Origin: an uncultured Gammaproteobacteria bacterium
GTDB taxonomy: Bacteria; Pseudomonadota; Gammaproteobacteria; HK1
NCBI GenBank assembly: GCA_958295835.1
Contig: OY282378.1
Location: 4,737,694 to 4,801,693 of the forward strand
Length of the DNA: 64,000 nt
Reading direction: 5' to 3'
A program made the translations under genes and the position numbers. This document shows, piece after piece, positions 1 through 64,000 of this stretch. The notes below the pieces were generated by a model. It saw nothing but the letters and a program-made list of their open reading frames with translations. It was not told the DNA's origin and searched no databases. The first letter of the stretch is position 1, and the number at the start of each line of letters is the position of its first letter.

Positions 1-404
1 GCCAGGCACCAGTTGGACAGCAAGTCACCCAGCGCATCGTCCGGTCCCGACGCCCCCAGCACGTCGAGCCACGACTCATGCGGAAAGCTGTCGCCCAGGA
101 GCCGCGCTCGCATGGCCAGCCGACTGAGGATGGCGCGAATGCCGCGCGCCACGTCGTCGCGCGCCACTTGGCCGACTTCCACGTTGGTATGCACGCAGCG
201 GAAGTGGCCAGCCTCGCCGCTGTTGAGCAGGTCGCGCAGGGCGATGAGGGCGGAGGTCTTGCCGGTCTGGCGCGGTGCGTGCAGCACGAAGTAGCGTTTG
301 GCACGAATCAGGTCCAGCAGCTCCTCCACGTCCATCCGGTCCAGCGGCGGGATGGCGTAGTGGTCGTCCGGGCGCACCGGCCCTTCGGTGTTGAAGCGGC
401 GCAT
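1..404 (-). CDS. AAA ATPase paralogue 1 (partial, N-terminal part)
   Basis: The first about 134 residues of an AAA/P-loop ATPase are visible; the rest runs off the window edge. The protein starts MRRFNTEGPVRPDDHY and has a Walker A motif APRQTGKTS near residues 43-51. It is closely similar to the two full-length paralogues at 4356-5984 and 6288-7916, which add a C-terminal nuclease-like domain, so this copy probably does too. The start is chosen because all three paralogues begin at the same place, with the same extended -10-like sequence just upstream. It is the most diverged of the three (for example DSFPHESW where the others have DDYPDGIW or DDYPDGVW). Function is unknown; the family architecture suggests an ATP-driven nucleic-acid enzyme. 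Confidence 0.8.
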   Translation of the reverse strand, partial: MRRFNTEGPVRPDDHYAIPPLDRMDVEELLDLIRAKRYFVLHAPRQTGKTSALIALRDLLNSGEAGHFRCVHTNVEVGQVARDDVARGIRAILSRLAMRARLLGDSFPHESWLDVLGASGPDDALGDLLSNWCL

Positions 405-798
405 GAATCGATTATGGCACTCTTGCCGTTATCAAATCCGCCGCACCGTCAAGGTCAATCGGTTCTCGATCTTGCGGCATGACCGCGAAACGGAATCACT
501 CGTTGATCCAACAGCCACTCCCATGCCGGCGTCCAGCCTTGAGCGGCGGCTTCCCTGGTGGACACGATCGATTGAATATCGTCAGGAGAACAAATCAGCC
601 CCGGCCGCACCGCGGCGCCACGGTCCGCCACGGCGCGACGCACTCGCCGCGTGGACGATGCGTTACAGCGTCCAGTGCAAATACCTTCGATGTCTTGTGA
701 AATTCGAGCGGACCGACACGCCGTCGGAGCCGTGCACCATCGGGAGCCCGCGTTTCGTAAGATCCGCTCCCTCTGAACCGGCCTGAGGCCCCACGACC
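405..798. other. Intergenic region between AAA paralogue 1 and the decarboxylase-like gene
   Basis: This 394-base stretch separates two divergently transcribed genes, so it should hold both promoters. Apart from the -10 element of the AAA gene no clear site was found. A short minus-strand reading frame at 455-643 has no recognisable domain and is not called. A weak purine-rich stretch (TGAGG) precedes the ATG at 799. Confidence 0.4.
411..419 (-). promoter_or_regulatory. Extended -10 element of AAA paralogue 1, probably leaderless
   Basis: On the minus strand the sequence reads TGC-CATAAT and is followed after six bases by the ATG. The same element and spacing occur in paralogues 2 and 3. No Shine-Dalgarno sequence fits between the -10 and the ATG, so transcription would start at or next to the start codon. 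Confidence 0.5.
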
Positions 799-1596
799 AT
801 GACTCTGAAAGGATGGACCCTGCCGCAGAGCCCCACCGGCAAGTCTTCCCTGTTGCCGCCGCCTCCCTGGCATTACTCCGGCGAGATCATCTCCGCCGAC
901 TTCACCGCGGACCCCGACCGGGTCGCGGAGCTGCTCCCGCCGGGCATGGCTCCGATGGGGGACGGCAGCGGCAGCTTCGTCTTCGCCGACTGGTGCTCGG
1001 CCGCGGACCATGACCCGCGTATCCGCGACGACCCCGCGATGGGGCAGTACCGCGAGGCGTACTGCGTGCTGTACGGCCTCTTCGAGGAGAAGAAGGTAAG
1101 CCGCATTCCATACATCTGGGTGGACAGCGAGCTCTCCCTCGTCCGGGGGCACGTCCAGGGCTTTCCCAAGAAGCTCGGCGACATCTTCATGACCCGCCCG
1201 GTAGAGCTGGGGCGAGGCGGCGTGCGCAAGGCGGTGGGCTCCCGCTTCGCGGCCCACGTCTCGGCGCTCGGGCGGCGGCTGGCGACGCTGAGCGTGACCC
1301 TCGAAGCGACGGTGGAGAAGTTCTATCCGCCCTCGGTGGCAAGGCCGCCCCTGCATACGCGCCTGTTCCCGTCGGTCGAGGGCGACGAGCCGTCGGTGTA
1401 CGAGTTCCAGCGGGCCAGGGTCGCGGACTTCGAGATCGGCACCGTGTTCACGGGTCACGCCACCCTGGAGTTCGGTCCGTCCGAGTACAACGAGATCGAC
1501 GCGCTCGGGCCGGTCAGCGTGCAGAAAGGTTACGTGCACTCGATGGCGTTCTCGGTCACCGGCGGCTCGGTGCAGCCGGTAGTCCCTTGCCCATGA
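799..1596 (+). CDS. Acetoacetate decarboxylase-like protein
   Basis: A 265-residue protein of the acetoacetate decarboxylase (ADC) superfamily. The key sign is the motif GFPKKLGD around residues 121-128; the Lys-Lys pair (124/125) matches the Schiff-base lysine and its neighbour in Clostridium ADC. Length fits the family. ADC-like enzymes decarboxylate beta-keto acids or act as aldolase-dehydratases, and the substrate cannot be read here. It leads a plus-strand group with an FAA-hydrolase-like enzyme and an acyl-CoA ligase, which suggests breakdown of an aromatic or ring-cleavage keto acid (inference). The C-terminal SVTGGSVQP segment recurs twice in the DNA downstream, so the last residues may have been altered by that repeat. 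Confidence 0.8.
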   Translation: MTLKGWTLPQSPTGKSSLLPPPPWHYSGEIISADFTADPDRVAELLPPGMAPMGDGSGSFVFADWCSAADHDPRIRDDPAMGQYREAYCVLYGLFEEKKVSRIPYIWVDSELSLVRGHVQGFPKKLGDIFMTRPVELGRGGVRKAVGSRFAAHVSALGRRLATLSVTLEATVEKFYPPSVARPPLHTRLFPSVEGDEPSVYEFQRARVADFEIGTVFTGHATLEFGPSEYNEIDALGPVSVQKGYVHSMAFSVTGGSVQPVVPCP

Positions 1597-1784
1597 AGCC
1601 TTCGACAAGACGAGGAAGGATTGTCCGCCGGCCGGCTCCTGATTCCATGACGCCGATCCCGGGATCGGAACCGGCGCCCGGTTCCGACCATGCCGGGTCG
1701 GGGGGTACGCATTCGGTCACCGGCGGCTCGGTGCGGCCGGTTGGGGATGCGCGTTCGACCACCGGCGATTCGGCGCAGCCGGCG
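1552..1784 (+). repeat. Three imperfect 30-bp repeats at the 3' end of the decarboxylase-like gene
   Basis: Units start near 1552, 1713 and 1755. Each carries a version of the core CACCGGCGGCTCGGTGC, the third one more diverged. The first unit encodes the C-terminus of the ADC-like protein (SVTGGSVQPV); the other two lie in the spacer before the next gene and would read SVTGGSVRPV and STTGDSAQPA. This looks like duplication of a gene end. Confidence 0.7.
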
Positions 1785-1795
1785 GGGAGCGCACG

Positions 1796-2734
1796 ATGAG
1801 CGTGCTCGACGGGCCGCGGCGGGAGCATCGCCGGATCCTCCTCGACGGCAGGCCGCAGTGGTGCGAGCCGGACGGCGACGCGCTGGCCCTCTCCGACGAC
1901 CGCCGGATCCCGGAGGGGGACGCGGTCTACCTGCCCCCCTGCGAGCCGAGCAAGATCCTCTGCGTGCATCTCAACTTCGTTTCACGCGCGGTCGAGTTCG
2001 GCCGATCCCTCGAAGGCGAGACCCCGACCTATTTCCAGAAGCCGGTGAGCGCGCTCAACGCGCACCGTGGGGCGCTGGTGCAGCCGGCCGACTGCCACTG
2101 GCTGAACTACGAGGGGGAGATCGCCGCTGTCGTGGGCCGCCCGATGAGGAACGTTTCCCCGGCCGAGGTCTGGGATCTTCTGGCCGGCTTCTCGCCCGCC
2201 AACGATGTCGGCGCGCACGATTTTCGCGGCACCGACGCCGGCTCCATGCTGCGGGTCAAGGGGATGGACGGATTCTGCCCGATCGGCCCCGGCATCGTGC
2301 GGGGAACGGACGTGCGAAGCGCGACGCTGCGCACCTTTCTCAATGGGGAAGTGGTGCAGGAAGGGCCGGTGAGCGAGATGGTCTGGGGCATCGACTACCT
2401 GCTCGCGGATCTGAGCCGCCACATCACCCTGGTGCCGGGGGACGTCGTGCTGACCGGCACGCCCTGGCACTCCCGGCCCATGGCCATCGGGGACGTGGTC
2501 GAGGTGGAGATCGACGGCCTGGGACGCCTCGCCAACACCGTGGTGGAAGGTCCCGCCCCGCACCACGCGATCGGACACCAGCCGGCCGGTGACAAGCTGG
2601 TCAGGGCGGTCGCCCTGGGCAAGGATTACCGGCGGATGAAGGACGAAGGCTACGGCATCGAGCCTCGGGACTACTTCGACGTCCGCGGCGAGTTCTTCCG
2701 CCGCAATCGCGATGAAGGCCCGGGGCGTGACTGA
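1796..2734 (+). CDS. Fumarylacetoacetate hydrolase (FAH) family protein
   Basis: A 312-residue FAH-superfamily enzyme. Metal ligands typical of the family are visible: E106 and E108 in YEGEIA and D137 in ANDVGAHDF. The C-terminal half holds the usual VLTGTPW and GDVVEVEIDGLG segments. Members cleave C-C bonds in fumarylpyruvate-like compounds or decarboxylate/isomerise homoprotocatechuate intermediates (HpaG/HpcE type). The gene follows the ADC-like gene and overlaps the next ligase gene by 23 bases, so the trio is likely co-translated. The exact substrate is unknown; a role in aromatic acid breakdown is inferred. Confidence 0.85.
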   Translation: MSVLDGPRREHRRILLDGRPQWCEPDGDALALSDDRRIPEGDAVYLPPCEPSKILCVHLNFVSRAVEFGRSLEGETPTYFQKPVSALNAHRGALVQPADCHWLNYEGEIAAVVGRPMRNVSPAEVWDLLAGFSPANDVGAHDFRGTDAGSMLRVKGMDGFCPIGPGIVRGTDVRSATLRTFLNGEVVQEGPVSEMVWGIDYLLADLSRHITLVPGDVVLTGTPWHSRPMAIGDVVEVEIDGLGRLANTVVEGPAPHHAIGHQPAGDKLVRAVALGKDYRRMKDEGYGIEPRDYFDVRGEFFRRNRDEGPGRD

Positions 2735-3977
2735 GACGGCGCCGGTGCCCGCCGTCGGCGCGCTCGGCCGCCACGAGGCGGCCATGAGGGAGACTATCGA
2801 GCGGGCGCGGCGGGAGATCCCGTTCTACGCCGAGCACCACCGCAAGACTTCGTCCCTCGACCTGCACGCCCTTCCCACCTGCGACAAGGCGGATCTGGCA
2901 CCCTTCGGCCGGCTGCCCCTGTCGGCGCGTCCGCTGTCGGACATGTACCGGGTGTCGGCGACCTCCGGCACCACCGGGCCGCGCCTGTTCATCGGCTATA
3001 CGGAAGGCGACTGGCAGGCGGTCCGGGACCAGTACGCCCCGGTGGCTCGATGCATCGGGCTGGAGAGCGGTGACGTCCTGCTCAATACCCACGGCGGCGG
3101 GCTCTGGATAGGGGCGCCTTCGCTCGACGAGCTGGCCCATGCCGCCGGCGCCGGCATCGTGCCCTGCGGGCCGACGGGGCCGGACCAGGTGATCGATTGG
3201 CTTCGCGAGCTGCCCGCGACCCTCATCTCGGCCACGCCGTCCTACATGCGCCTGCTGGCCGAAACGGCGGCCCGGTCGGGCGAGGATCTTTCGGGTCTCG
3301 GGCTTCGGATGGGCCTTCTCGGCGGCGAGGGTTCGAGCCCTTCGCTGAAGCGCGGCGTCTCGCAGGCGTTCGGCGCCGGCTTTCGCTGGCAGGAGCTGTA
3401 CGGTTCGACGGAGACGGGCGGGCCGATCCTGGCGTTCGCGCCCCCGCGGGATCCGTTCGGAGACCGGCTGAACGTCAACACGGACTACTTCGTGGTGGAG
3501 CTGTTGCGCCCCGGCGCGGACGAGCCGGCCGCCCCCGACGAGATCGGCGAGCTCACCCTGAGCACGCCTTACCGCGAAGGCACGGTGCTGATCCGCTACC
3601 GGACGCGGGATCTGGCCGTCTCGTTGCCGGAAGAGCGCGACGCCTCGGGCTGGCCGCAGACAACGGCGCTCATCGGCCGCACCGACGACGCCATCAAGGT
3701 GCGGGGCGCGCTCGTCTACCCAAGCGTGATCGAGGAGGCGCTCACCGAGCGATTGGCGCGGGGCGCGGAGTGGAGGATCGAGGTGGACAGGCAGCGGGCC
3801 GCGAACGAAGTCATCACCGTCCGGTACGAGCATCCCGACGATTCGTTGCAGGGCGATCTCGCCGCCACCCTGTACCGGCGCATCGGGGTCAGGCCGGTGC
3901 TGGAGGTCGTGCCGCCCGACACCTTCGAGCGGTTCAGCGCAAAGGCGGCGCGGGTCATGGACCGGCGCAAGCCTTGA
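2712..3977 (+). CDS. Phenylacetate-CoA ligase-like AMP-forming enzyme
   Basis: A 421-residue adenylate-forming enzyme of the PaaK-like subgroup, which is shorter than typical acyl-CoA synthetases. The phosphate-binding loop SATSGTTGP is at residues 82-90, the acceptor motif LYGSTETGG follows in mid-protein, and the hinge region YRTRDLA lies near residue 300. Such enzymes activate aryl acids to CoA thioesters. It overlaps the FAH-like gene by 23 bases, indicating translational coupling. The last 17 codons and the following spacer are duplicated in tandem immediately downstream. Substrate unknown; phenylacetate or indoleacetate would fit with the nearby indolepyruvate oxidoreductase (inference). 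Confidence 0.8.
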   Translation: MKARGVTETAPVPAVGALGRHEAAMRETIERARREIPFYAEHHRKTSSLDLHALPTCDKADLAPFGRLPLSARPLSDMYRVSATSGTTGPRLFIGYTEGDWQAVRDQYAPVARCIGLESGDVLLNTHGGGLWIGAPSLDELAHAAGAGIVPCGPTGPDQVIDWLRELPATLISATPSYMRLLAETAARSGEDLSGLGLRMGLLGGEGSSPSLKRGVSQAFGAGFRWQELYGSTETGGPILAFAPPRDPFGDRLNVNTDYFVVELLRPGADEPAAPDEIGELTLSTPYREGTVLIRYRTRDLAVSLPEERDASGWPQTTALIGRTDDAIKVRGALVYPSVIEEALTERLARGAEWRIEVDRQRAANEVITVRYEHPDDSLQGDLAATLYRRIGVRPVLEVVPPDTFERFSAKAARVMDRRKP

Positions 3978-4150
3978 CGGAGCCCTTGCCCGATCGGCCT
4001 TGACGAACGCCTCGTCCGGAACGGCGCTCGCCGCCGCCGAGCGGTTCAGCGCAAAGGCGGCGCGGGTCATGGACCGGCGCAAGCCTTGACGGAGCCCTTT
4101 GCCCGATCGGCCTTGACGAACGCCTCGTCCGGAACGGCGCTCGCCGCCGC
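3926..4150 (+). repeat. 112-bp tandem duplication of the ligase 3' end
   Basis: Two nearly identical copies lie head to tail at 3926-4037 and 4038-4150. They begin CGAGCGGTTCAGCGC, include the ligase stop codon and end CTCGCCGCCG. The only difference noticed is one extra T in copy 2 (a run of three T instead of two near 4099). The near identity points to a recent event. Confidence 0.9.
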
Positions 4151-4355
4151 GCCATCGGGCCAGGGGGACGCTCCGGCGATGTACCGCGGCCACCGCGCCG
4201 GCAGCGCTCAAGCCGCTACCGATGACGGTCCAGGCTGCGATGCTCAGTCGGTCACCCGGTTCGTCACGAGCATTTCCCGCTCGATGGAAATGAGTTCGAC
4301 ACAGGCCTGAATCCGTGAGCTCGATTCATGGTGGACTCGCAACGCCGGCGACGCG
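4151..4355. other. Spacer between the ligase and AAA paralogue 2 (convergent)
   Basis: About 205 bases with no gene. At 4157-4190 the sequence GACGCTCCGGCGATG with its flanks resembles the upstream flank of AAA paralogue 2 near 6017-6053 (GCGCTCCGGCGATG), so the paralogue is bracketed by imperfect direct repeats of about 30 bp. No T-tracted terminator was seen. Confidence 0.4.
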
Positions 4356-5984
4356 CTACAACTTCCAGACCGCCACCTTGCGCCCGTCCTGCCGGCGCCC
4401 GCCTCCTCCCGCCTCGCCACCGCCCCGCCGACGTTTCCCGGTCCGGCGGTCGAACACCACCAGATGCCCTTCCTCCGCTCCGCACTGCGCCATGTACCCC
4501 AACGTCTGCTCCACCCCGCGCTCGATCGTCCACGCGAGGCTCTTGCGGTCCGTATCGCGCAGCACCTTGCACTCGACCACGAACCGCTCCCACAGGTCCG
4601 ACGGCTGCCCCGACTCCCGCGGCCACAGCACCAGCAGGTCCGTCGCGCCCCGCCCAAGCCCGTACTCCCGCTCGATGCGACCGCCCCCGTTCACCACCCG
4701 CTGCAGGTACGACTGCAACAGGAGCTGCGGCCCCGCCTCCCGGTAGTCGAAGCGCCCCATCCAGTGCTCCGCGTGCTCCCCGAAGAAGGTGCCGAACGCC
4801 CTCAGCAGCTTCGTCATGTCCAACCGGCCGGCGCCGTCCACGTACCACGTCGCCTGGACGTTCGCCAGACGCTCCTGCGCCGCCGCCGTCAGCTCCCGCG
4901 GCACCACCTCCGCGTAGATCGGGTTCGCCATGCGGATCCCCCGGCCCGGCGCGATCAGCCCCAGATCCCGCACGTAGTCGACGTCACGCTGGAAGCCGAT
5001 GTCCGACACCTCGCAGCCCGGCTCCTCGGCATCGCTCAGCAGCGGCTCGATGACCCGCCGCACCCGCGCCTCCTCCAGCTTGTGCGCCAATTGGTCCAGA
5101 TGCGTGCGCCGCGAGAGAATCAACTCCTCCCGAGCCGCGTAGACGTCGTCCACTTCGATGGCGCGCGAGCGGTCCCGCCCCGCCTTGTTGTCGAAGCACG
5201 CCCCCGCGCACAGTGCGTTCACCAGCCACGGCTGGCCCCGGGTCTGCGTCCACACCACATCCAGCGCCGCCGCCGTGAACCGCTGGCCGGTCTCCTCCGT
5301 GTGCTGCGCCATCAGGGCGCGCGTCTCGGCTTCGGTGAAGTCGCCCATGCGCAGCGACTTCGCCGCGACGTTGAACGGACTGCCGCCGGCGATGACCTCG
5401 CCGGTGCTCGACCGGATGCGGTAGTCGCGGATGTCGCGCACCCCGCACAGCACCACGCTCTGCGGGAAGCCTTCCGGGCGCTGTTCATAGCCGGCGCGAA
5501 GCTGGCGCAGCACCGAGAGCAGGGTGTCGCCGACCAGCGAATCGATCTCGTCCACCAGCAGCACCAGCGGCACAGGGTTCGCCACGCACCAGCGGGTAAG
5601 CAGCTCCTTGAGGGCGTCCTCGGAACCAACCTTGGTCAGGATGTCGGGCCAAATGCCGTCCGGGTAGTCGTCGCCCAGAAGGCGCGCGCTGGTCGCCAGG
5701 CTGCTCAGGATGGCGCGGATGCCGCGCGCGGTGTCGTCGCGCGCCACCTGGCCGACCTCCACGTTCACGTTCACGCACCGGAAGTTGCCCGCTTCGCCGC
5801 AGTTGAGCAGGTTGCGCAGGGCGATGAGCGCGGAGGTCTTGCCCGTCTGCCGTGGCGCGTGCAGCACGAAGTAGCGCTTGGCACGAATCAGGCCCAGGAG
5901 CTCGTCGACGTCCATGCGCTCCAAGGGCGAGATGGTGTAGTGGTCGTCCGGACGAACCGGCCCTTCGGTGTTGAAGAAGCGCAT
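4356..5984 (-). CDS. AAA ATPase with C-terminal PD-(D/E)XK nuclease-like domain, paralogue 2
   Basis: A 542-residue protein starting MRFFNTEGPVRPDD. The N-terminal ATPase has Walker A APRQTGKTS (residues 43-51) and Walker B LVLLVDEIDSL (about residues 130-145). The C-terminus carries the order RGATDLLVLW ... FVVECKV ... QTLGYMAQ, which matches the Asp, Glu-x-Lys and Gln motifs of PD-(D/E)XK nucleases. The combination resembles the AAA-ATPase_like/PDDEXK_9 group of uncharacterised bacterial proteins. A longer reading frame upstream exists, but the start is set by conservation with the other two paralogues. The tail is glycine- and arginine-rich. It is nearly identical to paralogue 3, so the duplication is recent. 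Role unknown; defence or DNA processing is possible. Confidence 0.8.
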   Translation of the reverse strand: MRFFNTEGPVRPDDHYTISPLERMDVDELLGLIRAKRYFVLHAPRQTGKTSALIALRNLLNCGEAGNFRCVNVNVEVGQVARDDTARGIRAILSSLATSARLLGDDYPDGIWPDILTKVGSEDALKELLTRWCVANPVPLVLLVDEIDSLVGDTLLSVLRQLRAGYEQRPEGFPQSVVLCGVRDIRDYRIRSSTGEVIAGGSPFNVAAKSLRMGDFTEAETRALMAQHTEETGQRFTAAALDVVWTQTRGQPWLVNALCAGACFDNKAGRDRSRAIEVDDVYAAREELILSRRTHLDQLAHKLEEARVRRVIEPLLSDAEEPGCEVSDIGFQRDVDYVRDLGLIAPGRGIRMANPIYAEVVPRELTAAAQERLANVQATWYVDGAGRLDMTKLLRAFGTFFGEHAEHWMGRFDYREAGPQLLLQSYLQRVVNGGGRIEREYGLGRGATDLLVLWPRESGQPSDLWERFVVECKVLRDTDRKSLAWTIERGVEQTLGYMAQCGAEEGHLVVFDRRTGKRRRGGGEAGGGGRRQDGRKVAVWKL

Positions 5985-6287
5985 GGGCCGATTATGGCAC
6001 TTGCCGCCCGCCGGTTGGGTCAAGGGGGCGCTCCGGCGATGCGCCGCGCAGGCTGGCACGCCGCCTTCGGCAGGCGCGAAAATGCCGCGCGCTACGCAGC
6101 ATGGGAGAACTCGACTTCGACGAGGCCCCCGGTCACGGCGAAGTGGATGTAGCAGGTCGCCGGGAGTGACGATGGAGTAGCCGGAAGCGGGCCATTCGTT
6201 TCCACCCAGGGCAAAACCGTATCTCGCCACGCCGGCGACGCCCTACAGCATCCAGACGGCCACCTTGCGCCCGACGCCGGCGACGCC
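5985..6287. other. Spacer between AAA paralogues 2 and 3
   Basis: About 300 bases between the start of paralogue 2 and the stop of paralogue 3. The first 40 bases next to paralogue 2 match those upstream of paralogue 3. The distal end holds a partial duplicate of the paralogue 3 gene end (from 6230). No gene is recognised in the middle part. Confidence 0.4.
5991..5999 (-). promoter_or_regulatory. Extended -10 element of AAA paralogue 2, probably leaderless
   Basis: Minus-strand TGC-CATAAT, six bases before the ATG at 5984, the same spacing as in paralogues 1 and 3. No Shine-Dalgarno sequence lies in front of the start codon. Confidence 0.5.
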
Positions 6288-6319
6288 CTACAACTTCCAG
6301 ACCGCCACCTTGCGCCCGT
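6230..6319 (-). repeat. 45-bp tandem repeat of the AAA paralogue 3 gene end
   Basis: The segment starting CGCCGGCGACGCCCTACA occurs at 6230 and again at 6275. The inner copy contains the real C-terminal codons (GRKVAVWKL) and stop; the outer one is a diverged duplicate lying downstream of the stop. Confidence 0.75.
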
Positions 6320-7916
6320 CCTGCCGGCGCCCGCCTCCTCCCGCCTCGCCACCGCCCCGCCGACGTTTCCCGGTCCGGCGGTCGAACACCACCAGATGCC
6401 CTTCCTCCGCTCCGCACTGCGCCATGTACCCCAACGTCTGCTCCACCCCGCGCTCGATGGTCCACGCGAGGCTCTTGCGGTCCGTATCGCGCAACACCTT
6501 GCACTCGACCACGAAACGCTCCCACAGGTCCGACGGCTGCCCCGACTCCCGCGGCCACAGCACCAGCAGGTCCGTCGCACCCCGCCCAAGCCCGTATTCC
6601 CGCTCGATGCGACCGCCCCCGTTCACCACCCGCTGCAGGTACGTCTGCAACAGAAGCTGCGGCCCCGCCTCCCGGTAGTCGAAGCGCCCCATCCAGTGCT
6701 CCGCGTGCTCCCCGAAGAAGGTCCTGAACGCCCTCAACAGCTTCGTCATGTCCAACCGACCGGCGCCGTCCACGTACCACGTCGCCTGGACGTTCGCCAG
6801 ACGCTCCTGCGCCGCCGCCGTCAGCTCGCGCGGCACCACCTCCGCGTAGATCGGGTTCGCCATGCGGATCCCCCGGCCCGATGCGATCAGCCCCAGATCC
6901 CGCACGTAGTCGACGTCGCGCTGGAAGCCGATGTCGGACACCTCACAGCCCGGCTCCTCCGCATCGCTCAGCAACGGCTCGATGACGCGCCGCACCCGTT
7001 CCTCCTCCAGCTTGTGCGCCAATTGGTCCAGATGCGTGCGCCGCGAGAGAATCAACTCCTCCCGAGCCGCGTAGACGTCGTCCACTTCGATGGCGCGCGA
7101 GCGGTCCCGCCCCGCCTTGTTGTCGAAGCACGCCCCCGCGCACAGCGCGTTCACCAGCCACGGCTGGCCCTGGGTCTGCGTCCACACCACATCCAGCGCC
7201 GCCGCCGAGAACCGCTGGCCGGTCTCCTCCGTGTGCTGCGCCATCAGGGCGCGCGTCTCGGCTTCGGTGAAGTCGCCCATGCGCAGCGACTTCGCCGCGA
7301 CGTTGAACGGACTGCCGCCGGCGATGACCTCGCCGGTGCTCGACCGGATGCGGTAGTCGCGGATGTCGCGCACCCCGCACAGCACCACGCTCTGCGGGAA
7401 GCCTTCCGGGCGCTGTTCATAGCCGGCGCGAAGCTGGCGCAGCACCGAGAGCAGGGTGTCGCCGACCAGCGAGTCGATCTCGTCCACCAGCAGCACCAGC
7501 GGCGTCGGGTTCGCCACGCACCAGCGGGTGAGCAGCCTCTTGAGCGCATCTTCAGGCCCCACCTTCGCAAGGATGTCCGGCCAAACCCCATCCGGGTAGT
7601 CGTCGCCCAGAAGCTGCGCGCTCGTGGCCAGACTGCTCAGGATGGCGCGAATGCCGCGTGCGGTGTCGTCACGCGCCACTTGGCCGACCTCCACGTTCAC
7701 GTTCACGCACCGGAAGTGGCCCGCTTCGCCGCGGTTGAGCAGGTTGCGCAGGGCGATGAGCGCGGAGGTCTTGCCCGTCTGCCGCGGCGCGTGCAGCACG
7801 AAGTAGCGTTCCGCCCGAATCAGGGTCAGGAATTCGTCGACGTTCACGCGATCCAACGGTTGGATCGCATAGTGCTTGTCCGGGCGCACCGGCCCTTCGG
7901 TGTTGAAGAAGCGCAT
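6288..7916 (-). CDS. AAA ATPase with C-terminal PD-(D/E)XK nuclease-like domain, paralogue 3
   Basis: A 542-residue protein, nearly identical over its whole length to paralogue 2. It has the same Walker A (APRQTGKTS), Walker B (LVLLVDEIDSL) and nuclease-like motifs (RGATDLLVLW, FVVECKV). Differences cluster in the N-terminal third (for example HYAIQPLDRVNVDEFL against HYTISPLERMDVDELL) while the C-terminal two thirds hardly differ, which suggests gene conversion between copies. The start was chosen at MRFFNTEGPVRPD because it aligns with the other copies and follows the shared -10-like element; an in-frame ATG 15 codons upstream also exists. Function unknown. Confidence 0.8.
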   Translation of the reverse strand: MRFFNTEGPVRPDKHYAIQPLDRVNVDEFLTLIRAERYFVLHAPRQTGKTSALIALRNLLNRGEAGHFRCVNVNVEVGQVARDDTARGIRAILSSLATSAQLLGDDYPDGVWPDILAKVGPEDALKRLLTRWCVANPTPLVLLVDEIDSLVGDTLLSVLRQLRAGYEQRPEGFPQSVVLCGVRDIRDYRIRSSTGEVIAGGSPFNVAAKSLRMGDFTEAETRALMAQHTEETGQRFSAAALDVVWTQTQGQPWLVNALCAGACFDNKAGRDRSRAIEVDDVYAAREELILSRRTHLDQLAHKLEEERVRRVIEPLLSDAEEPGCEVSDIGFQRDVDYVRDLGLIASGRGIRMANPIYAEVVPRELTAAAQERLANVQATWYVDGAGRLDMTKLLRAFRTFFGEHAEHWMGRFDYREAGPQLLLQTYLQRVVNGGGRIEREYGLGRGATDLLVLWPRESGQPSDLWERFVVECKVLRDTDRKSLAWTIERGVEQTLGYMAQCGAEEGHLVVFDRRTGKRRRGGGEAGGGGRRQDGRKVAVWKL

Positions 7917-7922
7917 GGGTCG

Positions 7923-7931
7923 ATTATGGCA
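7923..7931 (-). promoter_or_regulatory. Extended -10 element of AAA paralogue 3, probably leaderless
   Basis: Minus-strand TGC-CATAAT six bases before the ATG at 7916, as in the other two paralogues. Confidence 0.5.
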
Positions 7932-8268
7932 CTTGCCGCCCGCCGGTTGGGCTGGGGACACGGTCGCCGCCGGTGAGGGCGAGCGCCGGCGGCGGTCGTG
8001 GCGCCACCACCGGCGACGCCGGGCGCCTGCGAGATGGAGACGCCCGGAATCGCCGTGACCGGACCGAAGCCTGACGTCCCACGTGGGACATCACCTGGAG
8101 AGCCCTCGCCATGCTCGTCGTCCCAACCTGCGGCGGGCTGCTCCGGAGTCGGGATCCTCCACACCGGTCTGCACCGGAGTGGCGGGGAGTACAACCATGG
8201 CCTCGGCGCAAACGCTCGGACACCGGCCGATACGATGTCGATCGGCGCCGGCGATGACGGTTCTCCGA
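7932..8268. other. Palindrome-rich spacer between AAA paralogue 3 and the TRAP operon end
   Basis: No gene is recognised. Two inverted repeats stand out. One is a near-perfect 22-bp palindrome at 8072-8093 with the core GTCCCACGTGGGAC. The other has arms CCACACCGGT and ACCGGAGTGG around CTGC at 8159-8182. The second could act as a transcript end signal for the TRAP operon, but no T-tract follows it. Confidence 0.45.
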
Positions 8269-9624
8269 CTACCCGCGGAGCACCGCCGGAAGCCACAGCG
8301 TGAGCGCGGGAAACGCGACCAGGACCGCCACGCGCACGAGCTCCGCCCCGAAGAACGGCAGCACGCCAAGGAAGGTCCGGCGCATCGGCACGTCCGGCGC
8401 CTGGGCCGAGATGATGAAGACGTTCATGCCCACGGGGGGCGTGATGAGCCCGAGCTCGACGACGATCAGGGCCAGGACGCCGAACCAGATCTTCAGGTCC
8501 TCCGTGGTCACGCCGAAGGGCGAGTCCGCCGCCGTGGCCCAGTCCCCGCCGTTCAGCTCCACGAGCACCGGCCAGAAGAACGGGATCGCCAACAGGATCA
8601 TCGACAGGCTGTCCATCAGGCATCCCAGCACGATGAGCGCCGCCAGCAGGAGGATCAGGAGCGTCATCGGGGGCAGGCCGGACCCGGCCATCCACCCGGC
8701 CATCGCCTGGGGCACGCCGCCGCGGGACATGAAGATCTTCAACAGCTCCGCGCCGAGGAGGATCAGGTAGATCATGCCGGCGGTGCGCGCCGTCTCCAGC
8801 AGGGCCTCGCGTCCGTCGGCCAAGGACAACTGGCCCTTGACCAGCCCGAACAGGGTCACCATGACCGCGCCCGCGGCGGCCGCCGGCGTCGGATTGAAAA
8901 AACCGAGGTAGATACCGCCGATCACGACGCCGAAGACCAGCGCCACCGGCAGGATGCCGAGGGTCGCGGCGATGAACTCCCCGCGCTCGGGAAGTGCGCC
9001 CTTCGGACCCGCATCGGGGACGATCGTCACGTAGACCAGGATGGTGAAGATGAACAGGGCGACGGCGATCAGCCCGGGGATCAGGGCGGCGGCGAACATC
9101 GTCACGATGTTCGCCTCCACGATGACGGAATAGATGATCAGGATCACCGAAGGGGGGATCAGGATGCCGAGCACCCCGCCGGCCGCGATGGTGCCCGTGC
9201 CCAGGGTGTCGGAGTACCTGTAGCGCTTGAGCTCGGGCAGGGCGACGCGCCCCATCGTCGAAGCCGTGGCCAGCGAGCTGCCGCATACGGCGCCGAATCC
9301 GGCGCAGGCGGCGATGGCCGAAATCGCGACGCCGCCGCGCAGCCAGCCCAGCCACGCATTCGCCGCCCTGAACAGATCCGCGCTCAGGCCGCAACGGGAG
9401 GCGATCGCCCCCATCAGGACGAACAGGGGAACCACGGACAGGTCGTAGATCGAGAACTGGCCGTAGGCGAGATCCTTGAGCTGGCTCAGGACGATGCCGG
9501 GTCCGTTCAGAACGGCGACCCCGACGCCGCCCACCACGATCATGGCGTAGGCGACGGGCACCCGGATCGCGATCAACGCGACGAGCGCGCCCAGTCCGAG
9601 CACGCCGACGGCCACCGGCTCCAT
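8269..9624 (-). CDS. TRAP transporter large permease, DctM type
   Basis: A 451-residue, very hydrophobic membrane protein of the DctM family, the large channel subunit of tripartite ATP-independent periplasmic transporters. The N-terminus MEPVAVGVLGLGALVALIA starts straight into a membrane segment, and many further helices follow, with typical features such as GILIPPSVILIIYSV and ITPPVGMNVF. The start was placed at 9624, two bases after the stop of the small permease gene. Forms a complete TRAP set with the genes at 9627-10163 and 10232-11290. The substrate is probably an organic or aryl acid, given the iorB and thioesterase genes in the same direction (inference). Confidence 0.9.
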   Translation of the reverse strand: MEPVAVGVLGLGALVALIAIRVPVAYAMIVVGGVGVAVLNGPGIVLSQLKDLAYGQFSIYDLSVVPLFVLMGAIASRCGLSADLFRAANAWLGWLRGGVAISAIAACAGFGAVCGSSLATASTMGRVALPELKRYRYSDTLGTGTIAAGGVLGILIPPSVILIIYSVIVEANIVTMFAAALIPGLIAVALFIFTILVYVTIVPDAGPKGALPERGEFIAATLGILPVALVFGVVIGGIYLGFFNPTPAAAAGAVMVTLFGLVKGQLSLADGREALLETARTAGMIYLILLGAELLKIFMSRGGVPQAMAGWMAGSGLPPMTLLILLLAALIVLGCLMDSLSMILLAIPFFWPVLVELNGGDWATAADSPFGVTTEDLKIWFGVLALIVVELGLITPPVGMNVFIISAQAPDVPMRRTFLGVLPFFGAELVRVAVLVAFPALTLWLPAVLRG

Positions 9625-9626
9625 GG

Positions 9627-10163
9627 TCAGCCCGGCTTCGTTCGCGAGATGTCGCCGATCGCTTCGGCCAGCGTGATGATCGACGCAAGGACGAGAAGCG
9701 CCAGCGAAACGAGGGCCGGCACGAAGGCCCACCAGATCGGAATTTCAAGGATCCCGGTGAACTGCTCGTATTCGCGGTAGTCCTGCAGGCCGGCCCCCAT
9801 CCGCCACAGGAGGATGGCCGCGAAGACCACCGCGATGGCCGCGGCCAGGGCCGACATGACCGCCACCGCCCGCGGTCCCGCGCGCATCGTGAAGATGTCC
9901 GCCGAGACGTTGGCCCCGACCAGTTGGCAGTAGGGCAGGAAGCAGAAAGCCGCGACGGCGGCGCCCATTTCCGTCAGCTCGAAGTCGCCGGGAAACGGCC
10001 GGTTGACGATCGCGCCCGCCAGGATGGACCAGGCGTTGACCAGGACGACGCCCACGAGCACGAGCCCGCCCAGCAGGGCCCATCCCGTGATCAGGGAGCG
10101 GGCGGGGCCGAACCGCCCCGCCCGTCCGGCGCCGGAGGGCGCGGTCATCGCCTGGCCCGGCAT
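9627..10163 (-). CDS. TRAP transporter small permease, DctQ type
   Basis: A 178-residue protein with four predicted membrane segments, the usual layout of DctQ. It lies between the solute receptor and the large permease, as is standard for TRAP operons, and its stop is two bases from the DctM start. An alternative start five codons in (MTAPSG, 10148) is possible; neither has a strong ribosome site. Confidence 0.85.
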   Translation of the reverse strand: MPGQAMTAPSGAGRAGRFGPARSLITGWALLGGLVLVGVVLVNAWSILAGAIVNRPFPGDFELTEMGAAVAAFCFLPYCQLVGANVSADIFTMRAGPRAVAVMSALAAAIAVVFAAILLWRMGAGLQDYREYEQFTGILEIPIWWAFVPALVSLALLVLASIITLAEAIGDISRTKPG

Positions 10164-10231
10164 CGCCGGAACCAGGAATCGGCCGGCGAACCATGCTTCG
10201 TCATTTTGTCCAGGCGTCCCCGCGCAAGCGC

Positions 10232-11290
10232 CTAATTGGACATCATGTTCTTCGACACCAGCTCGACCGCCTGGTCATAGAGCGCCTGGCCGTCGATGCC
10301 CTTCTCGTTCATCTCGGCGATCCAGCGCCCGACGACCGGCGCCACCGCCGTTTCAAAGGCCGCCCATTCCTCTTCGGAAAGCTGGACGTGCTCGTTCCCG
10401 CTGTCGGTGGCCATCTTGATGCCGAAGGCTTCGGCGCCGTCCCAGATCTCGCCGACCTTCGCGTGCCACTCCGATCCCGAGGCGTCCTCGAAGATCTTGC
10501 GGACGTCGTCCGGCAGGCCGTTCCAGCGGTCTTCGTTGATGACGACCGAGAACGACGTGGTGCCCAGGCGCTTGCCGCCGGGTCCCTCGATCTGGTAGCG
10601 GGTCTGCTCGTGGATCTTCAGCGGCGGGATGATCTCGAAGGGGATCAGGGCGCCGTCCACGACCTTCTTGGCGAGCGCCGTCGGGATCTCGCCGACCGAG
10701 GTCTTGACCGGGCTCGCGCCGAGGGCTTCGACCACCCACGCTCCCGTGCGCGACGGGATGCGGATTTTCATGCCCGCCAGATCCGCGGGCGAGCGGACCA
10801 GCGTATCCGCCATGTGGATCGCCTGGCCGCCATGCACGTGCTGGAACAGCGCGACGACACCCTTGAAGTCCTTGCCGAGCTCGCCGTCGTACATGGTTTC
10901 CATCGCCATGTTCACGGCGGCGCTGCTGCCCTGGTGCACGCCGGGCAGCTCGAACACCTCGGTCCGCGGGAACTGCCCCGCGGCATAGGCGTTCACGATC
11001 CAGGCCATGTCCACCACGCCGTCACGCACCTGACGCGGAAGCTGCGGCGGGCTGCCGCCCAGCGACATCGCCGGAAAGATCTCGATCGCGATGCGCCCGC
11101 CCGATGCCTCCATGATCGACTGCGCCCAGGGTTCCAGCATCAGCCGGTGCGCCGGCGCCTTCGGCCCCAGGAAGTGGTGGAGCTTGAACTCGAACTCCGC
11201 GGCGTATGCGGTCGTGGTTCCGGCTACCGCGGTTCCGGCAACGGCAATCACCGCCCCGAGGGCGGCCCCCAGCTTGCGAATGGCACTCAT
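10232..11290 (-). CDS. TRAP transporter solute-binding protein, DctP type
   Basis: A 352-residue periplasmic receptor. The start at 11290 is supported by a GGAGG sequence eight bases upstream. A signal peptide of about 30 residues (hydrophobic LGAALGAVIAVAGTAVAG, ending AYAAE) is followed by the DctP fold, including the region around RIPSRTGAWVVEALGASPV that carries the conserved arginine for carboxylate binding. It delivers a carboxylate substrate to the DctQM pair next to it. The three genes make a full transporter, downstream of a thioesterase and iorB on the same strand. Confidence 0.9.
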   Translation of the reverse strand: MSAIRKLGAALGAVIAVAGTAVAGTTTAYAAEFEFKLHHFLGPKAPAHRLMLEPWAQSIMEASGGRIAIEIFPAMSLGGSPPQLPRQVRDGVVDMAWIVNAYAAGQFPRTEVFELPGVHQGSSAAVNMAMETMYDGELGKDFKGVVALFQHVHGGQAIHMADTLVRSPADLAGMKIRIPSRTGAWVVEALGASPVKTSVGEIPTALAKKVVDGALIPFEIIPPLKIHEQTRYQIEGPGGKRLGTTSFSVVINEDRWNGLPDDVRKIFEDASGSEWHAKVGEIWDGAEAFGIKMATDSGNEHVQLSEEEWAAFETAVAPVVGRWIAEMNEKGIDGQALYDQAVELVSKNMMSN

Positions 11291-11367
11291 CTTGATTCCC
11301 TCCAGTGTGGTCTTCGTTCTCGTGAGCGTGAAACGGCCCTGTGTCCCAGGCGTCCGGCCTTTCATGA

Positions 11368-11793
11368 TCAGGCTCCCCGGTCAATCCGGAAGATTGCAAT
11401 GACCTCCTCGGGTACCGGGCAAGCCGTGATGCCCTCGCCATCCGCCGACTTCGCGACGAGAACGCGCTTTTCGAACCCTTCCACCGCCAGGACGTCGCCG
11501 CGCATCAGCCGGTGCTCGACGTCGAAGCTCGACCTGCCGAAGCGGGTGATCCGCGTTTCTATCGTGACCTCGTCGCCATGTCTCGACGGTACATGAAAGA
11601 TGGCGCGGGTATCGACCATCGGGAACCCCACGACGTCGTAGCGCCTGACGAGCTCCGGCTTCGAGAGGCCGGCCGCCCTGAAGTGGTTGGCGGTCGAGGC
11701 GTCGAACCAGCAGAAATACCGAGGGTAGAACACGATGTTGGCCGGATCGCAGTCGCCCCATTCGATCAGGATGGTGCGGCGGCTAGTGAACAT
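11368..11793 (-). CDS. Hot-dog acyl-CoA thioesterase (4-hydroxybenzoyl-CoA thioesterase type)
   Basis: A 141-residue single hot-dog domain protein. The N-terminal segment IEWGDCDPANIVFYPRYF has the Asp and surrounding pattern typical of 4-hydroxybenzoyl-CoA thioesterases (D-x-x-G/N-I-V-Y/F). The start at 11793 overlaps the end of iorB by 11 bases, so the two are probably translated together. It would hydrolyse an aryl-acyl-CoA, possibly the product of the neighbouring indolepyruvate:ferredoxin oxidoreductase; this link is inferred from context. Confidence 0.8.
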   Translation of the reverse strand: MFTSRRTILIEWGDCDPANIVFYPRYFCWFDASTANHFRAAGLSKPELVRRYDVVGFPMVDTRAIFHVPSRHGDEVTIETRITRFGRSSFDVEHRLMRGDVLAVEGFEKRVLVAKSADGEGITACPVPEEVIAIFRIDRGA

Positions 11794-13540
11794 TCGCCGG
11801 CGCCTCTTTCCGCCCCCGTTCCGGCTTCGTAAACGGGACCGATATGCCGCGCAGCCTGCCATCCGGCCCGCTGTCCGGTCCTTCGGATGGCATGTCTTCT
11901 CCGGCAAGCAGGGCATCGAGGGCCGCATGGCGTTCGTCCGCCATCGCCGCCGCGACGGCCTTGCGCAGCCGGTCCGCGTGGTCCGCGGTGGTGCCGGAAG
12001 ACAGGGCGGGCCGGACGATCGCCTCCATGATCCTGGACCAGGCCGCAAGCCCACGCTGCATCGTATCGGAATAGCCCTTGCGCAGGCGGGGAAGCTCCGC
12101 CAAGGCGCAGGCGAAAGCCGCCGATGCCGGCAAGGCTACGGTGAAAGCCCGCAACCATTCCTCGATGGACTGCTGTTCACGATGGTAGCGCAACGAGCGC
12201 CGGCGGATGCGTTTCAGGGACGCGACGAGGCGCAGCATCCAGTATCCCGGAGCGCCGTTCGAGCGCACGTTGATGCCGCAGCCGAGCAGGGGAAGGCCCT
12301 TTCCCGCTTCGACCCGCGCCATGATCCGCTTGCCGATGCCCACCGGCATGACGTCCGCCACCTCCTCGGCGCGGGGCTTGAGGTATTCGGTCACGTGCAG
12401 GATCTGGCCCGGCTGCATCCGGCTCTCCGACCGGATGCGCCGGAAGCGTTCATGCCGCGTCTTCAGATCGGCCACCCGGGCGACGTCTTCGTAGGCCATC
12501 CACAATGCGAGGCGACGGCTGGCCTCGGTCACGGCGTGGAGCGCCTGCGGATCGCGGAGGTCGGCCCCGGCCAGCAGCGTCCCGACCCTCTCCGCATAGA
12601 GGGCCGCATAGCGCTCGTCCTGGAAGTCCAGCACGCGGGCACGGCCGTATCCGATCACCTCCGCCAGGGATGCGGGCAACCCTTCGGTGCCTTTGGCGCC
12701 GGGCAACCCTTCCGCGCCTTCGGATCTGGGCAACCTTTCAGCGCCTTCGGTGCCGGATAGTCCTTCCGCGCCTTCAGTGCCGGGCAACCCTTCGGTGCTT
12801 TCGGCGCCGGGCATCCCGCGCAGGAGCGCATCCGGCAGCGGCGCCCCGGACTCGGCCTCGCTCTCGCCCGTACCACCGTCGTCCTCGTCCGCACCGCCCT
12901 CACCCATACCCCCTCGGTCCGTGTCGACCGCGGCTATGGCCGCCTCCATCCCCTTGAGACTGGCTTCGGCAGAACTTCCCGTGCCCAGTACACCCTTGGA
13001 AAGTTCGACCGGCCAGGGCAACGCGCCGCTGCCCGCCAGCGCTCCGAAGAGGGTTGCGCTGACGAAGGTTCCGTGCTGCGTGGCGAGCGCTTGCAGATCC
13101 AGAAGATGGGCGGACTTCGCAAGGGTCCCGGCGGCGGTCCTGATTGTTTCTTCGTCGAACCGGCCGTCGCCCATGGCGATCTTTTCCGCGGTGGAATAGA
13201 CCCGGCTCGTGGAGGCGATCAGGGTCGTCAATCCGGGCGAGACGAAGCCGCCTTCCATGACCCGGGCCGCCTCGACGAGCTCGCTGGCCAGCACCACGTC
13301 CACCCGGCCCGGCATCGGCACCAGGCTGAAGACCGGAGCGGCCCCGCCGTCGGCAATTTCGACGTAGTAGCTCGTGGACCCGGTCCTCTGCGCCACCCCG
13401 GGCACCGACGTCGCCTGTACGCCGTAGCCCGCCGCCCGCGCGGCGGCCACGATCCAGTTCATCAGGACCCCGCCCCCTTCGCCGCCGAGGGCGCAGATCA
13501 GGATGCGCAGCGGCACCCCGGCGTTCCGCATCGTGCTCAT
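11783..13540 (-). CDS. iorB: Indolepyruvate:ferredoxin oxidoreductase beta subunit, intact copy
   Basis: A 585-residue protein whose N-terminal 190 residues form the gamma-type domain of 2-oxoacid:ferredoxin oxidoreductases (start MSTMRNAGVPLRILI, then CALGGEGGGVL). The large C-terminal domain is that seen in proteobacterial IorB proteins (tail PFTKPERGRKEAPANVH). With IorA it oxidatively decarboxylates aryl pyruvates to aryl-acetyl-CoA. The start overlaps by four bases the stop of an iorA remnant, the ancestral iorAB junction. A low-complexity linker (residues about 240-290) is built of 9-residue repeats. The only intact iorA in the window lies at 17074-19332, so the functional enzyme must be assembled from two loci. 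Confidence 0.85.
   Translation of the reverse strand: MSTMRNAGVPLRILICALGGEGGGVLMNWIVAAARAAGYGVQATSVPGVAQRTGSTSYYVEIADGGAAPVFSLVPMPGRVDVVLASELVEAARVMEGGFVSPGLTTLIASTSRVYSTAEKIAMGDGRFDEETIRTAAGTLAKSAHLLDLQALATQHGTFVSATLFGALAGSGALPWPVELSKGVLGTGSSAEASLKGMEAAIAAVDTDRGGMGEGGADEDDGGTGESEAESGAPLPDALLRGMPGAESTEGLPGTEGAEGLSGTEGAERLPRSEGAEGLPGAKGTEGLPASLAEVIGYGRARVLDFQDERYAALYAERVGTLLAGADLRDPQALHAVTEASRRLALWMAYEDVARVADLKTRHERFRRIRSESRMQPGQILHVTEYLKPRAEEVADVMPVGIGKRIMARVEAGKGLPLLGCGINVRSNGAPGYWMLRLVASLKRIRRRSLRYHREQQSIEEWLRAFTVALPASAAFACALAELPRLRKGYSDTMQRGLAAWSRIMEAIVRPALSSGTTADHADRLRKAVAAAMADERHAALDALLAGEDMPSEGPDSGPDGRLRGISVPFTKPERGRKEAPANVH
12674..12808 (-). repeat. 27-bp minisatellite inside iorB
   Basis: Five units with a period of 27 bp (unit starts at 12674, 12701, 12728, 12755 and 12782). 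On the protein level they give nine-residue repeats of the type AEGLPGTEG in the linker between the two IorB domains. Because 27 is a multiple of three, copy number can vary without breaking the frame. Confidence 0.85.
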
Positions 13541-13758
13541 GCTTGCGGGACCCCCGTGAAGAAGGCGTCGAGGTGCGACTTGACGCGGTCCCACCAGCGC
13601 GGGCTGCCAACGATCCCCGCCCGCCGGAACGGCGCACGGAGCGCCGCCGCGTGAGTCGGCTCGCCACAAGGCCCGCGGCCGTGGACATCGTCGCCGTTGC
13701 CGTTACCGTTGCCGAGCTCCAGGCTTTCGATCTCTCTCTTGGGGCACGAGCGTTCCAA
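13537..13758 (-). pseudogene. iorA: iorA remnant with large internal deletion
   Basis: This 73-codon frame starts with TTG as (M)ERSCPKREIESLELG, matching the start of intact IorA (MERSFATEIESLTLG). After a short GN-rich stretch it jumps to the last about 43 residues (CGEPTHAAALRAPF, WWDRVKSHLDAFFTG, against CGELAHAATLCPSF, WWDRMKARLDTFFTG in the intact copy). About 690 internal codons are missing, including the TPP domain and nearly all cluster cysteines. Its stop overlaps the start of the intact iorB by four bases. It is the decayed partner of that gene. Confidence 0.85.
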
Positions 13759-14055
13759 GCCGGGTTCCTCCTCGGGCTGGTGCCTGGAAGATCAGCGAAT
13801 AGAGGGCGATGTACAGTCAAACGGACGCTTGTTCAACCGAGATGCAGTATGACGATTGGCGCCGATCGTCGCGAGCAGCGCGGGCGCTCCCGTCCCTGGC
13901 TGCTGATCCGTATCCGGTTCGAGTGGTTCGGGGAGATGGCGCCGGAGATCCGAGGTGCGCCCCGGCAACACGCCGTGGGCGCGGGCGCAACGTGCGTCAC
14001 CGTCTCGCTCGTCCGATACTATGACAGGCAACTGTTTCACACCGGGACATCCGCC
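13759..14055. other. Spacer upstream of the iorA remnant
   Basis: Nearly 300 bases without a gene. The part near 13730-13770 (GAGCGTTCCAAGCCG) and the part at 13855-13890 (GTCGCGAGCAGCGCGG) match the repeat array upstream of intact iorA at 19316-19566, in decayed form. So both iorA loci share the same ancestral upstream region. Confidence 0.5.
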
Positions 14056-14403
14056 ATGACTCCCCCCGCCACCATGCACACCGGCCCCCGCGGCTCCACC
14101 ATCCACGTCCTCCGCGCCGACGCCGGCACCATCACCCAGCTCGCCGCCATCGACTGGAACCGCTACTTCCGCCGGGTCTGCCTCGACCCGGTGCGCGGCC
14201 TCATTACCCTCATGTCGCCTTCACACCCCCACGAAGACCTGACCGGGGTCCTGGACCGTATCGTGGACGCGGTGGCCCGGATCGTGCGTCGGCGGCAGCA
14301 GGCGAGCGTGCGGGTGCGGGAGGAAGCGACGGCGTACCCCACCCATCGAGGCGGGCGCGGCCCACGTCCCGGCTCCATCAAGCCCGCCAACCGACCACTG
14401 TAG
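14056..14403 (+). pseudogene. Truncated Uma2-type (DUF820) endonuclease-like gene
   Basis: 115 codons. The N-terminal part resembles Uma2 proteins: RRVCLDPVRGLITLMSPSHP, followed by HEDLTGVLDRIVDAVAR. Full Uma2 proteins are about 190 residues and carry a PD-(D/E)XK-like core with Asp and Glu-x-Lys; here the sequence stops matching after VREEATAY and ends in an unrelated proline-rich tail, so the catalytic half is missing. No ribosome site is seen. It sits in the rearranged zone between the two iorAB loci. Confidence 0.65.
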
Positions 14404-14422
14404 ATGAGCAAGAGGATACGGA

Positions 14423-15607
14423 ATGACCCCTGAAGCAAGTCCGTTCAGACCCGGACAACCAATACCAATCGAGTTCTTCGTTGGCCGAAGTGCCGAAATC
14501 GAACGCCTGAGCAGCATGGTTCGAGGCGGCGCGCAAGGGCGTTTCGGAATCGGCTTCGTCAGCGGCGAACGAGGCATCGGCAAGAGCTCGCTCGCCGCCT
14601 TCGTCCGCCATCTGGTCGAGATGAACGACGACGCGGTCGGGTGTCACGTCTTTCTTGGAGGCGTCCAGGACCTCGGGGAGATGCTGCGCCGGACGCTCGA
14701 CCGTCTCTTGAACCAAAGCATCGACAGGCCATGGCACCAGCAGATGGTCGATTTCTTCGGCGATCGCGTTCGCAAGGCAGGCTTCTTTGGCGTCACGCTC
14801 GAGCTGGATCTTCAAGACAGCGATTTGTCTTCGGTCGAACACGACTTCGTGCCGTCGATGAGACGTTTGCTGGAGGGAATCAGGAACAAGAAATCGCTCT
14901 TCCTGATCCTGGACGACATCAACGGACTGGCAGGGTCCGCCGATTTTGCCAATTGGCTGAAGAGCACCGTGGATGAAATCGCCACTTCCCGTCAGGAAAC
15001 CAGACTTTGTATCCTCGTGGTCGGACTCGAGGAAAGACGACGGGATCTGGTTGCGGTTCAACCATCCCTGGCCCGAGTGTTCGAGCTGATCGACATCGTG
15101 CCTTGGTCCGGCGATGAAGTCATGGAGTTCTACCAGAAATCGTTTCATGCCGGCAAGGCGGAAGTGTCGGATGAAAGCTTGGAGAGGTTGCAATTTTTTA
15201 CCGGCGGTCTGCCGGTTCTGGCGCATGAGATCGGTGACGCGGTTTGGCGTACGGCTCGTGGTCCGAAGATAAGGGACAACGAAGTGACGGAAGGCATCGT
15301 GACGGCTGCCGACGTGATCGGAAGAAAGTGGCTGGAACCCCAGGTGTTCGACGCCATTCGCAGCGAACGCTACCGCTCGATTCTCGGCGAGATCGCCGAC
15401 AAGCCTTTCGGACTACGTTTCACGCGAGCGGAAATCCTCGAACACCTGACTGAGAAGGACAGGCCCGTTCTGGACAATTTCCTGCGCCGAATGAGGAAAT
15501 TGGGGGCATTGGAAGCGGATCCCGGTATCCGCGGAGGATATCGTTTCCCCAACCATCTTCATGCACTGTACATCTACATGGAAAAAGGCGCGCTGCCAGG
15601 ATCATGA
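14423..15607 (+). CDS. STAND/ORC-like ATPase
   Basis: A 394-residue P-loop ATPase. Walker A is GERGIGKSS (residues 48-56) after the entry FFVGRSAEIERL that typifies AAA_16/ORC-like domains, and Walker B is SLFLILDDIN. The C-terminal 100 residues look like a winged-helix domain (EILEHLTEKDRPVLDNFLRR). A GAGG sequence lies seven bases before the ATG. The protein lacks a long sensor repeat region, so it is shorter than typical STAND regulators. It has no obvious operon partner. Stand-alone ATPases of this type are common in accessory regions; a regulatory or defence role is possible but not shown. Confidence 0.7.
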   Translation: MTPEASPFRPGQPIPIEFFVGRSAEIERLSSMVRGGAQGRFGIGFVSGERGIGKSSLAAFVRHLVEMNDDAVGCHVFLGGVQDLGEMLRRTLDRLLNQSIDRPWHQQMVDFFGDRVRKAGFFGVTLELDLQDSDLSSVEHDFVPSMRRLLEGIRNKKSLFLILDDINGLAGSADFANWLKSTVDEIATSRQETRLCILVVGLEERRRDLVAVQPSLARVFELIDIVPWSGDEVMEFYQKSFHAGKAEVSDESLERLQFFTGGLPVLAHEIGDAVWRTARGPKIRDNEVTEGIVTAADVIGRKWLEPQVFDAIRSERYRSILGEIADKPFGLRFTRAEILEHLTEKDRPVLDNFLRRMRKLGALEADPGIRGGYRFPNHLHALYIYMEKGALPGS

Positions 15608-15656
15608 AACGGAAGACTCGTCACGATCTCGCCACCGCCCGCCCCTCGGCCAGACA

Positions 15657-15684
15657 CTGTTAAAATCCGTGGTACATTTATAAT
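15657..15684 (+). promoter_or_regulatory. Sigma-70-like promoter of the orphan secreted protein
   Basis: A perfect TATAAT lies at 15679-15684, preceded by a weak -35 (CTGTTA, 15657-15662) with 16 bases between. The gene at 15723 follows with an AGGAG ribosome site at 15711-15715. Confidence 0.6.
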
Positions 15685-15722
15685 AACCCCAGCATTCGGC
15701 TGAAAGATCAAGGAGAGTGACG

Positions 15723-16532
15723 ATGCGTAGTCTGATAACAATCGCGATGATGGTGTTAAGCATAAGTGCGCAGGCTGAATGGAGGCAATGGTCATCCGAA
15801 GACCCGATGAATGACACGGTCCGCAAAGGAATGGCATCTGCATTGACTGCCTCCATGAAGATGATGTCATTTCCGTACCAGGATACCAAGGCAGTCTTGG
15901 GTGTATCCTGTGATGATACCGGAGCATACATGAGGTTCACGAACAGTCCCAATTTGTCAGGAGATACCACACACGACGGATACAACTCCATACGCCTGAG
16001 GGTGCGCAAGGACAACGATCAGGTTCGAGGGATCAAATTCGTTCAGAATTGGGGATCGGATCAGCTTTCCACTACATTTCCACCGATGCGTAACATCGTA
16101 CTGGAAGGCCAAACGCTACTGGTGGAGATCCCTTGGCACGGCCAAGGGAAAGTACACTTCAAGTTCGACCTTACCGGATCATCCGACATGTACAAGCGAA
16201 CATGTCACGAGCGTATACTGCAGGATAAGGCGAACGCCGAAAAGCGTGCCAAAGATAGCGCACGGCGAGAGAAAGAACAGGCAGAAGAAGCCAAGAGGCT
16301 CAAGGATCTTGCGGACAAACGCGCGGCTTTGAATAGCGCGTTCACCGCCAAATATCCAAGGCGCTCAAGCAGCCCGCGGTTGGCGCAGGACATAAAGGCA
16401 GCTACAGGCACACCCTGCAGGATACGATATACCGCATCCAGCATCAGCCCGGAAGGAATCGTTATTGCGTGTAAGGGCAGCCAAGATCGGCTCTGGAAGA
16501 CAGATGGGAACATCGTTACGCTGAGTCGATAG
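15723..16532 (+). CDS. Orphan secreted protein with coiled-coil segment
   Basis: A 269-residue protein of unknown family. It has a clear signal peptide (MRSLITIAMMVLSISAQA, cut before E19). A beta-rich domain of about 150 residues follows, then a charged helix rich in Ala, Lys and Glu (residues about 160-205, likely coiled coil), and a small C-terminal domain with one Cys pair (TPCRIRY, IVIACKG). A start at 15717 is possible, but the AGGAG at 15711 favours ATG 15723. The gene has a good sigma-70 promoter and a hairpin after the stop. Base composition is clearly richer in A+T than the neighbours, suggesting horizontal transfer. Periplasmic location is predicted from the signal peptide. Confidence 0.75.
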   Translation: MRSLITIAMMVLSISAQAEWRQWSSEDPMNDTVRKGMASALTASMKMMSFPYQDTKAVLGVSCDDTGAYMRFTNSPNLSGDTTHDGYNSIRLRVRKDNDQVRGIKFVQNWGSDQLSTTFPPMRNIVLEGQTLLVEIPWHGQGKVHFKFDLTGSSDMYKRTCHERILQDKANAEKRAKDSARREKEQAEEAKRLKDLADKRAALNSAFTAKYPRRSSSPRLAQDIKAATGTPCRIRYTASSISPEGIVIACKGSQDRLWKTDGNIVTLSR

Positions 16533-16541
16533 GGCGATGAC

Positions 16542-16584
16542 GACCAAAATCCACTATGCCTTGTGATCATGGTGGATTTTGGTC
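16542..16584 (+). terminator. Long hairpin after the orphan secreted protein gene
   Basis: Arms GACCAAAATCCACTATG (16542-16558) and CATGGTGGATTTTGGTC (16568-16584) pair over 17 bp with one G-T wobble and a nine-base loop. It starts ten bases after the stop codon. There is no strong T-run after it, so it may be a transcript stabiliser or bidirectional terminator rather than a classic Rho-independent site. Confidence 0.6.
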
Positions 16585-16793
16585 TACATGTTATACATAA
16601 TAGTAATCTCCATACGCTAATCAGGCCATAACGCCGTCCTTTGAAGGATCCGAACATGCATATGCAGGGACTTACATTTGAAATAATACAATCCGTTTTG
16701 ATGCTATATTGCACTTTCCTGAGTCATTGGAGGTTCCAAGAGGATCGAGCATCACCTTGACATTGCTAGGGAAAGAACTTATTTCCCTTTGCG
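16585..16793. other. AT-rich spacer before the iorB remnant
   Basis: About 210 bases, much richer in A+T than the rest of the window, with runs such as ATGTTATACATAATAG. No gene is recognised. The sharp return to high GC at about 16793 marks the breakpoint with the iorB remnant. Confidence 0.5.
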
Positions 16794-17077
16794 ATGACCC
16801 GGGCCGCCTCGACGAGCTCGCTGGCCAGCACCACGTCCACCCGGCCCGGCATCGACATCAAGCTGAAGACCGGAGCGGCCCCGCCTTCGGCAATTTCGAC
16901 GTAGTAGCTCGTGGAACCGGTCCTCTGCGCCACCCCGGGCACCGACGTCGCCTGTACGCCGTAGCCCGCCGCCCGCGCGGCGGCCACGATCCAGTTCACC
17001 AGGACCCCGCCCCCTTCGCCGCCGAGGGCGCAGATCAGGATGCGCAACGGCGCCTTGGCGTTCCGCATTGTGCTCAT
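16794..17077 (-). pseudogene. iorB: iorB remnant (5' end only)
   Basis: About 95 codons of the start of IorB (MSTMRNAKAPLRILI, then ALGGEGGGVLVNW) ending abruptly after ELVEAARV, where the high-GC coding sequence meets AT-rich DNA. It is very similar to the first 95 codons of the intact iorB at 11783-13540, with only a handful of changes (for example NAKAPL for NAGVPL). Its start overlaps the stop of intact iorA by four bases, so it is the decayed partner of that gene. Confidence 0.85.
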
Positions 17078-19332
17078 GCCTGCGCCAACCCCGTGAAGAA
17101 CGTGTCGAGGCGCGCCTTCATGCGGTCCCACCAGCCCGGATTGCTGATGATCTCGGCCCGCCAGAACGACGGGCAGAGCGTCGCCGCATGGGCCAGCTCG
17201 CCGCACAGCCCGCAGCCGACGCAGCCGTTGGTCACGTGGGCCACGGGGTCCGACTTCAGGGGATCGCCGGGGGTCCTGACGGTCAGAGTCGGGCAGCCCG
17301 AGAGCCGGATGCAGGAATGGTCGCCGGTGCAGGTGTCCTCATCGACCCCGAACCGCGTCCGTACCACCCGCTCGCCCGCGGCCAGCGCCCGGACCCGGAC
17401 CGGCTTGGCCCGCCGCTGGCGTTCCAGTTGGCATTCGCCCTCGGCGACGATGACCTTGAGCCCCCTGAAACGCGACCGGAACGCCTCGATCAACGTCTTG
17501 CGCATCTTCTCGACGCGGTAGGTGTGGACCGTGCGCAGCCACTTGACGCCCACTCCCTTCAGCGCGTCCTCGATGGTGGTCTCGGTGTGGGTCGCGCTCT
17601 CGCCGGCTGATGCGGGCGGCGACTTCTGGCGCAGTCGCTTGGCGATTCCGCTACGCGGAATCGCGGGCACCTCCGCCAGCGCTACGGACGGGCGAGGAAC
17701 GGGTTTGTCCCCTGCAAGCTTCCGTGCCTTGTCCGGCGAAGAGAGCACCTCCTGCGCGCCCGTGGCCGAGGTGTAGCCGTTCTTCATGATGACCAGCACC
17801 CCGTCGCCCCCGTTCATCAGCCGCGAGGCGACGCCCGACAACAGCCCGTTGTGCCAGAACCCGCCGTCGCCCATCACCGCCAGGGGCGGCTTCTTCTGGA
17901 AGCTCGCGACCCCGGCGTTGGAGGCCAGGCTCATCCCGTAGCCGAGGATCGAGTTGCCGTAGTTGAACGGAGCGAAGGTCGCGAAGGCATGGCAGCCGAT
18001 GTCCGCCGAATAGTGCACCTTGCCGATGTCCCGTTCCGCCAGCTTGAGCGCTGCGAAGAAGGGCCGTTCCGGGCAACCGGTGCAGAACCCGGGCGGTCGC
18101 GGCGGGACCGGCGCCCCGAGAAGACGCTTCGCCGTGGCCTTCAGCGCCGCGATTTCCCCGGCGTAGGCGTCGCTGCCTGGCATATTGCCCACGGCGGGCA
18201 GATGCTTGCGCAGAAAGGCGGAGACCCCGTCCATGAGCACTTCCGAACGGTACTCGCCGGCCATGGGCAGCACGTCCTTGCCCGACAGCGCCGCCCGCAC
18301 GTCCGCGCGGCGCAGGATCGAGCCGATTTCATGTTCGATGTATTCCGGCTGCCCTTCCTCGACCACCAGAAGCGCCGACTTGCCCCTGGCGAAGTCCAGG
18401 ATCTCCTCGGGCACGAGCGGGTAGACGACGTTCAGGACGAGGATCGGCAGGTCGCTGTTCCCTTCGACGTCCGCCAGATCCAGCTCGTGCAGCGCCCGCA
18501 GCAGCGCGTTGCAGATCCCGCCCTGCACGATGATCCCGACGTTCCCGCGCCGCCCGTGCCCACCGTCGAACACTTCGTTGAGGCCCAGCCTGCGGATGCA
18601 GGCGCGCGCGGCGGGCATCCGCTCGTCGTATTTCCGTTTCTCGTGGGCGAAGGTCGCCGGAGGATGCGCGAGGTGGTCGTACCGGTGCGGCGCCGGCTCG
18701 GACAGGATCTCCTTCATCGACACCCTCGGCGCGACGTTGTCCCTGGCGACGAAGCTGCCCTGGACGTGGCAGGCGCGAATGCGCAGCTCCAGCATGACCG
18801 GCGTGTTCGACGCCTCGGACAGCTCGAAGGCGCTTTCGGCGCATTGCACGATGGTTTCGAGGTCGGGGCGCGGGTCCATCAGCCAGATGGCGGACTTCAT
18901 GGCGTAGGCGTGGGTGCGTTCCTGGATGACGCTGGCCCCGTCGCCGTAATCCTCGCCGACGACGATCAGCGTGCCCCCCGTCACCCCGGGCGAGGCGAGG
19001 TTCGACAGCGCATCGGCGGCGACGTTGGTGCCGACGATCGACTTCCAGGTCACCGCCCCGCGCACGGGGTACATGATCGAGGCCCCGAGCATCGCCGCCG
19101 CCGATGCCTCGTTCGTGCAAGGCTCGACGTGGACGCCGAGCCCGGCCATCTGCGGGGCGGCCTGGACCATGACGTCGATCAGGTGGGACACCGGTGCGCC
19201 CTGGTATCCCCCGACATAGGACACCCCCGACTGCAACAGCGCCTTGGTCACGGCGAGAATGCCCTCGCCGTGGAACACCTCGCCGTCGCCGAGGGTCAGG
19301 CTTTCGATCTCTGTTGCGAACGAGCGTTCCAA
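17074..19332 (-). CDS. iorA: Indolepyruvate:ferredoxin oxidoreductase alpha subunit, intact copy
   Basis: A 752-residue protein with the full IorA layout: N-terminal pyruvate:ferredoxin oxidoreductase domain, TPP-binding domain (FCTGCPERPFFAAL, SADIGCHAFA, AVMGDGGFWHNGL) and a C-terminal iron-sulfur part with clusters in DTCTGDHSCIRLSGC and NGCVGCGLCGELAHAATLC. With IorB it converts aryl pyruvates to aryl-acetyl-CoA with ferredoxin reduction. The likely start is TTG at 19332, with GAGGAG ten bases upstream. An insertion of roughly 35 residues (around PAIPRSGIAKRLRQKS) between the TPP domain and the cluster domain comes from a palindromic repeat. The expected partner gene behind it is only a fragment; the intact iorB is 3.5 kb away. 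Confidence 0.9.
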   Translation of the reverse strand: MERSFATEIESLTLGDGEVFHGEGILAVTKALLQSGVSYVGGYQGAPVSHLIDVMVQAAPQMAGLGVHVEPCTNEASAAAMLGASIMYPVRGAVTWKSIVGTNVAADALSNLASPGVTGGTLIVVGEDYGDGASVIQERTHAYAMKSAIWLMDPRPDLETIVQCAESAFELSEASNTPVMLELRIRACHVQGSFVARDNVAPRVSMKEILSEPAPHRYDHLAHPPATFAHEKRKYDERMPAARACIRRLGLNEVFDGGHGRRGNVGIIVQGGICNALLRALHELDLADVEGNSDLPILVLNVVYPLVPEEILDFARGKSALLVVEEGQPEYIEHEIGSILRRADVRAALSGKDVLPMAGEYRSEVLMDGVSAFLRKHLPAVGNMPGSDAYAGEIAALKATAKRLLGAPVPPRPPGFCTGCPERPFFAALKLAERDIGKVHYSADIGCHAFATFAPFNYGNSILGYGMSLASNAGVASFQKKPPLAVMGDGGFWHNGLLSGVASRLMNGGDGVLVIMKNGYTSATGAQEVLSSPDKARKLAGDKPVPRPSVALAEVPAIPRSGIAKRLRQKSPPASAGESATHTETTIEDALKGVGVKWLRTVHTYRVEKMRKTLIEAFRSRFRGLKVIVAEGECQLERQRRAKPVRVRALAAGERVVRTRFGVDEDTCTGDHSCIRLSGCPTLTVRTPGDPLKSDPVAHVTNGCVGCGLCGELAHAATLCPSFWRAEIISNPGWWDRMKARLDTFFTGLAQA
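17634..17711 (-). repeat. Dispersed palindromic element inserted in frame in iorA
   Basis: Contains the perfect 10-bp inverted repeat GCGATTCCGC-TAC-GCGGAATCGC, followed by a GGGCGAGGAAC...TTGTCCCC section. The same palindrome with flanking TCGCTTG occurs at 45347-45373 (loop TGC), and the second section recurs at 28862-28893 and 45375-45402. In iorA it is translated as part of an extra loop (AIPRSGIAKRL), like the palindromic elements found inside Rickettsia genes. Confidence 0.7.
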
Positions 19333-19566
19333 GCCGTGGTTCTCCTCAAGCCGGCGATGTCATCGCGGGTAGCGCGGCACTCCCGCGATCGGTCTCTTGT
19401 GCGAACGAGCGTTGCAAGTTGCGGTTCTCCTCAAACCGGCGATGTCATCGCGGGTAGCGGGGACACTCCCGCGATCGGTTTCTTGTGCGAACGAGCGTTC
19501 CAAGCCGCAGTCCTTCTCAAGCCGGCGCCGTCGTCGCGAGCAGCGCGGACACTCCCGCGACCGCCA
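19316..19566 (-). repeat. Three tandem 85-bp repeats carrying the iorA translation start
   Basis: Units begin at 19316, 19401 and 19487 (periods 85 and 86). Each unit contains, on the minus strand, a GAGGAG- or GAAGGA-like ribosome site, a TTG codon and the codons for (M)ERSFA or (M)QRSFA. The two upstream units also carry an inverted repeat ATCGCGGG...CCCGCGAT. The iorA-proximal unit supplies the real start; the upstream two would encode short leader peptides, one of which ends in a TGA overlapping the next ribosome site. Confidence 0.85.
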
Positions 19567-19692
19567 TGCCCTGCGCAATGCGGGGATCCGGCGCCGCGAC
19601 GCGGATCATGACGAACCCTCGCTTCTGCGCACCGGGGAATCAGCGGAACCGGGCGGCCCGGACACCATGCCGGCCCTCCTCGACGATCGAAT

Positions 19693-20841
19693 TCAGCATC
19701 TTCCCCCCATCATACGCCGTCCACTCTGCGCCGTAGCGCGTTCGGAATCGGAACGCGGAAAGACCCGCCCCTCGAACAGCTTGCGCGCCGTGCGCAGCAC
19801 CGCGGCCCGGGCGATCTTCAGCGCTCCGTTCTCCGCGGACACGTGCATCATCACGCTGGTCTCGCCGATGGGATGCTCCACGGAAACCAGCTTTTCCTCT
19901 CCGGCGGGCACCTGCGCCAGGGCGCCGGCGGGGGAATCCGGCAACATGCAGGCGGTGGCGACGCTCACCGCGCCGAGCACGCCGATCGACGCATGGCAGC
20001 GGTGCGGGATGAAGGTGCGGGTGGCGATGGCGCCGCCGGCGCGGGGCGGGGCCACCATCGTCATCTTCGGCACGGACTTGTCCTTCACGTCGCCCAGGTT
20101 CATCAGCGGCCCCGCCTGTCGCCGGATCGTTTCCAGCCTTTCCTTCAGGGCGCCGTCCGCGTCCAGCGCCTCGCGGCTCTCATACCCGCTGACCCCCAGA
20201 TCCTCCGCTCGCATCACCACCACCGGCATGCCGTTGTCGATGCACGTGGCCTCGATGCCGGCGATCACGTCGGCGGCGTTCCCCGTGGGCAGCAAGGCGC
20301 CGCAGGTCGATCCGGCCGCTTGCGGGAAGTTCTGGAGCACCGGCGCCGCGGCGCCGGGCACCCCGTCGATCCGCGCGCTCCCTTCGTAGGTCACGACGCC
20401 GCCCGGGGTCTCGATGGTCACCCCGGCGACCTGATCGCTGTTGACCATGTGGACGGCGACCTCGGTGCGGCCGTCCGCGGCCCGCACCAGCCCCTTCTCC
20501 ACCGCGAACTGGGCGACGCCGGCGAGGATGTTTCCGCAGTTCTGCCGGTCCGTGACCACGGCCCGGTCGACGAACACTTGCAGGAACAGGTACTCGACGT
20601 CGGCGTCCGGGCGCTCGGAGGCGGCCACCACCGCCACCTTGCTGGTCAGGGGATCGGCGCCGCCGATGCCGTCGATCTGCCGGGGGTCGGGCGAGCCCAT
20701 CACCGCCAGCAGCAGGGCGTCGCGCTCCGCCTCGGCGGCCGGCAGGTCGTGCTCGAGGAAATAGGCGCCCTTGGACGTCCCGCCGCGCATCCAGGTGCAG
20801 GGAATGCCCTGGATACCTTCCCTCGGCTTCCCTTCCCTCAT
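19693..20841 (-). CDS. PrpF/GalD family isomerase (4-oxalomesaconate tautomerase-like)
   Basis: A 382-residue PrpF-family protein. It has the family's N-terminal IPCTWMRGGTSKGAYFL, the motif QIDGIGGADPLTSKVA, a catalytic-type cysteine in NCGNILAGV and another in HRCHASIG. The closest match in pattern is GalD (4-oxalomesaconate tautomerase of gallate and protocatechuate meta-cleavage); 2-methylaconitate isomerase PrpF is the alternative. No other genes of those pathways are adjacent. The start at 20841 overlaps the remnant PIN gene by four bases. Confidence 0.85.
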   Translation of the reverse strand: MREGKPREGIQGIPCTWMRGGTSKGAYFLEHDLPAAEAERDALLLAVMGSPDPRQIDGIGGADPLTSKVAVVAASERPDADVEYLFLQVFVDRAVVTDRQNCGNILAGVAQFAVEKGLVRAADGRTEVAVHMVNSDQVAGVTIETPGGVVTYEGSARIDGVPGAAAPVLQNFPQAAGSTCGALLPTGNAADVIAGIEATCIDNGMPVVVMRAEDLGVSGYESREALDADGALKERLETIRRQAGPLMNLGDVKDKSVPKMTMVAPPRAGGAIATRTFIPHRCHASIGVLGAVSVATACMLPDSPAGALAQVPAGEEKLVSVEHPIGETSVMMHVSAENGALKIARAAVLRTARKLFEGRVFPRSDSERATAQSGRRMMGGRC

Positions 20842-21125
20842 GACGCTTGCCTCGTCCGCGGAATCGAAACGGGTGCAACGCCCGAACCGGGCCCGGCGGC
20901 GCGTGCCGGGCCGTTCATTTCGAACAGATTCTCCCGGGCGGTTCCCGGCTCCTTTCGTGAGAGAACGGCCGCGACTTCAGCGAGAAAGTGCGACGGCTGG
21001 ACCATCCTCGACTGTCCGGCGCCGATGTCCCGGAGAACGGCCACGGCCCGGTCGGCGTGCGGCTCATCGGTGCGCTCGTCGAAGAACCATTTCAGCGCCA
21101 CACCGGCGTCCACGACGGCGATCAT
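20838..21125 (-). pseudogene. Truncated PIN-domain toxin (VapC-like)
   Basis: 95 codons. The start MIAVVDAGVALKWFFDE and QPSHFLAEVAAVLSRKEP match the N-terminal half of VapC-type PIN RNases (first acidic residue D6, second in FLAEV). The C-terminal half with the remaining catalytic Asp residues is absent and replaced by an unrelated tail. It overlaps the small upstream gene by four bases (ATGA), as in toxin-antitoxin operons. Probably inactive. Confidence 0.7.
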
Positions 21126-21280
21126 GGACGCCCTTCCTCCCGTATCGACCGGAGCTCGTCACCGGAGGCCGCCGGCGCCCGGCGGCGGCGATGCAGAATG
21201 CGCTCGATCGCCTCCTGGCCCTTCTGTTCGCGCCGGACCCGCTCCACGGCTTCGCGCATCAATTCTGCGATGCACTTCAT
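21122..21280 (-). CDS. Small antitoxin-like protein
   Basis: A 52-residue protein, MKCIAELMREAVERVRREQ followed by a helix and the tail ELRSIREEGRP. It precedes the PIN remnant with a four-base overlap, the classic antitoxin position. The sequence looks like the toxin-binding half of an antitoxin; an N-terminal DNA-binding part may have been lost, because the frame continues about 14 codons upstream to a stop without a start codon. With its toxin broken it is probably a relic. A -10-like TAGAAT lies upstream near 21322. Confidence 0.5.
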   Translation of the reverse strand: MKCIAELMREAVERVRREQKGQEAIERILHRRRRAPAASGDELRSIREEGRP

Positions 21281-21475
21281 CGAAACGTTCCCAGTACCGA
21301 GAACCTCCTGAAACTGAAAATTCTACACCTGATCAATCAGTTGAACCTTGTCTGGATCAGGGAACTCCGGGTTGGCGGGGATTGCCGGAGAGGGCCGACG
21401 CGCCTGCCAATCGGCTCGAGTACCTGCGTATGATGCCGGATCGGGGATGGCCGCACATCGGCCGGGGATGCATTC

Positions 21476-23116
21476 ATGTCCGGGATCACCGTCTACACCG
21501 CGCGTCGGATCCACACCATGAATCCTTCCATGCCGCGGGCGGACGCGGTGGCGGTGCGCGATGGACGAATCGTCGAGGCCGGCACCCTGGAGACGCTCTC
21601 GCCCTGGCTCGACGCCCACCCGCACGTCGTGGACCGGACCTTCGAGCGCCACGTCCTGATGCCCGGCTTCATCGACCCGCATCTCCATCCGCCGATGGCG
21701 GCGGTGTTGCTGCCGCTTCACTTCATCACTGCGATGGAGTGGCGCCTGCCGTGGGGAACCGTTCCCCCGACGCGCGGAGCGGACGCCTATCTGGCGCGCC
21801 TGCGCGAGATCGAGGGTTCGCTCGCCGACCCCGCGGAGCCCCTGATCACCTGGGGCTATCACGAGATCTGGCACGGACCGATGCACCGCCAGGCCCTGAA
21901 CCGGATCTCGGCGACCCGGCCGGTGGTGGTCTGGCAACGGTCGTTCCATGCGCTCTACGCCAACGACGCCGCGCTGCGATGGATGGATCTCGACGAGGAG
22001 ACCCTGGAGCGCCACCCCCAGATCGATGCCGGGGCCGGCCATTTCTTCGAAACCGGCCTCGGCGTCGCCAACGCCCGCATGGCTCCGTACCTGCTCGACC
22101 GGGAGCGGTTTCGGGACGGTCTGCGCCGCGTCCGGCAAGCGGTCCATCACGGCGGGCACACCACCATCGCGGACATGGCGTTCGCGCTCTTCGACCAGGA
22201 CCGGGAGTGGGCGGCGCTGTGCGACGTGCTCGATCGCGACGACACGCCGTTCCGGGTCCACATGGTGCCGCGGGTGAAGGACCCCGGCAGCGCCGGGCTC
22301 GAATCCGAGGTCGCGCGGGTGCGGGCGCTGCGCGCGCTCGACACCGGCCGCCTGGCGTTCCACGACCACGTGAAGCTGTTCACCGACGGCGGGTTCTTCG
22401 CGGAGCTGATGCAGGTGCAGCCGCCGGGCTTCATCGACGGGCACCACGGGGAGTGGCTGATGGCGCCGGAACGTTTCGAGGCGCTGGCGCGGGCGTTCTG
22501 GAACGAGGGCTACCGCATCCACGTCCACTGCACCGGGGACCTCGGCCTGGAACTCGCGATCGAGGTGCTGGCGAAGTTGCAATGGGAGCGTCCGCGCTTC
22601 GATCACCGCTTCACCATCGAGCACTTCGGTCTCTCCACCCCGGAGCAGATCCGCCGCCTCGCCCGGCTCGGCGGCCTCGTCTCCGCCAACGTGTACTACG
22701 TCTACGAGCTGGCCGATGCGTACTGGAAGCACAGCATCGGGCACGAGCGGGCGACGCGGATGGCCCGGCTCGCCACGGTGGTGCGCGAGGGCATACCGCT
22801 GGCCCTGCACTCCGACTTCACGATGGCGCCGGCCCAGCCGCTGAACCATGCCTGGGTCGCGGTCAACCGGATCGGCGACTCGGGCGAGGTGGCGGGTCCC
22901 GAGGAACGGCTCACGCTCGGGCAGGCGCTGCGCGCGATCACCATCGACGCGGCGTTCGTGCTCGGCATGGAGGACGACGTCGGCAGCATCCGGGCCGGCA
23001 AGCGCGCCGACTTCACGGTGCTGGAGGCGGACCCCTTCGAGGAGCCGGTGGAATCGCTGAAGGACATCCCGCTCTGGGGCACGGTGTTCGAGGGGCGTCC
23101 GTTCCCGATTCGATGA
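21476..23116 (+). CDS. Metal-dependent amidohydrolase, YtcJ type
   Basis: A 546-residue amidohydrolase-superfamily protein. The metal motif is DPHLHPP near residue 65, further His residues appear in YRIHVHCTGDLG and RFTIEHFG, and the last Asp in LALHSDFTMAP. The C-terminal composite beta-domain (GSIRAGKRADFTVLE) is typical. The YtcJ/LAF3 group has mostly unknown substrates, and PIHHP-type motifs are replaced here by SDFTMAPAQPLNHAW. It stands alone on the plus strand, followed 85 bases later by a CobW-type metallochaperone GTPase, which might supply its metal (inference). Confidence 0.85.
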   Translation: MSGITVYTARRIHTMNPSMPRADAVAVRDGRIVEAGTLETLSPWLDAHPHVVDRTFERHVLMPGFIDPHLHPPMAAVLLPLHFITAMEWRLPWGTVPPTRGADAYLARLREIEGSLADPAEPLITWGYHEIWHGPMHRQALNRISATRPVVVWQRSFHALYANDAALRWMDLDEETLERHPQIDAGAGHFFETGLGVANARMAPYLLDRERFRDGLRRVRQAVHHGGHTTIADMAFALFDQDREWAALCDVLDRDDTPFRVHMVPRVKDPGSAGLESEVARVRALRALDTGRLAFHDHVKLFTDGGFFAELMQVQPPGFIDGHHGEWLMAPERFEALARAFWNEGYRIHVHCTGDLGLELAIEVLAKLQWERPRFDHRFTIEHFGLSTPEQIRRLARLGGLVSANVYYVYELADAYWKHSIGHERATRMARLATVVREGIPLALHSDFTMAPAQPLNHAWVAVNRIGDSGEVAGPEERLTLGQALRAITIDAAFVLGMEDDVGSIRAGKRADFTVLEADPFEEPVESLKDIPLWGTVFEGRPFPIR

Positions 23117-23201
23117 TCGTGGCGCCATTCAGCCGGATTCAGGTCGCGGAGACCGCGGGCGCGGCGTTCCCCGGCGTGCGCGAGATGACCGCCCCGATCC
23201 G

Positions 23202-24254
23202 ATGAGCACCGCTCCGGCCGATCGAATTCCCGTCACGCTGATCGGGGGCTACCTGGGAGCCGGGAAGACCTCGCTCCTCGGCCACCTCCTCGCCCATACC
23301 ACGGGCGGGCGCATCGCGGTGCTGGTCAACGACTTCGGAGCCCTCGGCCTCGACGCGGCGCTCGTCGCCCGCCGGGACGCCGAGACCGTCACCCTGACCA
23401 ACGGGTGCGTGTGTTGCAGCATCGCCGACGACTTCGGCGCCGCCCTCGACGCGCAGGTCCGCTCCCCCGAGCCGCCCGCCCGCATCGTGGTGGAGACGAG
23501 CGGAGTGGCGGACCCGGGGAAGAGCGCGCGTTACGCGATGGGCTGGCCCGGCGTAGGGCTCGATGCGGTCATCACGGTGGTCGACCTCGAGACCATACGC
23601 ACCCTGGCCGCGGACCGCTTCACGGGTGACCTGGTGGTACGCCAGATCGAGTCGGCCGACGTGCTCGTCGCGAACAAGTCCGATCGGGTCGCGCCTCCGA
23701 TGCGCCGCTCGACGACGGACTGGCTTGCCCGCCACGCACCCCGGGCCACGCGGATCGAGACCTGCCACGGCCGGGTCCCTCCGGCCATCGTGCTCGGTGT
23801 GGGGCTGCGCGATCCGGACCGTCACCCCGCACCCCCCGGCCATGACGAAGCGCGTTCCATCCGCACCGGCGCGGGCGCGGTGTCCGGTCCGCGGACCCGC
23901 GAGCCGGCCGGTCGCGATGCGCAAGGGGCGGCCGGCGGCGACCTGCCCTTCGTCCGGGTGAGCTGCCGGACGCGCGAGCCGTTCGATCGGAGACGGCTGG
24001 GCGCGGCCCTCGACGCGCTCCCGGTCGCCGTGGTGCGATTCAAGGGGCTCGTCCGGTTGCGGGATCACCCTGACCGGCCATACGTACTCCAGGGGGTCGG
24101 GCGTCGATGGTCCCTGGAGCCGGTCCCGCCGCACGCTCCGGAGGACCTCGGGGTCGATCACGACTCCGTGATCGACCTCATCGGGGTCGGTCCGGCCGGC
24201 CCGATCGAATCGGCCGCGCGGAGGATCGCCCCGGTTCTCCGGCGCCGCACCTGA
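23202..24254 (+). CDS. CobW/P47K family GTPase metallochaperone
   Basis: A 350-residue COG0523 protein. Walker A GGYLGAGKTS (residues 15-24), the metal-binding CxCC motif NGCVCCS (C69, C71, C72), the ETSGVADP switch region and NKSD base-recognition motif are all present. The C-terminal CobW domain ends with RPYVLQGVGRRW. Such proteins load Zn, Co or other metals into enzymes. The amidohydrolase just upstream on the same strand is a candidate client. An unusually long loop rich in Pro, Gly and Arg lies between the two domains. Confidence 0.9.
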   Translation: MSTAPADRIPVTLIGGYLGAGKTSLLGHLLAHTTGGRIAVLVNDFGALGLDAALVARRDAETVTLTNGCVCCSIADDFGAALDAQVRSPEPPARIVVETSGVADPGKSARYAMGWPGVGLDAVITVVDLETIRTLAADRFTGDLVVRQIESADVLVANKSDRVAPPMRRSTTDWLARHAPRATRIETCHGRVPPAIVLGVGLRDPDRHPAPPGHDEARSIRTGAGAVSGPRTREPAGRDAQGAAGGDLPFVRVSCRTREPFDRRRLGAALDALPVAVVRFKGLVRLRDHPDRPYVLQGVGRRWSLEPVPPHAPEDLGVDHDSVIDLIGVGPAGPIESAARRIAPVLRRRT

Positions 24255-24281
24255 CGGGCCGATTCGTCGTGGATTGACCGT

Positions 24282-24803
24282 ATGCTGCTCTACGAACCGT
24301 TGTTCCGCGCTCTCAACGCATCCGGAACCCGCTACGTCGTGGTCGGCGGGGTTGCGACGGTATTGCACGGCTATGCGCGTCTGACGGCGGACATCGATCT
24401 CATCCTCGACCTGAACCGGGAAGCGGCTGCGAGGGCCATGCACACCCTCACCGCACTCGGTCTTCGGCCTCGGGTGCCGGTGGACCCCGCGAATTTCGCG
24501 GATACCCACATCAGGGAAAGCTGGTTGCGCGACAAGGGTATGCAGGTCTTCTCGCTCTTCGATCCGGACAATCCCCTGCTTTCCGTCGACGTATTCACGC
24601 ATCATCCAATCGAGTTCGAGGATCTGTTCGATCGATCCATCGTGTGTGATATCGGCGACGTTTCGGTGAGGGTCGTGTCGATTCCCGATCTGATCTACTT
24701 GAAGAGACTGGCCGATCGTCCGCGAGACCGGGACGACATCGAGAAGCTCGAGAAGATAGCTCGACTGAGGAGCGATCACGATGAGCGGCGCGAAGACCGA
24801 TGA
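24282..24803 (+). CDS. Nucleotidyltransferase-fold protein (AbiEii/MNT-like)
   Basis: A 173-residue protein with a minimal nucleotidyltransferase pattern: GGVATVLHGY (residues 22-31) followed by TADIDLIL with the two metal-binding Asp residues D37 and D39. This matches nucleotidyltransferases of the AbiEii/DUF6036 kind, many of which act as toxins that modify tRNA or partner proteins. The next gene overlaps it by 23 bases and encodes a small helical protein, so the two form a likely module. The short RDRDDIEKLEKI tail is typical. Confidence 0.7.
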   Translation: MLLYEPLFRALNASGTRYVVVGGVATVLHGYARLTADIDLILDLNREAAARAMHTLTALGLRPRVPVDPANFADTHIRESWLRDKGMQVFSLFDPDNPLLSVDVFTHHPIEFEDLFDRSIVCDIGDVSVRVVSIPDLIYLKRLADRPRDRDDIEKLEKIARLRSDHDERREDR

Positions 24804-24996
24804 TTCCACGGACGGGCGGGCGCAGCGGTGGGACGTGACCTGGACGGACGTAGAGCAGGCACAGCTCGAGACCATGCTGAGCGCGACCCCCATGCAGCGG
24901 CTCGCCTGGCTGGAGGAAGCGATGCGACTCGCCTACGCTTCCGGCGCTCTTGAAGCAAGACGCCTCGGTGATCACGCCGACCGGGAGGTCGGCTGA
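24781..24996 (+). CDS. Small partner of the nucleotidyltransferase
   Basis: A 71-residue protein. The conserved-looking part is TPMQRLAWLEEAMRLAYASG (residues 37-56), a segment that often occurs in small proteins encoded next to AbiEii-like nucleotidyltransferases. The 23-base overlap with the upstream gene implies coupled expression. It may be an antitoxin or a regulatory subunit; this is inference from position. Confidence 0.6.
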   Translation: MSGAKTDDSTDGRAQRWDVTWTDVEQAQLETMLSATPMQRLAWLEEAMRLAYASGALEARRLGDHADREVG

Positions 24997-25274
24997 GAGT
25001 CATCTCTCACGCAGAAACACCAGTACCTGGACCGGAAGCGCACACTACTTTGAGACACGAGCCGTCCCACTCCCTTGACCGGCCGGAGAGCTTGCGCCTA
25101 CCTTTGGCCGGGCTGCATCCCGTCCGTTCCGAGTCCGTGTCCGGGTCGAGGCGCACCGATCGATGAAGCGAAACCCCGAACGATTCCGAACCATGATCCG
25201 ATGAGCCGTTCCACGACACGCGGACGCCCGGAAATTCACCAGTCATCTCGACGAACACACCACTGGAGCACACC

Positions 25275-26864
25275 ATGAGCATCATGCGATCGATCGCCCG
25301 CAACGCGATCGTCTGTCTCGCCGCCGCCGGGCTGGCCGGTCCGTCGTTCGCAGCGGAGCCCAAGCGGGGCGGCACCCTGATCGTCGGCGGAGGCGCCGGC
25401 GTGCGCCACCTCAATCCGGCCGTGCAATCGGGCGGGGCGACCGGCGTGCCCGGCACCCAGCTCTTCGCGGGCCTGGTACGGATCGACGACGAGTTCGAGC
25501 CGCACCCCTATCTCGCCAAGCACTGGGAAATCTCCGACGACGGTCTCGGCTACACCTTCCACCTCGTCGAGAACGCACGCTTCCACGACGGCAAGCCGAT
25601 CACGTCCGAAGACGTCGCGTTCTCGCTGGGCATCGTCAAGGCGAACCATCCCTTCGGCATCGCGATGTTCGATGCGGTGGAGCGGGTGGATACCCCGGAT
25701 CCGCACACCGTGGTGATCCGGCTGAGCAAGCCGCACCCGGCGCTGATGCAGGCGCTGGCGCCGCTCCTGATGCCGGTCATCCCCAAGCACGTGTTCGACG
25801 ACGGCCAGGAGCCGAAGACCCACCCGATGAACGCCATGCCGGTGGGGTCCGGCCCGTTCAAGTTCAAGGAATGGGTGAAGGGTCAGCACGTCATCCTGGA
25901 GCGCAACGACGACTTCTTCATCGAGGGCCGGCCGTATCTCGACCGGATCATCATCAAGTTCATCAAGGAGCCCTCGGTGCGCATGCTCGCGCTGGAAAAG
26001 GGCGAGGTGGACTACTACCCGTTCACGGGAGTGCGCTTCCGCGACGTCCCGAAGATGGAGAAGAACCCCGATCTGAACGTGACCTCGAAGGGCTACGAGG
26101 CGCTCGGCCCGATCAACTACTTCGAGTTCAACCTGCGCAAGCCGCCGTTCGACGACTTGCGGGTGCGCCAAGCGGTGGCCTACGCCATCGACCAGGACTT
26201 CATGGTGAACAAGCTGCACGGGGGCGTGCCGCATCCCGGCTACAGCCCGTTCTACCACGCGAGCCCCTTCCACTCCGACAAGCTGAACAAGTACCCGGTG
26301 GACCTGGAGCGGGCCGGGAAGCTGCTCGACGAGGCCGGCTACGCGCCGGATGCGGACGGCCAGCGCATGAAGGTGGTCCTCGACTACCCCACCTTCCACA
26401 TCGACAGCCTCACCAACGGCGCGAACTACGCCAAGTCACAGCTCAAGAAGGTGGGGATCGCGGTGGAGCTCCGGGCCCCGGCCGATTTCCCGAGCTGGGC
26501 GAAGCAGATCGCCTCGTGGGACTACCAGTTCACCCTGAACGACCACTGGAACTACCCGGACCCGGTCATCGGAGTGCACCGCATCTATCTCTGCGGCAAC
26601 ATCAGGAACACCATCTGGTCGAACACCCAGGGCTACTGCAACGAGAAGGTGGACGCCCTGCTCCAGGAGGCGGGAGCGACCCTCGACCCGGACCGGCGCA
26701 AGGCGCTCTACGAGGAGTTCCAGCTCCTCGTCAACGAGGAGCTGCCGCTCTACTTCATCAACGAGGAGCCCTACGTCACGGTGTCGCACAAGACGGTCAT
26801 GAACCCGCCGGAGACGGTATGGGGCGCGATGCAGCCGATGGACGAGGTCTGGCTTGACCGCTGA
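25275..26864 (+). CDS. Peptide/nickel-type ABC transporter substrate-binding protein
   Basis: A 529-residue SBP_bac_5 family receptor. Signal peptide residues 1-27 (MSIMRSIARNAIVCLAAAGL...SFAA), then the family hallmarks RGGTLIVGG, YTFHLVENARFHDGKPITSEDV and AYAIDQDFMV. It would bind a peptide, opine or similar organic solute in the periplasm. It leads a five-gene operon with two permeases and two ATPases on the plus strand. A spacer of nearly 280 bases upstream (24997-25274) probably holds the promoter; no clear site was picked out. Confidence 0.9.
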   Translation: MSIMRSIARNAIVCLAAAGLAGPSFAAEPKRGGTLIVGGGAGVRHLNPAVQSGGATGVPGTQLFAGLVRIDDEFEPHPYLAKHWEISDDGLGYTFHLVENARFHDGKPITSEDVAFSLGIVKANHPFGIAMFDAVERVDTPDPHTVVIRLSKPHPALMQALAPLLMPVIPKHVFDDGQEPKTHPMNAMPVGSGPFKFKEWVKGQHVILERNDDFFIEGRPYLDRIIIKFIKEPSVRMLALEKGEVDYYPFTGVRFRDVPKMEKNPDLNVTSKGYEALGPINYFEFNLRKPPFDDLRVRQAVAYAIDQDFMVNKLHGGVPHPGYSPFYHASPFHSDKLNKYPVDLERAGKLLDEAGYAPDADGQRMKVVLDYPTFHIDSLTNGANYAKSQLKKVGIAVELRAPADFPSWAKQIASWDYQFTLNDHWNYPDPVIGVHRIYLCGNIRNTIWSNTQGYCNEKVDALLQEAGATLDPDRRKALYEEFQLLVNEELPLYFINEEPYVTVSHKTVMNPPETVWGAMQPMDEVWLDR

Positions 26865-26962
26865 GGCGACCCTCATGCGTCCGGGCGCCGGAGAGGGCGG
26901 CACGGCGCCGCCCCCTCCGGTCCGGTCCCGGCTGACCGATTGACCGATACCGGGCCTGCGGC

Positions 26963-27943
26963 GTGGAGTTCACCGTCATCCTCGGCCGCCGTCTGTTCTA
27001 TGCCGCGGTGCTGATCGCGGCGGTGGTCGTTCTCAACTTCCTCCTGATCCGCCTCGCCCCCGGCGACCCCGCGCTCACCATCGCGGGAGAGATGGGGGGC
27101 GCGACCGAGGAGATCATCGAGGACATCCGCCGCGCCTACGGCCTCGACAAGCCGCTCCCCCACCAGCTCCTGGTGTACATGAAGCGCATGCTGTCGGGAG
27201 ACCTCGGCGACTCGCTGTTCTTCAACACCCCGGTGATGGATCTCATCCTCGCCCGGCTCGGGCCGACGATCCTGCTGGTGATGACCGCGATGGCGCTGGC
27301 GGTGGTTCTCGGCTCCCTCCTCGGGGTGCTCGCCTCGCGCAACCCGGAGGGACTGTTCAGCAACCTCATCACCGTACTGTCGCTGGTCGGCTATTCCGCA
27401 CCGGTGTTCTGGACCGGCATCATGCTCCTCATCGTCTTCTCCGCCATGATCCCGCTGTTCCCGCTGTCGGGGATGTACGACGTGCGCCTCGACACCGAGG
27501 GCTTCGCCCGGGCGCTCGACGTGGTCCACCACCTGGCGCTGCCGGCATTCACCCTGGGGATCATCTACCTCGCGCAGTACAGCCGAATCTCGCGCGCGAG
27601 CATGCTCGACGTGCTCGGTGCCGACTACGTGCGGACCGCGCGCGCCAAGGGACTGAGCGAGGGGGTGGTTCTCTGCAAGCACGCCTTGCGCAACGCGGTG
27701 CTGCCGGTGGTGACGCTGGCCGGACTCCAGTTCGGCAGCATGCTTTCCGGCGCGGTGCTGGTGGAGACGGTATTCAACTGGCCGGGTCTGGGGCAGCTCG
27801 CGTTCGAGTCCATCCTGCGCCGGGACCATCCGACGATCCTCGGGATCCTGTTCTTCGCGTCGGGGATGGTGGTGGTGGCCAACCTGCTCACCGACCTCGC
27901 CTACCGCATCATCGACCCCCGCATCCGCACCGGGCGATCCTGA
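26963..27943 (+). CDS. Peptide ABC transporter permease, DppB type
   Basis: A 326-residue inner-membrane protein with six membrane segments and the permease loop around DYVRTARAKGLSEGVVLCKHALRNAVLP (EAA-type motif, residues about 214-241). Starts with GTG at 26963. Second gene of the importer operon, 98 bases after the binding protein. Confidence 0.9.
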   Translation: MEFTVILGRRLFYAAVLIAAVVVLNFLLIRLAPGDPALTIAGEMGGATEEIIEDIRRAYGLDKPLPHQLLVYMKRMLSGDLGDSLFFNTPVMDLILARLGPTILLVMTAMALAVVLGSLLGVLASRNPEGLFSNLITVLSLVGYSAPVFWTGIMLLIVFSAMIPLFPLSGMYDVRLDTEGFARALDVVHHLALPAFTLGIIYLAQYSRISRASMLDVLGADYVRTARAKGLSEGVVLCKHALRNAVLPVVTLAGLQFGSMLSGAVLVETVFNWPGLGQLAFESILRRDHPTILGILFFASGMVVVANLLTDLAYRIIDPRIRTGRS

Positions 27944-27957
27944 TCCGGGAGCCTGTC

Positions 27958-28845
27958 ATGCCCGCGCACGCCGACACCCCCGAGCCCGCCCCCGCCTCCG
28001 TCCACGGCCCCGCGCGCGAGGCGTGGGCGATGTTCATCCGCAACAAGTCCGCGATCGCGGGACTGGTGCTGATGACGCTGGTGCTGGCGCTGACCCTGAT
28101 CGTGCCGGCGTTCTACCCGGTCGATCCCTTCGACATCGTATGGGGGCCGCTGGCCCCGCCCGGCGCCGCTCCGGAGATACCGCTGGGATCCGATTTCGTC
28201 GGGCGCGACGTGCTGGCCGGGATCATCCACGGCGGGCGGGCCACGCTCGCGGTGGGAGCCAGCGCCGCGATGATTACGGTGGTGATCGGCATCGGCATCG
28301 GCGCCGCGGCCGGGTTCTACGGCGGCTTCGCCGACGAGATGCTCATGCGGCTCACCGAGTTCTTCCAGGTGCTGCCGGCGCTGCTCTTCGCAATGGTGCT
28401 GGTGAGCCTGTTCAGCCAGAGCCTCACCACCATCGCCATCGCCATCGGGGTGGTGAGCTGGCCGCCGGTGGCCCGCCTCACGCGGGCGGAGTTCCTCAAG
28501 ATCAAGGAGCTGGAGTACGTCAAGGCGGCCCGCGCGATCGGCGCCCGCAACCGGCGCATCATCTGGCGGGTGATCCTGCCGAACGCCCTGCCGCCCCTCA
28601 TCGTCTCCGCCACCCTGACCATCGGCGTCGCGATCCTGTTCGAGGCGGGGCTCTCGTTCCTCGGTCTCGGCGATCCGAACGTCATGAGCTGGGGGCTGAT
28701 GATCGGCTTCAACCGCGATTTCGTGGTCGATGCCTGGTGGGCGGTGACCTTTCCGGGCCTCGCGATCTTCGTCACCGTGCTGAGCGTGAGCCTGATCGGC
28801 GACGGACTCACCGACGCCCTCAACCCCAAGCTGCGAGACCGGTGA
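27958..28845 (+). CDS. Peptide ABC transporter permease, DppC type
   Basis: A 295-residue inner-membrane protein. N-terminal OppC-like segment (REAWAMFIRNKSAIAGLVLM), then the permease domain with the EAA-type loop EYVKAARAIGARNRRIIWR. It follows the DppB-like gene after 14 bases, and its stop overlaps the GTG start of the next ATPase gene by four bases. Confidence 0.9.
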   Translation: MPAHADTPEPAPASVHGPAREAWAMFIRNKSAIAGLVLMTLVLALTLIVPAFYPVDPFDIVWGPLAPPGAAPEIPLGSDFVGRDVLAGIIHGGRATLAVGASAAMITVVIGIGIGAAAGFYGGFADEMLMRLTEFFQVLPALLFAMVLVSLFSQSLTTIAIAIGVVSWPPVARLTRAEFLKIKELEYVKAARAIGARNRRIIWRVILPNALPPLIVSATLTIGVAILFEAGLSFLGLGDPNVMSWGLMIGFNRDFVVDAWWAVTFPGLAIFVTVLSVSLIGDGLTDALNPKLRDR

Positions 28846-29987
28846 GCGGCGACCGCGCCATAGACGGGCGAGGAACTGTCTTGTTCCATGCAGGCACGCC
28901 GCTCCTGGAGCTGCGCGACGTCGAGGTCGAGTTCAGGACCCGCCACGGGATCGCCCGGGTCCTGGACCGGGTGGGCTTCAGCCTGTCCGCCGGCTCGACC
29001 CTGGGCATCGTCGGAGAGTCGGGTTGCGGCAAGAGCATGACCGCGCTGACCATCATGCGGCTGGTGCCCGAGCCGCCGGGGCGCATCGCCGGCGGATCGA
29101 TCCTGCTCGACGGCGAGAACCTGCTGGCGACGACCGAGGCGCGCATGCGCGAGATCCGGGGCAACGAGGTCTCGATGGTGTTCCAGGAGCCGATGACCTC
29201 GCTCAACCCCGTGTTCCCGGTCGGGGAGCAGATCGCGGAGACGGTGCGGCTGCACCAGGGGCTCGGCAGGCGCGAGGCCCTGGAGCGCGCGGTGGAGATG
29301 CTGGCCGCGGTCGGGATCCCGGTACCGGAACGCCGTGTGCGGGAATACCCGCACCAGCTCTCGGGCGGCATGCGCCAGCGAGTGATGATCGCGATCGGCC
29401 TCGCCTGCGGCCCGCGGGTGCTGATCGCGGACGAGCCCACCACCGCACTCGACGTCACGGTGCAGGCCCAGATCTTCGACCTGCTGATCGATCTCAAGGA
29501 GCGCACCGGCACCTCGATCATCCTCATCACCCACGACATGGGGGCAATTGCGGAGATGGCGGACCGGGTGGTGGTGATGTACGCCGGACGCGTCGTGGAA
29601 GAAGCGCCGGTCGAGGGCATCCTGGAAGATCCGCTCCACCCCTACACGCGCGGGCTCATCACCTGCGTGCCCCACCTCGAGGAACATCCGTCTCCGGAGC
29701 GCCGGCCGCTGACCGAGATCGCGGGCATGGTCCCGGCGCTGACCGCACTCGGGCGCGGCTGCGCGTTCGCGCCCCGTTGCGCCCATGCGATGGATCGATG
29801 CCGGAGCGAAGCGCCCCCGCTCATGGGGGAGGACGGGCATCGAGTGGCGTGCTGGCTGCACGAGGAGGGCGGCCGGTGCGGGGCGTCACGCCCCCGTGGC
29901 GAGCCGGCGTCGGAGCCGGCACCTGCCTCCCATACGGCCGATCGGGCGCCCGGCGGCCCGGCGGCGGCGCGTGGACCCGGCCCATGA
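28842..29987 (+). CDS. Peptide ABC transporter ATPase, DppD/OppD type
   Basis: A 381-residue ATPase with Walker A GESGCGKSM, signature LSGGMRQR, Walker B VLIADEPTTALD and the OppD-type C-terminal cysteine motif for an iron-sulfur site (RGCAFAPRCAHAMDRC). The GTG start at 28842 overlaps the preceding stop (GTGA). Residues 6-18 (AIDGRGTVLFHAG) are encoded by a copy of the dispersed element also seen in iorA and at 45.4 kb, so the N-terminus may be extended by that insertion. The tail is rich in Pro, Gly and Arg. Confidence 0.9.
   Translation: MSGDRAIDGRGTVLFHAGTPLLELRDVEVEFRTRHGIARVLDRVGFSLSAGSTLGIVGESGCGKSMTALTIMRLVPEPPGRIAGGSILLDGENLLATTEARMREIRGNEVSMVFQEPMTSLNPVFPVGEQIAETVRLHQGLGRREALERAVEMLAAVGIPVPERRVREYPHQLSGGMRQRVMIAIGLACGPRVLIADEPTTALDVTVQAQIFDLLIDLKERTGTSIILITHDMGAIAEMADRVVVMYAGRVVEEAPVEGILEDPLHPYTRGLITCVPHLEEHPSPERRPLTEIAGMVPALTALGRGCAFAPRCAHAMDRCRSEAPPLMGEDGHRVACWLHEEGGRCGASRPRGEPASEPAPASHTADRAPGGPAAARGPGP
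28862..28893 (+). repeat. Partial copy of the dispersed element at an ATPase gene start
   Basis: The stretch GACGGGCGAGGAAC...TTGTTCCATGCA resembles parts of the elements at 17634-17711 (GACGGGCGAGGAAC) and 45375-45402 (CTGTTCCATGC). GGAAC and GTTCC form a small inverted repeat. It lies within the first codons of the OppD-like gene. Confidence 0.5.
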
Positions 29988-31033
29988 GCGAGAGCGTCCT
30001 GGAGGTCCGCGACTTGCGGGTCCACTTCAAGCTGGCTCGGCGGGTGCCGTGGGGGCCACACTCCAGGGTCCACGCGGTCGACGGAATCTCGTTCGAAGTT
30101 CCGAACGGAACCACCTTCGGACTGGTCGGAGAGAGCGGCTCGGGCAAGTCGACGACCGCGCTCGCGGTGATGCGGCTGGTGGAGATCACGACCGGACGCA
30201 TCCGGCTCGGAGACGTCGTGCTGAGCGAGCTCGAAGACGAAGCGCTACGCCTCGCCCGCCGCGACTTCCAGATCATCTTCCAGGACCCCTACAGCTCGCT
30301 GAACCCGCGCACGAGGGCCGGCGACATGGTCCGGGAGCCGCTCGATCTGATGGAGGTCGGCGCCGCGGCGGAGCGCGACGATCGGGTCGCCGAGCTGTTC
30401 ACCGAGGTGGGTCTGCGCCCCGAGCAGCGCTTCCTCTTTCCGCACCAGTTCTCGGGCGGCCAGCGGCAGCGGATCGGGGTGGCGCGGGCCCTCGCCACCC
30501 ATCCGCGGCTGGTGGTGTGCGACGAGCCGGTATCGGCCCTCGACGTCGCCATCCAGGCCCAGATCCTCAACCTGCTGCAGCGCCTCCAGCGCGAGAGGAA
30601 CCTGACCTACCTGTTCATCTCCCACGACCTGGGCGTGGTGCAGTACATCTGCGACGAGATCGCGGTGATGTACCTCGGGCAGATCGTCGAGCAGGCGGAT
30701 CGGATATCGCTGTTCACCACCCCGCTGCATCCCTACACCTGGGCGCTGCTCTCGGCGGTGCCGTCGGCCAGGGCGCGAGCCGATCGCGCCTCGCGGCGGG
30801 TCCGGCTCAGCGGCGACCCGCCGAGCCCGATCGATCCGCCTCCAGGATGCCGGTTCGCCGGGCGGTGCCCGTTCGCCGAGGCACGGTGCCGGCGCGAAAC
30901 GCCGCGGCTGCGCACGATCAGGGACGGCCATCGCGTCGCGTGCCATCTCGTCGGCGACGACGGCTCCGCCCCCCACCACGGCCGTACCGGACAGGACGGC
31001 CGGGCCACGCGCCGGACACCAACCACCTGCTGA
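29984..31033 (+). CDS. Peptide ABC transporter ATPase, DppF/OppF type
   Basis: A 349-residue ATPase with Walker A GESGSGKST, signature FSGGQRQR, Walker B LVVCDEPVSALD and the C-terminal cysteine pattern PGCRFAGRCPFAEARC. Its ATG overlaps the stop of the OppD-like gene by four bases. Completes a five-part importer with the genes from 25275. Confidence 0.9.
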   Translation: MSESVLEVRDLRVHFKLARRVPWGPHSRVHAVDGISFEVPNGTTFGLVGESGSGKSTTALAVMRLVEITTGRIRLGDVVLSELEDEALRLARRDFQIIFQDPYSSLNPRTRAGDMVREPLDLMEVGAAAERDDRVAELFTEVGLRPEQRFLFPHQFSGGQRQRIGVARALATHPRLVVCDEPVSALDVAIQAQILNLLQRLQRERNLTYLFISHDLGVVQYICDEIAVMYLGQIVEQADRISLFTTPLHPYTWALLSAVPSARARADRASRRVRLSGDPPSPIDPPPGCRFAGRCPFAEARCRRETPRLRTIRDGHRVACHLVGDDGSAPHHGRTGQDGRATRRTPTTC

Positions 31034-31257
31034 CGGGCGGGGACCACCACTACCGCTGCCACTCGAGCGTCACCCGCACCCTGGCCACGGCAAGGGGCCT
31101 GCCGCCGGGCGAAGCCGAGACGCACGTGCATGACGTGGTGAACGTGCTCATGGGCACCGGCGCAAGCCAACGGATACGGCGGCGGCCACGGCGCCGGTCG
31201 AATTCGGGCCGCGGCCTTTGCCCCACCCGTACTTCGTCGGCCCGATGCGAAGCCTCG

Positions 31258-31488
31258 TCAGGCCTTCTTCAACCGGTAGTAGAACGTCCCGCGATCTTCG
31301 GTGGATTCCAGAAGCTCGTGCCCGGTCTGGCGCGAGAACGCTTCGAAGTCCTTCACCGACCCGGGATCGGTCGCGATGATGCGCAGGACCTCGCCGCTGG
31401 CCATCCTGGTGAGCGCCTTCTTCGCCCTGAGAATCGGCAGCGGGCAGCTCAGGCCACACGCGTCGAGCTCCTGGTCGTATTCCGTCAT
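31258..31488 (-). CDS. tusA: TusA-family sulfur carrier protein
   Basis: A 76-residue protein with the TusA motif CGLSCPLPILRAKKAL; the cysteine in CPLP carries persulfide sulfur. In sulfur oxidisers TusA passes sulfur from rhodanese toward DsrEFH and DsrC. That role fits the neighbouring rhodanese and the dsr genes further along. The start at 31488 follows a GAGGA sequence. A longer in-frame start (31533) gives an unlikely N-terminal extension. Confidence 0.85.
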   Translation of the reverse strand: MTEYDQELDACGLSCPLPILRAKKALTRMASGEVLRIIATDPGSVKDFEAFSRQTGHELLESTEDRGTFYYRLKKA

Positions 31489-31638
31489 CGGGAAATCCTC
31501 GTCAAGGCCCGCAAGATGGGCGGTCTTCCACATGAACCGCCGGATCGCGACGGCGCCGGACAGGCCGCCGCGCCGGCTGCCCGGCGCCCCGCACTCCCAC
31601 CCTTCGTTCCCCCGGCCGCGCCGGAATCCCGGAGCGGC

Positions 31639-31860
31639 TCATGCGTCTTCGCCGAGGGGGCGCGGCTCGCGCCGTTCGGTCAGGAGCCGCTCGGCTTGCG
31701 CCTCGCCGGCGGCGAAGACCATCCGCACCGTGGCGGGATCGTCGCGACCGAGGGTGCGGCGCATCGCCCGCACCGCGGTGCGGGCCTCGCGGTAGTCCGC
31801 GAACGAGCCCGCCTTCTCCGGCGGACGCGGCCATCGCAGCTTGTAGATGAAGTAGGGCAC
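31639..31860 (-). CDS. Small conserved hypothetical protein
   Basis: A 73-residue protein with GTG start, reading MPYFIYKLRWPRPPEKAG at the N-terminus and LTERREPRPLGEDA at the end. This pattern is reminiscent of small conserved proteobacterial proteins beginning PYFIYR and ending in LL..RE; no function is known. It lies between TusA and the rhodanese on the same strand and is probably co-transcribed. Confidence 0.6.
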   Translation of the reverse strand: MPYFIYKLRWPRPPEKAGSFADYREARTAVRAMRRTLGRDDPATVRMVFAAGEAQAERLLTERREPRPLGEDA

Positions 31861-31958
31861 TCGATCCACGCTGCTGCGCGGGAACGCCGGCAACGCATGC
31901 CTCGTCGTGCCGATGGGCGGCGGGCAGGGACGCCGCCGCCCATCGGCCGGCCGCGACG

Positions 31959-32612
31959 TCAGCCGCCCGGGACGGTGGTGAGCCCCAGGATCTCCCAGTC
32001 CTGCATGCCCCCGCGATACCACTTGATCTTGTGGGCGGGGTAACCGAACTTCAGGAGGTTCTGGATGTTGTTCGGAGACTGGCCGCACCACATTCCGTTG
32101 CAGAACATCACCGCGGTCTTGCAGTCCGAGAAGTCCATCAGCTCTTCATTCGACTTGACGTTGAACACGCCCTCCATGATCTCGGCGATCGAGATCGGAT
32201 CGGCGCCCTTGGCGGGGTTGAGCTTCGTCCAGGGAACGTTCATCGCACTGGGAATCGTCCCCCTGCCCACCCAGTCCGGCGTGCGCGAGTCGACCAGCAC
32301 GATGGTGTCGTCGCCGTCGCTCATGCTCTTCGCGTACCGGATGATCTCCGACTCGCCGATGGTCTCGACGCCGGGGGCCAGCTTCGAGGGCTGAATGCAG
32401 AACGGCGGGCATTTGCGCGACGTCTTCGCGAACGCAGGATTCACGGTGTTCTTCTGATCCTGGTTGCGCATGATGGTGACCGTCTCGCCGCCGTGCATGA
32501 CGTCCACGGACCCCACACCCGCCGTGATCTGCACCGCGACGTCCTCCGCCCCCACGGGGGCCACGAGTACGGTCGCGATTGCTGCTGCGAACAGTGTCTT
32601 TGTCGTACGCAT
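31959..32612 (-). CDS. Periplasmic rhodanese-like protein
   Basis: A 217-residue rhodanese-domain protein with signal peptide (about residues 1-22, ending VGAED). The active-site region reads MFCNGMWCGQSP, in which the first Cys is the expected persulfide-forming residue and a second Cys lies four positions on. The rhodanese marks VLVDSRTPDWVGRGTIPSAMNVPW and WYRGGMQDWEILG are also present. A GGGAGG eight bases upstream supports the start at 32612 over the ATG two codons earlier. It may shuttle sulfur in the periplasm; its link with TusA and dsr genes suggests a place in sulfur oxidation (inference). Confidence 0.8.
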   Translation of the reverse strand: MRTTKTLFAAAIATVLVAPVGAEDVAVQITAGVGSVDVMHGGETVTIMRNQDQKNTVNPAFAKTSRKCPPFCIQPSKLAPGVETIGESEIIRYAKSMSDGDDTIVLVDSRTPDWVGRGTIPSAMNVPWTKLNPAKGADPISIAEIMEGVFNVKSNEELMDFSDCKTAVMFCNGMWCGQSPNNIQNLLKFGYPAHKIKWYRGGMQDWEILGLTTVPGG

Positions 32613-32799
32613 CGTCATTTCCTCCCTTCAGTCTGTCGAACGCTCGTGATCCCTTGTCGAATCACCCCGATACCTGCAATGTCCCGGTACACCGATGACG
32701 GAGCCCGGAGGCCCCCCGCCACCGGCGGGACGCCCGACCCGCGATCCCGGACGCCTGCCGCCCGGTCCCGCGCATCGCTCGTTTCGAACGGACCGCCGG

Positions 32800-32979
32800 T
32801 CACTCACAGTCCGGCTCCTCATCCTCCTCATCCTCATCCTCTGCTACGAGCTTCTCGGCGCCCTGCTGATGGAGCACGTCCGCGCCGGCGCCCGGCGCCG
32901 GGTCACGGACCCCGGCGTCGGCCAGGGATGCGAACGCCAGCAGCATCGAGACCGCGAACGCCCGTTGGATGGTAGTCAT
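32800..32979 (-). CDS. Small secreted protein with acidic tail
   Basis: A 59-residue protein, too short to be noticed easily. It begins MTTIQRAFAVSMLLAFASLA, a signal peptide probably cut near residue 22, and ends in a run of Asp and Glu (AEDEDEEDEEPDCE). A perfect AGGAGG lies six to seven bases before the ATG, the best ribosome site in this region. It precedes the rhodanese on the same strand, with a 187-base gap. Family unknown; the acidic tail with a near-terminal Cys could bind metal or a cytochrome (speculation). Confidence 0.65.
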   Translation of the reverse strand: MTTIQRAFAVSMLLAFASLADAGVRDPAPGAGADVLHQQGAEKLVAEDEDEEDEEPDCE

Positions 32980-33294
32980 CGAGATCCTCCTGCCTCGATC
33001 CGGATACCGGCGACACCGGGCTCATCCAGCGCTTCGTCACCGAAAGGGGCCGGAACACCCGTCCCGTGCCGGCATGAGCCTGCCATGCAGTGCGAATTCC
33101 GGCAAACGCACGCCGGATTCGGTGACGCAGCGCGAGTGTACGCCAGATCTCGCGCGCGGTGCCGGGATTCATCTCCGTGGAGGCATCGATCGGCAGGCCC
33201 GGTTCCGGGCATTCTGCACGGCACTTGATCCCGAGCAGTCCGGGCGGTCGAATTGGCGCCCGGCCACTGCATCCACCCCGAGGCAAGGCGATCC
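32980..33294. other. Divergent spacer between the small acidic protein and cysG
   Basis: A 315-base stretch between two divergent genes, so it should hold two promoters. No consensus promoter, palindrome or riboswitch was recognised by eye. A GAGGCAAGG stretch before ATG 33295 is the cysG ribosome site. Confidence 0.35.
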
Positions 33295-34746
33295 ATGGAC
33301 TATTTGCCGATCTTCCTCGCCGTCAGGAACGAGCCATGCCTGCTCGTCGGCGGCTCACCGGCAGCAGAGCCCAAGGCCCGGCTTCTGCTGAGAGCCGGCG
33401 CGCGGCTCGTCATCGTCGCGACCGCCCTCACCGCGGGACTGCGGGAGCTCGCCGCCGAGACCGGCGTCACGTGGCGCCGGCGAGCGTTTCGCGACGGCGA
33501 CCTCGACGGCGTGCGGCTCGTCATCGTCGCGGCGGACGACGACGCTCTCGCCCGCACCGTCGCGAGCGCCGCCCGGCGGCGGGGCATCCCCGTCAACGCG
33601 GTCGATCGCCGGTCGCTGTGCTCGTTCATCCTGCCTTCGATTCTCGATCGCTCACCGCTGGTCGCGGCGGTCTCGACGGGCGGCGCCGCCCCCATCCTCG
33701 CCCGCATCCTGCGCGCGCGCCTGGAGACCATCATCCCGGCCCGGTACGGACGGCTCGCCCGGTTCCTCGGCGAGATGCGGCCTGCCGTGCTCCGGCGGAT
33801 CACCGACTCGGCGCAACGGCGCCGATTCTTCGAGGGCCTGGTGGACGGCCCGATCGGAGAGCAGGTGCTCGCGGGGCGCGAGGACGATGCGCGCGGCGCG
33901 CTCCGGTCCGCGCTCACCGAATACGAACGCACGGACCCGACCGGTGAGGTGTACCTGGTCGGAGCCGGGCCCGGAGATCCCGATCTGCTCACGTTCCGGG
34001 CCTTGCGGCTCATGCAGCAGGCGGACGTCGTCGTCTACGACCGTCTGGTATCGAAGGCGGTGCTCGATCTGACCCGGCGCGACGCCGAGCGCATCTACGC
34101 GGGGAAGCAGCCCGGCCACCATGCGATCCCGCAGCACGAGATCAACGATCTCCTGGCCAGGCTCGCGCTCGCCGGCAAGCGGGTGCTGCGGCTCAAGGGC
34201 GGCGATCCGTTCATCTTCGGCCGTGGCGGGGAAGAGATCGAGACCCTCGCGGCCCTCGGCGTTCCGTTCCAGGTCGTCCCCGGGATCACCGCCGCCTCGG
34301 GCTGCGCGGCCTATGCGGGGATCCCCCTGACCCATCGGGAGCACGCCCAGTCGTGCATCTTCGTCACCGGACGCCGGAAGATCGAGGAGGAGACGCTCGA
34401 CTGGGACAGCCTCGTGCGCCCGAACCAGACCGTGGTGGTCTACATGGGGCTCGCGGGCCTGGAGACCATCTGCAACGGCCTGTTGCGCCACGGACTCGCG
34501 CCGGAGACCCCGGCCGCGCTCATCGAGCAGGGAACCACGGCCGCGCAAGCCGTCCACACCGGCACGGTCGGCACCCTGGTGTCGATCGTCGAGGGGAAGC
34601 GTCCGCGCGCGCCGACCCTGGTCATCGTCGGCGAGGTCGTGCGCCTCAGGGAGAAGCTGGCCTGGTATCACCCGCGCCGAAACGCGGAATCGGCGTTCGT
34701 CGCCCGCGCCACCCGCTCCGGGCCGGGAACTTCGCCTCAGCGCTGA
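33295..34746 (+). CDS. cysG: Siroheme synthase (trifunctional)
   Basis: A 483-residue CysG. The N-terminal half (MDYLPIFLAVRNEPCLLVGG) is the precorrin-2 dehydrogenase/ferrochelatase. The C-terminal half is the uroporphyrinogen-III methyltransferase, with VYLVGAGPGDPDLLT, VLRLKGGDPFIFGRGGEE, VPGITAASGCAAYAGIPLTHR and VYMGLAGL. It makes siroheme, the cofactor of sulfite reductases including DsrAB. Its place beside dsrR-dsrN (siroheme amidation) supports a role in sulfur oxidation. It converges with the narL-type gene and the two coding regions overlap by ten bases. Confidence 0.95.
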   Translation: MDYLPIFLAVRNEPCLLVGGSPAAEPKARLLLRAGARLVIVATALTAGLRELAAETGVTWRRRAFRDGDLDGVRLVIVAADDDALARTVASAARRRGIPVNAVDRRSLCSFILPSILDRSPLVAAVSTGGAAPILARILRARLETIIPARYGRLARFLGEMRPAVLRRITDSAQRRRFFEGLVDGPIGEQVLAGREDDARGALRSALTEYERTDPTGEVYLVGAGPGDPDLLTFRALRLMQQADVVVYDRLVSKAVLDLTRRDAERIYAGKQPGHHAIPQHEINDLLARLALAGKRVLRLKGGDPFIFGRGGEEIETLAALGVPFQVVPGITAASGCAAYAGIPLTHREHAQSCIFVTGRRKIEEETLDWDSLVRPNQTVVVYMGLAGLETICNGLLRHGLAPETPAALIEQGTTAAQAVHTGTVGTLVSIVEGKRPRAPTLVIVGEVVRLREKLAWYHPRRNAESAFVARATRSGPGTSPQR

Positions 34747-35399
34747 AAGATCCGCTCCTCGACCGCGATCACCGCCGCCTCCACCCGCGAGCGCACTTCG
34801 AGCTTTCTCAGGACCGAGCGCACGTGAAGCTTCACCGTCCCGTCGGTGATGCCGAGCTCGCGCGCGATCTCCTTGTTGCTCTGCCCTTCCGCGAGGTGAC
34901 GGAGGATTTCGAGCTCGCGCGGAGTGAGCGACGAGAACCGTCCCGGCTGGCCGGATTCCGCCTCCCCTCCCTTGACCACCTTCGCGAGAATGCTCGTCAT
35001 TTCCGGGGCGACGACCGTCTGTCCATCGATCACCGCGGCGAGCGCGTCCACGAGCTGCTCCGGCTCCATGTCCTTGAGAAGGTAGCCCCGCGCGCCCGAA
35101 CGCAGCGAAGTGACCAGGTCGCGTTCGTCGCTGCTCGTGGTGAGCATCACCACCGCGGAGCCGGGATCCGCCGCCGCGAGCCGTTCGAGCACGGACAGCC
35201 CGTCAAGCTCGGGCATGCGCAGATCGAGCAGGACGACGTCGGGCCGCAGCCGGGCGGCGAGACGACACCCCTCCTCGCCGTCGCCGACCGCCGCACACAC
35301 CTCGATGCCCCGTCGCTCCAGAAGCTCGCTCAATCCACTTCGGAACAGCGTGTGATCGTCGATCACCATCACGCGGAGCCGGGAGCGGCCGGTGGACAT
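34737..35399 (-). CDS. NarL/FixJ-family response regulator
   Basis: A 220-residue two-domain regulator. The receiver domain has D14/D15, phospho-acceptor D59 in VVLLDLRMPELDG and the conserved Lys in GYLLKD. The LuxR-type DNA-binding domain has LTPRELEILRHLAEGQSNKEIA. It is transcribed with the sensor kinase just upstream (18-base gap). NarL-like systems respond to nitrate or nitrite, but no nitrate genes are nearby; control of the adjacent dsr/siroheme genes is possible (inference). Confidence 0.9.
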   Translation of the reverse strand: MSTGRSRLRVMVIDDHTLFRSGLSELLERRGIEVCAAVGDGEEGCRLAARLRPDVVLLDLRMPELDGLSVLERLAAADPGSAVVMLTTSSDERDLVTSLRSGARGYLLKDMEPEQLVDALAAVIDGQTVVAPEMTSILAKVVKGGEAESGQPGRFSSLTPRELEILRHLAEGQSNKEIARELGITDGTVKLHVRSVLRKLEVRSRVEAAVIAVEERIFQR

Positions 35400-35417
35400 G
35401 GGACTCAGCCGGCCTCG

Positions 35418-37043
35418 TCAGTGGGCACGGGGCTGCCCGCCCGTTCCGGCGCGGGTCCTGGGAAAGGTCAGGCTCACCCGGGTCCCCTCCCCCGGCTCGC
35501 TCTCGATGGCGAGCGTACCGCCGAGCCAGCGCGCCCGCTCGTGCATCACCGACAGGCCGATGTGTTCTCCGGGCGCGGCATCGCACGGCGGTCTCGAGAA
35601 TCCCTCCCCGTCGTCCTCCACCAGAACCCGGACCGACGCGGCGTCGCCGCGGACGAGCACCCGGGCGAGGTTCCCCCCGCTGTGGGCGCAGGCGTTCGCG
35701 AGCGCCTCGCCCACGATGCGCACGACCTGGAGCTGCAGGCCGGCCGAAAGCTCGGGCAGCTCGCCATCGATCTGCAGGTGCACGGTCAGCGGGCTCTGCG
35801 CGGTGTAGCGCGCGCTCATCTCCTCCAGCGCGGTCCCCAGATCGCGTCCGTCCACCGGCGCCCGGAAGCCGGCGATCAGCTCGCGCAGCTCGACGTTGGC
35901 GGATTCGAGCGTCGTGCGGATCCTCGCCAGCTCGGCGGGGACGCGGCCGGCGCCGGCCGCGGCGAGCGAATCGGCGAGCATGTCCGCCTGCATCCGCAGG
36001 CTCGCCAGGGTCTGCGCGAGGGAATCGTGCAGCTCGTACGCGATCGCGGCGCGTTCGCGGACGATCGACAGCATCTTCGATTCGTCGTCGGTCCACGCCT
36101 TGGCGATCGACATGCCGAGATGGCGGCCGACGCTCAGCAGCAGCCGATGCCGCTCCGGCGACCGAACGGGGCCGGGGGACTCGGTGAACAGGCGGATGAC
36201 CCCGAGATTCACGCCCTTGTGGTCGAGCGGAACCGCCGCCATGCCGACGTCATCCGGTTCGGGCGGCGCGACACCGGCGTCGGCCGGGTCGGATTCGCGC
36301 GCCCTCCCCCCGATGACGAAAGACTCCAGGGTGCTGCCGTCACCGGGCTCGACTTCCTCGGGACACTCGCCCAGGCGCACCGCGACGTACAGCTCGCCGG
36401 TCGCATCGCGCAGGCAGACCATCGCACCGCGGGCGTCGACCATCTTCATCGTCGACCGCGCCGAGACCCGCAGGATCTCGTCGACCGAGTCGAGCCGATG
36501 GATCGACGCCGCGACCTCGTAGAGAAGCTCGAGCGATGCGTTCTTCTCGCGCAGCCGCTGCGTCTGGCGCCACACCACGTCGTCCATCTCGTTCGCCAGC
36601 CGTTCGAGCGCCTCGGACAGCCGGTTGATGTGGAATGCGAGCTTGCGATACGCGCCTTCCCCGCCGGCCGGCACCCGGGTGGAGAAATCCCCCATGCACA
36701 TGCCCAGCGCCCAGGCGTAGAGCTCGGACAGCGGAGCGTGAAGGTCGCGGCGCACCCTGTGCATCGCGACGAAGACCAGCGCCGCCGCGAGGGCGAGGGC
36801 GGCGAGGATCAGGACGAGCGCGGCGCTCGCGCCGGCCGCCCCGCGATACCAGGCCACCGCCACCCCGGCCGCGACGGCGAGCACCGCGAGCAGGGTCAGC
36901 AACAGCGCATCGACGGTGCGCGGACCTCGCGCCGCGTCGTCGCGGGCCCAATCGTCCGCCGGCATCGTGAACCGGCTGAGCACGGTGCGCGGACCCTCGG
37001 GCAGGTCGGGACGCTCGGCGGAATCCGATCGCGGGTCGTTCAT
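35418..37043 (-). CDS. NarX-type sensor histidine kinase
   Basis: A 541-residue membrane kinase. Two membrane segments lie near residues 48-65 and 72-93, followed by a HAMP-like linker, a GAF-type domain and a HisKA_3/HATPase pair. The phospho-accepting His is in AYELHDSLAQTLASLR, and the ATP-binding motifs are EALANACAHSG, VLVEDDGEGF and GEHIGLSVMHERA. It lacks the long periplasmic nitrate-sensing region of true NarX, since the two membrane segments are almost adjacent, so it probably senses a cytoplasmic signal through GAF. Pairs with the NarL-type regulator. Its start region is tandemly duplicated. Confidence 0.85.
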   Translation of the reverse strand: MNDPRSDSAERPDLPEGPRTVLSRFTMPADDWARDDAARGPRTVDALLLTLLAVLAVAAGVAVAWYRGAAGASAALVLILAALALAAALVFVAMHRVRRDLHAPLSELYAWALGMCMGDFSTRVPAGGEGAYRKLAFHINRLSEALERLANEMDDVVWRQTQRLREKNASLELLYEVAASIHRLDSVDEILRVSARSTMKMVDARGAMVCLRDATGELYVAVRLGECPEEVEPGDGSTLESFVIGGRARESDPADAGVAPPEPDDVGMAAVPLDHKGVNLGVIRLFTESPGPVRSPERHRLLLSVGRHLGMSIAKAWTDDESKMLSIVRERAAIAYELHDSLAQTLASLRMQADMLADSLAAAGAGRVPAELARIRTTLESANVELRELIAGFRAPVDGRDLGTALEEMSARYTAQSPLTVHLQIDGELPELSAGLQLQVVRIVGEALANACAHSGGNLARVLVRGDAASVRVLVEDDGEGFSRPPCDAAPGEHIGLSVMHERARWLGGTLAIESEPGEGTRVSLTFPRTRAGTGGQPRAH

Positions 37044-37140
37044 CCCGGGAGCCCGCGACGCGCGACGAGCGGCCCGGCCGCATCCGATCGCAGGCCGTTC
37101 ATCCCGCGAGCCTGCTACGCGCGATGCCTGGCCCGGCCGC
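37022..37140 (-). repeat. 59-bp tandem duplication at the narX-type gene start
   Basis: Units at 37022-37080 and 37081-37140 share ATCCGATCGC, GTTCATCCCG and GGCCCGGCCG in the same order. The first unit holds the kinase ATG (37041-37043). The second repeats this start context upstream, with several changes. Older than the 112-bp ligase duplication judging from divergence. Confidence 0.75.
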
Positions 37141-37178
37141 CGGTTCGGGGCGCCCGGTGGACTCGCTGCGCGCGACGT

Positions 37179-37490
37179 TCATTCGGCGGGCGGGCGATGG
37201 TGGGGATCGTTGGGGTTGAGGAAGATGAAGCGGTGGTCGCCGGGTTCGATCTCGACGTAGTCGAGCACCGTTCCGTTGAGCAGCGTCTTGTCGGCGGTGG
37301 CGATCACCACGTCGACGCCGTTGGTGCTGAGCAGGGTGTCATCGACGCCGACATCGTCGAACCCCATGCGGTAGTCGATGCCGCCGTCGCCGGCGCGCGA
37401 CGCCGTGACCCGAAGCGCGAGCTCCTCGGTGTCGCCGGAAGCGGCGGAGCGGCGGACCTGCTTCGCGGCGGCCCTGGTAACGGTGAACAT
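37179..37490 (-). CDS. dsrR: DsrR-like A-type carrier protein lacking cluster cysteines
   Basis: A 103-residue HesB/IscA-fold protein (start MFTVTRAAAKQVRRSA; end FIFLNPNDPHHRPPAE). It has no cysteine at all, although IscA-type proteins use three to hold iron-sulfur clusters. Loss of these cysteines is the known feature of DsrR from Allochromatium vinosum, which is involved in post-transcriptional control of the dsr operon. Its position after dsrN matches that operon's order. GGGGAGG eight bases upstream marks the start. It could otherwise be an unrelated HesB-like protein, but the context favours DsrR. Confidence 0.8.
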   Translation of the reverse strand: MFTVTRAAAKQVRRSAASGDTEELALRVTASRAGDGGIDYRMGFDDVGVDDTLLSTNGVDVVIATADKTLLNGTVLDYVEIEPGDHRFIFLNPNDPHHRPPAE

Positions 37491-37740
37491 GCGTGGGACC
37501 TCCCCTCTGCGGCAAAGCCTCCGAGCCGCGCCTGGCCGCCCTCATTGTAGCCGCGACGGGCCTTCGCGGCATGTGGGCCATTCGGTACGGAGTCGGCATC
37601 GGGGATGGGACGCCCGGTCGGGTCAACGTGTCGATCAGCTCCGCGTCGATGATTCTGCAATCCCGCGCAAGCAGCGTCATGCCGAGCACGCGAGCGGTCG
37701 CCACGGCCTTGTCCGACCATTCCCACACTGATGCCGTCAT
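37339..37740 (-). CDS. Small ORF between dsrN and dsrR, translationally coupled to dsrN
   Basis: The frame starts MTASVWEWSDKAVATARVLG at an ATG that overlaps the dsrN stop by four bases, a strong sign of coupling. The first 60 residues look like real protein (helix, then DTLTRPGVPSPMPTPYRMAH). The frame stays open to 37339 for 133 codons in all, but its second half overlaps dsrR by about 150 bases and is low-complexity arginine-rich, so the true gene may end earlier through a frameshift. Family not recognised. Confidence 0.45.
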   Translation of the reverse strand: MTASVWEWSDKAVATARVLGMTLLARDCRIIDAELIDTLTRPGVPSPMPTPYRMAHMPRRPVAATMRAARRGSEALPQRGGPTHVHRYQGRREAGPPLRRFRRHRGARASGHGVARRRRRHRLPHGVRRCRRR

Positions 37741-39170
37741 CGTTCTCCCGCCGGGCATGGTTCCGCATCGAAGGGACCGGCGACACGATCGAGAGCCTTG
37801 CGTTCACGCACACAGGCGACGAATCGCTCCGCCCAGCGGCATCCCTCCACGTCGCGCAGATGGCCGTAGCTCGCGAGCAGGCTGCCGATGACGATGCCGT
37901 CCCTCTCGCCGTCGATGCCGCGCCCGCGCCGGACCCGGTAGGCGTAGCGCCAGTCCGATCCGTCCAGGTTCTCCAGGCTCGAATGGTGGAACTCGTGCGC
38001 GTGCACCGGTCCGTTCGCCAGGGGCGCCCACGGAGCATCCCCGGTCGGCTCCAGCACCACGTATCCGCGACCGCGGGGCCGGCGGTGCATCACGACGTCG
38101 GCAGGGATTGCGCCCACCATCTCGCAGTCCTGCCCGTTCCAGCGGATGCGGCGCGCGAGGTACATCAGTCCGCCGCACTCCGCGTAGACCGGGATTCCCG
38201 CGGCGATCCGGGCGCGCAGCGACGCGCGCATCGGCGCATTCGCCTCCAGAGCGCTCATCGCCCGTTCGGGGAATCCGCCGCCGATGAAGATGCCGTCGGA
38301 CTCGGGCGGCGCGGGATCATCGAGGGTGTCGAACGGAACGAGCCGCGCGCCGGCCGCCTCCAGGGCTTCCAGATCGCCCGGGTAGTAGAAGCAGAACGCC
38401 GCGTCGCGCGCGACGGCGATGCGCACGTCGGGGACGGGGGCCGCGGGGGGCGGGCGCGCCGGAGGCGCCGGGGCGGCCTCGACCGCCTCGGCGCGGGCGG
38501 CGATCGCATGCAACCGATCGAGATCGACGTCCGCCTCGATACGTCGCGCAACCCGCTTCACACGGTCCTCGGCCTTCGCGATCTCGTTCGGCGGGACGAG
38601 GCCGAGATGCGCGGCACCGAGCGCGAGATCGGGCGTCCGGCCGATCGCTCCAAGCACCGGGATGTCCGTATAGGCTCGCACCGCGTGCACGAGCTTCGCC
38701 TCATGGCGCGCGCCGCCGACCTGGTTCAGGACGACTCCGGCGATCCGCACCCCGGGGTCGAAGTCGCGGTAGCCGTGGAGCAGCGGCGCGATCCCGCGGG
38801 TGATGCCCCGCGTGTCCACGACGAGCACCACCGGCGCCGAGAGCAGCTTCGCCAGCGCCGCGTTGCTGTCGGCGCCGTCCACCGACACGCCGTCGTGCAG
38901 TCCCTTGTTCCCCTCGATGAGGGAGAGATCCGCGCCTTCGCGGCGCTGCACGAACTCCGCGCGGATCTCGGCCCGCCCCATCGTGTGGAAGTCGAGGTTG
39001 CGGCAGCTCCGGCCCGCTGCCGCGGTGAGCCACATCGGGTCGATGTAGTCCGGCCCCTTCTTGAACGGCTGCACGACGAGTCCGCGCGCGCGCAGCGCCG
39101 CCCCGATCCCCACCGAGACCGTGGTCTTCCCGGACGACTTGTGGGCGGCGGATATGAACAGGCGCGGCAT
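37737..39170 (-). CDS. dsrN: DsrN, CbiA-like siroheme amidase
   Basis: A 477-residue protein of the cobyrinate a,c-diamide synthase (CbiA) family. The P-loop is SAAHKSSGKTTVSV near residues 7-20. The C-terminal glutaminase domain has the nucleophile Cys in PVYAECGGLMYLAR and its partner His in VHAHEFHHS. In sulfur oxidisers DsrN amidates siroheme for DsrAB. A cobalamin role is the alternative, but no other cob genes are here and a dsrR-like gene follows. The start at 39170 is preferred because the sequence MPRLFISAAHKSSGK begins right before the P-loop. Upstream neighbour dsrP is 19 kb away instead of adjacent. Confidence 0.85.
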   Translation of the reverse strand: MPRLFISAAHKSSGKTTVSVGIGAALRARGLVVQPFKKGPDYIDPMWLTAAAGRSCRNLDFHTMGRAEIRAEFVQRREGADLSLIEGNKGLHDGVSVDGADSNAALAKLLSAPVVLVVDTRGITRGIAPLLHGYRDFDPGVRIAGVVLNQVGGARHEAKLVHAVRAYTDIPVLGAIGRTPDLALGAAHLGLVPPNEIAKAEDRVKRVARRIEADVDLDRLHAIAARAEAVEAAPAPPARPPPAAPVPDVRIAVARDAAFCFYYPGDLEALEAAGARLVPFDTLDDPAPPESDGIFIGGGFPERAMSALEANAPMRASLRARIAAGIPVYAECGGLMYLARRIRWNGQDCEMVGAIPADVVMHRRPRGRGYVVLEPTGDAPWAPLANGPVHAHEFHHSSLENLDGSDWRYAYRVRRGRGIDGERDGIVIGSLLASYGHLRDVEGCRWAERFVACVRERKALDRVAGPFDAEPCPAGER

Positions 39171-39306
39171 CCCGCTCACTCCGGTCCTGTCCCGCGCGCG
39201 TCCACCCTCTCGACCCGATCGCAACGAGGGGAGTCGTGGCCCGGCGCACGGGTCGCATGGCCTGAGCCGGTTCGAGGCGGAGCGCCGAGGTCCACTCCGA
39301 ACGCTC

Positions 39307-39957
39307 CTATTCGCTCATGAGCTGTTCGTGAAGCCGATCACTGGACGCCTGAAGGTGGACATGGAGCACCGCCGTCGCTCTTTCCACGTCTCTTGCTTCA
39401 CAGGCGCGGAGGATTTCTTCGTGCTCCGCGACGCTTCCATCGACCGTCTTCGATGATCGGATGACCAGGACCTGCGCGCAGCGCGTCATCCCGTCGTACT
39501 GGTCGGAGATGATCTTCATCAGCCGTTTCTTGCGGCAGGGCGTGTAAAGGACCAGGTGGAATTTCCGGTTGAGCTCCACTTGATCCCAGGGGTCCGAACA
39601 CCGCTCGTAGTCCTTGAGGATCCCCCGACTCCTCCTGAGCGTCTCGCTCGTCATGTCGGGGATGGCTCCTGCCAGGGCGAGGGGCTCCAGGGCGAGCCGG
39701 ATTGCGCTGATTTCCAGGACTTCGTGGGCGGAAACGCCCGAGACCACGGGGCTGCGCCGCGGAAGGATGTCGATCAGGTGGTCGGCCTCCAGCATCCGCA
39801 ATGCTTCGCGCACCGGGATGATGCTGACCCCGAACTCCTCGGCCACCGCTCCGATCTTGATCCGGGCGCCGCTCGGGAGCTGGCCTCTCAGGATCCGCTC
39901 CCGGAGGTTCTTGTAGATTTCGTTCGGGACGCCGCCATAGTCGATCACCGCGGACAT
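39307..39957 (-). CDS. GntR-family regulator, FCD subgroup
   Basis: A 216-residue regulator. N-terminal winged helix (YKNLRERILRGQLPSGARI, VSIIPVREALRMLEADHL) and C-terminal all-helical FCD ligand domain with the metal/ligand residues D and H seen in ELNRKFHLVLYT and HEEILRACEARD. It lies beside two amino-acid ABC permease genes and is the only regulator in the 39-58 kb block, so it probably controls at least part of it. Two AT-rich palindromic sites (41597-41628 and 51034-51048) are candidate operators. Confidence 0.85.
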   Translation of the reverse strand: MSAVIDYGGVPNEIYKNLRERILRGQLPSGARIKIGAVAEEFGVSIIPVREALRMLEADHLIDILPRRSPVVSGVSAHEVLEISAIRLALEPLALAGAIPDMTSETLRRSRGILKDYERCSDPWDQVELNRKFHLVLYTPCRKKRLMKIISDQYDGMTRCAQVLVIRSSKTVDGSVAEHEEILRACEARDVERATAVLHVHLQASSDRLHEQLMSE

Positions 39958-40125
39958 TGGACTTCTCCCGTCAATTTCGCGTTCTCGCCCGATCCCGGGC
40001 AGCCGGAACCGGGAATCCGTTCATGAGTTTCCGCCATCTTGTACAGGATTCGGGCGATTCGAGAGCCCCGGGGAATGGATCGGCGCCTCGATACAGTCGC
40101 CGAGCGCGGTCATGTGCGGAATCGG

Positions 40126-40791
40126 TCACCGCAGGATGCTCCGGCTGACGCGAGTCTCGACCATCCGCACCAGGACCGCCGCGACCAGGCTCATGACGAG
40201 GAAGAACAGCCCGGCAAGGGTCACCGCCTCGGTAAAGCGATAGTACTCGGAGCCGATCAGCTTCGAGGCGTGCATCAGCTCTCCCACCGCCAGGAAGGAG
40301 AGCAGCGGCGTTTCCTTGAAGATGCCGATGAGGTAATTCCCGAGTGCCGGGACGATCGGCGGCAACGACTGGGGAATGATGATGTCCCGCCAGGTCCGGT
40401 AGGCGCCGAGGTTGAGCGCCTTCGCCGCCTCCCACTGTCCGACGGGAACCGCCTGGATGCCGGCCCGGTAGACCTCGGCGCACAGCGCCGCGTTGTAGAT
40501 GCCGATCCCCAGGATGCCCGTGGTCAGCGGCGGCAGGGTGATGCCCACTTCCGGCAGGAGGAAGAACAGGAAAAAGAGTTGAACCAGCAGGGGCGTGCCA
40601 CGGATCAGCTCGATCAGCTCCCCCGCCGGCACCGCGATCAGCTTGAAGCGGGAGATCCGGAGCAGCATCAGGAACAGGCCCAGCACGACGGCGAGCAGGA
40701 AGGAAAGGACGGTCGCCTGGATGGTGACGGGCACCACCGGCAGCAGCCTGGGGAGCACGACCTCGAAGGTGAATTGCCAATCCCAGTTCAC
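40126..40791 (-). CDS. Polar amino-acid ABC permease, EhuD/GlnP type
   Basis: A 221-residue inner-membrane permease of the His/Glu/Gln/ectoine group. Motifs RGTPLLVQLFFLFFLLPE and the EAA-type loop VPVGQWEAAKALNLGAYRTW are typical. It follows the sister permease at 40796-41518 after four bases, and the two would form a heterodimer. No binding-protein or ATPase gene is attached. Confidence 0.85.
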   Translation of the reverse strand: MNWDWQFTFEVVLPRLLPVVPVTIQATVLSFLLAVVLGLFLMLLRISRFKLIAVPAGELIELIRGTPLLVQLFFLFFLLPEVGITLPPLTTGILGIGIYNAALCAEVYRAGIQAVPVGQWEAAKALNLGAYRTWRDIIIPQSLPPIVPALGNYLIGIFKETPLLSFLAVGELMHASKLIGSEYYRFTEAVTLAGLFFLVMSLVAAVLVRMVETRVSRSILR

Positions 40792-40795
40792 GTCC

Positions 40796-41518
40796 TCACC
40801 TCGTCACGACCAGATGGCGCTTGGAGCGCTCTTCGAGGAGCCCCATGCTGAAGCGGATCAACTGGGAAAGGCAGTAGTAGAGAAAGAGCGTCACGACGAA
40901 GATCTCCACCGTACGGTAATGGAGCTGGTTCTGCTGCACGGAGGCATAGGTGATGTCCACGAGCGTGACGGCGGAGACGACTGAAGTGGCCTTGACCATC
41001 TCGATGGTGAGGTTGCCGAAGGGCGGAATCACCACCACCAGGGCCTGGGGCAGGACGATCCGGGTCATGCGCCGGAAGGCCGTCAGGTTGAGAGCCGCGG
41101 CGGCTTCCCACTGGCCTCTCGGGACGGCCGTGATCGCGCCGCGCACGATCTCGGCGCCATAGGCCCCGAAGTTGAATCCGACCCCCAGAACCCCGGCGGC
41201 CATGGGTGACAGGGTCAGGCCGAACTCGGGCAGGACGAAGAAGAACCAGAAGAGCTGCACGAGGAGCGACGTCCCGCGGAAGACTTCGACATACGCCGTC
41301 GCGACCCAGCGCACCGGCCACCAGGGGCTGAGCCTGGCCACTCCCGCGGTGAAAGCGCTGGCCGTCATCAACAGGAAAGAGAGGGCCGCGACCTCGATCG
41401 TGACCAGCGCGCCCCGCAGCAGGGCCGGCAGGAAGACCCGCAGCTCGGAGAAGGTCGCGAACACCATTCCCGCCAGAAAGGCGACCAGGACGGCGATGGC
41501 CGCCACTCGGGCATTCAT
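40796..41518 (-). CDS. Polar amino-acid ABC permease, EhuC/HisQ type
   Basis: A 240-residue permease with the motifs RGTSLLVQLFWFFFVLPE and VPRGQWEAAAALNLTAFRRM and five or six membrane segments. First gene of a two-permease unit, divergent from the aminotransferase gene at 41686. An ectoine-type uptake role is suggested by similarity in layout to Ehu systems; the substrate is not certain. Confidence 0.85.
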   Translation of the reverse strand: MNARVAAIAVLVAFLAGMVFATFSELRVFLPALLRGALVTIEVAALSFLLMTASAFTAGVARLSPWWPVRWVATAYVEVFRGTSLLVQLFWFFFVLPEFGLTLSPMAAGVLGVGFNFGAYGAEIVRGAITAVPRGQWEAAAALNLTAFRRMTRIVLPQALVVVIPPFGNLTIEMVKATSVVSAVTLVDITYASVQQNQLHYRTVEIFVVTLFLYYCLSQLIRFSMGLLEERSKRHLVVTR

Positions 41519-41596
41519 CGGGGCCGCAACACCGGAACGGTGACGTTTCGCATATGCCCTGGCGCCCGGTTCGGAAGTTGCTGCTCGTGCATGCCG

Positions 41597-41628
41597 ATTG
41601 TATGCAATAAATGATACATCATATATTC
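41597..41628. promoter_or_regulatory. Candidate GntR-type operator between divergent genes
   Basis: In this AT-rich patch two inverted repeats lie close together: ATTGTATGCAAT (41597-41608) and ATGATACATCAT (41611-41622), followed by ATATATT. They sit between the permease pair (minus) and the aminotransferase (plus). The string ATCATATATT recurs upstream of the GMC oxidoreductase at 51 kb. Confidence 0.5.
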
Positions 41629-41685
41629 TTGGGCTTCGTGCGATCGCAGCTCCCGATGCGAGGCGGCTGCAAGGAACGGACCATC

Positions 41686-42864
41686 ATGACGACAGGCTAC
41701 CGGTATGCCCGGCGCGCGGAAGTGCTGGGCGAATCCGTCTACGATCACGCCCCCGGCGCCATCGTGCTCAGCAGCGGCCTGGCCTACCCGCCGCTCCTGC
41801 CCGACGTGGTGCGGGAAGCCATGGAGGCCGCGCGCGACCGGCCCGCCGAAAGCCTCCAGTACGGTCCCCTGATGGGGCTCGACGATCTCCGCGACGAGAT
41901 CGCCGCTTTCGTCGCCGCGGACGGGGTGATCTGCAACCGGGAAAACGTCCTGGTGACCTATGGCGCCAAGAGCGCCCTCGATCTTGCCTGCCGCGTGTTC
42001 ACCGAGCCCGGCGACTGCATCGTCGTCACCCGCCCGACCTATATGACCGCCCTGCAGATCATGCGCTGCCACGGCGTCTCCTTTCTCGACGTCGGCCAGG
42101 ACGAGGAAGGACTCGACACCGGGGAGCTGGAAGCCAGGCTCCTCCGCCTGCAACGGAACGGCGAACGGATGCCCAAGCTCCTCTTCGACGTCCCGGACTT
42201 CCACAACCCCACCGGCATCACCACGTCGGCGGCCAGGCGCCGGCGCCTGGTCGAGCTGGCCGAGAGCCACGGCTTCGTCATACTGGAAGACGACCCCTAC
42301 CGGCGCCTGCGCTTCGAGGGCGAGCCGGTACCACCAATCAAGAGCTTCGACCGGAGCGGGGTAGTGATCGCACTCGGCACCGTCTCGAAGATCCTCGCGC
42401 CCGGTCTCAGGGTCGGCTGGGCGATCGGCCCGAAGGAGGTGGTCGATCGCATGGCGATGCAGAAGGCGGACGGCGGCTCCAACCCTTTCGCGCAGCGGAT
42501 GGTCGCGGAGCTGATGCGCGGCAACAAGATGGCGAAGCACATCGGCGATCTTTCGGTGGAGATGCGCGGGCACCGCGACGCCATGGTCGATGCCTTCAGG
42601 GAGTTCCTGCCGGAAGCCCGGGTGCGCGCGCCGCAAGGCGGCTACTTCCTGTGGGCGGCCCTGCCCGAGGGGACGGATGCCGAGGCGCTCGCCGGACTCG
42701 CGCTGACGCACGGCGTGGAAGTCAGCTCGGGCCGTCTCTGCTTTCCGAACGACGTGCCCGGACACCACCTCCGCCTCGCCTACAGCTTTGTCGGCGTCGA
42801 GGCGATCAGGGAGGGTGTCCGCCGCCTGGGCGACGCCTGGAAAGAGTACGGCGCCCGCGCCTGA
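41686..42864 (+). CDS. PLP-dependent class I/II aminotransferase
   Basis: A 392-residue fold-type I aminotransferase without the GntR domain of MocR proteins. Asn/Asp/Tyr for PLP are in DVPDFHNPTGI and LEDDPYRRL, and the Schiff-base Lys in LGTVSKILAPGLRVGW. The pattern is closest to the 2-aminoadipate/aromatic (LysN/ARO8) group. The ATG at 41686 has AAGGA upstream; an in-frame ATG at 41611 falls inside the likely operator and is rejected. Followed 59 bases later by a DoeB-like deacylase, so it may act on diaminobutyrate or a related amino acid (inference). Confidence 0.85.
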   Translation: MTTGYRYARRAEVLGESVYDHAPGAIVLSSGLAYPPLLPDVVREAMEAARDRPAESLQYGPLMGLDDLRDEIAAFVAADGVICNRENVLVTYGAKSALDLACRVFTEPGDCIVVTRPTYMTALQIMRCHGVSFLDVGQDEEGLDTGELEARLLRLQRNGERMPKLLFDVPDFHNPTGITTSAARRRRLVELAESHGFVILEDDPYRRLRFEGEPVPPIKSFDRSGVVIALGTVSKILAPGLRVGWAIGPKEVVDRMAMQKADGGSNPFAQRMVAELMRGNKMAKHIGDLSVEMRGHRDAMVDAFREFLPEARVRAPQGGYFLWAALPEGTDAEALAGLALTHGVEVSSGRLCFPNDVPGHHLRLAYSFVGVEAIREGVRRLGDAWKEYGARA

Positions 42865-42923
42865 GCCGGATCCGGCCCGTGCTCCGGTCCGGTGCAGCCG
42901 TTCAATCACAAGGAGGCCAGGAC

Positions 42924-43952
42924 ATGCCCTGTCCCAGAGTCAGCATCGGCGCCCCCACCAGCGAGATCGATTTCGATCGGGATGGGAAGCATCACGGCTA
43001 CGTCCGCGTCCCCTGGTCGAGCCACCGCTCCGCCTACGGCTGGCTGCCCGTGCCGATCATGTCGATCCGCAACGGCGACGGACCCCGCGCGCTGCTCGTC
43101 GGCGGCAACCACGGCGACGAGTACGAGGGAATGTCGATCTTCATCGACCTGTATCGAACGTTGTCCCCGGAAGACATCGAGGGCCAGCTCATCTTCATGC
43201 CTGCCGCGAACGCGCCGGCCGTCTATGCCGGGCGGCGGACCTCGCCCCTGGACCACGGCGGCGAGGGCAACCTCAACCGGCTGTTCCCGGGGCACGAGCA
43301 CGGCACACCGACGGAAACCATCGCCTGGTTCATCACCAGCCAGTTGATCGAGCGGGTCGATGCGATCTTCGATCTCCACTCGGCCGGATCCTCCAGCGAT
43401 CACTGGCCGTCGTGCAAGATCAGGCTGATGGGGGACGAGGCCAGGGACGCGATGCAGATGGAGTTCCTGAAGCTCTTCGGCGCGCCCCTTGCCCTGGTGG
43501 GCGACCGCGTGCACGAGACGACGCTCTCCGGCGAGGCCCTGCCCAGAGACATCATCTACGTCAGCACGGAGCTCGGCGGCGCGGGGAGGATCACACCCTG
43601 GATCCGCGAGCTGGGCGATCAGGGGCTCAAGCGCTGCCTGAAGCGCATGGGCATCCTCCCGGAAAGCTACCCCACCGATCCGCCGAAGTTCGAGCCCCGG
43701 GTGATGGCCATGCAGAACGAGGAGAACTACGTCTTCGCCTACGAGGACGGCCTGTTCGAGCCCGTCGTGGACGTGGGCGACGAGGTCGAGGACGGGCAGT
43801 TCGCCGGCTACATCTGGAACGTCCGCCAGCCGTGGCGGGAGCCGACCAGGCTCCATTTCAAAAGGGGGGGCGTGGTCTTCACCAAGCGGCACCCCGCCCT
43901 GTGCCAGATCGGCGACACGCTCTTCTTCACCCTGAACGTCTACGAGGGCTGA
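42924..43952 (+). CDS. DoeB/AstE-like zinc deacylase (M14 fold)
   Basis: A 342-residue succinylglutamate desuccinylase/aspartoacylase family protein. Zinc ligands H63 and E66 in GGNHGDEYEG and H152 in DLHSAGSSSDHW are present. The closest functional pattern is DoeB, which removes acetyl from N-acetyl-diaminobutyrate in ectoine breakdown. A strong AAGGAGG lies eight bases before the ATG. The C-terminal beta-domain (VGDEVEDGQFAGYIW) is complete. Specificity is inferred from neighbours (Ehu-like permeases, EutA-like gene); the ectoine hydrolase DoeA and EutBC are not recognised. Confidence 0.8.
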   Translation: MPCPRVSIGAPTSEIDFDRDGKHHGYVRVPWSSHRSAYGWLPVPIMSIRNGDGPRALLVGGNHGDEYEGMSIFIDLYRTLSPEDIEGQLIFMPAANAPAVYAGRRTSPLDHGGEGNLNRLFPGHEHGTPTETIAWFITSQLIERVDAIFDLHSAGSSSDHWPSCKIRLMGDEARDAMQMEFLKLFGAPLALVGDRVHETTLSGEALPRDIIYVSTELGGAGRITPWIRELGDQGLKRCLKRMGILPESYPTDPPKFEPRVMAMQNEENYVFAYEDGLFEPVVDVGDEVEDGQFAGYIWNVRQPWREPTRLHFKRGGVVFTKRHPALCQIGDTLFFTLNVYEG

Positions 43953-44035
43953 CGGAGCTGACGGGGAATTCGTCCATGCCCGCAACCCCGGTCGCCACGT
44001 CATTCCGAGACGGAGGGTGAGTCACCCGAGGATGT

Positions 44036-45424
44036 TCACCCCTTCAACCCCGCACCATCTTCCTTCTCTGACCACCCGTCGACTCCGGGCAGCATGGCGT
44101 GCGGCTCCGTCATCCGTCCCTGCCGGACCCGGGCGCGGGCGCCCCGGGCCTGGGCCAGATTCGCCGCCATCGGGCGTTCCCGCGCCAGCTCCCTTATCCG
44201 GAGATTCACCACCTCGGGCGCCAGGTGTCCCGCCGCCCGCATCCCGGCCAGCCTGGCCCATACCGATTCCTTCTTGCGCACCTGGTGGGGCTGGGTGTCG
44301 TCCATGTCGCGCATGGTCAGCTCGCGAACGATCCTGATCGCGCCGGCGGCTTCCGCATCACGCAGCAAGTCCCGGCCCACCGGAGTCCGGGCGATCATGG
44401 AATTGAACCCGGCGTCCTCACCCGATGGAGCGCCGCCCGGCCAGTAGTCCGCGGCGGCGACGTCCGCCACTTCACCAATTGCATCCGGACAGATCTTGCA
44501 GCGGTTCTGTATGCACCATTGGCTTTCTTCTTCCCACATCTCGAGGTAGGTCTTTTCGAATGCGCGGCCGTCGCGGGTTTCGATCCGGGTACGTCCGGGA
44601 TTTCCATATCCGCGGTATCTCAGCAATGAGATCTCGTCTTCTCGAAGCCCCAATTCGTCCAGCAGATCACCGGTCTTGCGGAATTCGGGCGCTCCGCCGC
44701 AGACGAGCGCCAGCATCGCCTTGCAATGACGCGCAACACGGCCGTCTTCCCTTGCCAGCAGTCGCAGGGCGCCGACGTCGCAGGGCTTGCCGACGAACGC
44801 AAAGGGCTCGTCCCTGTCCAGCGCGTCCATGATGGACGCGAGCGGCGTCGCCGGCCCATAGCGCGAGCCGGCGGAGCGGACGACGCTGGCGCCGTCCTCC
44901 GACATCACGGTCTCGGTACGCACCGGCCGGTCGGGAGAGGCGCGGACCTGCAGGATGAAGGAGACTTTTCCGGACTCCACAAGGTAGGCCGCCAGGGCCG
45001 TCAGGATGCCGCCCGAAGCCGCCCGAAAGCGCACGTCCGGGTCGGCGGCGTGGCCAAGACAGACCCGATGGTATGGACCCCAGATCCGATCCGATTCCGC
45101 ATCATGTCCGCACAACTCCGAAGAGGCTCCCTCCACCCGGATCCCCGGACAGGTTCTCAGAATTCGCTGCCAGTCGTCCGGCGAAATCTTCCTGCGCTCA
45201 ACGGGTCGTTCACGTCCTTCAGGGGTGATGACGAACTCGATCCGGTCCTTGCCGGCGATGGCCTGGCACAAGCCGCATCCCACGCAGAGCCCGTTCTCGA
45301 CGATGTCACTCAACCGCTCGGGACGGGCGGCGACCGCTGGTGCGGTCGCTTGGCGATTCCGCTGCGCGGAATCGCGGGGGGACGGGGAACAACGGTCCTG
45401 TTCCATGCGAGACGAGTGTGGCAT
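44036..45424 (-). CDS. Coenzyme F420 hydrogenase/dehydrogenase beta-subunit family protein
   Basis: A 462-residue FrhB-like iron-sulfur flavoprotein. N-terminal cluster site in VENGLCVGCGLCQAI, further cysteines in FVGKPCDVGALR and IQNRCKICPDAIGEVADV. Members reduce or oxidise diverse substrates using ferredoxin or F420-like partners; F420 itself need not be used. The first about 25 residues (MEQDRCSPSPRDSAQRNRQ) come from the dispersed palindromic element, so the native start may have been replaced. The C-terminal stretch is rich in Arg and Ala. The terminator at 45450-45477 separates it from the ABC genes upstream. Confidence 0.75.
   Translation of the reverse strand: MPHSSRMEQDRCSPSPRDSAQRNRQATAPAVAARPERLSDIVENGLCVGCGLCQAIAGKDRIEFVITPEGRERPVERRKISPDDWQRILRTCPGIRVEGASSELCGHDAESDRIWGPYHRVCLGHAADPDVRFRAASGGILTALAAYLVESGKVSFILQVRASPDRPVRTETVMSEDGASVVRSAGSRYGPATPLASIMDALDRDEPFAFVGKPCDVGALRLLAREDGRVARHCKAMLALVCGGAPEFRKTGDLLDELGLREDEISLLRYRGYGNPGRTRIETRDGRAFEKTYLEMWEEESQWCIQNRCKICPDAIGEVADVAAADYWPGGAPSGEDAGFNSMIARTPVGRDLLRDAEAAGAIRIVRELTMRDMDDTQPHQVRKKESVWARLAGMRAAGHLAPEVVNLRIRELARERPMAANLAQARGARARVRQGRMTEPHAMLPGVDGWSEKEDGAGLKG
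45347..45410 (-). repeat. Dispersed palindromic element at the start of the FrhB-like gene
   Basis: Contains GCGATTCCGC-TGC-GCGGAATCGC, identical to the palindrome inside iorA except for the loop, with the same TCGCTTG flank. A GGAACA...TGTTCC inverted repeat follows at 45384-45402. On the minus strand it provides the in-frame ATG and the first codons of the FrhB-like protein. Confidence 0.7.
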
Positions 45425-45449
45425 GAACGGATGCTTTTCGCGAAAGAAA

Positions 45450-45477
45450 GGGCACGGTACGAGTGAGTACCGTGCCC
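45450..45477 (-). terminator. Rho-independent terminator after the amino-acid binding-protein gene
   Basis: Perfect 11-bp stem GGGCACGGTAC/GTACCGTGCCC with a six-base loop. On the minus strand it is followed directly by TTTCTTTC. It lies 20 bases after the stop of the binding-protein gene at 45498 and ends that operon. Confidence 0.85.
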
Positions 45478-45497
45478 GCTGGCCAGTCCAGGCGGGC

Positions 45498-46296
45498 TCA
45501 GCCCGGGAAGTTGTCGAGCCACTTCGTCTTGAGCGCCTCGGAGAGGCCCGTGGCCTGGTTGCTCCGGATCCAGGTATTCAGGAAGTTGAGCAGGTGCACG
45601 TCCCCCGGACGGATCGCGTAGGCATACCCTTGCGCGGAGATTCCACGGGACGGCTCGACGATCTCCAGAGGCGCCTCCGGGTTTTGCGCCAGATACAGCC
45701 TCATGTTGACCTCGGAAGACACGATCGCGTCCGCGCGTCCGGCCGCCACCTCGAGGAGGGGCGCGGCCAGACCCTCCGCCACCATCGGGGTGACGGTCGC
45801 ATCGGGGAAGTTGTCCCGCGCGACCTGCTCATCCGCCGTGCCGGCCAGGACCACGATGTTCCTGCCTTCGCTGTTCAGGGCTTCCCAGTCGGCGAGCCTC
45901 TTGTTCTCCCGGGTGTTGCCCATGACCACCATCCGGGTCTGGAAGTACTGGTCGGTGAACATCACGGTGACCGCACGCTTGGGCGTGGCGAACATGTCCA
46001 CGAGCGCGATGTCCCAGCGGCCCGCAACCAGGCCGGGGATCAGTGTCGCCCAGGTCGCGTCCACGATCTCCAGCTTGACGCCCAGGACCTCCACCAGGTT
46101 GTTGGCCAGATCCACGTTGTATCCGCGCCACTCGCCCGATGCGACATCCTTAGTACTGCATCGGGACCGAATCCGCCATGCCGACCCGAAGCACCCCTTC
46201 GGACTGGACGTCCTGGATCGTGGACTGTGCGGACGCGGTTGCCGCGAATCCGGCAACCACCATGATGCCTGCAAACACTCGGCTCAGGAATTTCAT
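45498..46296 (-). pseudogene. Amino-acid ABC binding protein, frameshifted
   Basis: A solute-binding protein of the polar amino-acid family broken by one extra base. The ATG at 46296 has GGAGG seven bases upstream and starts MKFLSRVFAGIMVVAGFAAT, a signal peptide. The frame then reads EGVLRVGMADSVPMQY and hits TAA at codon 49. Removing the A at 46152 would restore the expected KDVASGEWRGYNVDLANN and open the remaining 217 codons to LSEALKTKWLDNFPG. The total length of 799 bases is one more than a multiple of three. Either a real mutation or a sequencing error. Upstream permeases at 46441 and 47094 would be its partners. Confidence 0.8.
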
Positions 46297-46391
46297 CGGT
46301 ATTCCTCCCTTGCTTGGGACAGTGTGGATGCGGTTGCCGGGAATTCGACAACCGCCGTGACACCTGCGAACAGGCGATTCGGAAGTTTCAT
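46293..46391 (-). other. Duplicate of the binding-protein signal-peptide region
   Basis: A 32-codon frame starting MKLPNRLFAGVTAVVEFPAT resembles the adjacent signal peptide MKFLSRVFAGIMVVAGFAAT. Its stop overlaps the next ATG by four bases. The repeat distance is 95 bp. It is probably a decayed tandem duplicate of the gene start, though it could now serve as a leader frame coupled to the binding-protein gene. Confidence 0.6.
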
Positions 46392-46440
46392 CGGATACTT
46401 ATCCCTTTCCTGGAACAGGATCGGATTCTCCGGCCCTCCG

Positions 46441-47097
46441 TCAGGCCTCATCGCCCTTTCTCTCCAACCGTCGCGCCAGAAGGCTGACCGGAAAGATCAT
46501 GAGGAAGTAGGCAATGGCCACCGAGGTGAAGAATTCGTTGTACTTGAAGGTCTGCGATCCCAGGATGTAGGCCTGGTAGGCAAGCTCGCCCACCGTGATC
46601 GCGGCCAGCAGGCTGGTCATCTTCAGCAACTCGGTGATGAAGTTGACGATTGCCGGCAGAACCGTTCTGAGGGCCTGGGGCAGGATGACCTTGTACCAGC
46701 GTGCGATGAAGCCCAGTCCCAGGGCATTCGCCGCCTCGATCTGCCCGATGGGCATGGCATTGACGCCGGCGCGAAAAATTTCGGCCAGAAAGGCTCCCGC
46801 CACCAGCGAGATCGCGAGCGTGCCACTGGTAAACGCCGAGAACGACGTGCCGAGTATCAGCGGAAGGCTGAGGTAGATCCAGAAGATGAGGGCCATTTCC
46901 GGGACGGTCCGGAACACATGGACATAGACGCGGGACGGGAGACGCATCAGACGGCGTGTTTGCAGATTCCCCGCGCAGACCAGCGCTCCGATGATCGATC
47001 CGAAGAAGAGGGCCAGCAGAAGAACCAGAAACGTATTCAACGCGCCACGCGCGAGCAGGTCGATGTTGTCCGCGAGGATTGTCCAGTCGAACCTCAT
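46441..47097 (-). CDS. Amino-acid ABC permease, second set, subunit 2
   Basis: A 218-residue permease of the polar amino-acid group (FRTVPEMALIFWIYLSLP; MPIGQIEAANALGLGFIARW). Its start overlaps by four bases the stop of the sister permease at 47094. Transcribed toward the frameshifted binding protein. No ATPase follows. Confidence 0.85.
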   Translation of the reverse strand: MRFDWTILADNIDLLARGALNTFLVLLLALFFGSIIGALVCAGNLQTRRLMRLPSRVYVHVFRTVPEMALIFWIYLSLPLILGTSFSAFTSGTLAISLVAGAFLAEIFRAGVNAMPIGQIEAANALGLGFIARWYKVILPQALRTVLPAIVNFITELLKMTSLLAAITVGELAYQAYILGSQTFKYNEFFTSVAIAYFLMIFPVSLLARRLERKGDEA

Positions 47098-47783
47098 GCC
47101 CGTCTCCCCCGAGGTCCGTATTTCCGTTCAATCCAATCCGCGCCGAAGGCCAGCAGGCTGCCCAGGATCAGGTAGAGCAGCGCGGCGGCGGTAATCATCT
47201 CGACCGGTTTGAACGTGGTGTTGCTGATCCGGGTGGCGATCCGCATCAAGTCGTCGATGGCCAGGATCGACAGGATCGCCGTCGCCTTGAAGATGTTGAT
47301 CACCATGTTCGCGAGCGGCGGGATCATGACCCGGAGCGCCTGCGGCAGGATGACCGACAACCAGATGGGGACTGCATGCAATCCGAGGGCTTGAGCCCCC
47401 TCCCATTGCCCCTTGCCGACGGAGTTGATACCCGCTCTGGCGATTTCGGAGAAATACGCGGTCACGTTCAACGTCAGGGCAAGCACGCCCGAGACCAGGG
47501 GCGTCGTATTGATCCCGGTCAGCAGCGGCAAGACGAAATGGATCCATATCAACTGGACGAGCAGCGGGGTATTTCGGAAGAACTCCACGTAAGCCGAGAT
47601 CATCCAGCGGAACACGGCGTGTTTCGTGCGGGACATGATCGCCAGCACGACGCCCAGGGCCAGCCCGGCGGCAGACGACACCAGCATCAGGAAGAAGCTG
47701 ATTCCCAGTCCATAAAGCAACTGCCATCGATATTTCCAGGGGATGCTGAAATCGAGCGTCGCCAGGTATTCGAAGTCGATCAA
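47094..47783 (-). CDS. Amino-acid ABC permease, second set, subunit 1
   Basis: A 229-residue permease (FRNTPLLVQLIWIHFVLPLL; VGKGQWEGAQALGLHAVPIW). The likely start is TTG at 47783, which overlaps the stop of the EutA-like gene by four bases (TTGA) and has GGGGGAG upstream. Longer starts would run into that gene. The stop overlaps the next permease start. This chain of overlaps shows an operon from 48550 to 46441. Confidence 0.8.
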   Translation of the reverse strand: MIDFEYLATLDFSIPWKYRWQLLYGLGISFFLMLVSSAAGLALGVVLAIMSRTKHAVFRWMISAYVEFFRNTPLLVQLIWIHFVLPLLTGINTTPLVSGVLALTLNVTAYFSEIARAGINSVGKGQWEGAQALGLHAVPIWLSVILPQALRVMIPPLANMVINIFKATAILSILAIDDLMRIATRISNTTFKPVEMITAAALLYLILGSLLAFGADWIERKYGPRGRRA

Positions 47784-48550
47784 TACATGCTCTCCCCCGT
47801 TTTTCCCCGATATCTGAAGAACGGCTCCTTTCCGGCCAAGGCTTCCGGCCGATCCAGCAGGCATGCACCTTCATAAAGACACGCCTGGTTGACCGTCAGC
47901 ACCGGCTTGCCCAGCACCGCCTCCAGTCCGGGTATCAGCCACAGGGAGTTCACCGCCGTGTCCGGGATCATCACCACGTCGCCGGTGAGATCATCTCCCC
48001 TCGCAAAAGCGCGGCATTCGTCCATGAGAGGAAGGTTGGCGGATGCAATGGCATCTTCCGAATGCAGCATCCGGGTGCTTGCCACTTCCAATCCGGCATC
48101 CCTCAGACACGTCAGGAAAATTTCCGAAACATCCTCGGGATAGGGACTCAATACATTGACGGATTGGTATCCCAGCCGGAAGCAGCTCGAGATCAACGCC
48201 AGCGTACCGCTCGTCGCCGGAAGCCCCGTCCGCGCGCGCAGTTCGGCCCGTTGATCCAGGGACCATTGAAATCCGCCGATGAAGCTGCCGGACGTACAGG
48301 CCCAGACCACGGCTTCCGCACCCTTTCCCGCCAAGGAAACTCCGGCTGCCGCAACGCTTTCCACGTCACCCACGTCGTACAGGGCGTCGATGGAATGCCC
48401 GGGCGGACACTTCGAATACGCCACGTCGAAGTTCAGCGCACCGGACCCCAGATTCCGATTGAGGAGATCAGCCTGCGCCATCTCGAACCACGACAGGTCC
48501 TCACCGGTGTCGGGCCAGATGACCCCCAATCGCTTCGACCCGGTGCCCAT
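47780..48550 (-). CDS. EutA-like Asp/Glu racemase superfamily protein
   Basis: A 256-residue protein of the arylmalonate decarboxylase/maleate isomerase group. The two half-sites with catalytic-type cysteines can be seen: VVWACTSGSFIGG and LTVNQACLYEGACLL. In ectoine catabolic clusters a homologue (EutA/DoeX region) lies next to uptake genes; its reaction there is not firmly set. Start at 48550 (MGTGSKRLGVIWPDTG). Sits between a binding-protein gene upstream and two permease genes downstream, with overlaps showing operon membership. Confidence 0.75.
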   Translation of the reverse strand: MGTGSKRLGVIWPDTGEDLSWFEMAQADLLNRNLGSGALNFDVAYSKCPPGHSIDALYDVGDVESVAAAGVSLAGKGAEAVVWACTSGSFIGGFQWSLDQRAELRARTGLPATSGTLALISSCFRLGYQSVNVLSPYPEDVSEIFLTCLRDAGLEVASTRMLHSEDAIASANLPLMDECRAFARGDDLTGDVVMIPDTAVNSLWLIPGLEAVLGKPVLTVNQACLYEGACLLDRPEALAGKEPFFRYRGKTGESMY

Positions 48551-48649
48551 CGACGCACTCAAGCCCCGCGGAATTCCCCGGACATCGGCATCGGCCGAGC
48601 GGCGGCCGGGCACGAGGCTCCCGCGCCTTGCGCCCGGCCCCGCCGGTGA

Positions 48650-49519
48650 TCATCCGCCGCAGAGGTCGGCCGTCATGGCCTTGGGCAGCTCGTCGGCGCT
48701 CATGCCGTGCCTTTCCATGATCGCGATATGCTCCGGCGTGCCGATGAAGGCGGTCAGGTGCTTGTCGAATTCGTCCACGAACGCGCCGTCCTCCTTGCGG
48801 AACGCATAGGCGCCGTGGGCGATCGCCGGCTCACCGGCGACGGTGTCGAAGGGGGGCACACTCTCCATGTCCTGTTCCGGCAGCCCGGCCACGAGCTCGC
48901 GCACCCCGGGGGCGGAGATGGCGTAGGCGTCGGCGCGCCCCGCCCTGATCGCCGCGACCGCCGTCGGGTTGTCGGGGAGCTGCATGATCTTCGCTGCGTC
49001 GATCCCGGACCTTTCCGCATAGCCGACCTGGGCGGCCCCGGAGACGGCGGCCACCACCAGCCCCATCTCGCGGATGCTGTCGTAATCGACGATGCCCTTG
49101 GGGTTGCCCTTGGGCACGACGAGCGATTGCCGGATGCCGAAGGTGGGCTCGGAGAAGCGCACTGCCGCGCAACGCTTCGGCGTCACGAACATCCCCGCCG
49201 CCACGACATCGAAACGCCTGGCGTTGATCCCGGGGATCAGGTTGCCCCACTCCGTCGCCTGCTCGCTGGCGATCCGCCCGCCCATCCTGTCGATGACGTG
49301 ACGCAGGATGTCGACCTGCTCGCCGACCAGCTTCCCCTCCTCGTTCTTGTAGGCGTAGGGTTTGAAGTTGTAGAAGGCCACCCGGAGCCCCTCGCCCCTG
49401 GCTCTCTCCATCAGGGACTGCGCGGCAACCGGCCCGGCACCCGCGCCGAACAGGGTTGCCGCCGCCAGTACCATGCTCGACCCGAGAAGTGTCCTGCGGC
49501 CTTTGCTGAACTGTTTCAT
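48650..49519 (-). CDS. Polar amino-acid ABC binding protein, EhuB type
   Basis: A 289-residue periplasmic receptor with a twin-Arg-like start (MKQFSKGRRTLLGSSMVLAA) and a long signal region ending GPVAAQS. The core features NLIPGINARRFDVVAAGMFV and TPKRCAAVRFSEPTF follow the ectoine-receptor pattern of EhuB; other polar solutes are possible. It lies between the M24 gene and the EutA-like gene on the same strand. Two permeases follow downstream, but no ATPase is found in the cluster. Confidence 0.85.
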   Translation of the reverse strand: MKQFSKGRRTLLGSSMVLAAATLFGAGAGPVAAQSLMERARGEGLRVAFYNFKPYAYKNEEGKLVGEQVDILRHVIDRMGGRIASEQATEWGNLIPGINARRFDVVAAGMFVTPKRCAAVRFSEPTFGIRQSLVVPKGNPKGIVDYDSIREMGLVVAAVSGAAQVGYAERSGIDAAKIMQLPDNPTAVAAIRAGRADAYAISAPGVRELVAGLPEQDMESVPPFDTVAGEPAIAHGAYAFRKEDGAFVDEFDKHLTAFIGTPEHIAIMERHGMSADELPKAMTADLCGG

Positions 49520-49565
49520 GATCGTCTCTCCCGAGATTGTCGAAACGCCTTCCGCCCGATATGAC

Positions 49566-50729
49566 TCATGCGGCGACGATGGGGATCCGCATCGGGGCGA
49601 TGGGGTCCGTCAGCAGATCCGGGTCACCGTCCGTGATCGCCCAGTTGTCCTCCGCGTTGAGGAAGCCCAGGTGGTTGGCGAAGTTGGGATTGCAGGCAAA
49701 CACCATGCCCTTCTGAAAGGTGACGTCCTCGAAGGCGGCGAGCGAGGGGTACTCCGTCGTCTCGCAGCCGACCCCGTGCCCGACCCGGCCGACCCCCATG
49801 GTCTTGAGACCGCGCTCGGCGAGGTATCTGTCGACGACCGCGACCAGATCACGAGGGGACTGGCCGGGGCGCAGCGTCATGTTGCAGTCGTGGCGCAGCT
49901 TCATCATCCATTCGTAGAACTCGCTCAGCTCCTGCGAGGGCTCGCCCACCGACGCGGTGCGCGCCATGTCGCAGCAGTAGCCCTTGTAGGTCACGCCGCA
50001 GTCGAACCCCAGGGTGTCTCCCTTCCGTACCACCCGGTCGGTCGGCAGCAGGCAGATTCCTCCGGTTGACGGGCCGGAGACCACGCACAGCAGGGTCAGA
50101 TCCTCCGCCCCCTTCTCGAACAGGCGGGTGCGCAGCCTGACCGCGATCTCGTTCTCGGTCATTCCGGCGTGCACTTCCTCGAAGATTTCCTTCTCCGCCT
50201 GCGCGGTCATCTGCGACGCTCTGCGCATGTATTCGATCTCGCGCGGGGACTTGATGACCCGCACCTCCAGGATGACCTGCGCGGCGTCGACGAACTCCGC
50301 CTCCGGCAGTCCCTTCCTGATCTCCTCCAGGGCCATGACGTTGGTGCCCAGGTACTGCTCGCGGCCCAGCTCCGCGCCGATGCGCGCCCTGCCCAGGCCC
50401 ATGGACCTGAACGTGTCGACGATGAACTCCGGATGCCCGGTCAACCCGCCGATCGTCCTGACGTTCTCGACGTACGTGGTCTGCTCGACCTGCATGACCT
50501 CGAAGGGCATCGTAATCAGGACGGGATCGTCATCCCTGGGCAGGATGAACATGTAGGAGCGGATCTTGTCGATCGGGTTCTGGCAGGAGCGGTGGCCCGA
50601 GAAGTAGGCGTAGTTCAGCTTCTCGGTGATGAAGAGCGCGTCGATGTTCCGTTCGGCCATCAAGGCGCGGGTCCTTGCGTAGCGGTGCTCGAACTCTTCC
50701 TTGGGAAAGTCGGGATACTCCGGTGACAT
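49566..50729 (-). CDS. M24-family metallohydrolase, atypical
   Basis: A 387-residue creatinase/prolidase-fold protein. Two Asp ligands are in GFDCGVTYKGYCCDMART and the His ligand in VGHGVGCE. Where M24 enzymes have EPG with a metal-binding Glu, this one reads FACNPNF, so one ligand is replaced by Asn; the last Glu is kept in AEDNWAIT. The family includes ectoine hydrolase DoeA and creatinase; identity as DoeA is not supported by the motif pattern. AGGAGA lies before ATG 50729. First gene of the operon running to 45498. Confidence 0.8.
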   Translation of the reverse strand: MSPEYPDFPKEEFEHRYARTRALMAERNIDALFITEKLNYAYFSGHRSCQNPIDKIRSYMFILPRDDDPVLITMPFEVMQVEQTTYVENVRTIGGLTGHPEFIVDTFRSMGLGRARIGAELGREQYLGTNVMALEEIRKGLPEAEFVDAAQVILEVRVIKSPREIEYMRRASQMTAQAEKEIFEEVHAGMTENEIAVRLRTRLFEKGAEDLTLLCVVSGPSTGGICLLPTDRVVRKGDTLGFDCGVTYKGYCCDMARTASVGEPSQELSEFYEWMMKLRHDCNMTLRPGQSPRDLVAVVDRYLAERGLKTMGVGRVGHGVGCETTEYPSLAAFEDVTFQKGMVFACNPNFANHLGFLNAEDNWAITDGDPDLLTDPIAPMRIPIVAA

Positions 50730-51116
50730 CGTTCGTTCTCCTCGATGGTATCGAACGTTACCGTCGCCGGCGCGGATGCGCACGGCGAGACGACTCTTCC
50801 TCGCGCCCGCCCGGCGTCCTTCCACGAACGGGGCAATGTGTCGGGCGCATGACGGCGACCCTTCCCCCGGTTCAGAGGCCGAGGAGACGGCCGGGGCCGT
50901 CATCGAGCCGGAAGCCGGTGCGATGCACCTTTCTTGCGGTTTGCTCTCGGGTGTTCATTTCGAGTTGCATCGACATGGGCGCACCGGGACGTCCGTGAAA
51001 TGGAGTGCGCTGTACAGCCTGCATTCGTATTTCATATATCATATATTTTTAACAGCGCGCAAGCCGTCGATGCCGGTACCCAACGCGCTGACCGGCGAAG
51101 AACGGGTTCATATTCC
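50730..51116. promoter_or_regulatory. Divergent regulatory region with AT-rich operator candidate
   Basis: A 387-base region between the M24 gene (minus) and the GMC oxidoreductase (plus). Most is GC-rich, but 51031-51052 is an AT-rich island with the inverted repeat ATATATCATATAT (51034-51046), ending TTTTTAAC. It shares ATCATATATT with the region at 41619-41628. It may be a binding site of the GntR regulator and overlap the GMC promoter. Confidence 0.5.
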
Positions 51117-52766
51117 ATGCGAGAAGCCGATTACGTGGTGGTCGGGTCCGGCAGCGCCGGGGCGGTGGTGGCGGCGCGGCTCTCGGAGGACCGGGATGTC
51201 TCCGTGCTGCTGCTGGAGGCCGGCCCTCCCGACCGGAGCCCGATCCTGCATCTGCCCGCCGCTGCCCGCTACGCATTCAACGCCCGCCGGTTCAACTGGA
51301 GCTACGAGAGCGAGCCCGAGCCCCACTTGAACGGCCGGCGGGTCAGGCAGCCGCGGGGACGGGTGCTGGGCGGATCTTCGAGCATCAACGGATTGGTATA
51401 CCTGCGCGGCCATGCCCTGGACTACGAAGGATGGGCCGCGGCGGGCGCGACGGGATGGGGCTACGCCGACGTCCTGCCCTACTTCCGGAAGCTCGAAGCC
51501 CGGGTGGACCATTCGAACCCCTACCAGGGCGACAGCGGACCGGTGCAAGTCTCCGTCGCCGCTCGCCCCAACCCCATCTCGCGCGCGTTCATCGAGGCGA
51601 GCCGGCAGGCGGGCCATGCATTCAGCGAAGACGTGAACGGCTACCGGCAGGAGGGTTGCGGCTGGTTCCCGATGAACGCGGCGCGGGGGCTGCGCTGGAG
51701 CGTGGCGAGGGCCTACCTGTACGGCGCACGGCGCCGCGCGAACCTCGACGTGCAATGCGGCGGCCACGCGGACCGGATCGAGTTCGAGGGCCACCGGGCG
51801 GTCGCGGTGGTCTGGCGTCGCGGGAGCCGCCGGTACCGGGTCCGCGCCCGGCGGGAGATCGTGCTCGGCGCCGGGGCCTTCAACAGCCCCAAGCTGCTCA
51901 TGCTCTCCGGCATCGGCGCCGGGGACGCGCTGAAGGCGCACGGAATCCCGGTGGTGCAGGAGCTGCCGGGGGTCGGGGCGAACCTGATGGATCACCCGCT
52001 CACCGCCATCCAGGTGGCCTGCCGGCAACCGGTCTCACTGGCCCGGGAGCTGGGCGTGGGCGCGAAGGTGCGGGGTGCGTTGCGCTGGCTCGCCCGCAGG
52101 GACGGGGTGCTCGCCAGCAACCATTTCGAATGCGGCGCGTTCATCCGCAGCGAGGCGGGAGTCGAGTTTCCCGACGTCCAGCTCTACCTGTTTCCCATCG
52201 GGGTCGCGGAAGGCAGCAACGATTTCATGCGCGAGCATGGGTTCCAGGTGCAGATCAGCACCCAGCGCAGCCTCAGCCGCGGCCGGGTCCGGCTGGCCTC
52301 GTCCGATCCGGACGCGCCGCCGCTCATGCGCTTCAACTATCTGGAGGCGGAGCGGGACCTCGTCGAGCTCCGGGCCGGCTTCCGCCACGCCCGCGAGATC
52401 CTCGCGCAGCCGGCCATGCGGGATTTGCACGGTGGAGAGATCTCGCCGGGATCGTCGATCGATTCGGATCGGGAGCTCGACGCCTTCATCCGGCAGCACG
52501 TGGTGTCCTCCTACCACCCTTGCGGCACCTGCAGGATGGGGCAGGATCCGATGGCGGTGGTGGACCCCGAATGCCGGGTGCACGGCGTGGAGGGACTGCG
52601 GGTCGCCGACGCCTCCATCATGCCGCTGATCCCGTCCTGCAACCTCAACTGCCCCACCATCATGATCGGCGAGAAGGCCGCCGATCTGATCGCGGGCCAC
52701 CCGCCCCCGCCGCCTTCGGACCTGCCGTACTTCGTGGACCCGGAGTGGAGGACGCGGCAGAGATAG
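51117..52766 (+). CDS. GMC-family FAD oxidoreductase (choline dehydrogenase-like)
   Basis: A 549-residue flavoprotein. FAD-binding motif [18 protein letters not shown] near the N-terminus, then [39 protein letters not shown] and the C-terminal active-site segments [12 protein letters not shown] (His) and [21 protein letters not shown]. It oxidises an alcohol substrate. The start at 51117 matches the family start; no clear ribosome site. Divergent from the ABC operon with a shared AT-rich region. Confidence 0.9.
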
Positions 52767-52876
52767 ACCGCTGACGGGCACGTCCGCTTCTCGCGATCGC
52801 CTTTCGTCGCCGACGGTCCGGCTCGCCAGGGTTGGAAAGGACGCGCGTGCGGTTGGACGGCGCAGTGAAAGCCGTC

Positions 52877-53704
52877 TCAGTAGCTTGCCGCGGTCTTCGA
52901 CCGCATGATCTCGTCGTGGAGCGCAATCTCGGACGGACCGAACCCATGCCGGGGCGGCGCGAAATGGATGAAGTTCTGCTCCCGGTCCACCCCCCGCACC
53001 AGAAGGGCATGTTCCTTCGACCCGTCCACCTGCCGCGCATTCGGGTTCACGTAGCGAATGGCGACACCGATGCGCCTGTCCGCCGAATCGTTCGAGCCCG
53101 ACGAATGGAAGAGCAGGCCATGGTGAAGTGAGCACTGGCCCGGCTCCAGCAGGATGTCCGTCGCCTCGTTCTCGTCGACTTCGACGGCAATCTCCTGGCC
53201 GCGGGACAACAGGTTTGCCTCGAAAGAGGATTCCCTGTGGGGCACGAGATGCCTCCGGTGCGAGCCGGCGACGAAACGCATGCACCCGTTCTCCACCGTA
53301 GAGGATGTCAGCGCAATCCAGGCCGTGACCTGATCCGACGTCTCGCCGAATCCCCAATAGGTCAGATCCTGATGCCAGGTGACGACCCTCCCGTCACCTG
53401 GATCCTTGATGAAGAACGAAACGCTCCAGGCCATCAGATCGGTCCCGAGAAGGCTCTCCACCGCGTCGACGATGCCGGGATGACGACACAGGTCGGATGC
53501 GAGGGGGCAAACCGCGTGAGAGCCGCCGCCCATCAGGTAATGGGAGATCGGCCTGTCGTGGTTGCCCGCCGCATAGTCCTTCTCGGCCTGTTCCAGCCGA
53601 TTCCGGAAGGTAATCGCCTCGCCGGCCGCCATTGCATCGACCGGAAACAGGAATCCGTCCCTTTCATACCTTTCGACTTGAAATCCGGCCAGGGCTCCGG
53701 TCAT
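52877..53704 (-). CDS. Phytanoyl-CoA dioxygenase family protein
   Basis: A 275-residue non-heme Fe(II)/2-oxoglutarate oxygenase. The iron-binding HxD is in TWHQDLTYWG and the distal His in CSLHHGLLFHSSGSN; the Arg for 2-oxoglutarate follows in DRRIGVAIRY. The family includes ectoine hydroxylase (EctD) and many small-molecule hydroxylases; the EctD signature is not evident. It lies 29 bases after the second TRAP large permease on the same strand, so it probably works on the imported substrate. Confidence 0.85.
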   Translation of the reverse strand: MTGALAGFQVERYERDGFLFPVDAMAAGEAITFRNRLEQAEKDYAAGNHDRPISHYLMGGGSHAVCPLASDLCRHPGIVDAVESLLGTDLMAWSVSFFIKDPGDGRVVTWHQDLTYWGFGETSDQVTAWIALTSSTVENGCMRFVAGSHRRHLVPHRESSFEANLLSRGQEIAVEVDENEATDILLEPGQCSLHHGLLFHSSGSNDSADRRIGVAIRYVNPNARQVDGSKEHALLVRGVDREQNFIHFAPPRHGFGPSEIALHDEIMRSKTAASY

Positions 53705-53733
53705 TCGTCCCTCCCTTGATCGGCAAGCGGCGC

Positions 53734-55005
53734 CTACCGGGTCAACACTTCCGGCAGCCAGGTCGAAGCCGCCGGAAACAGGACCATGAGAATACCGTAG
53801 GCGATTCCGACCAGCACGAACAGGGGCACTTCTCGAAACGCCTTGTCGGGACTCTCCTTGATCACGCCCGCGGATGTATATATCCCGACACAGACCGGCG
53901 GCGTGATCATCCCGATTCCGGCAAAGGCCACGAACACCACGTAGAGGTGCGTAATTTCCAGGTTCAGTGACAATGCGATCGCGGCGAATATCGGCACGGT
54001 CAGGTAGAAGACGGGGACAATCTCGATGAACGTGCCGAGCACCAGGCAGATAAGGGCGACCGAGAGCCAGAACATCATCGCCGATACGCCGTACTCGGTA
54101 AAGAAGGCGATGATCGACTGCGGGATCCGGGCGTAGGTCAAGACCACCGAGAGAAAGGTCGCCATCGCGATGATGGAAAAGATCACCGCGGTAATGACGG
54201 CGGTCTGGCGGAGCGATTCGACCACCCCCGCGAGCGTCAGCTCACGATAGACGAAAATACCGTTCAGCAGCGCCCAGACTCCGGCGATCGCGGCCGACTC
54301 CGAAGGAGTCAACAGACCCGAGTAGATGCCTCCCAGGATGACCACCGGCGTGGCAAGGGCGGGCAGCGCGCCGATGAATGCGCCGAGCTTCTCGCGCGGC
54401 GTGGTCCGGCGCGGGTTGCGAATGTGCCGGCACCTCCAGGTCACCAGGATGATCATCATCCCCAGCAGCACGAAACCCGGAATGATGCCCGCGGCGAACG
54501 TCTGGGAAACCGGTGCGCCGGTCAGCGCGCTGAACAGGATTGCAGCATTGGAAGGCGGGATCAGGGACTCCATCAGCGCCGCGGAAGCGGCCAGGACGAC
54601 GACGAACGGCGTCGGATATCCCTCTTCGATCATCTTCGGCATCATGATCGTGCCGACGGCCGTGATCGCGGCGAGAATCGAACCGGAAAAGGCGGCGAAG
54701 AACCCCATGGCCAGCACCATGCCGATACCCAGGCCTCCCGGCAGATGTCCTACGAAGGCGATGCAGAGGTTGACGAGCCGCGCGGCCATTCCGCCCCTCA
54801 GCATGATCATCCCCGCGAAGATGAACAGCGGCACCGCGACGAGAACGTGCTTCGTCACCGATCCGAACGCCACTTGAATCAACGTGGACCAGGGCAACTG
54901 CAGCCCGACGATCGCAGACAGCGCCCCGCCAATCCCGAAGACGAGGAAGATGGGCAACGCCATGAACAGCAAGATGCCGGCGACGATGGTGGCGATCAGG
55001 TTCAT
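53734..55005 (-). CDS. TRAP transporter large permease, DctM type (second system)
   Basis: A 423-residue membrane protein with about 12 segments. Typical DctM parts include GMVLAMGFFAAFSGS, SLIPPSNAAILFSALTGAP and ITPPVCVGIYTSAGV. Its ATG overlaps the stop of the DctQ gene by four bases. Confidence 0.9.
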   Translation of the reverse strand: MNLIATIVAGILLFMALPIFLVFGIGGALSAIVGLQLPWSTLIQVAFGSVTKHVLVAVPLFIFAGMIMLRGGMAARLVNLCIAFVGHLPGGLGIGMVLAMGFFAAFSGSILAAITAVGTIMMPKMIEEGYPTPFVVVLAASAALMESLIPPSNAAILFSALTGAPVSQTFAAGIIPGFVLLGMMIILVTWRCRHIRNPRRTTPREKLGAFIGALPALATPVVILGGIYSGLLTPSESAAIAGVWALLNGIFVYRELTLAGVVESLRQTAVITAVIFSIIAMATFLSVVLTYARIPQSIIAFFTEYGVSAMMFWLSVALICLVLGTFIEIVPVFYLTVPIFAAIALSLNLEITHLYVVFVAFAGIGMITPPVCVGIYTSAGVIKESPDKAFREVPLFVLVGIAYGILMVLFPAASTWLPEVLTR

Positions 55006-55559
55006 GCCGCCGGCCCCGTCGCCGGTCCGGGCTTCCCGCTCCCATGATCAGGTCTGTTCCAGTCGACGAGATCGGCCAGGATGAGCTCGACGGCAAAACT
55101 GATGAGGATGAAGAAACCCACGGGGAATGCCAGGTACATGTACCAGATGGGAAACTCCATCTCCAGCTCGAGCATCTGCCCGAGCCCCATGAACAACTGG
55201 ACGGCTTCGATACCGGCAACCATGAACACGAACGAGGCCGCGACCGTGATCGCGTTCAGCATCAATCTGAGAACTTTGAGGCCCTTCCCGGTGAGAAAGA
55301 TGGGAAGGACGTCGACGGTGATGTGTTCCTGTTGCCGCAGTAGCGGCCCCAGTAGCGGAAAGACGAGCCAGGGCACGAGTACCGGCGGCAGCTCGATGTA
55401 GGCGTCGTATCCGGTTCCGGTCGTGTAGCGCGTGACCGCGCTCGCGGTGAGCGCCACAACCATGAAACCGACGATGAAGATCCCGAGCGCCATCGCAAGC
55501 TTGACGATGCGATCGTTGAATCCACGGAGGAAGCCGTGGAGAGACCTCAAGGCGCTCAT
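55002..55559 (-). CDS. TRAP transporter small permease, DctQ type (second system)
   Basis: A 185-residue protein with four membrane segments; the central REWLVFPLLG-like part reads VPWLVFPLLGPLLRQQEHI. The start MSALRSLHGFLRG at 55559 is preferred to a longer in-frame start. It is followed by DctM with a four-base overlap. Confidence 0.85.
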   Translation of the reverse strand: MSALRSLHGFLRGFNDRIVKLAMALGIFIVGFMVVALTASAVTRYTTGTGYDAYIELPPVLVPWLVFPLLGPLLRQQEHITVDVLPIFLTGKGLKVLRLMLNAITVAASFVFMVAGIEAVQLFMGLGQMLELEMEFPIWYMYLAFPVGFFILISFAVELILADLVDWNRPDHGSGKPGPATGPAA

Positions 55560-55641
55560 GATCGACGATCCACCGACACGAAAGACAGCCGGTGCGCTGG
55601 CGAAGCCCGCGCACCGGCGCAAATGGCCATGACCCGCCGGT

Positions 55642-56682
55642 CTATTGCCTGACGAATTCCTGGGCGGCCTCGAGCACTTCGGGCGCGATGAGATCTTCGA
55701 CCTGGGGGATGATTTTCTCCTCCATCAGCTCGTCGAACTCCGCCTTGGCCGCTCCGTCGAGAACCGTGACCACACCGCCGCGCTGCTTGAACTCATCGAG
55801 GATGACGTCGGCATTCTCCATGACGGACCTGGTCGCCACGTCACCCACCTCGCGGCCCACTTCCAGGATCAGATCCTGAAGATCTTGCGGCAGGCCGTTG
55901 AACCAGGTGGCGTTCGCCATGATGTAGGCATCGGAGTACGACTGGTAAGGTAGCTGGACGTACTTCAGCAGTTCCCACCAGCTATACGCCCGGAGACCCT
56001 CCGGTACGCTGTTGATCGTATCGATCATGCCCGTCTGGAGGGAGGTGTAGACCTCGCGCGTGGGGAGCGACACCCCGCTGACCTTGAGCTCCTTCCACAA
56101 CGGACGTTCAATCTGGAAAATGACCCGCGCCTTCAGGCCCTCCATCGCCTTGACGCCGGTCAACGCACGCTTGGATGACATGGTCAGAATCGGTCCTACC
56201 GGATCGAACATCACCCGCATGGTGTTGGACTTCTTCTCGATCTTCTCCCAGATCCCCCTGCCGGCGGCGGTGTTGGTGAAGAAATCCCGTTGCTGTTGAT
56301 AATCTCTGAACAGACCCGGGAAGTTCGCGATGTTGAAGTCCTTGTTGATCGGCGGGAAGCTGACGACGCCCACGATGCCGCCCAGTTGAACCGCCCCCGA
56401 GCTCACACCGCCGAGAATCTCCCGAATGCCGAAGAGCTGCCCGGTCGGGTAGACCTCGATCCGCAGCCTGCCTTTCGCGCGCTCATTGACGGTGTCGGCG
56501 AAAATCCTGGCATGCTTTCCGCTGGTATGCTTCAGATTCCAGTGAAACGCCAGCTTGGCCACCATCTCTTCCGCCGACGCCGCACCAGGCGTCATCGCGG
56601 TCCCCAATCCCGAAAGAAACAGTACGCCTGCTCCCAGCAGCCCGAGCACCGGACGTCTCGACATACTCCTGCGATTGAACAT
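55642..56682 (-). CDS. TRAP transporter solute-binding protein, DctP type (second system)
   Basis: A 346-residue periplasmic receptor. AAGGAG lies seven bases before ATG 56682. The signal peptide spans about residues 1-37 (RRPVLGLLGAGVLFLSGLG), and the core has FADTVNERAKGRLRIEVYP and MEGLKARVIFQIERPLWKEL with the usual ligand-binding Arg region. First gene of a DctPQM-PhyH operon. Confidence 0.9.
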   Translation of the reverse strand: MFNRRSMSRRPVLGLLGAGVLFLSGLGTAMTPGAASAEEMVAKLAFHWNLKHTSGKHARIFADTVNERAKGRLRIEVYPTGQLFGIREILGGVSSGAVQLGGIVGVVSFPPINKDFNIANFPGLFRDYQQQRDFFTNTAAGRGIWEKIEKKSNTMRVMFDPVGPILTMSSKRALTGVKAMEGLKARVIFQIERPLWKELKVSGVSLPTREVYTSLQTGMIDTINSVPEGLRAYSWWELLKYVQLPYQSYSDAYIMANATWFNGLPQDLQDLILEVGREVGDVATRSVMENADVILDEFKQRGGVVTVLDGAAKAEFDELMEEKIIPQVEDLIAPEVLEAAQEFVRQ

Positions 56683-56942
56683 TGGAATCTCCTTGGTGAT
56701 CTCACTTCGCGACTGATGCTACCCCGGAGCTCTCGCCAGTCTCCACCGGCACCGGAGCCGGACGATGCCGCCGAAGGCAGACCGAGGTCGCGATCTTGCC
56801 CACCTTCGGCGCGGACGTCGAACCGCGCGAATCCGGCTCCGGCCGATGCCCGTACGCCCGACGCAGCGCTATCTCCCGAACTGCCGCGACACGGCAACTC
56901 TGATACCGTCTCCGCCCACCGTTCCCGACGAGGAGAAACGCC

Positions 56943-57845
56943 ATGGCCAGCCACGCGACCGGTGACGGAGGCATTCCGCCGCGCGATGCGGCGAAGCGCG
57001 GCTTGAAGAGGATCATGACCCTTGGCGGCGCGTACGGAACCCGCAACTACACCGTGAAGGACCTCCGGGACCGGAAGGGAAGGCGCGTGCTCGTGGAGAC
57101 CCTGCCCTTCTCCCCGGAGGAAGCGGCAGCAGCCGAGGAAGCCGGCATCGACACCATGAAGGTGCGTTTCGATCCCGGACGGCCCGAGCCCGCGGCGGCC
57201 ATCCGGCGAGCCGCCCCCAACACGTTCATGGCCTTCTCCGTGCCGCTCCTGGCCGCCGCCACCGAGGCCGAGGCGGTGCGGCTGGGCTACGACGCGATGG
57301 CCGTCGGGGCGGACGCGATCATGTGCCAGTGGAGCCCCCGCTTCGTGGCCGCGGCGACCGAGGCGGGGGTTCCCATCCAGGGGCACGCGGGCCTGGTGCC
57401 GAGAAGGAGCACGTGGACCGGAGGGTTGCGCGCGGTCGGCAAGACCCTCGACGAGGCGTTGTGGATCTACCACGAAATCAAGGCGCTGGAGAACGCGGGG
57501 GCCTACGCGGTCGAAGTGGAGGTCATTCCTGCCGAGCTCCTCGCCGAGATCAGCAAGCGCACCACCCTGCTGACCTCGTCCATCGGCGCGGGGAGTGGTG
57601 GGGACATCCAGTTCCTGTTCGCGGAGGACGTCCTCGGCAACGACCCGCCTCCATACCCGCGGCACTCGAAGCAGTACCGCCACCTCTACAAGCTGAAGGA
57701 GCGGATGCAGGCCGAGCGCGTGGCCGGCTTCAAGGAATTCGCCCAGGACGTCCGGGAAGGCCGTTTCCCCGGGCCGGAGCACGTCGTCAATGCTTCGGAA
57801 GACATGATCGGCGCATTCGTCGAGGCGGTAGACAACGACGGGTGA
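56943..57845 (+). CDS. PanB-like hydroxymethyltransferase family protein
   Basis: A 300-residue protein of the ketopantoate hydroxymethyltransferase (PanB) fold. Typical segments are GHAGLVPRRSTWTGGLRAVGKT, ENAGAYAVEVEVIPAELL, TSSIGAGSGGDIQFLFAEDVLG. True PanB is about 265 residues with VGDSLGMV early on; that Mg-binding motif is not evident here, so this may be a paralogue with another aldol-type reaction. It stands alone on the plus strand, divergent from the TRAP operon. Confidence 0.75.
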   Translation: MASHATGDGGIPPRDAAKRGLKRIMTLGGAYGTRNYTVKDLRDRKGRRVLVETLPFSPEEAAAAEEAGIDTMKVRFDPGRPEPAAAIRRAAPNTFMAFSVPLLAAATEAEAVRLGYDAMAVGADAIMCQWSPRFVAAATEAGVPIQGHAGLVPRRSTWTGGLRAVGKTLDEALWIYHEIKALENAGAYAVEVEVIPAELLAEISKRTTLLTSSIGAGSGGDIQFLFAEDVLGNDPPPYPRHSKQYRHLYKLKERMQAERVAGFKEFAQDVREGRFPGPEHVVNASEDMIGAFVEAVDNDG

Positions 57846-57936
57846 TTCCTGAGAGCGGATGGGTCCGCCACTCGACATGCGAGGGCATCGGCAGGAAGGG
57901 CTCCATCGCCTGCGACGCCAGCCGGGCCTGGCTGCC

Positions 57937-57973
57937 GGGTCATGCCATCCGGGTCATGCCATCCGGGTCATGA
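57937..57973. repeat. Short tandem repeat of 14 bp
   Basis: GGGTCATGCCATCC occurs twice in a row (57937-57964) and starts a third time. It lies in the convergent spacer between the PanB-like gene and dsrP (57846-58061), in which no gene is seen. Confidence 0.8.
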
Positions 57974-58061
57974 ATGTCTCGCCGCCGGTTCCGAGTCGAG
58001 TGGCTCCGACCGGCAGCAAGCATTGCGGGTTTCAGGATCGGGTGCGGCGATGGCGGTCCGC

Positions 58062-59291
58062 TCATGCCGGTGACGTCCGCGAGCCGCCGCCGGCATCGTC
58101 CTCCCCGCCGAACCGCTCCGGGAGGATCCTCAGCACCCTGATCGCGAGCACGAGGATCAACAACGAGACCGCCACGCCGCCGAGGCCGAGGAGCAGCTCG
58201 GGCGCGCTGGCCAGGTAGCGGGAGGGCTCGCCGTCGATGAGGGCGCCCTCCACGATCTCCTTGCCGGGGAAGATGAGGAGTGGGGCGGCCTGACCGCCGA
58301 TGATGATGCCGTAGAGCTGGCTGAATCCTCCAACCACCACGAGTCCCGCCGCGGTCCCGATCCATCCCCGCGAGCGCATCCGCCCGCCACCCCACAGGAT
58401 GACGAGCGGTGCGATGGAGCCGGCGAGGATCTGTCCGCCCCAGAAGACCGCCGGATACACGCCCCCGCCTCCGTCGATGAGCAGGAACCGTTCGACCGCG
58501 GCGTGCTCGGCCACGTAGAGGTTCGCCAGGTGCCGCACGAGCACGAAATAGAGCACGACCGACACGAAGATCGCTTGCAGGCGCGCGAGCCTGTGCAACA
58601 GGCGATCGTCGAGCGGGCGGGCGGTGGCCGACACCGCGCCCAGCAGCACCAGGATGAACACCGCCGAGCCGAGGGAGAACGACGTCGCCACGAACAGCGG
58701 GGCCATGATCGCCGCGTCGTACGCCTGCCGCGCGACGAGAAAGCCGAAGATGCAGCCGGTGCCGGTGGTAAGCACGATCCGCCACACCAGCGCGACGATG
58801 CCGGCGGGGCGCGCGTACCGGTGCATCCGTCGCTCCATCCGCATCCACAGGTAGACCGCGACGGCGGCCATGAAGCCCGTGTACAGCAGGACGTTCCAGG
58901 CGAAGACCGACGAGAAGTTGTAATGGGTCATGGCGACGACGAGTCGATCCGGGCGCCCCAGATCCAGCATGAGCACCGCGAGCCCGCCGGCGAGCAACGC
59001 GATCGCGAGCACCCCCGACAGCCGCGCCAGCGGCTCGTACGCGGCCTGCCCGAACACCGACGCGGCCGAGGCCGCGTTGAGCGCGCCGGACGCGGCCACG
59101 ATCAGGAACACCGCGAACACGTGGGGCAGCCCCCACACGATCCGGTTGTTCATGCCGGTGACGTGGTGCCCCTCCACGTCCATGCGATGCCCGGCGAGGC
59201 CCCCGGCGAGCACGGCCAGGACGAGCAGCACGATCAGCGCGGCATAGCCGGCGCTCCTGCCTTCAATCTCGCGGTATTCGACGTGGCGCAT
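58062..59291 (-). CDS. dsrP: DsrP, NrfD-type membrane subunit of the Dsr complex
   Basis: A 409-residue integral membrane protein of the NrfD/PsrC family with about ten segments. The start MRHVEYREIEGRSAGY closely follows the DsrP pattern. It exchanges electrons with the quinone pool as part of the DsrMKJOP complex. In known operons it follows dsrO and precedes dsrN. Here a toxin-antitoxin pair separates it from dsrO, and dsrN is 19 kb away. With 281 bases free upstream, it may have its own promoter now. Confidence 0.85.
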   Translation of the reverse strand: MRHVEYREIEGRSAGYAALIVLLVLAVLAGGLAGHRMDVEGHHVTGMNNRIVWGLPHVFAVFLIVAASGALNAASAASVFGQAAYEPLARLSGVLAIALLAGGLAVLMLDLGRPDRLVVAMTHYNFSSVFAWNVLLYTGFMAAVAVYLWMRMERRMHRYARPAGIVALVWRIVLTTGTGCIFGFLVARQAYDAAIMAPLFVATSFSLGSAVFILVLLGAVSATARPLDDRLLHRLARLQAIFVSVVLYFVLVRHLANLYVAEHAAVERFLLIDGGGGVYPAVFWGGQILAGSIAPLVILWGGGRMRSRGWIGTAAGLVVVGGFSQLYGIIIGGQAAPLLIFPGKEIVEGALIDGEPSRYLASAPELLLGLGGVAVSLLILVLAIRVLRILPERFGGEDDAGGGSRTSPA

Positions 59292-59571
59292 GGATCAACG
59301 CGGCCCTTGGGGAGAGAAGGGAGTGCGTGGGTTGGCCAGAACCGTTTCCGAGCATGAAGGGAGGGATACCTGTCCCGTTGCCACCCTGTCCGGCGCATCG
59401 AATCGTACCGAAACAATGTTTCCGATCTCGTACCCTCCGGATCCCGGTCGGACTGCGGTTCCTCGTGCCGTATCGGTTTGCACGGTGACACCGAGCCGAG
59501 CCCGCGGTGGCTCAATCAGAAGATCATGCAAGGATGTGATGTGCTTGATCGGATCTCCATGTCCATCTAGC

Positions 59572-59859
59572 ATGTCCATGATGGACGGATGGCGAGTCAA
59601 CGAGGCGAAGCAGCGATTTTCGGAGATCATCCGGCGATCCGAAGCCGAGCCGCAGAAGATCTACAACCGCGAGCGGCTCGTGGCCGCCGTCGTGAGCCCC
59701 ACCGCACTCGAAATGCTCGACCACCTTCGCGAGCAGCGGTCGAGATGCACACTGGCCGAGATTTTCTCCGAGATCCGCGAGATTTGCGAGGAAGACGGTT
59801 ATGAGCTGGAGATTGCCGAGCGGAGCGATCGAGCCGGCTGGCCAGCAGACGAGTCGTGA
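59572..59859 (+). CDS. Phd/YefM-family antitoxin
   Basis: A 95-residue protein. The N-terminal segment GWRVNEAKQRFSEIIRRS and then VAAVVSPTALEML match the Phd/YefM DNA-binding fold; the C-terminal half would wrap the toxin. Two closely spaced in-frame ATGs (59572, 59578) could serve. Stop overlaps the toxin's GTG start by four bases. It is on the opposite strand to dsrO and dsrP. Confidence 0.8.
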   Translation: MSMMDGWRVNEAKQRFSEIIRRSEAEPQKIYNRERLVAAVVSPTALEMLDHLREQRSRCTLAEIFSEIREICEEDGYELEIAERSDRAGWPADES

Positions 59860-60257
59860 TCCTGATCGACACCAACATCATTTCCGAGCTTTGCCGGCAT
59901 CGGCCGGCCCCGGCCGTCGAACGCTGGGCTGCCGTGACGGAGGCTCCGTTCGGGATAAGCGTCGTCACCATCGAGGAGATCCACTTCGGTTTGTCCTGCA
60001 AGCCGAATCCGCGCATCGAGACTCTGTTGGTCCGTTTCTTCAGCGACCGGTGCAAGACCTTCCCGATCACGGAACCGGTAGCCCGCCGCGCGGGCACACT
60101 ACGCGGACAACTCCGCTCCCTCGGTCGGCCTCGAACGCAGGCGGACATGCTCATCGCCGCGACCGCGCAGGTGCATCAACTCACGCTCGCGACGCGAAAC
60201 GCGAGTGATTTCCAGGGCTGCGGCCTCGCGCTCCTCAATCCGTTCGAAGCATCGTAG
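59856..60257 (+). CDS. PIN-domain toxin (VapC/FitB-like)
   Basis: A 133-residue PIN RNase with the acidic active-site set: D5 in ILIDTNIISEL, E41 in TIEEIHFG, D97 in QADMLIAATA and D118 in RNASDF. All key residues are intact, so it should be active. GTG start overlapping the antitoxin stop. The pair lies inside the split dsrO-dsrP junction. Confidence 0.85.
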   Translation: MILIDTNIISELCRHRPAPAVERWAAVTEAPFGISVVTIEEIHFGLSCKPNPRIETLLVRFFSDRCKTFPITEPVARRAGTLRGQLRSLGRPRTQADMLIAATAQVHQLTLATRNASDFQGCGLALLNPFEAS

Positions 60258-60362
60258 CCCGCGACGTCGTTTCCTGATGACGCGGCGACCCTGCCGGCGG
60301 TTCGCGACCGCCATTGGATATCCGGACAGACCGGGGATGGTCCCGTCGGACCATGTGAAAGC

Positions 60363-61127
60363 TCAGACGCTTCGGTAGCGAACCCCCGTATCGAGGCCGA
60401 AGTCGGGACGAAGCTCCGCGCTCGCGCCGCGTGCGAGCGCTTGCGACACCGGGCTCTCCGGGTCGTTCAGGTCGCCGAAGACGAGCGCGCGATGCCCCGC
60501 CTCCGCGCACGCTTCGACGCAGGCCGGTTCGCGCCCGTCTCCCGCGTCCACGCGGTGCACGCACAGGTTGCACGACTCCACCGTCCCCTTGCCCCGCGGC
60601 GACCAGGGCCTCGGATTCTCAACCGCCTCGTGCACGAATGCGCGCGCCTGGAAGGGGCAGGCCATCACGCAGTAGCGGCAGCCGATGCAGGTGTGCTTGT
60701 CCACCAGCACGATGCCGTCGGCGCGCCTGAACGACGCGCCGGTGGGGCAGACATCCACGCACGGCGGGTCCGCGCAGTGCTGGCACATCAGCGGCAAGGT
60801 GCTGATCCGGCCGGTCGCGCGATCGCGCAGGGTCACCTTGTGGATCCACCGCGGATCCGTCGCGGGACCGTGCACGGGTTCGAGGCCGTGCTCATCGTCG
60901 CAGGCGCGCACGCAGGCATCGCAGTCGCGGGCACACTTGTCGGCATCGACGAGCATTCCGTAGCGCACGTCGCCGCTCACCGGCTCATGGAGCTCACGGG
61001 ACCGACGGGCGCGAGCGAGAGGAATCATGGCGAGTCCGGACGCGAGGGCGGCGCCGGCCGCAATCCCCGCTCGCGCGAGAAACCGGCGTCGCGCCGCACT
61101 CCCGAGGCTCCCGCGCCCACCATTCAC
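60363..61127 (-). CDS. dsrO: DsrO, periplasmic iron-sulfur protein of the Dsr complex
   Basis: A 254-residue ferredoxin-like protein with a Tat-type signal (AARRRFLARAGIAAGAALAS) and four cysteine clusters: DKCARDCDACVRAC, CQHCADPPCVDVC, CIGCRYCVMAC and SCNLCVHRVDAG. It relays electrons between DsrJ and DsrP on the periplasmic side. The GTG start at 61127 overlaps the stop of a small relic frame that itself lies between dsrJ and dsrO. That relic is a duplicated junction, which explains the unusual start. Confidence 0.85.
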   Translation of the reverse strand: MNGGRGSLGSAARRRFLARAGIAAGAALASGLAMIPLARARRSRELHEPVSGDVRYGMLVDADKCARDCDACVRACDDEHGLEPVHGPATDPRWIHKVTLRDRATGRISTLPLMCQHCADPPCVDVCPTGASFRRADGIVLVDKHTCIGCRYCVMACPFQARAFVHEAVENPRPWSPRGKGTVESCNLCVHRVDAGDGREPACVEACAEAGHRALVFGDLNDPESPVSQALARGASAELRPDFGLDTGVRYRSV

Positions 61128-61290
61128 CCGACCGCCTCCTTGAACGCCGCCGCCGGTCCCCTCGCGCAATCTCCGAGGCCGACCGCAGTCCTTTGCTCCG
61201 CCCGCACCGGAAACCAGCGTCGCGCCGCGCGGCTGAGACCTTCCTGCCCGTCGCTCATTCGGCCCCCTCCCTGAACGCCACCGCCGGCAC
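61065..61290 (-). repeat. 131-bp tandem duplication of the dsrJ-dsrO junction
   Basis: The dsrJ end plus dsrO beginning occurs twice, about 131 bp apart. One copy (near 61212-61290) has the real dsrJ stop with an ATGA start of a relic frame MSDGQEGLSRAARRWF (61124-61258, 44 codons). The other has a relic of the dsrJ end (AAAFKEAVG) followed by the real dsrO start. The two versions differ at many bases, so the event is not recent. Confidence 0.7.
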
Positions 61291-61680
61291 CGCGGCGTGG
61301 CATCCGAAGCAGTCGATCTTCACGGAGACGTAGGCGTGGCAGCTCGCGCAGAACTGGCCGGGAGCGTCGATGCGCACCCACTGCCCGGCCGCGTCCTTCG
61401 CGGCATGGCAGTCGATACACCCGGCGAGGCTGTGGCGCGTGGTGCGGATCCCCTCGTGCACGGTGTCGTCGCGCTGGTGCATGAGGAACGTCATGTGCTC
61501 GCGCCGGATGACCGGGAGCGGCTCGACGCACGCTGCGCCCCTGATCGCCTTGACGAGCGCCGGCAGCGGCACGCCGTCCGCCGCCCGTGCATCGGCGCCA
61601 GCGCCGAACGCGATACCCGCGACGGCCAGCATCAGCACGATGGCCGCACGATGGCCCGTGTGTCGTCGCCGGGGAACCAT
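61255..61680 (-). CDS. dsrJ: DsrJ, triheme cytochrome c
   Basis: A 141-residue periplasmic cytochrome with exactly three heme motifs: CIDCH, CASCH and CFGCH. A hydrophobic signal anchor (AAIVLMLAVAGIAFGAG) lies near the N-terminus. DsrJ of sulfur oxidisers has three hemes, one with unusual axial ligation involving Cys; a free Cys (AACVEPLPV) is present here. The start at 61680 gives a normal length; an in-frame ATG at 61776 right after dsrL would add 32 residues that do not look like a signal peptide. Confidence 0.85.
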   Translation of the reverse strand: MVPRRRHTGHRAAIVLMLAVAGIAFGAGADARAADGVPLPALVKAIRGAACVEPLPVIRREHMTFLMHQRDDTVHEGIRTTRHSLAGCIDCHAAKDAAGQWVRIDAPGQFCASCHAYVSVKIDCFGCHAAVPAVAFREGAE

Positions 61681-61782
61681 CGGCGGACGGTGACGGCGAA
61701 CGGCCAGAAAACCACCTTGCCGTGGTGCCGCGGCAGTACGTATCGGGGTCGCCGAAGCCTGTCCACCCAGGCCCATGTCGGC

Positions 61783-63738
61783 TTACCCGCCCATGCCCAT
61801 GTCGATGTAGCCGCTGGGGCAGACGTCGGCGCAGATGTGGCAGCCGATGCAGCGGGTGTAGTCGGTGTCCACGTAGCGCCCGGTGGTGCCCTTGTCCTTC
61901 TTGACCCGGAACACCGCGTCCTGCGGGCAGTAGATGACGCAGTTGTCGCATTCGAAGCAGAGCCCGCAGCTCATGCAGCGCGCCGCCTCGGCCATCGCCT
62001 GCTCCTCGCCCAGCCCGACGATGCGCTCCTCGAAGTGCCCGAGCACCGCCTCGCCCGAGGGCACCCGCTCCTCGCGCCGGTGGCGGGGCGTGGGCGGGAA
62101 ATGCCCGAGGAACAGCTCGTCGGCCGGCACGATCTCGTGGGCGGAGCGGTCCTCGAAGTTGTGCACCGCGTAGTTCGAGAAGCAGGTGCCCCACTCCTGC
62201 CGGTGGTCATAGTCCTCGGGGGCGAGGCGCTGCTCGCGCAGCTTGTCGAGGAGCCTGAAGTGGTGCACGTCCACCTTCGGGCGACGGGTGGGCTCCAGGC
62301 CGCCGAGGTGCTGGTCGATGCAGCCCGCCGCGATGGACGCCTGGCCGATGGCGGTGGTGAGCAGATGCGGTCGGACGATGTCGCCGGCGACGAAGTGCCC
62401 GGGTCGGCCGGGCACCCGGTAGAACGCATCGGCGTCGATCAGCCCCCGGCCGTTGTCCAGCGTTTCGAGTCCTTCGAGATTGCCGCCCTGACCGATGGCG
62501 GAGACCACCAGATCCGCCTCGATCTCGAACTCCGTGCCTTCGCGCGCCACCGGCCGGCCCTCGACCATGTCGCATTCGGCGAAGCGCAGCGCCCGCGCCC
62601 GCCCGTCGCCGGCGAGCACCACCTCGGTCGGCATCACCCCGGTGAGCACCGTCACCCCTTCCTTCAGTGCGTCCTCGACCTCGTGCTCGGCCGCGGTCAT
62701 GCCGGAGCGCGGGAGCAGCGAGGTCAGGGTCACCGTCGCACCGGTGCGCGCCGCCGTCACCGCGACATCGTGGGCGACGAACCCATGCACCACCATCTCG
62801 GGCCGATCCTTCGGGTTGATCCGGTTGATCCGTCCGAGCCGGCGGGCCACGGAGACCACGTCGATCGACGTATCGCCGCCGCCGACGCAGACCACCCGGT
62901 CCGCCGCCACCTGCAACCTGCCTTCGTTGAACGCCTCCAGGAACTTCACCCCGCTCACGCAGTTCGGCGCATCCCCGCCCGGCACCGGAAGGGGGCGCCC
63001 GCTCTGGCATCCGACCGTCCACAGCACCGCGTCGTGCTCCGCCTCGATCCGCTCGATGCCCACGTCGCGCCCCACCCGCGTCGAGAGCCGCGTCTCGATG
63101 CCGCCGAGGGCGAGGATGCGGTCGATCTCGTGGTCGAGGTACTGCCGTGGCGTTCGGTAGCCGGGGATGCCGTAGCGCATCATGCCGCCGAGCGCCTCGT
63201 GGTCGTCGTAGACCGTGCACCGATGCCCGCGCCGGCGGAGCTGGTACGCGGCGGTGAGTCCGGCCGGGCCGCCGCCGACGATGGCGATGCGCTTGCCGGT
63301 CTCGCGTTCGGGCGGCGCGAACGCGAAGTTCTCCGCGATGGCGCTGTCGCCGATGAACTGCTCCACGGAGTTGATGCCGACGAAGTCCTCGACCTCGTTG
63401 CGGTTGCAGCCGTCCTCGCAAGGCGCCGGGCAGACCCGGCCCATCTGCGCGGGGAAGGGGTTGGCGTCGGTGGCCCGCCGGAACGCGTACTCCTGCCAAC
63501 TCATGCCCTCCGGCGGCTTCTCCAGCCCCCGCACCACCTGGAGCCAGCCCCGCACGTCCTCCCCGGCCGGGCAGCTCCCCTGGCACGGCGGCGTGCGGTG
63601 CACGTAGGTCGGGCACTTGTGGGAGTAGTCCGCGTCGAAGATCTGCGACTCCAGGTCCGGCCAGCGGTGATCGCCGTCGCGGAACTTGCGGAACGTGTGG
63701 TTCCCGCTGCGGTGGGTCTTGCTCCAGGGGGTGGCCAT
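61783..63738 (-). CDS. dsrL: DsrL, NAD(P)H-dependent iron-sulfur flavoprotein
   Basis: A 651-residue protein with the DsrL layout: N-terminal GltD-like cluster region (CPTYVHRTPPCQGSCPAGED; CPAPCEDGCNRN), FAD site (IAIVGGGPAGLTAAYQLRRR), NAD(P) site (VVCVGGGDTSIDV) and a C-terminal double ferredoxin domain (CMSCGLCFECDNC; CIGCHICADVCPSGY). DsrL takes electrons from DsrAB during sulfur oxidation and passes them to NAD(P). The start at 63738 fits the family. Upstream, where dsrK would be expected, there is an IS3 fragment. Confidence 0.9.
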   Translation of the reverse strand: MATPWSKTHRSGNHTFRKFRDGDHRWPDLESQIFDADYSHKCPTYVHRTPPCQGSCPAGEDVRGWLQVVRGLEKPPEGMSWQEYAFRRATDANPFPAQMGRVCPAPCEDGCNRNEVEDFVGINSVEQFIGDSAIAENFAFAPPERETGKRIAIVGGGPAGLTAAYQLRRRGHRCTVYDDHEALGGMMRYGIPGYRTPRQYLDHEIDRILALGGIETRLSTRVGRDVGIERIEAEHDAVLWTVGCQSGRPLPVPGGDAPNCVSGVKFLEAFNEGRLQVAADRVVCVGGGDTSIDVVSVARRLGRINRINPKDRPEMVVHGFVAHDVAVTAARTGATVTLTSLLPRSGMTAAEHEVEDALKEGVTVLTGVMPTEVVLAGDGRARALRFAECDMVEGRPVAREGTEFEIEADLVVSAIGQGGNLEGLETLDNGRGLIDADAFYRVPGRPGHFVAGDIVRPHLLTTAIGQASIAAGCIDQHLGGLEPTRRPKVDVHHFRLLDKLREQRLAPEDYDHRQEWGTCFSNYAVHNFEDRSAHEIVPADELFLGHFPPTPRHRREERVPSGEAVLGHFEERIVGLGEEQAMAEAARCMSCGLCFECDNCVIYCPQDAVFRVKKDKGTTGRYVDTDYTRCIGCHICADVCPSGYIDMGMGG

Positions 63739-63884
63739 GATTTCGGTCTCTGTTGATGTTTCCCGGGTATCTCTCGGACCGGCAGGACGATCGGGAATAC
63801 GCCCCGGCAGATGGTCCCATCTTCATGCCTCTATCCGACAACCACGAAAGTCCGCTCCGGCTCTTTCCAAGGAAATTCTACCCT

Positions 63885-64000
63885 TTCGGCGAGCGTTGCC
63901 GGCGATGGGGCGTGGTGCCGTCGATGGGCTCGGTCGAGGACTGCTTCGACAGCGCCATGGCCGAGAGCTTCTTCGCCACCCTCGAATGCGAGCTGCTCGA
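63885..64000 (+). mobile_element. IS3-family transposase fragment (integrase core, cut by window edge)
   Basis: The frame reads FGERCRRWGVVPSMGS then VEDCFDSAMAESFFATLECE, the well-known C-terminal part of IS3-group OrfB around the last catalytic Glu region. Nothing matching the upstream part of OrfB precedes it, so its 5' side is missing. It continues past the window. It lies 146 bases upstream of dsrL on the opposite strand. Confidence 0.85.

Follow-up and report, generated by a model that had tools for sequence, protein, structure and literature searches.

The closest described relatives of the arrangement studied here are the proteobacterial iorA-iorB operons (PRK08312 with DUF6537), as found in Nioella and Alterinioella, in which the two genes are complete and adjacent. 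In three of these loci (L067, L069 and L117) the gene order is iorA, iorB, thioesterase, and TRAP transporter genes come next in L069. The fused IOR proteins (PRK13029/PRK13030) are predicted to catalyse the same reaction, but consist of one chain of about 1180 aa instead of two subunits. Another kind of known system also bears on this locus, since one of the genes described below contains a short palindromic insert. The Rickettsia palindromic elements (RPE) were reportedly described by Ogata et al. in 2000. Such elements stay open in one reading frame within the protein genes that carry them (PMC2229807).

We analysed a stretch of 64,000 nucleotides (the window) from the genome of an uncultured gammaproteobacterium (G000). 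The window encodes the same proteins as the proteobacterial iorA-iorB operons, with an IorA that is 79-80% identical to theirs (alignment A1), and the same downstream thioesterase. However, the genes are distributed over two loci, each of which carries a remnant of the partner gene, and both proteins have acquired inserts. The adjacency of iorA and iorB in one operon, which is usual but not strictly defining, was not found, as genes on the opposite strand intervene, and intact iorA and intact iorB are about 3.5 kb apart. No split iorAB was found in the literature. All features of the two ior loci given below are read from the minus strand.

At locus 2, an intact iorA gene encoding 752 aa from a TTG start was identified at 17074-19332 by its open reading frame, by a family match and by alignment with 34 relatives. 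Its predicted product is the TPP-binding and Fe-S subunit of indolepyruvate:ferredoxin oxidoreductase, and both the TPP motif and the Cys-rich Fe-S motifs were invariant among the 35 aligned sequences. PF02775 was matched above its cut-off, and the TIGR03336 match of 235 bits lay under that model's cut-off of 650.9. Through an ATGA at 17074-17077, iorA overlaps an iorB stub (16766-17077). The homology of this stub to iorB extends over 284 nt (16794-17077, about 95 codons) and then switches abruptly to foreign sequence, which contributes eight codons (AKGNKFFP) and a stop; the foreign DNA past this point has a lower G+C content. The earlier note, made from the sequence of the window, had described locus 2 as an intact iorA joined to about 95 codons of iorB, which our analysis confirmed. 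Neither iorB codons 96-585 nor the downstream thioesterase gene has left a trace at this locus. Three tandem 86-bp repeats (19293-19549) cover the ribosome-binding and start region of iorA, and every copy comprises a ribosome-binding site and a TTG. The gene upstream of iorA (19693-20841) encodes a 4-oxalomesaconate tautomerase according to its family match, and such a gene was absent beside ior in all 86 loci compared.

At locus 1, about 3.2 kb downstream of locus 2, iorA is represented by a remnant consisting of one open, in-frame ORF of 73 codons (13537-13758), which was recognised by comparison of the junctions and by a genome-wide match to IorA residues 705-752. In this ORF, about 24 N-terminal codons are fused to 46 C-terminal codons, and about 682 codons have been deleted in frame. 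The remnant has kept its TTG start as well as an AGGAGGA-type ribosome-binding site, and the cysteines of the Fe-S motifs are partly gone. We also considered whether the open frame itself argues for a function of the remnant, and rejected this argument because 37-49% of simulated neutral copies were open too, so that an open frame is not significant in itself. The remnant overlaps an intact iorB (11783-13540; PRK08312) through an ATGA at 13537-13540. Thus, the reported joining of an iorA remnant to an intact iorB was borne out, as was the retention of the four-base overlap at both loci, and the codon counts of 22 and 43 were off by only a few. IorB has 585 aa with a POR domain and DUF6537, and is full length according to NCBIfam PRK08312 (505.8 bits, cut-off 348). 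Within iorB, 27-bp tandem repeats (12673-12816) encode collagen-like repeats of nine residues, which fall within about residues 210-290, a stretch missing in relatives. Given that the ribosome-binding site, the start codon and the overlap into iorB all persist, the iorA remnant may act as a translational leader.

The end of iorB is overlapped by a 4HBT thioesterase gene (11368-11793), assigned by its family match and by the neighbourhoods of relatives, and its product is 79-80% identical to the thioesterases beside iorB in the three loci from Nioella and Alterinioella. Next to it lies a TRAP transporter, dctP-dctQ-dctM (8269-11365), in the same order as after iorA-iorB-thioesterase in L069. 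Locus 1 has therefore kept the ancestral gene context, with iorB, thioesterase and TRAP genes as in the relatives, indicating that it is the native site. Judging from this gene order, the ancestral site is most likely locus 1, from which iorA was lost, and locus 2 is most likely a displaced copy. No relative carrying two full copies of this ior lineage was found. Separately, we observed loci with two iorA and one iorB in other bacteria (L097, L100, L123 and L126).

Between the two loci lies an ATPase-bearing module (13893-16793), which was delimited by gene families, G+C content and comparison with a sister genome. It contains an AAA ATPase gene (14423-15607, plus strand), a gene for a small protein that belongs to no family (15717-16532, plus strand) and, at 14044-14340, the remnant of a dispersed gene that has suffered an internal deletion and has five other copies in the genome (L041-L045). 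The G+C content was 51-59% over 14.5-17 kb, as compared with 66-70% outside. A 22-bp inverted repeat with a 9-nt loop (16537-16589) is located where the iorB stub and the 15717-16532 gene converge, and is a candidate bidirectional terminator, although the consensus scan did not call it. A consensus promoter scan of the region found nothing. Two assignments were considered and rejected: the dispersed gene resembled Uma2 by eye only, and the window copy had no significant Pfam match; a defence role for the module received no PADLOC support (best E 0.009).

We then compared the window with the sister genome G003. From the TRAP genes to iorB, G003 is collinear with the window (about 94%). As in the window, iorB of G003 adjoins part of the ATPase module; the portion at 14265-14688 of the window is common to both genomes and stands beside iorB in both. 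Only 135 bp around an iorA-iorB junction remain in G003, and these are of the locus-2 type, differing at 4 of 114 sites from locus 2 and at 22 of 114 from locus 1; the iorA end is not followed by a full iorB. Since the adjacency of iorB and the module is common to G003, the split predates both species and is no assembly artefact. An artefact, which the earlier note had named as a way in which its reading could fail, would mean that a single operon only seems divided, through a chimeric join or a collapsed repeat, and 425 bp at 90% identity between the loci would be able to mislead an assembler. Nevertheless, we consider this extremely improbable: 43 bases distinguish the two copies of the repeat, the genome consists of a single contig, and G003, assembled independently, shows both the iorB-module adjacency and the locus-2-type iorA end, on which ground this explanation was discarded. 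As a side observation, the dS of the TRAP genes between G000 and G003 was only about 0.03, versus 0.12 for iorB, which suggests recent conversion or transfer. Several similar copies of the window's 4.3-8 kb region were also present in both genomes (L166 8773-19001 and L167, against window 1-11324).

The duplicated parts of the two loci were then compared. The junction repeat common to both is identical at 382 of 425 nt, far above chance, but the differences are unevenly distributed. In the iorA part, 32 of 141 sites differ (23%; dS about 0.42, from few sites), versus 11 of 284 sites (4%, or 96% identical; dS 0.054) in the iorB part. This contrast was significant over all sites (Fisher p=6e-9) and by an approximate synonymous count (about 7e-4). 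The related upstream region that had been claimed for both loci is present but weak, with 79% identity over 68 bp covering the ribosome-binding site and first codons, and one 35-bp block at 91%. Within the genome, it is confined to these two loci; with no other genomic matches, a chance likeness and a dispersed 86-bp element were both rejected. The uneven divergence shows that a single duplication of one age is insufficient, and calls for either a later homogenisation of the iorB ends or two events. Scaled against the iorB dS of about 0.12 between G000 and G003, the iorA duplication, as estimated from a dS of about 0.42 over a short sequence, predates the split from the sister species, and the young look is limited to the iorB 5′ ends (dS 0.054). 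The description of the loci as a recent snapshot of gene loss could not be upheld on these figures.

Based on these results, we favour, with some reservation, a partial duplication followed by in-frame deletion of iorA at the native locus 1 and later homogenisation of the iorB starts, with IorA and IorB still pairing. An operon of iorA, iorB, thioesterase and TRAP genes would have undergone tandem duplication of its 5′ part, comprising the upstream region, iorA and at least 95 codons of iorB. At locus 1, the iorA copy would then have lost its central codons in frame, leaving the 73-codon leader still overlapping iorB, while at locus 2 iorA would have stayed intact with only a stub of iorB, and the ATPase-bearing module would have come to lie between the loci. 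Gene conversion would probably have homogenised the iorB 5′ ends at a later time. The IorA encoded at locus 2 and the IorB encoded at locus 1 would most likely assemble into one arylpyruvate:ferredoxin oxidoreductase, and would be produced from separate transcripts with their own promoters, the genes in between being on the opposite strand. From the protein families, the thioesterase would hydrolyse the arylacetyl-CoA product.

The earlier note had instead read the two loci as reciprocal loss. Under this alternative, the whole iorAB would have been duplicated; iorA would then have disappeared from locus 1, and from locus 2 the 3′ part of iorB and all that followed it, their place being taken by the ATPase module. 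The abrupt end of the stub inside iorB at foreign DNA is what a broken, once complete gene would leave, and the duplication of both the junction and the upstream region agrees with this course of events. However, it would require an additional loss that a partial duplication does not, no trace of the missing iorB part or thioesterase was found near locus 2, and loss alone does not explain the divergence of 23% versus 4%. We therefore regard true reciprocal loss as possible but somewhat improbable, and as stated it was not supported: a partial duplication with a single loss, together with homogenisation, fits at least as well.

A genome-wide search of the single 5.73-Mb contig identified a single intact IorA and a single intact IorB (PRK08312 type), along with the two remnants. 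Each subunit gene is intact at one locus only and no second intact two-subunit ior copy was found in the genome, in agreement with the claim that duplication left the intact subunit genes in two separate half-loci. A further complete iorAB, which had been put forward as evidence that would overturn this picture, does not exist in the genome, but a second IOR does: a gene at 794 kb codes for a complete IOR fused into a single chain (1691 bits, cut-off 952). It leaves the proposed dependence of one enzyme on the split pair unproven, and may serve as a backup for the split enzyme. In G003, the 5′ half of iorB is deleted, and the gene carries an in-frame stop and an IS-like insert (L166:6349-7621) with inverted ends of about 19 bp and a target duplication of 8-10 bp. 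G003 has thus lost both iorA and iorB, indicating that the split pair is dispensable, at least in that species, and we conclude that the arrangement is unusual but probably dispensable.

These findings raise the alternative that both ior loci are on their way out, with IorA and IorB only incidentally intact while the fused IOR does the work. The fused IOR is complete and 97% conserved between G000 and G003, iorA and iorB of G003 have been wrecked, and both surviving proteins carry lineage-specific insertions. Against this, the 752 and 585 codons are open with no lesion in G000, the conserved motifs are intact, and the dN/dS of iorB between the two genomes was 0.415, below 1 at p=0.002, a value that fits one constrained lineage with G003 decaying. 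Such joint decay is rather unlikely in our view. Against the favoured reading of a working pair stand the empty promoter scan, the loss of both genes in G003 and the inserts: the 34-residue insert of IorA, near the TPP site, was predicted to be disordered (pLDDT about 30, in a mediocre AlphaFold model with a mean pLDDT of 67.8), and iorB carries the repeat expansion, so that either protein could be impaired. Among solved structures, no true homologue of IorA or IorB was found by sequence.

The IorA insert, residues ~537-571, is missing in all relatives compared. We found that these roughly 34 extra residues stem from a copy of a palindromic coding repeat, dispersed in the genome and inserted here in frame (17610-17718, minus strand), an element of about 105 bp that ends in two adjacent hairpins. 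A covariance-model scan, in which 150 candidates were scored per genome so that the counts are lower bounds, identified at least 147 copies in G000 and at least 146 in G003; by the same model, G005 had seven, and 14 further genomes of the family had none. With a strict pattern, 66 copies were found in G000, whereas 368 other genomes of the class yielded none. Stops occurred in the iorA frame in none of 60 copies, but in 13 and 23 copies in the two remaining forward frames. Several copies are situated within genes for recognised proteins, Pfam SWI2/SNF2 domains among them. Further copies are present in the window at 45321-45411 and 28790-28894, and elsewhere (L189-L228 and L232-L234). The iorA site is occupied here and empty in the relatives compared, which are distant. 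The gene for the fused IOR carries the element in frame in G003 (L227:3797-3869), and the site is empty in G000 (L229), although this is one case and its flanks have changed. Taken together, these results make it probable that a new family of coding palindromic elements (consensus peptide approximately LVWNKTVPRPSTALAGAPAIPRSGIAKRPRQRSPLA) entered iorA and the sister's fused IOR in frame, that it has at least 145 copies per genome while being nearly absent from the rest of the family, and that it behaves like RPE in bacteria with 5.7-Mb genomes.

The loss of duplicated genes, partial or reciprocal, and the conversion of tandem copies are general and well-known processes that would be at work here too. 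Compared with the usual outcome of duplication and loss, the window is unusual in that two subunits of one complex are encoded on separate half-operons with in-frame remnants. It provides a dated intermediate of operon break-up, from a two-subunit enzyme to two half-operons and then, in the sister species, to loss, and makes it testable whether coupled subunit dosage matters. We consider the palindromic element more interesting than the split operon. It provides a naturally occurring series of in-frame insertions, together with an unoccupied site in a sister genome, for studying the spread of coding palindromes and the tolerance of proteins. Like RPE, it is a palindromic repeat of about 105 bp with many copies, inserted in frame in protein genes, a likeness of form; it differs from RPE in its two adjacent hairpins and in its occurrence in a lineage with 5.7-Mb genomes.
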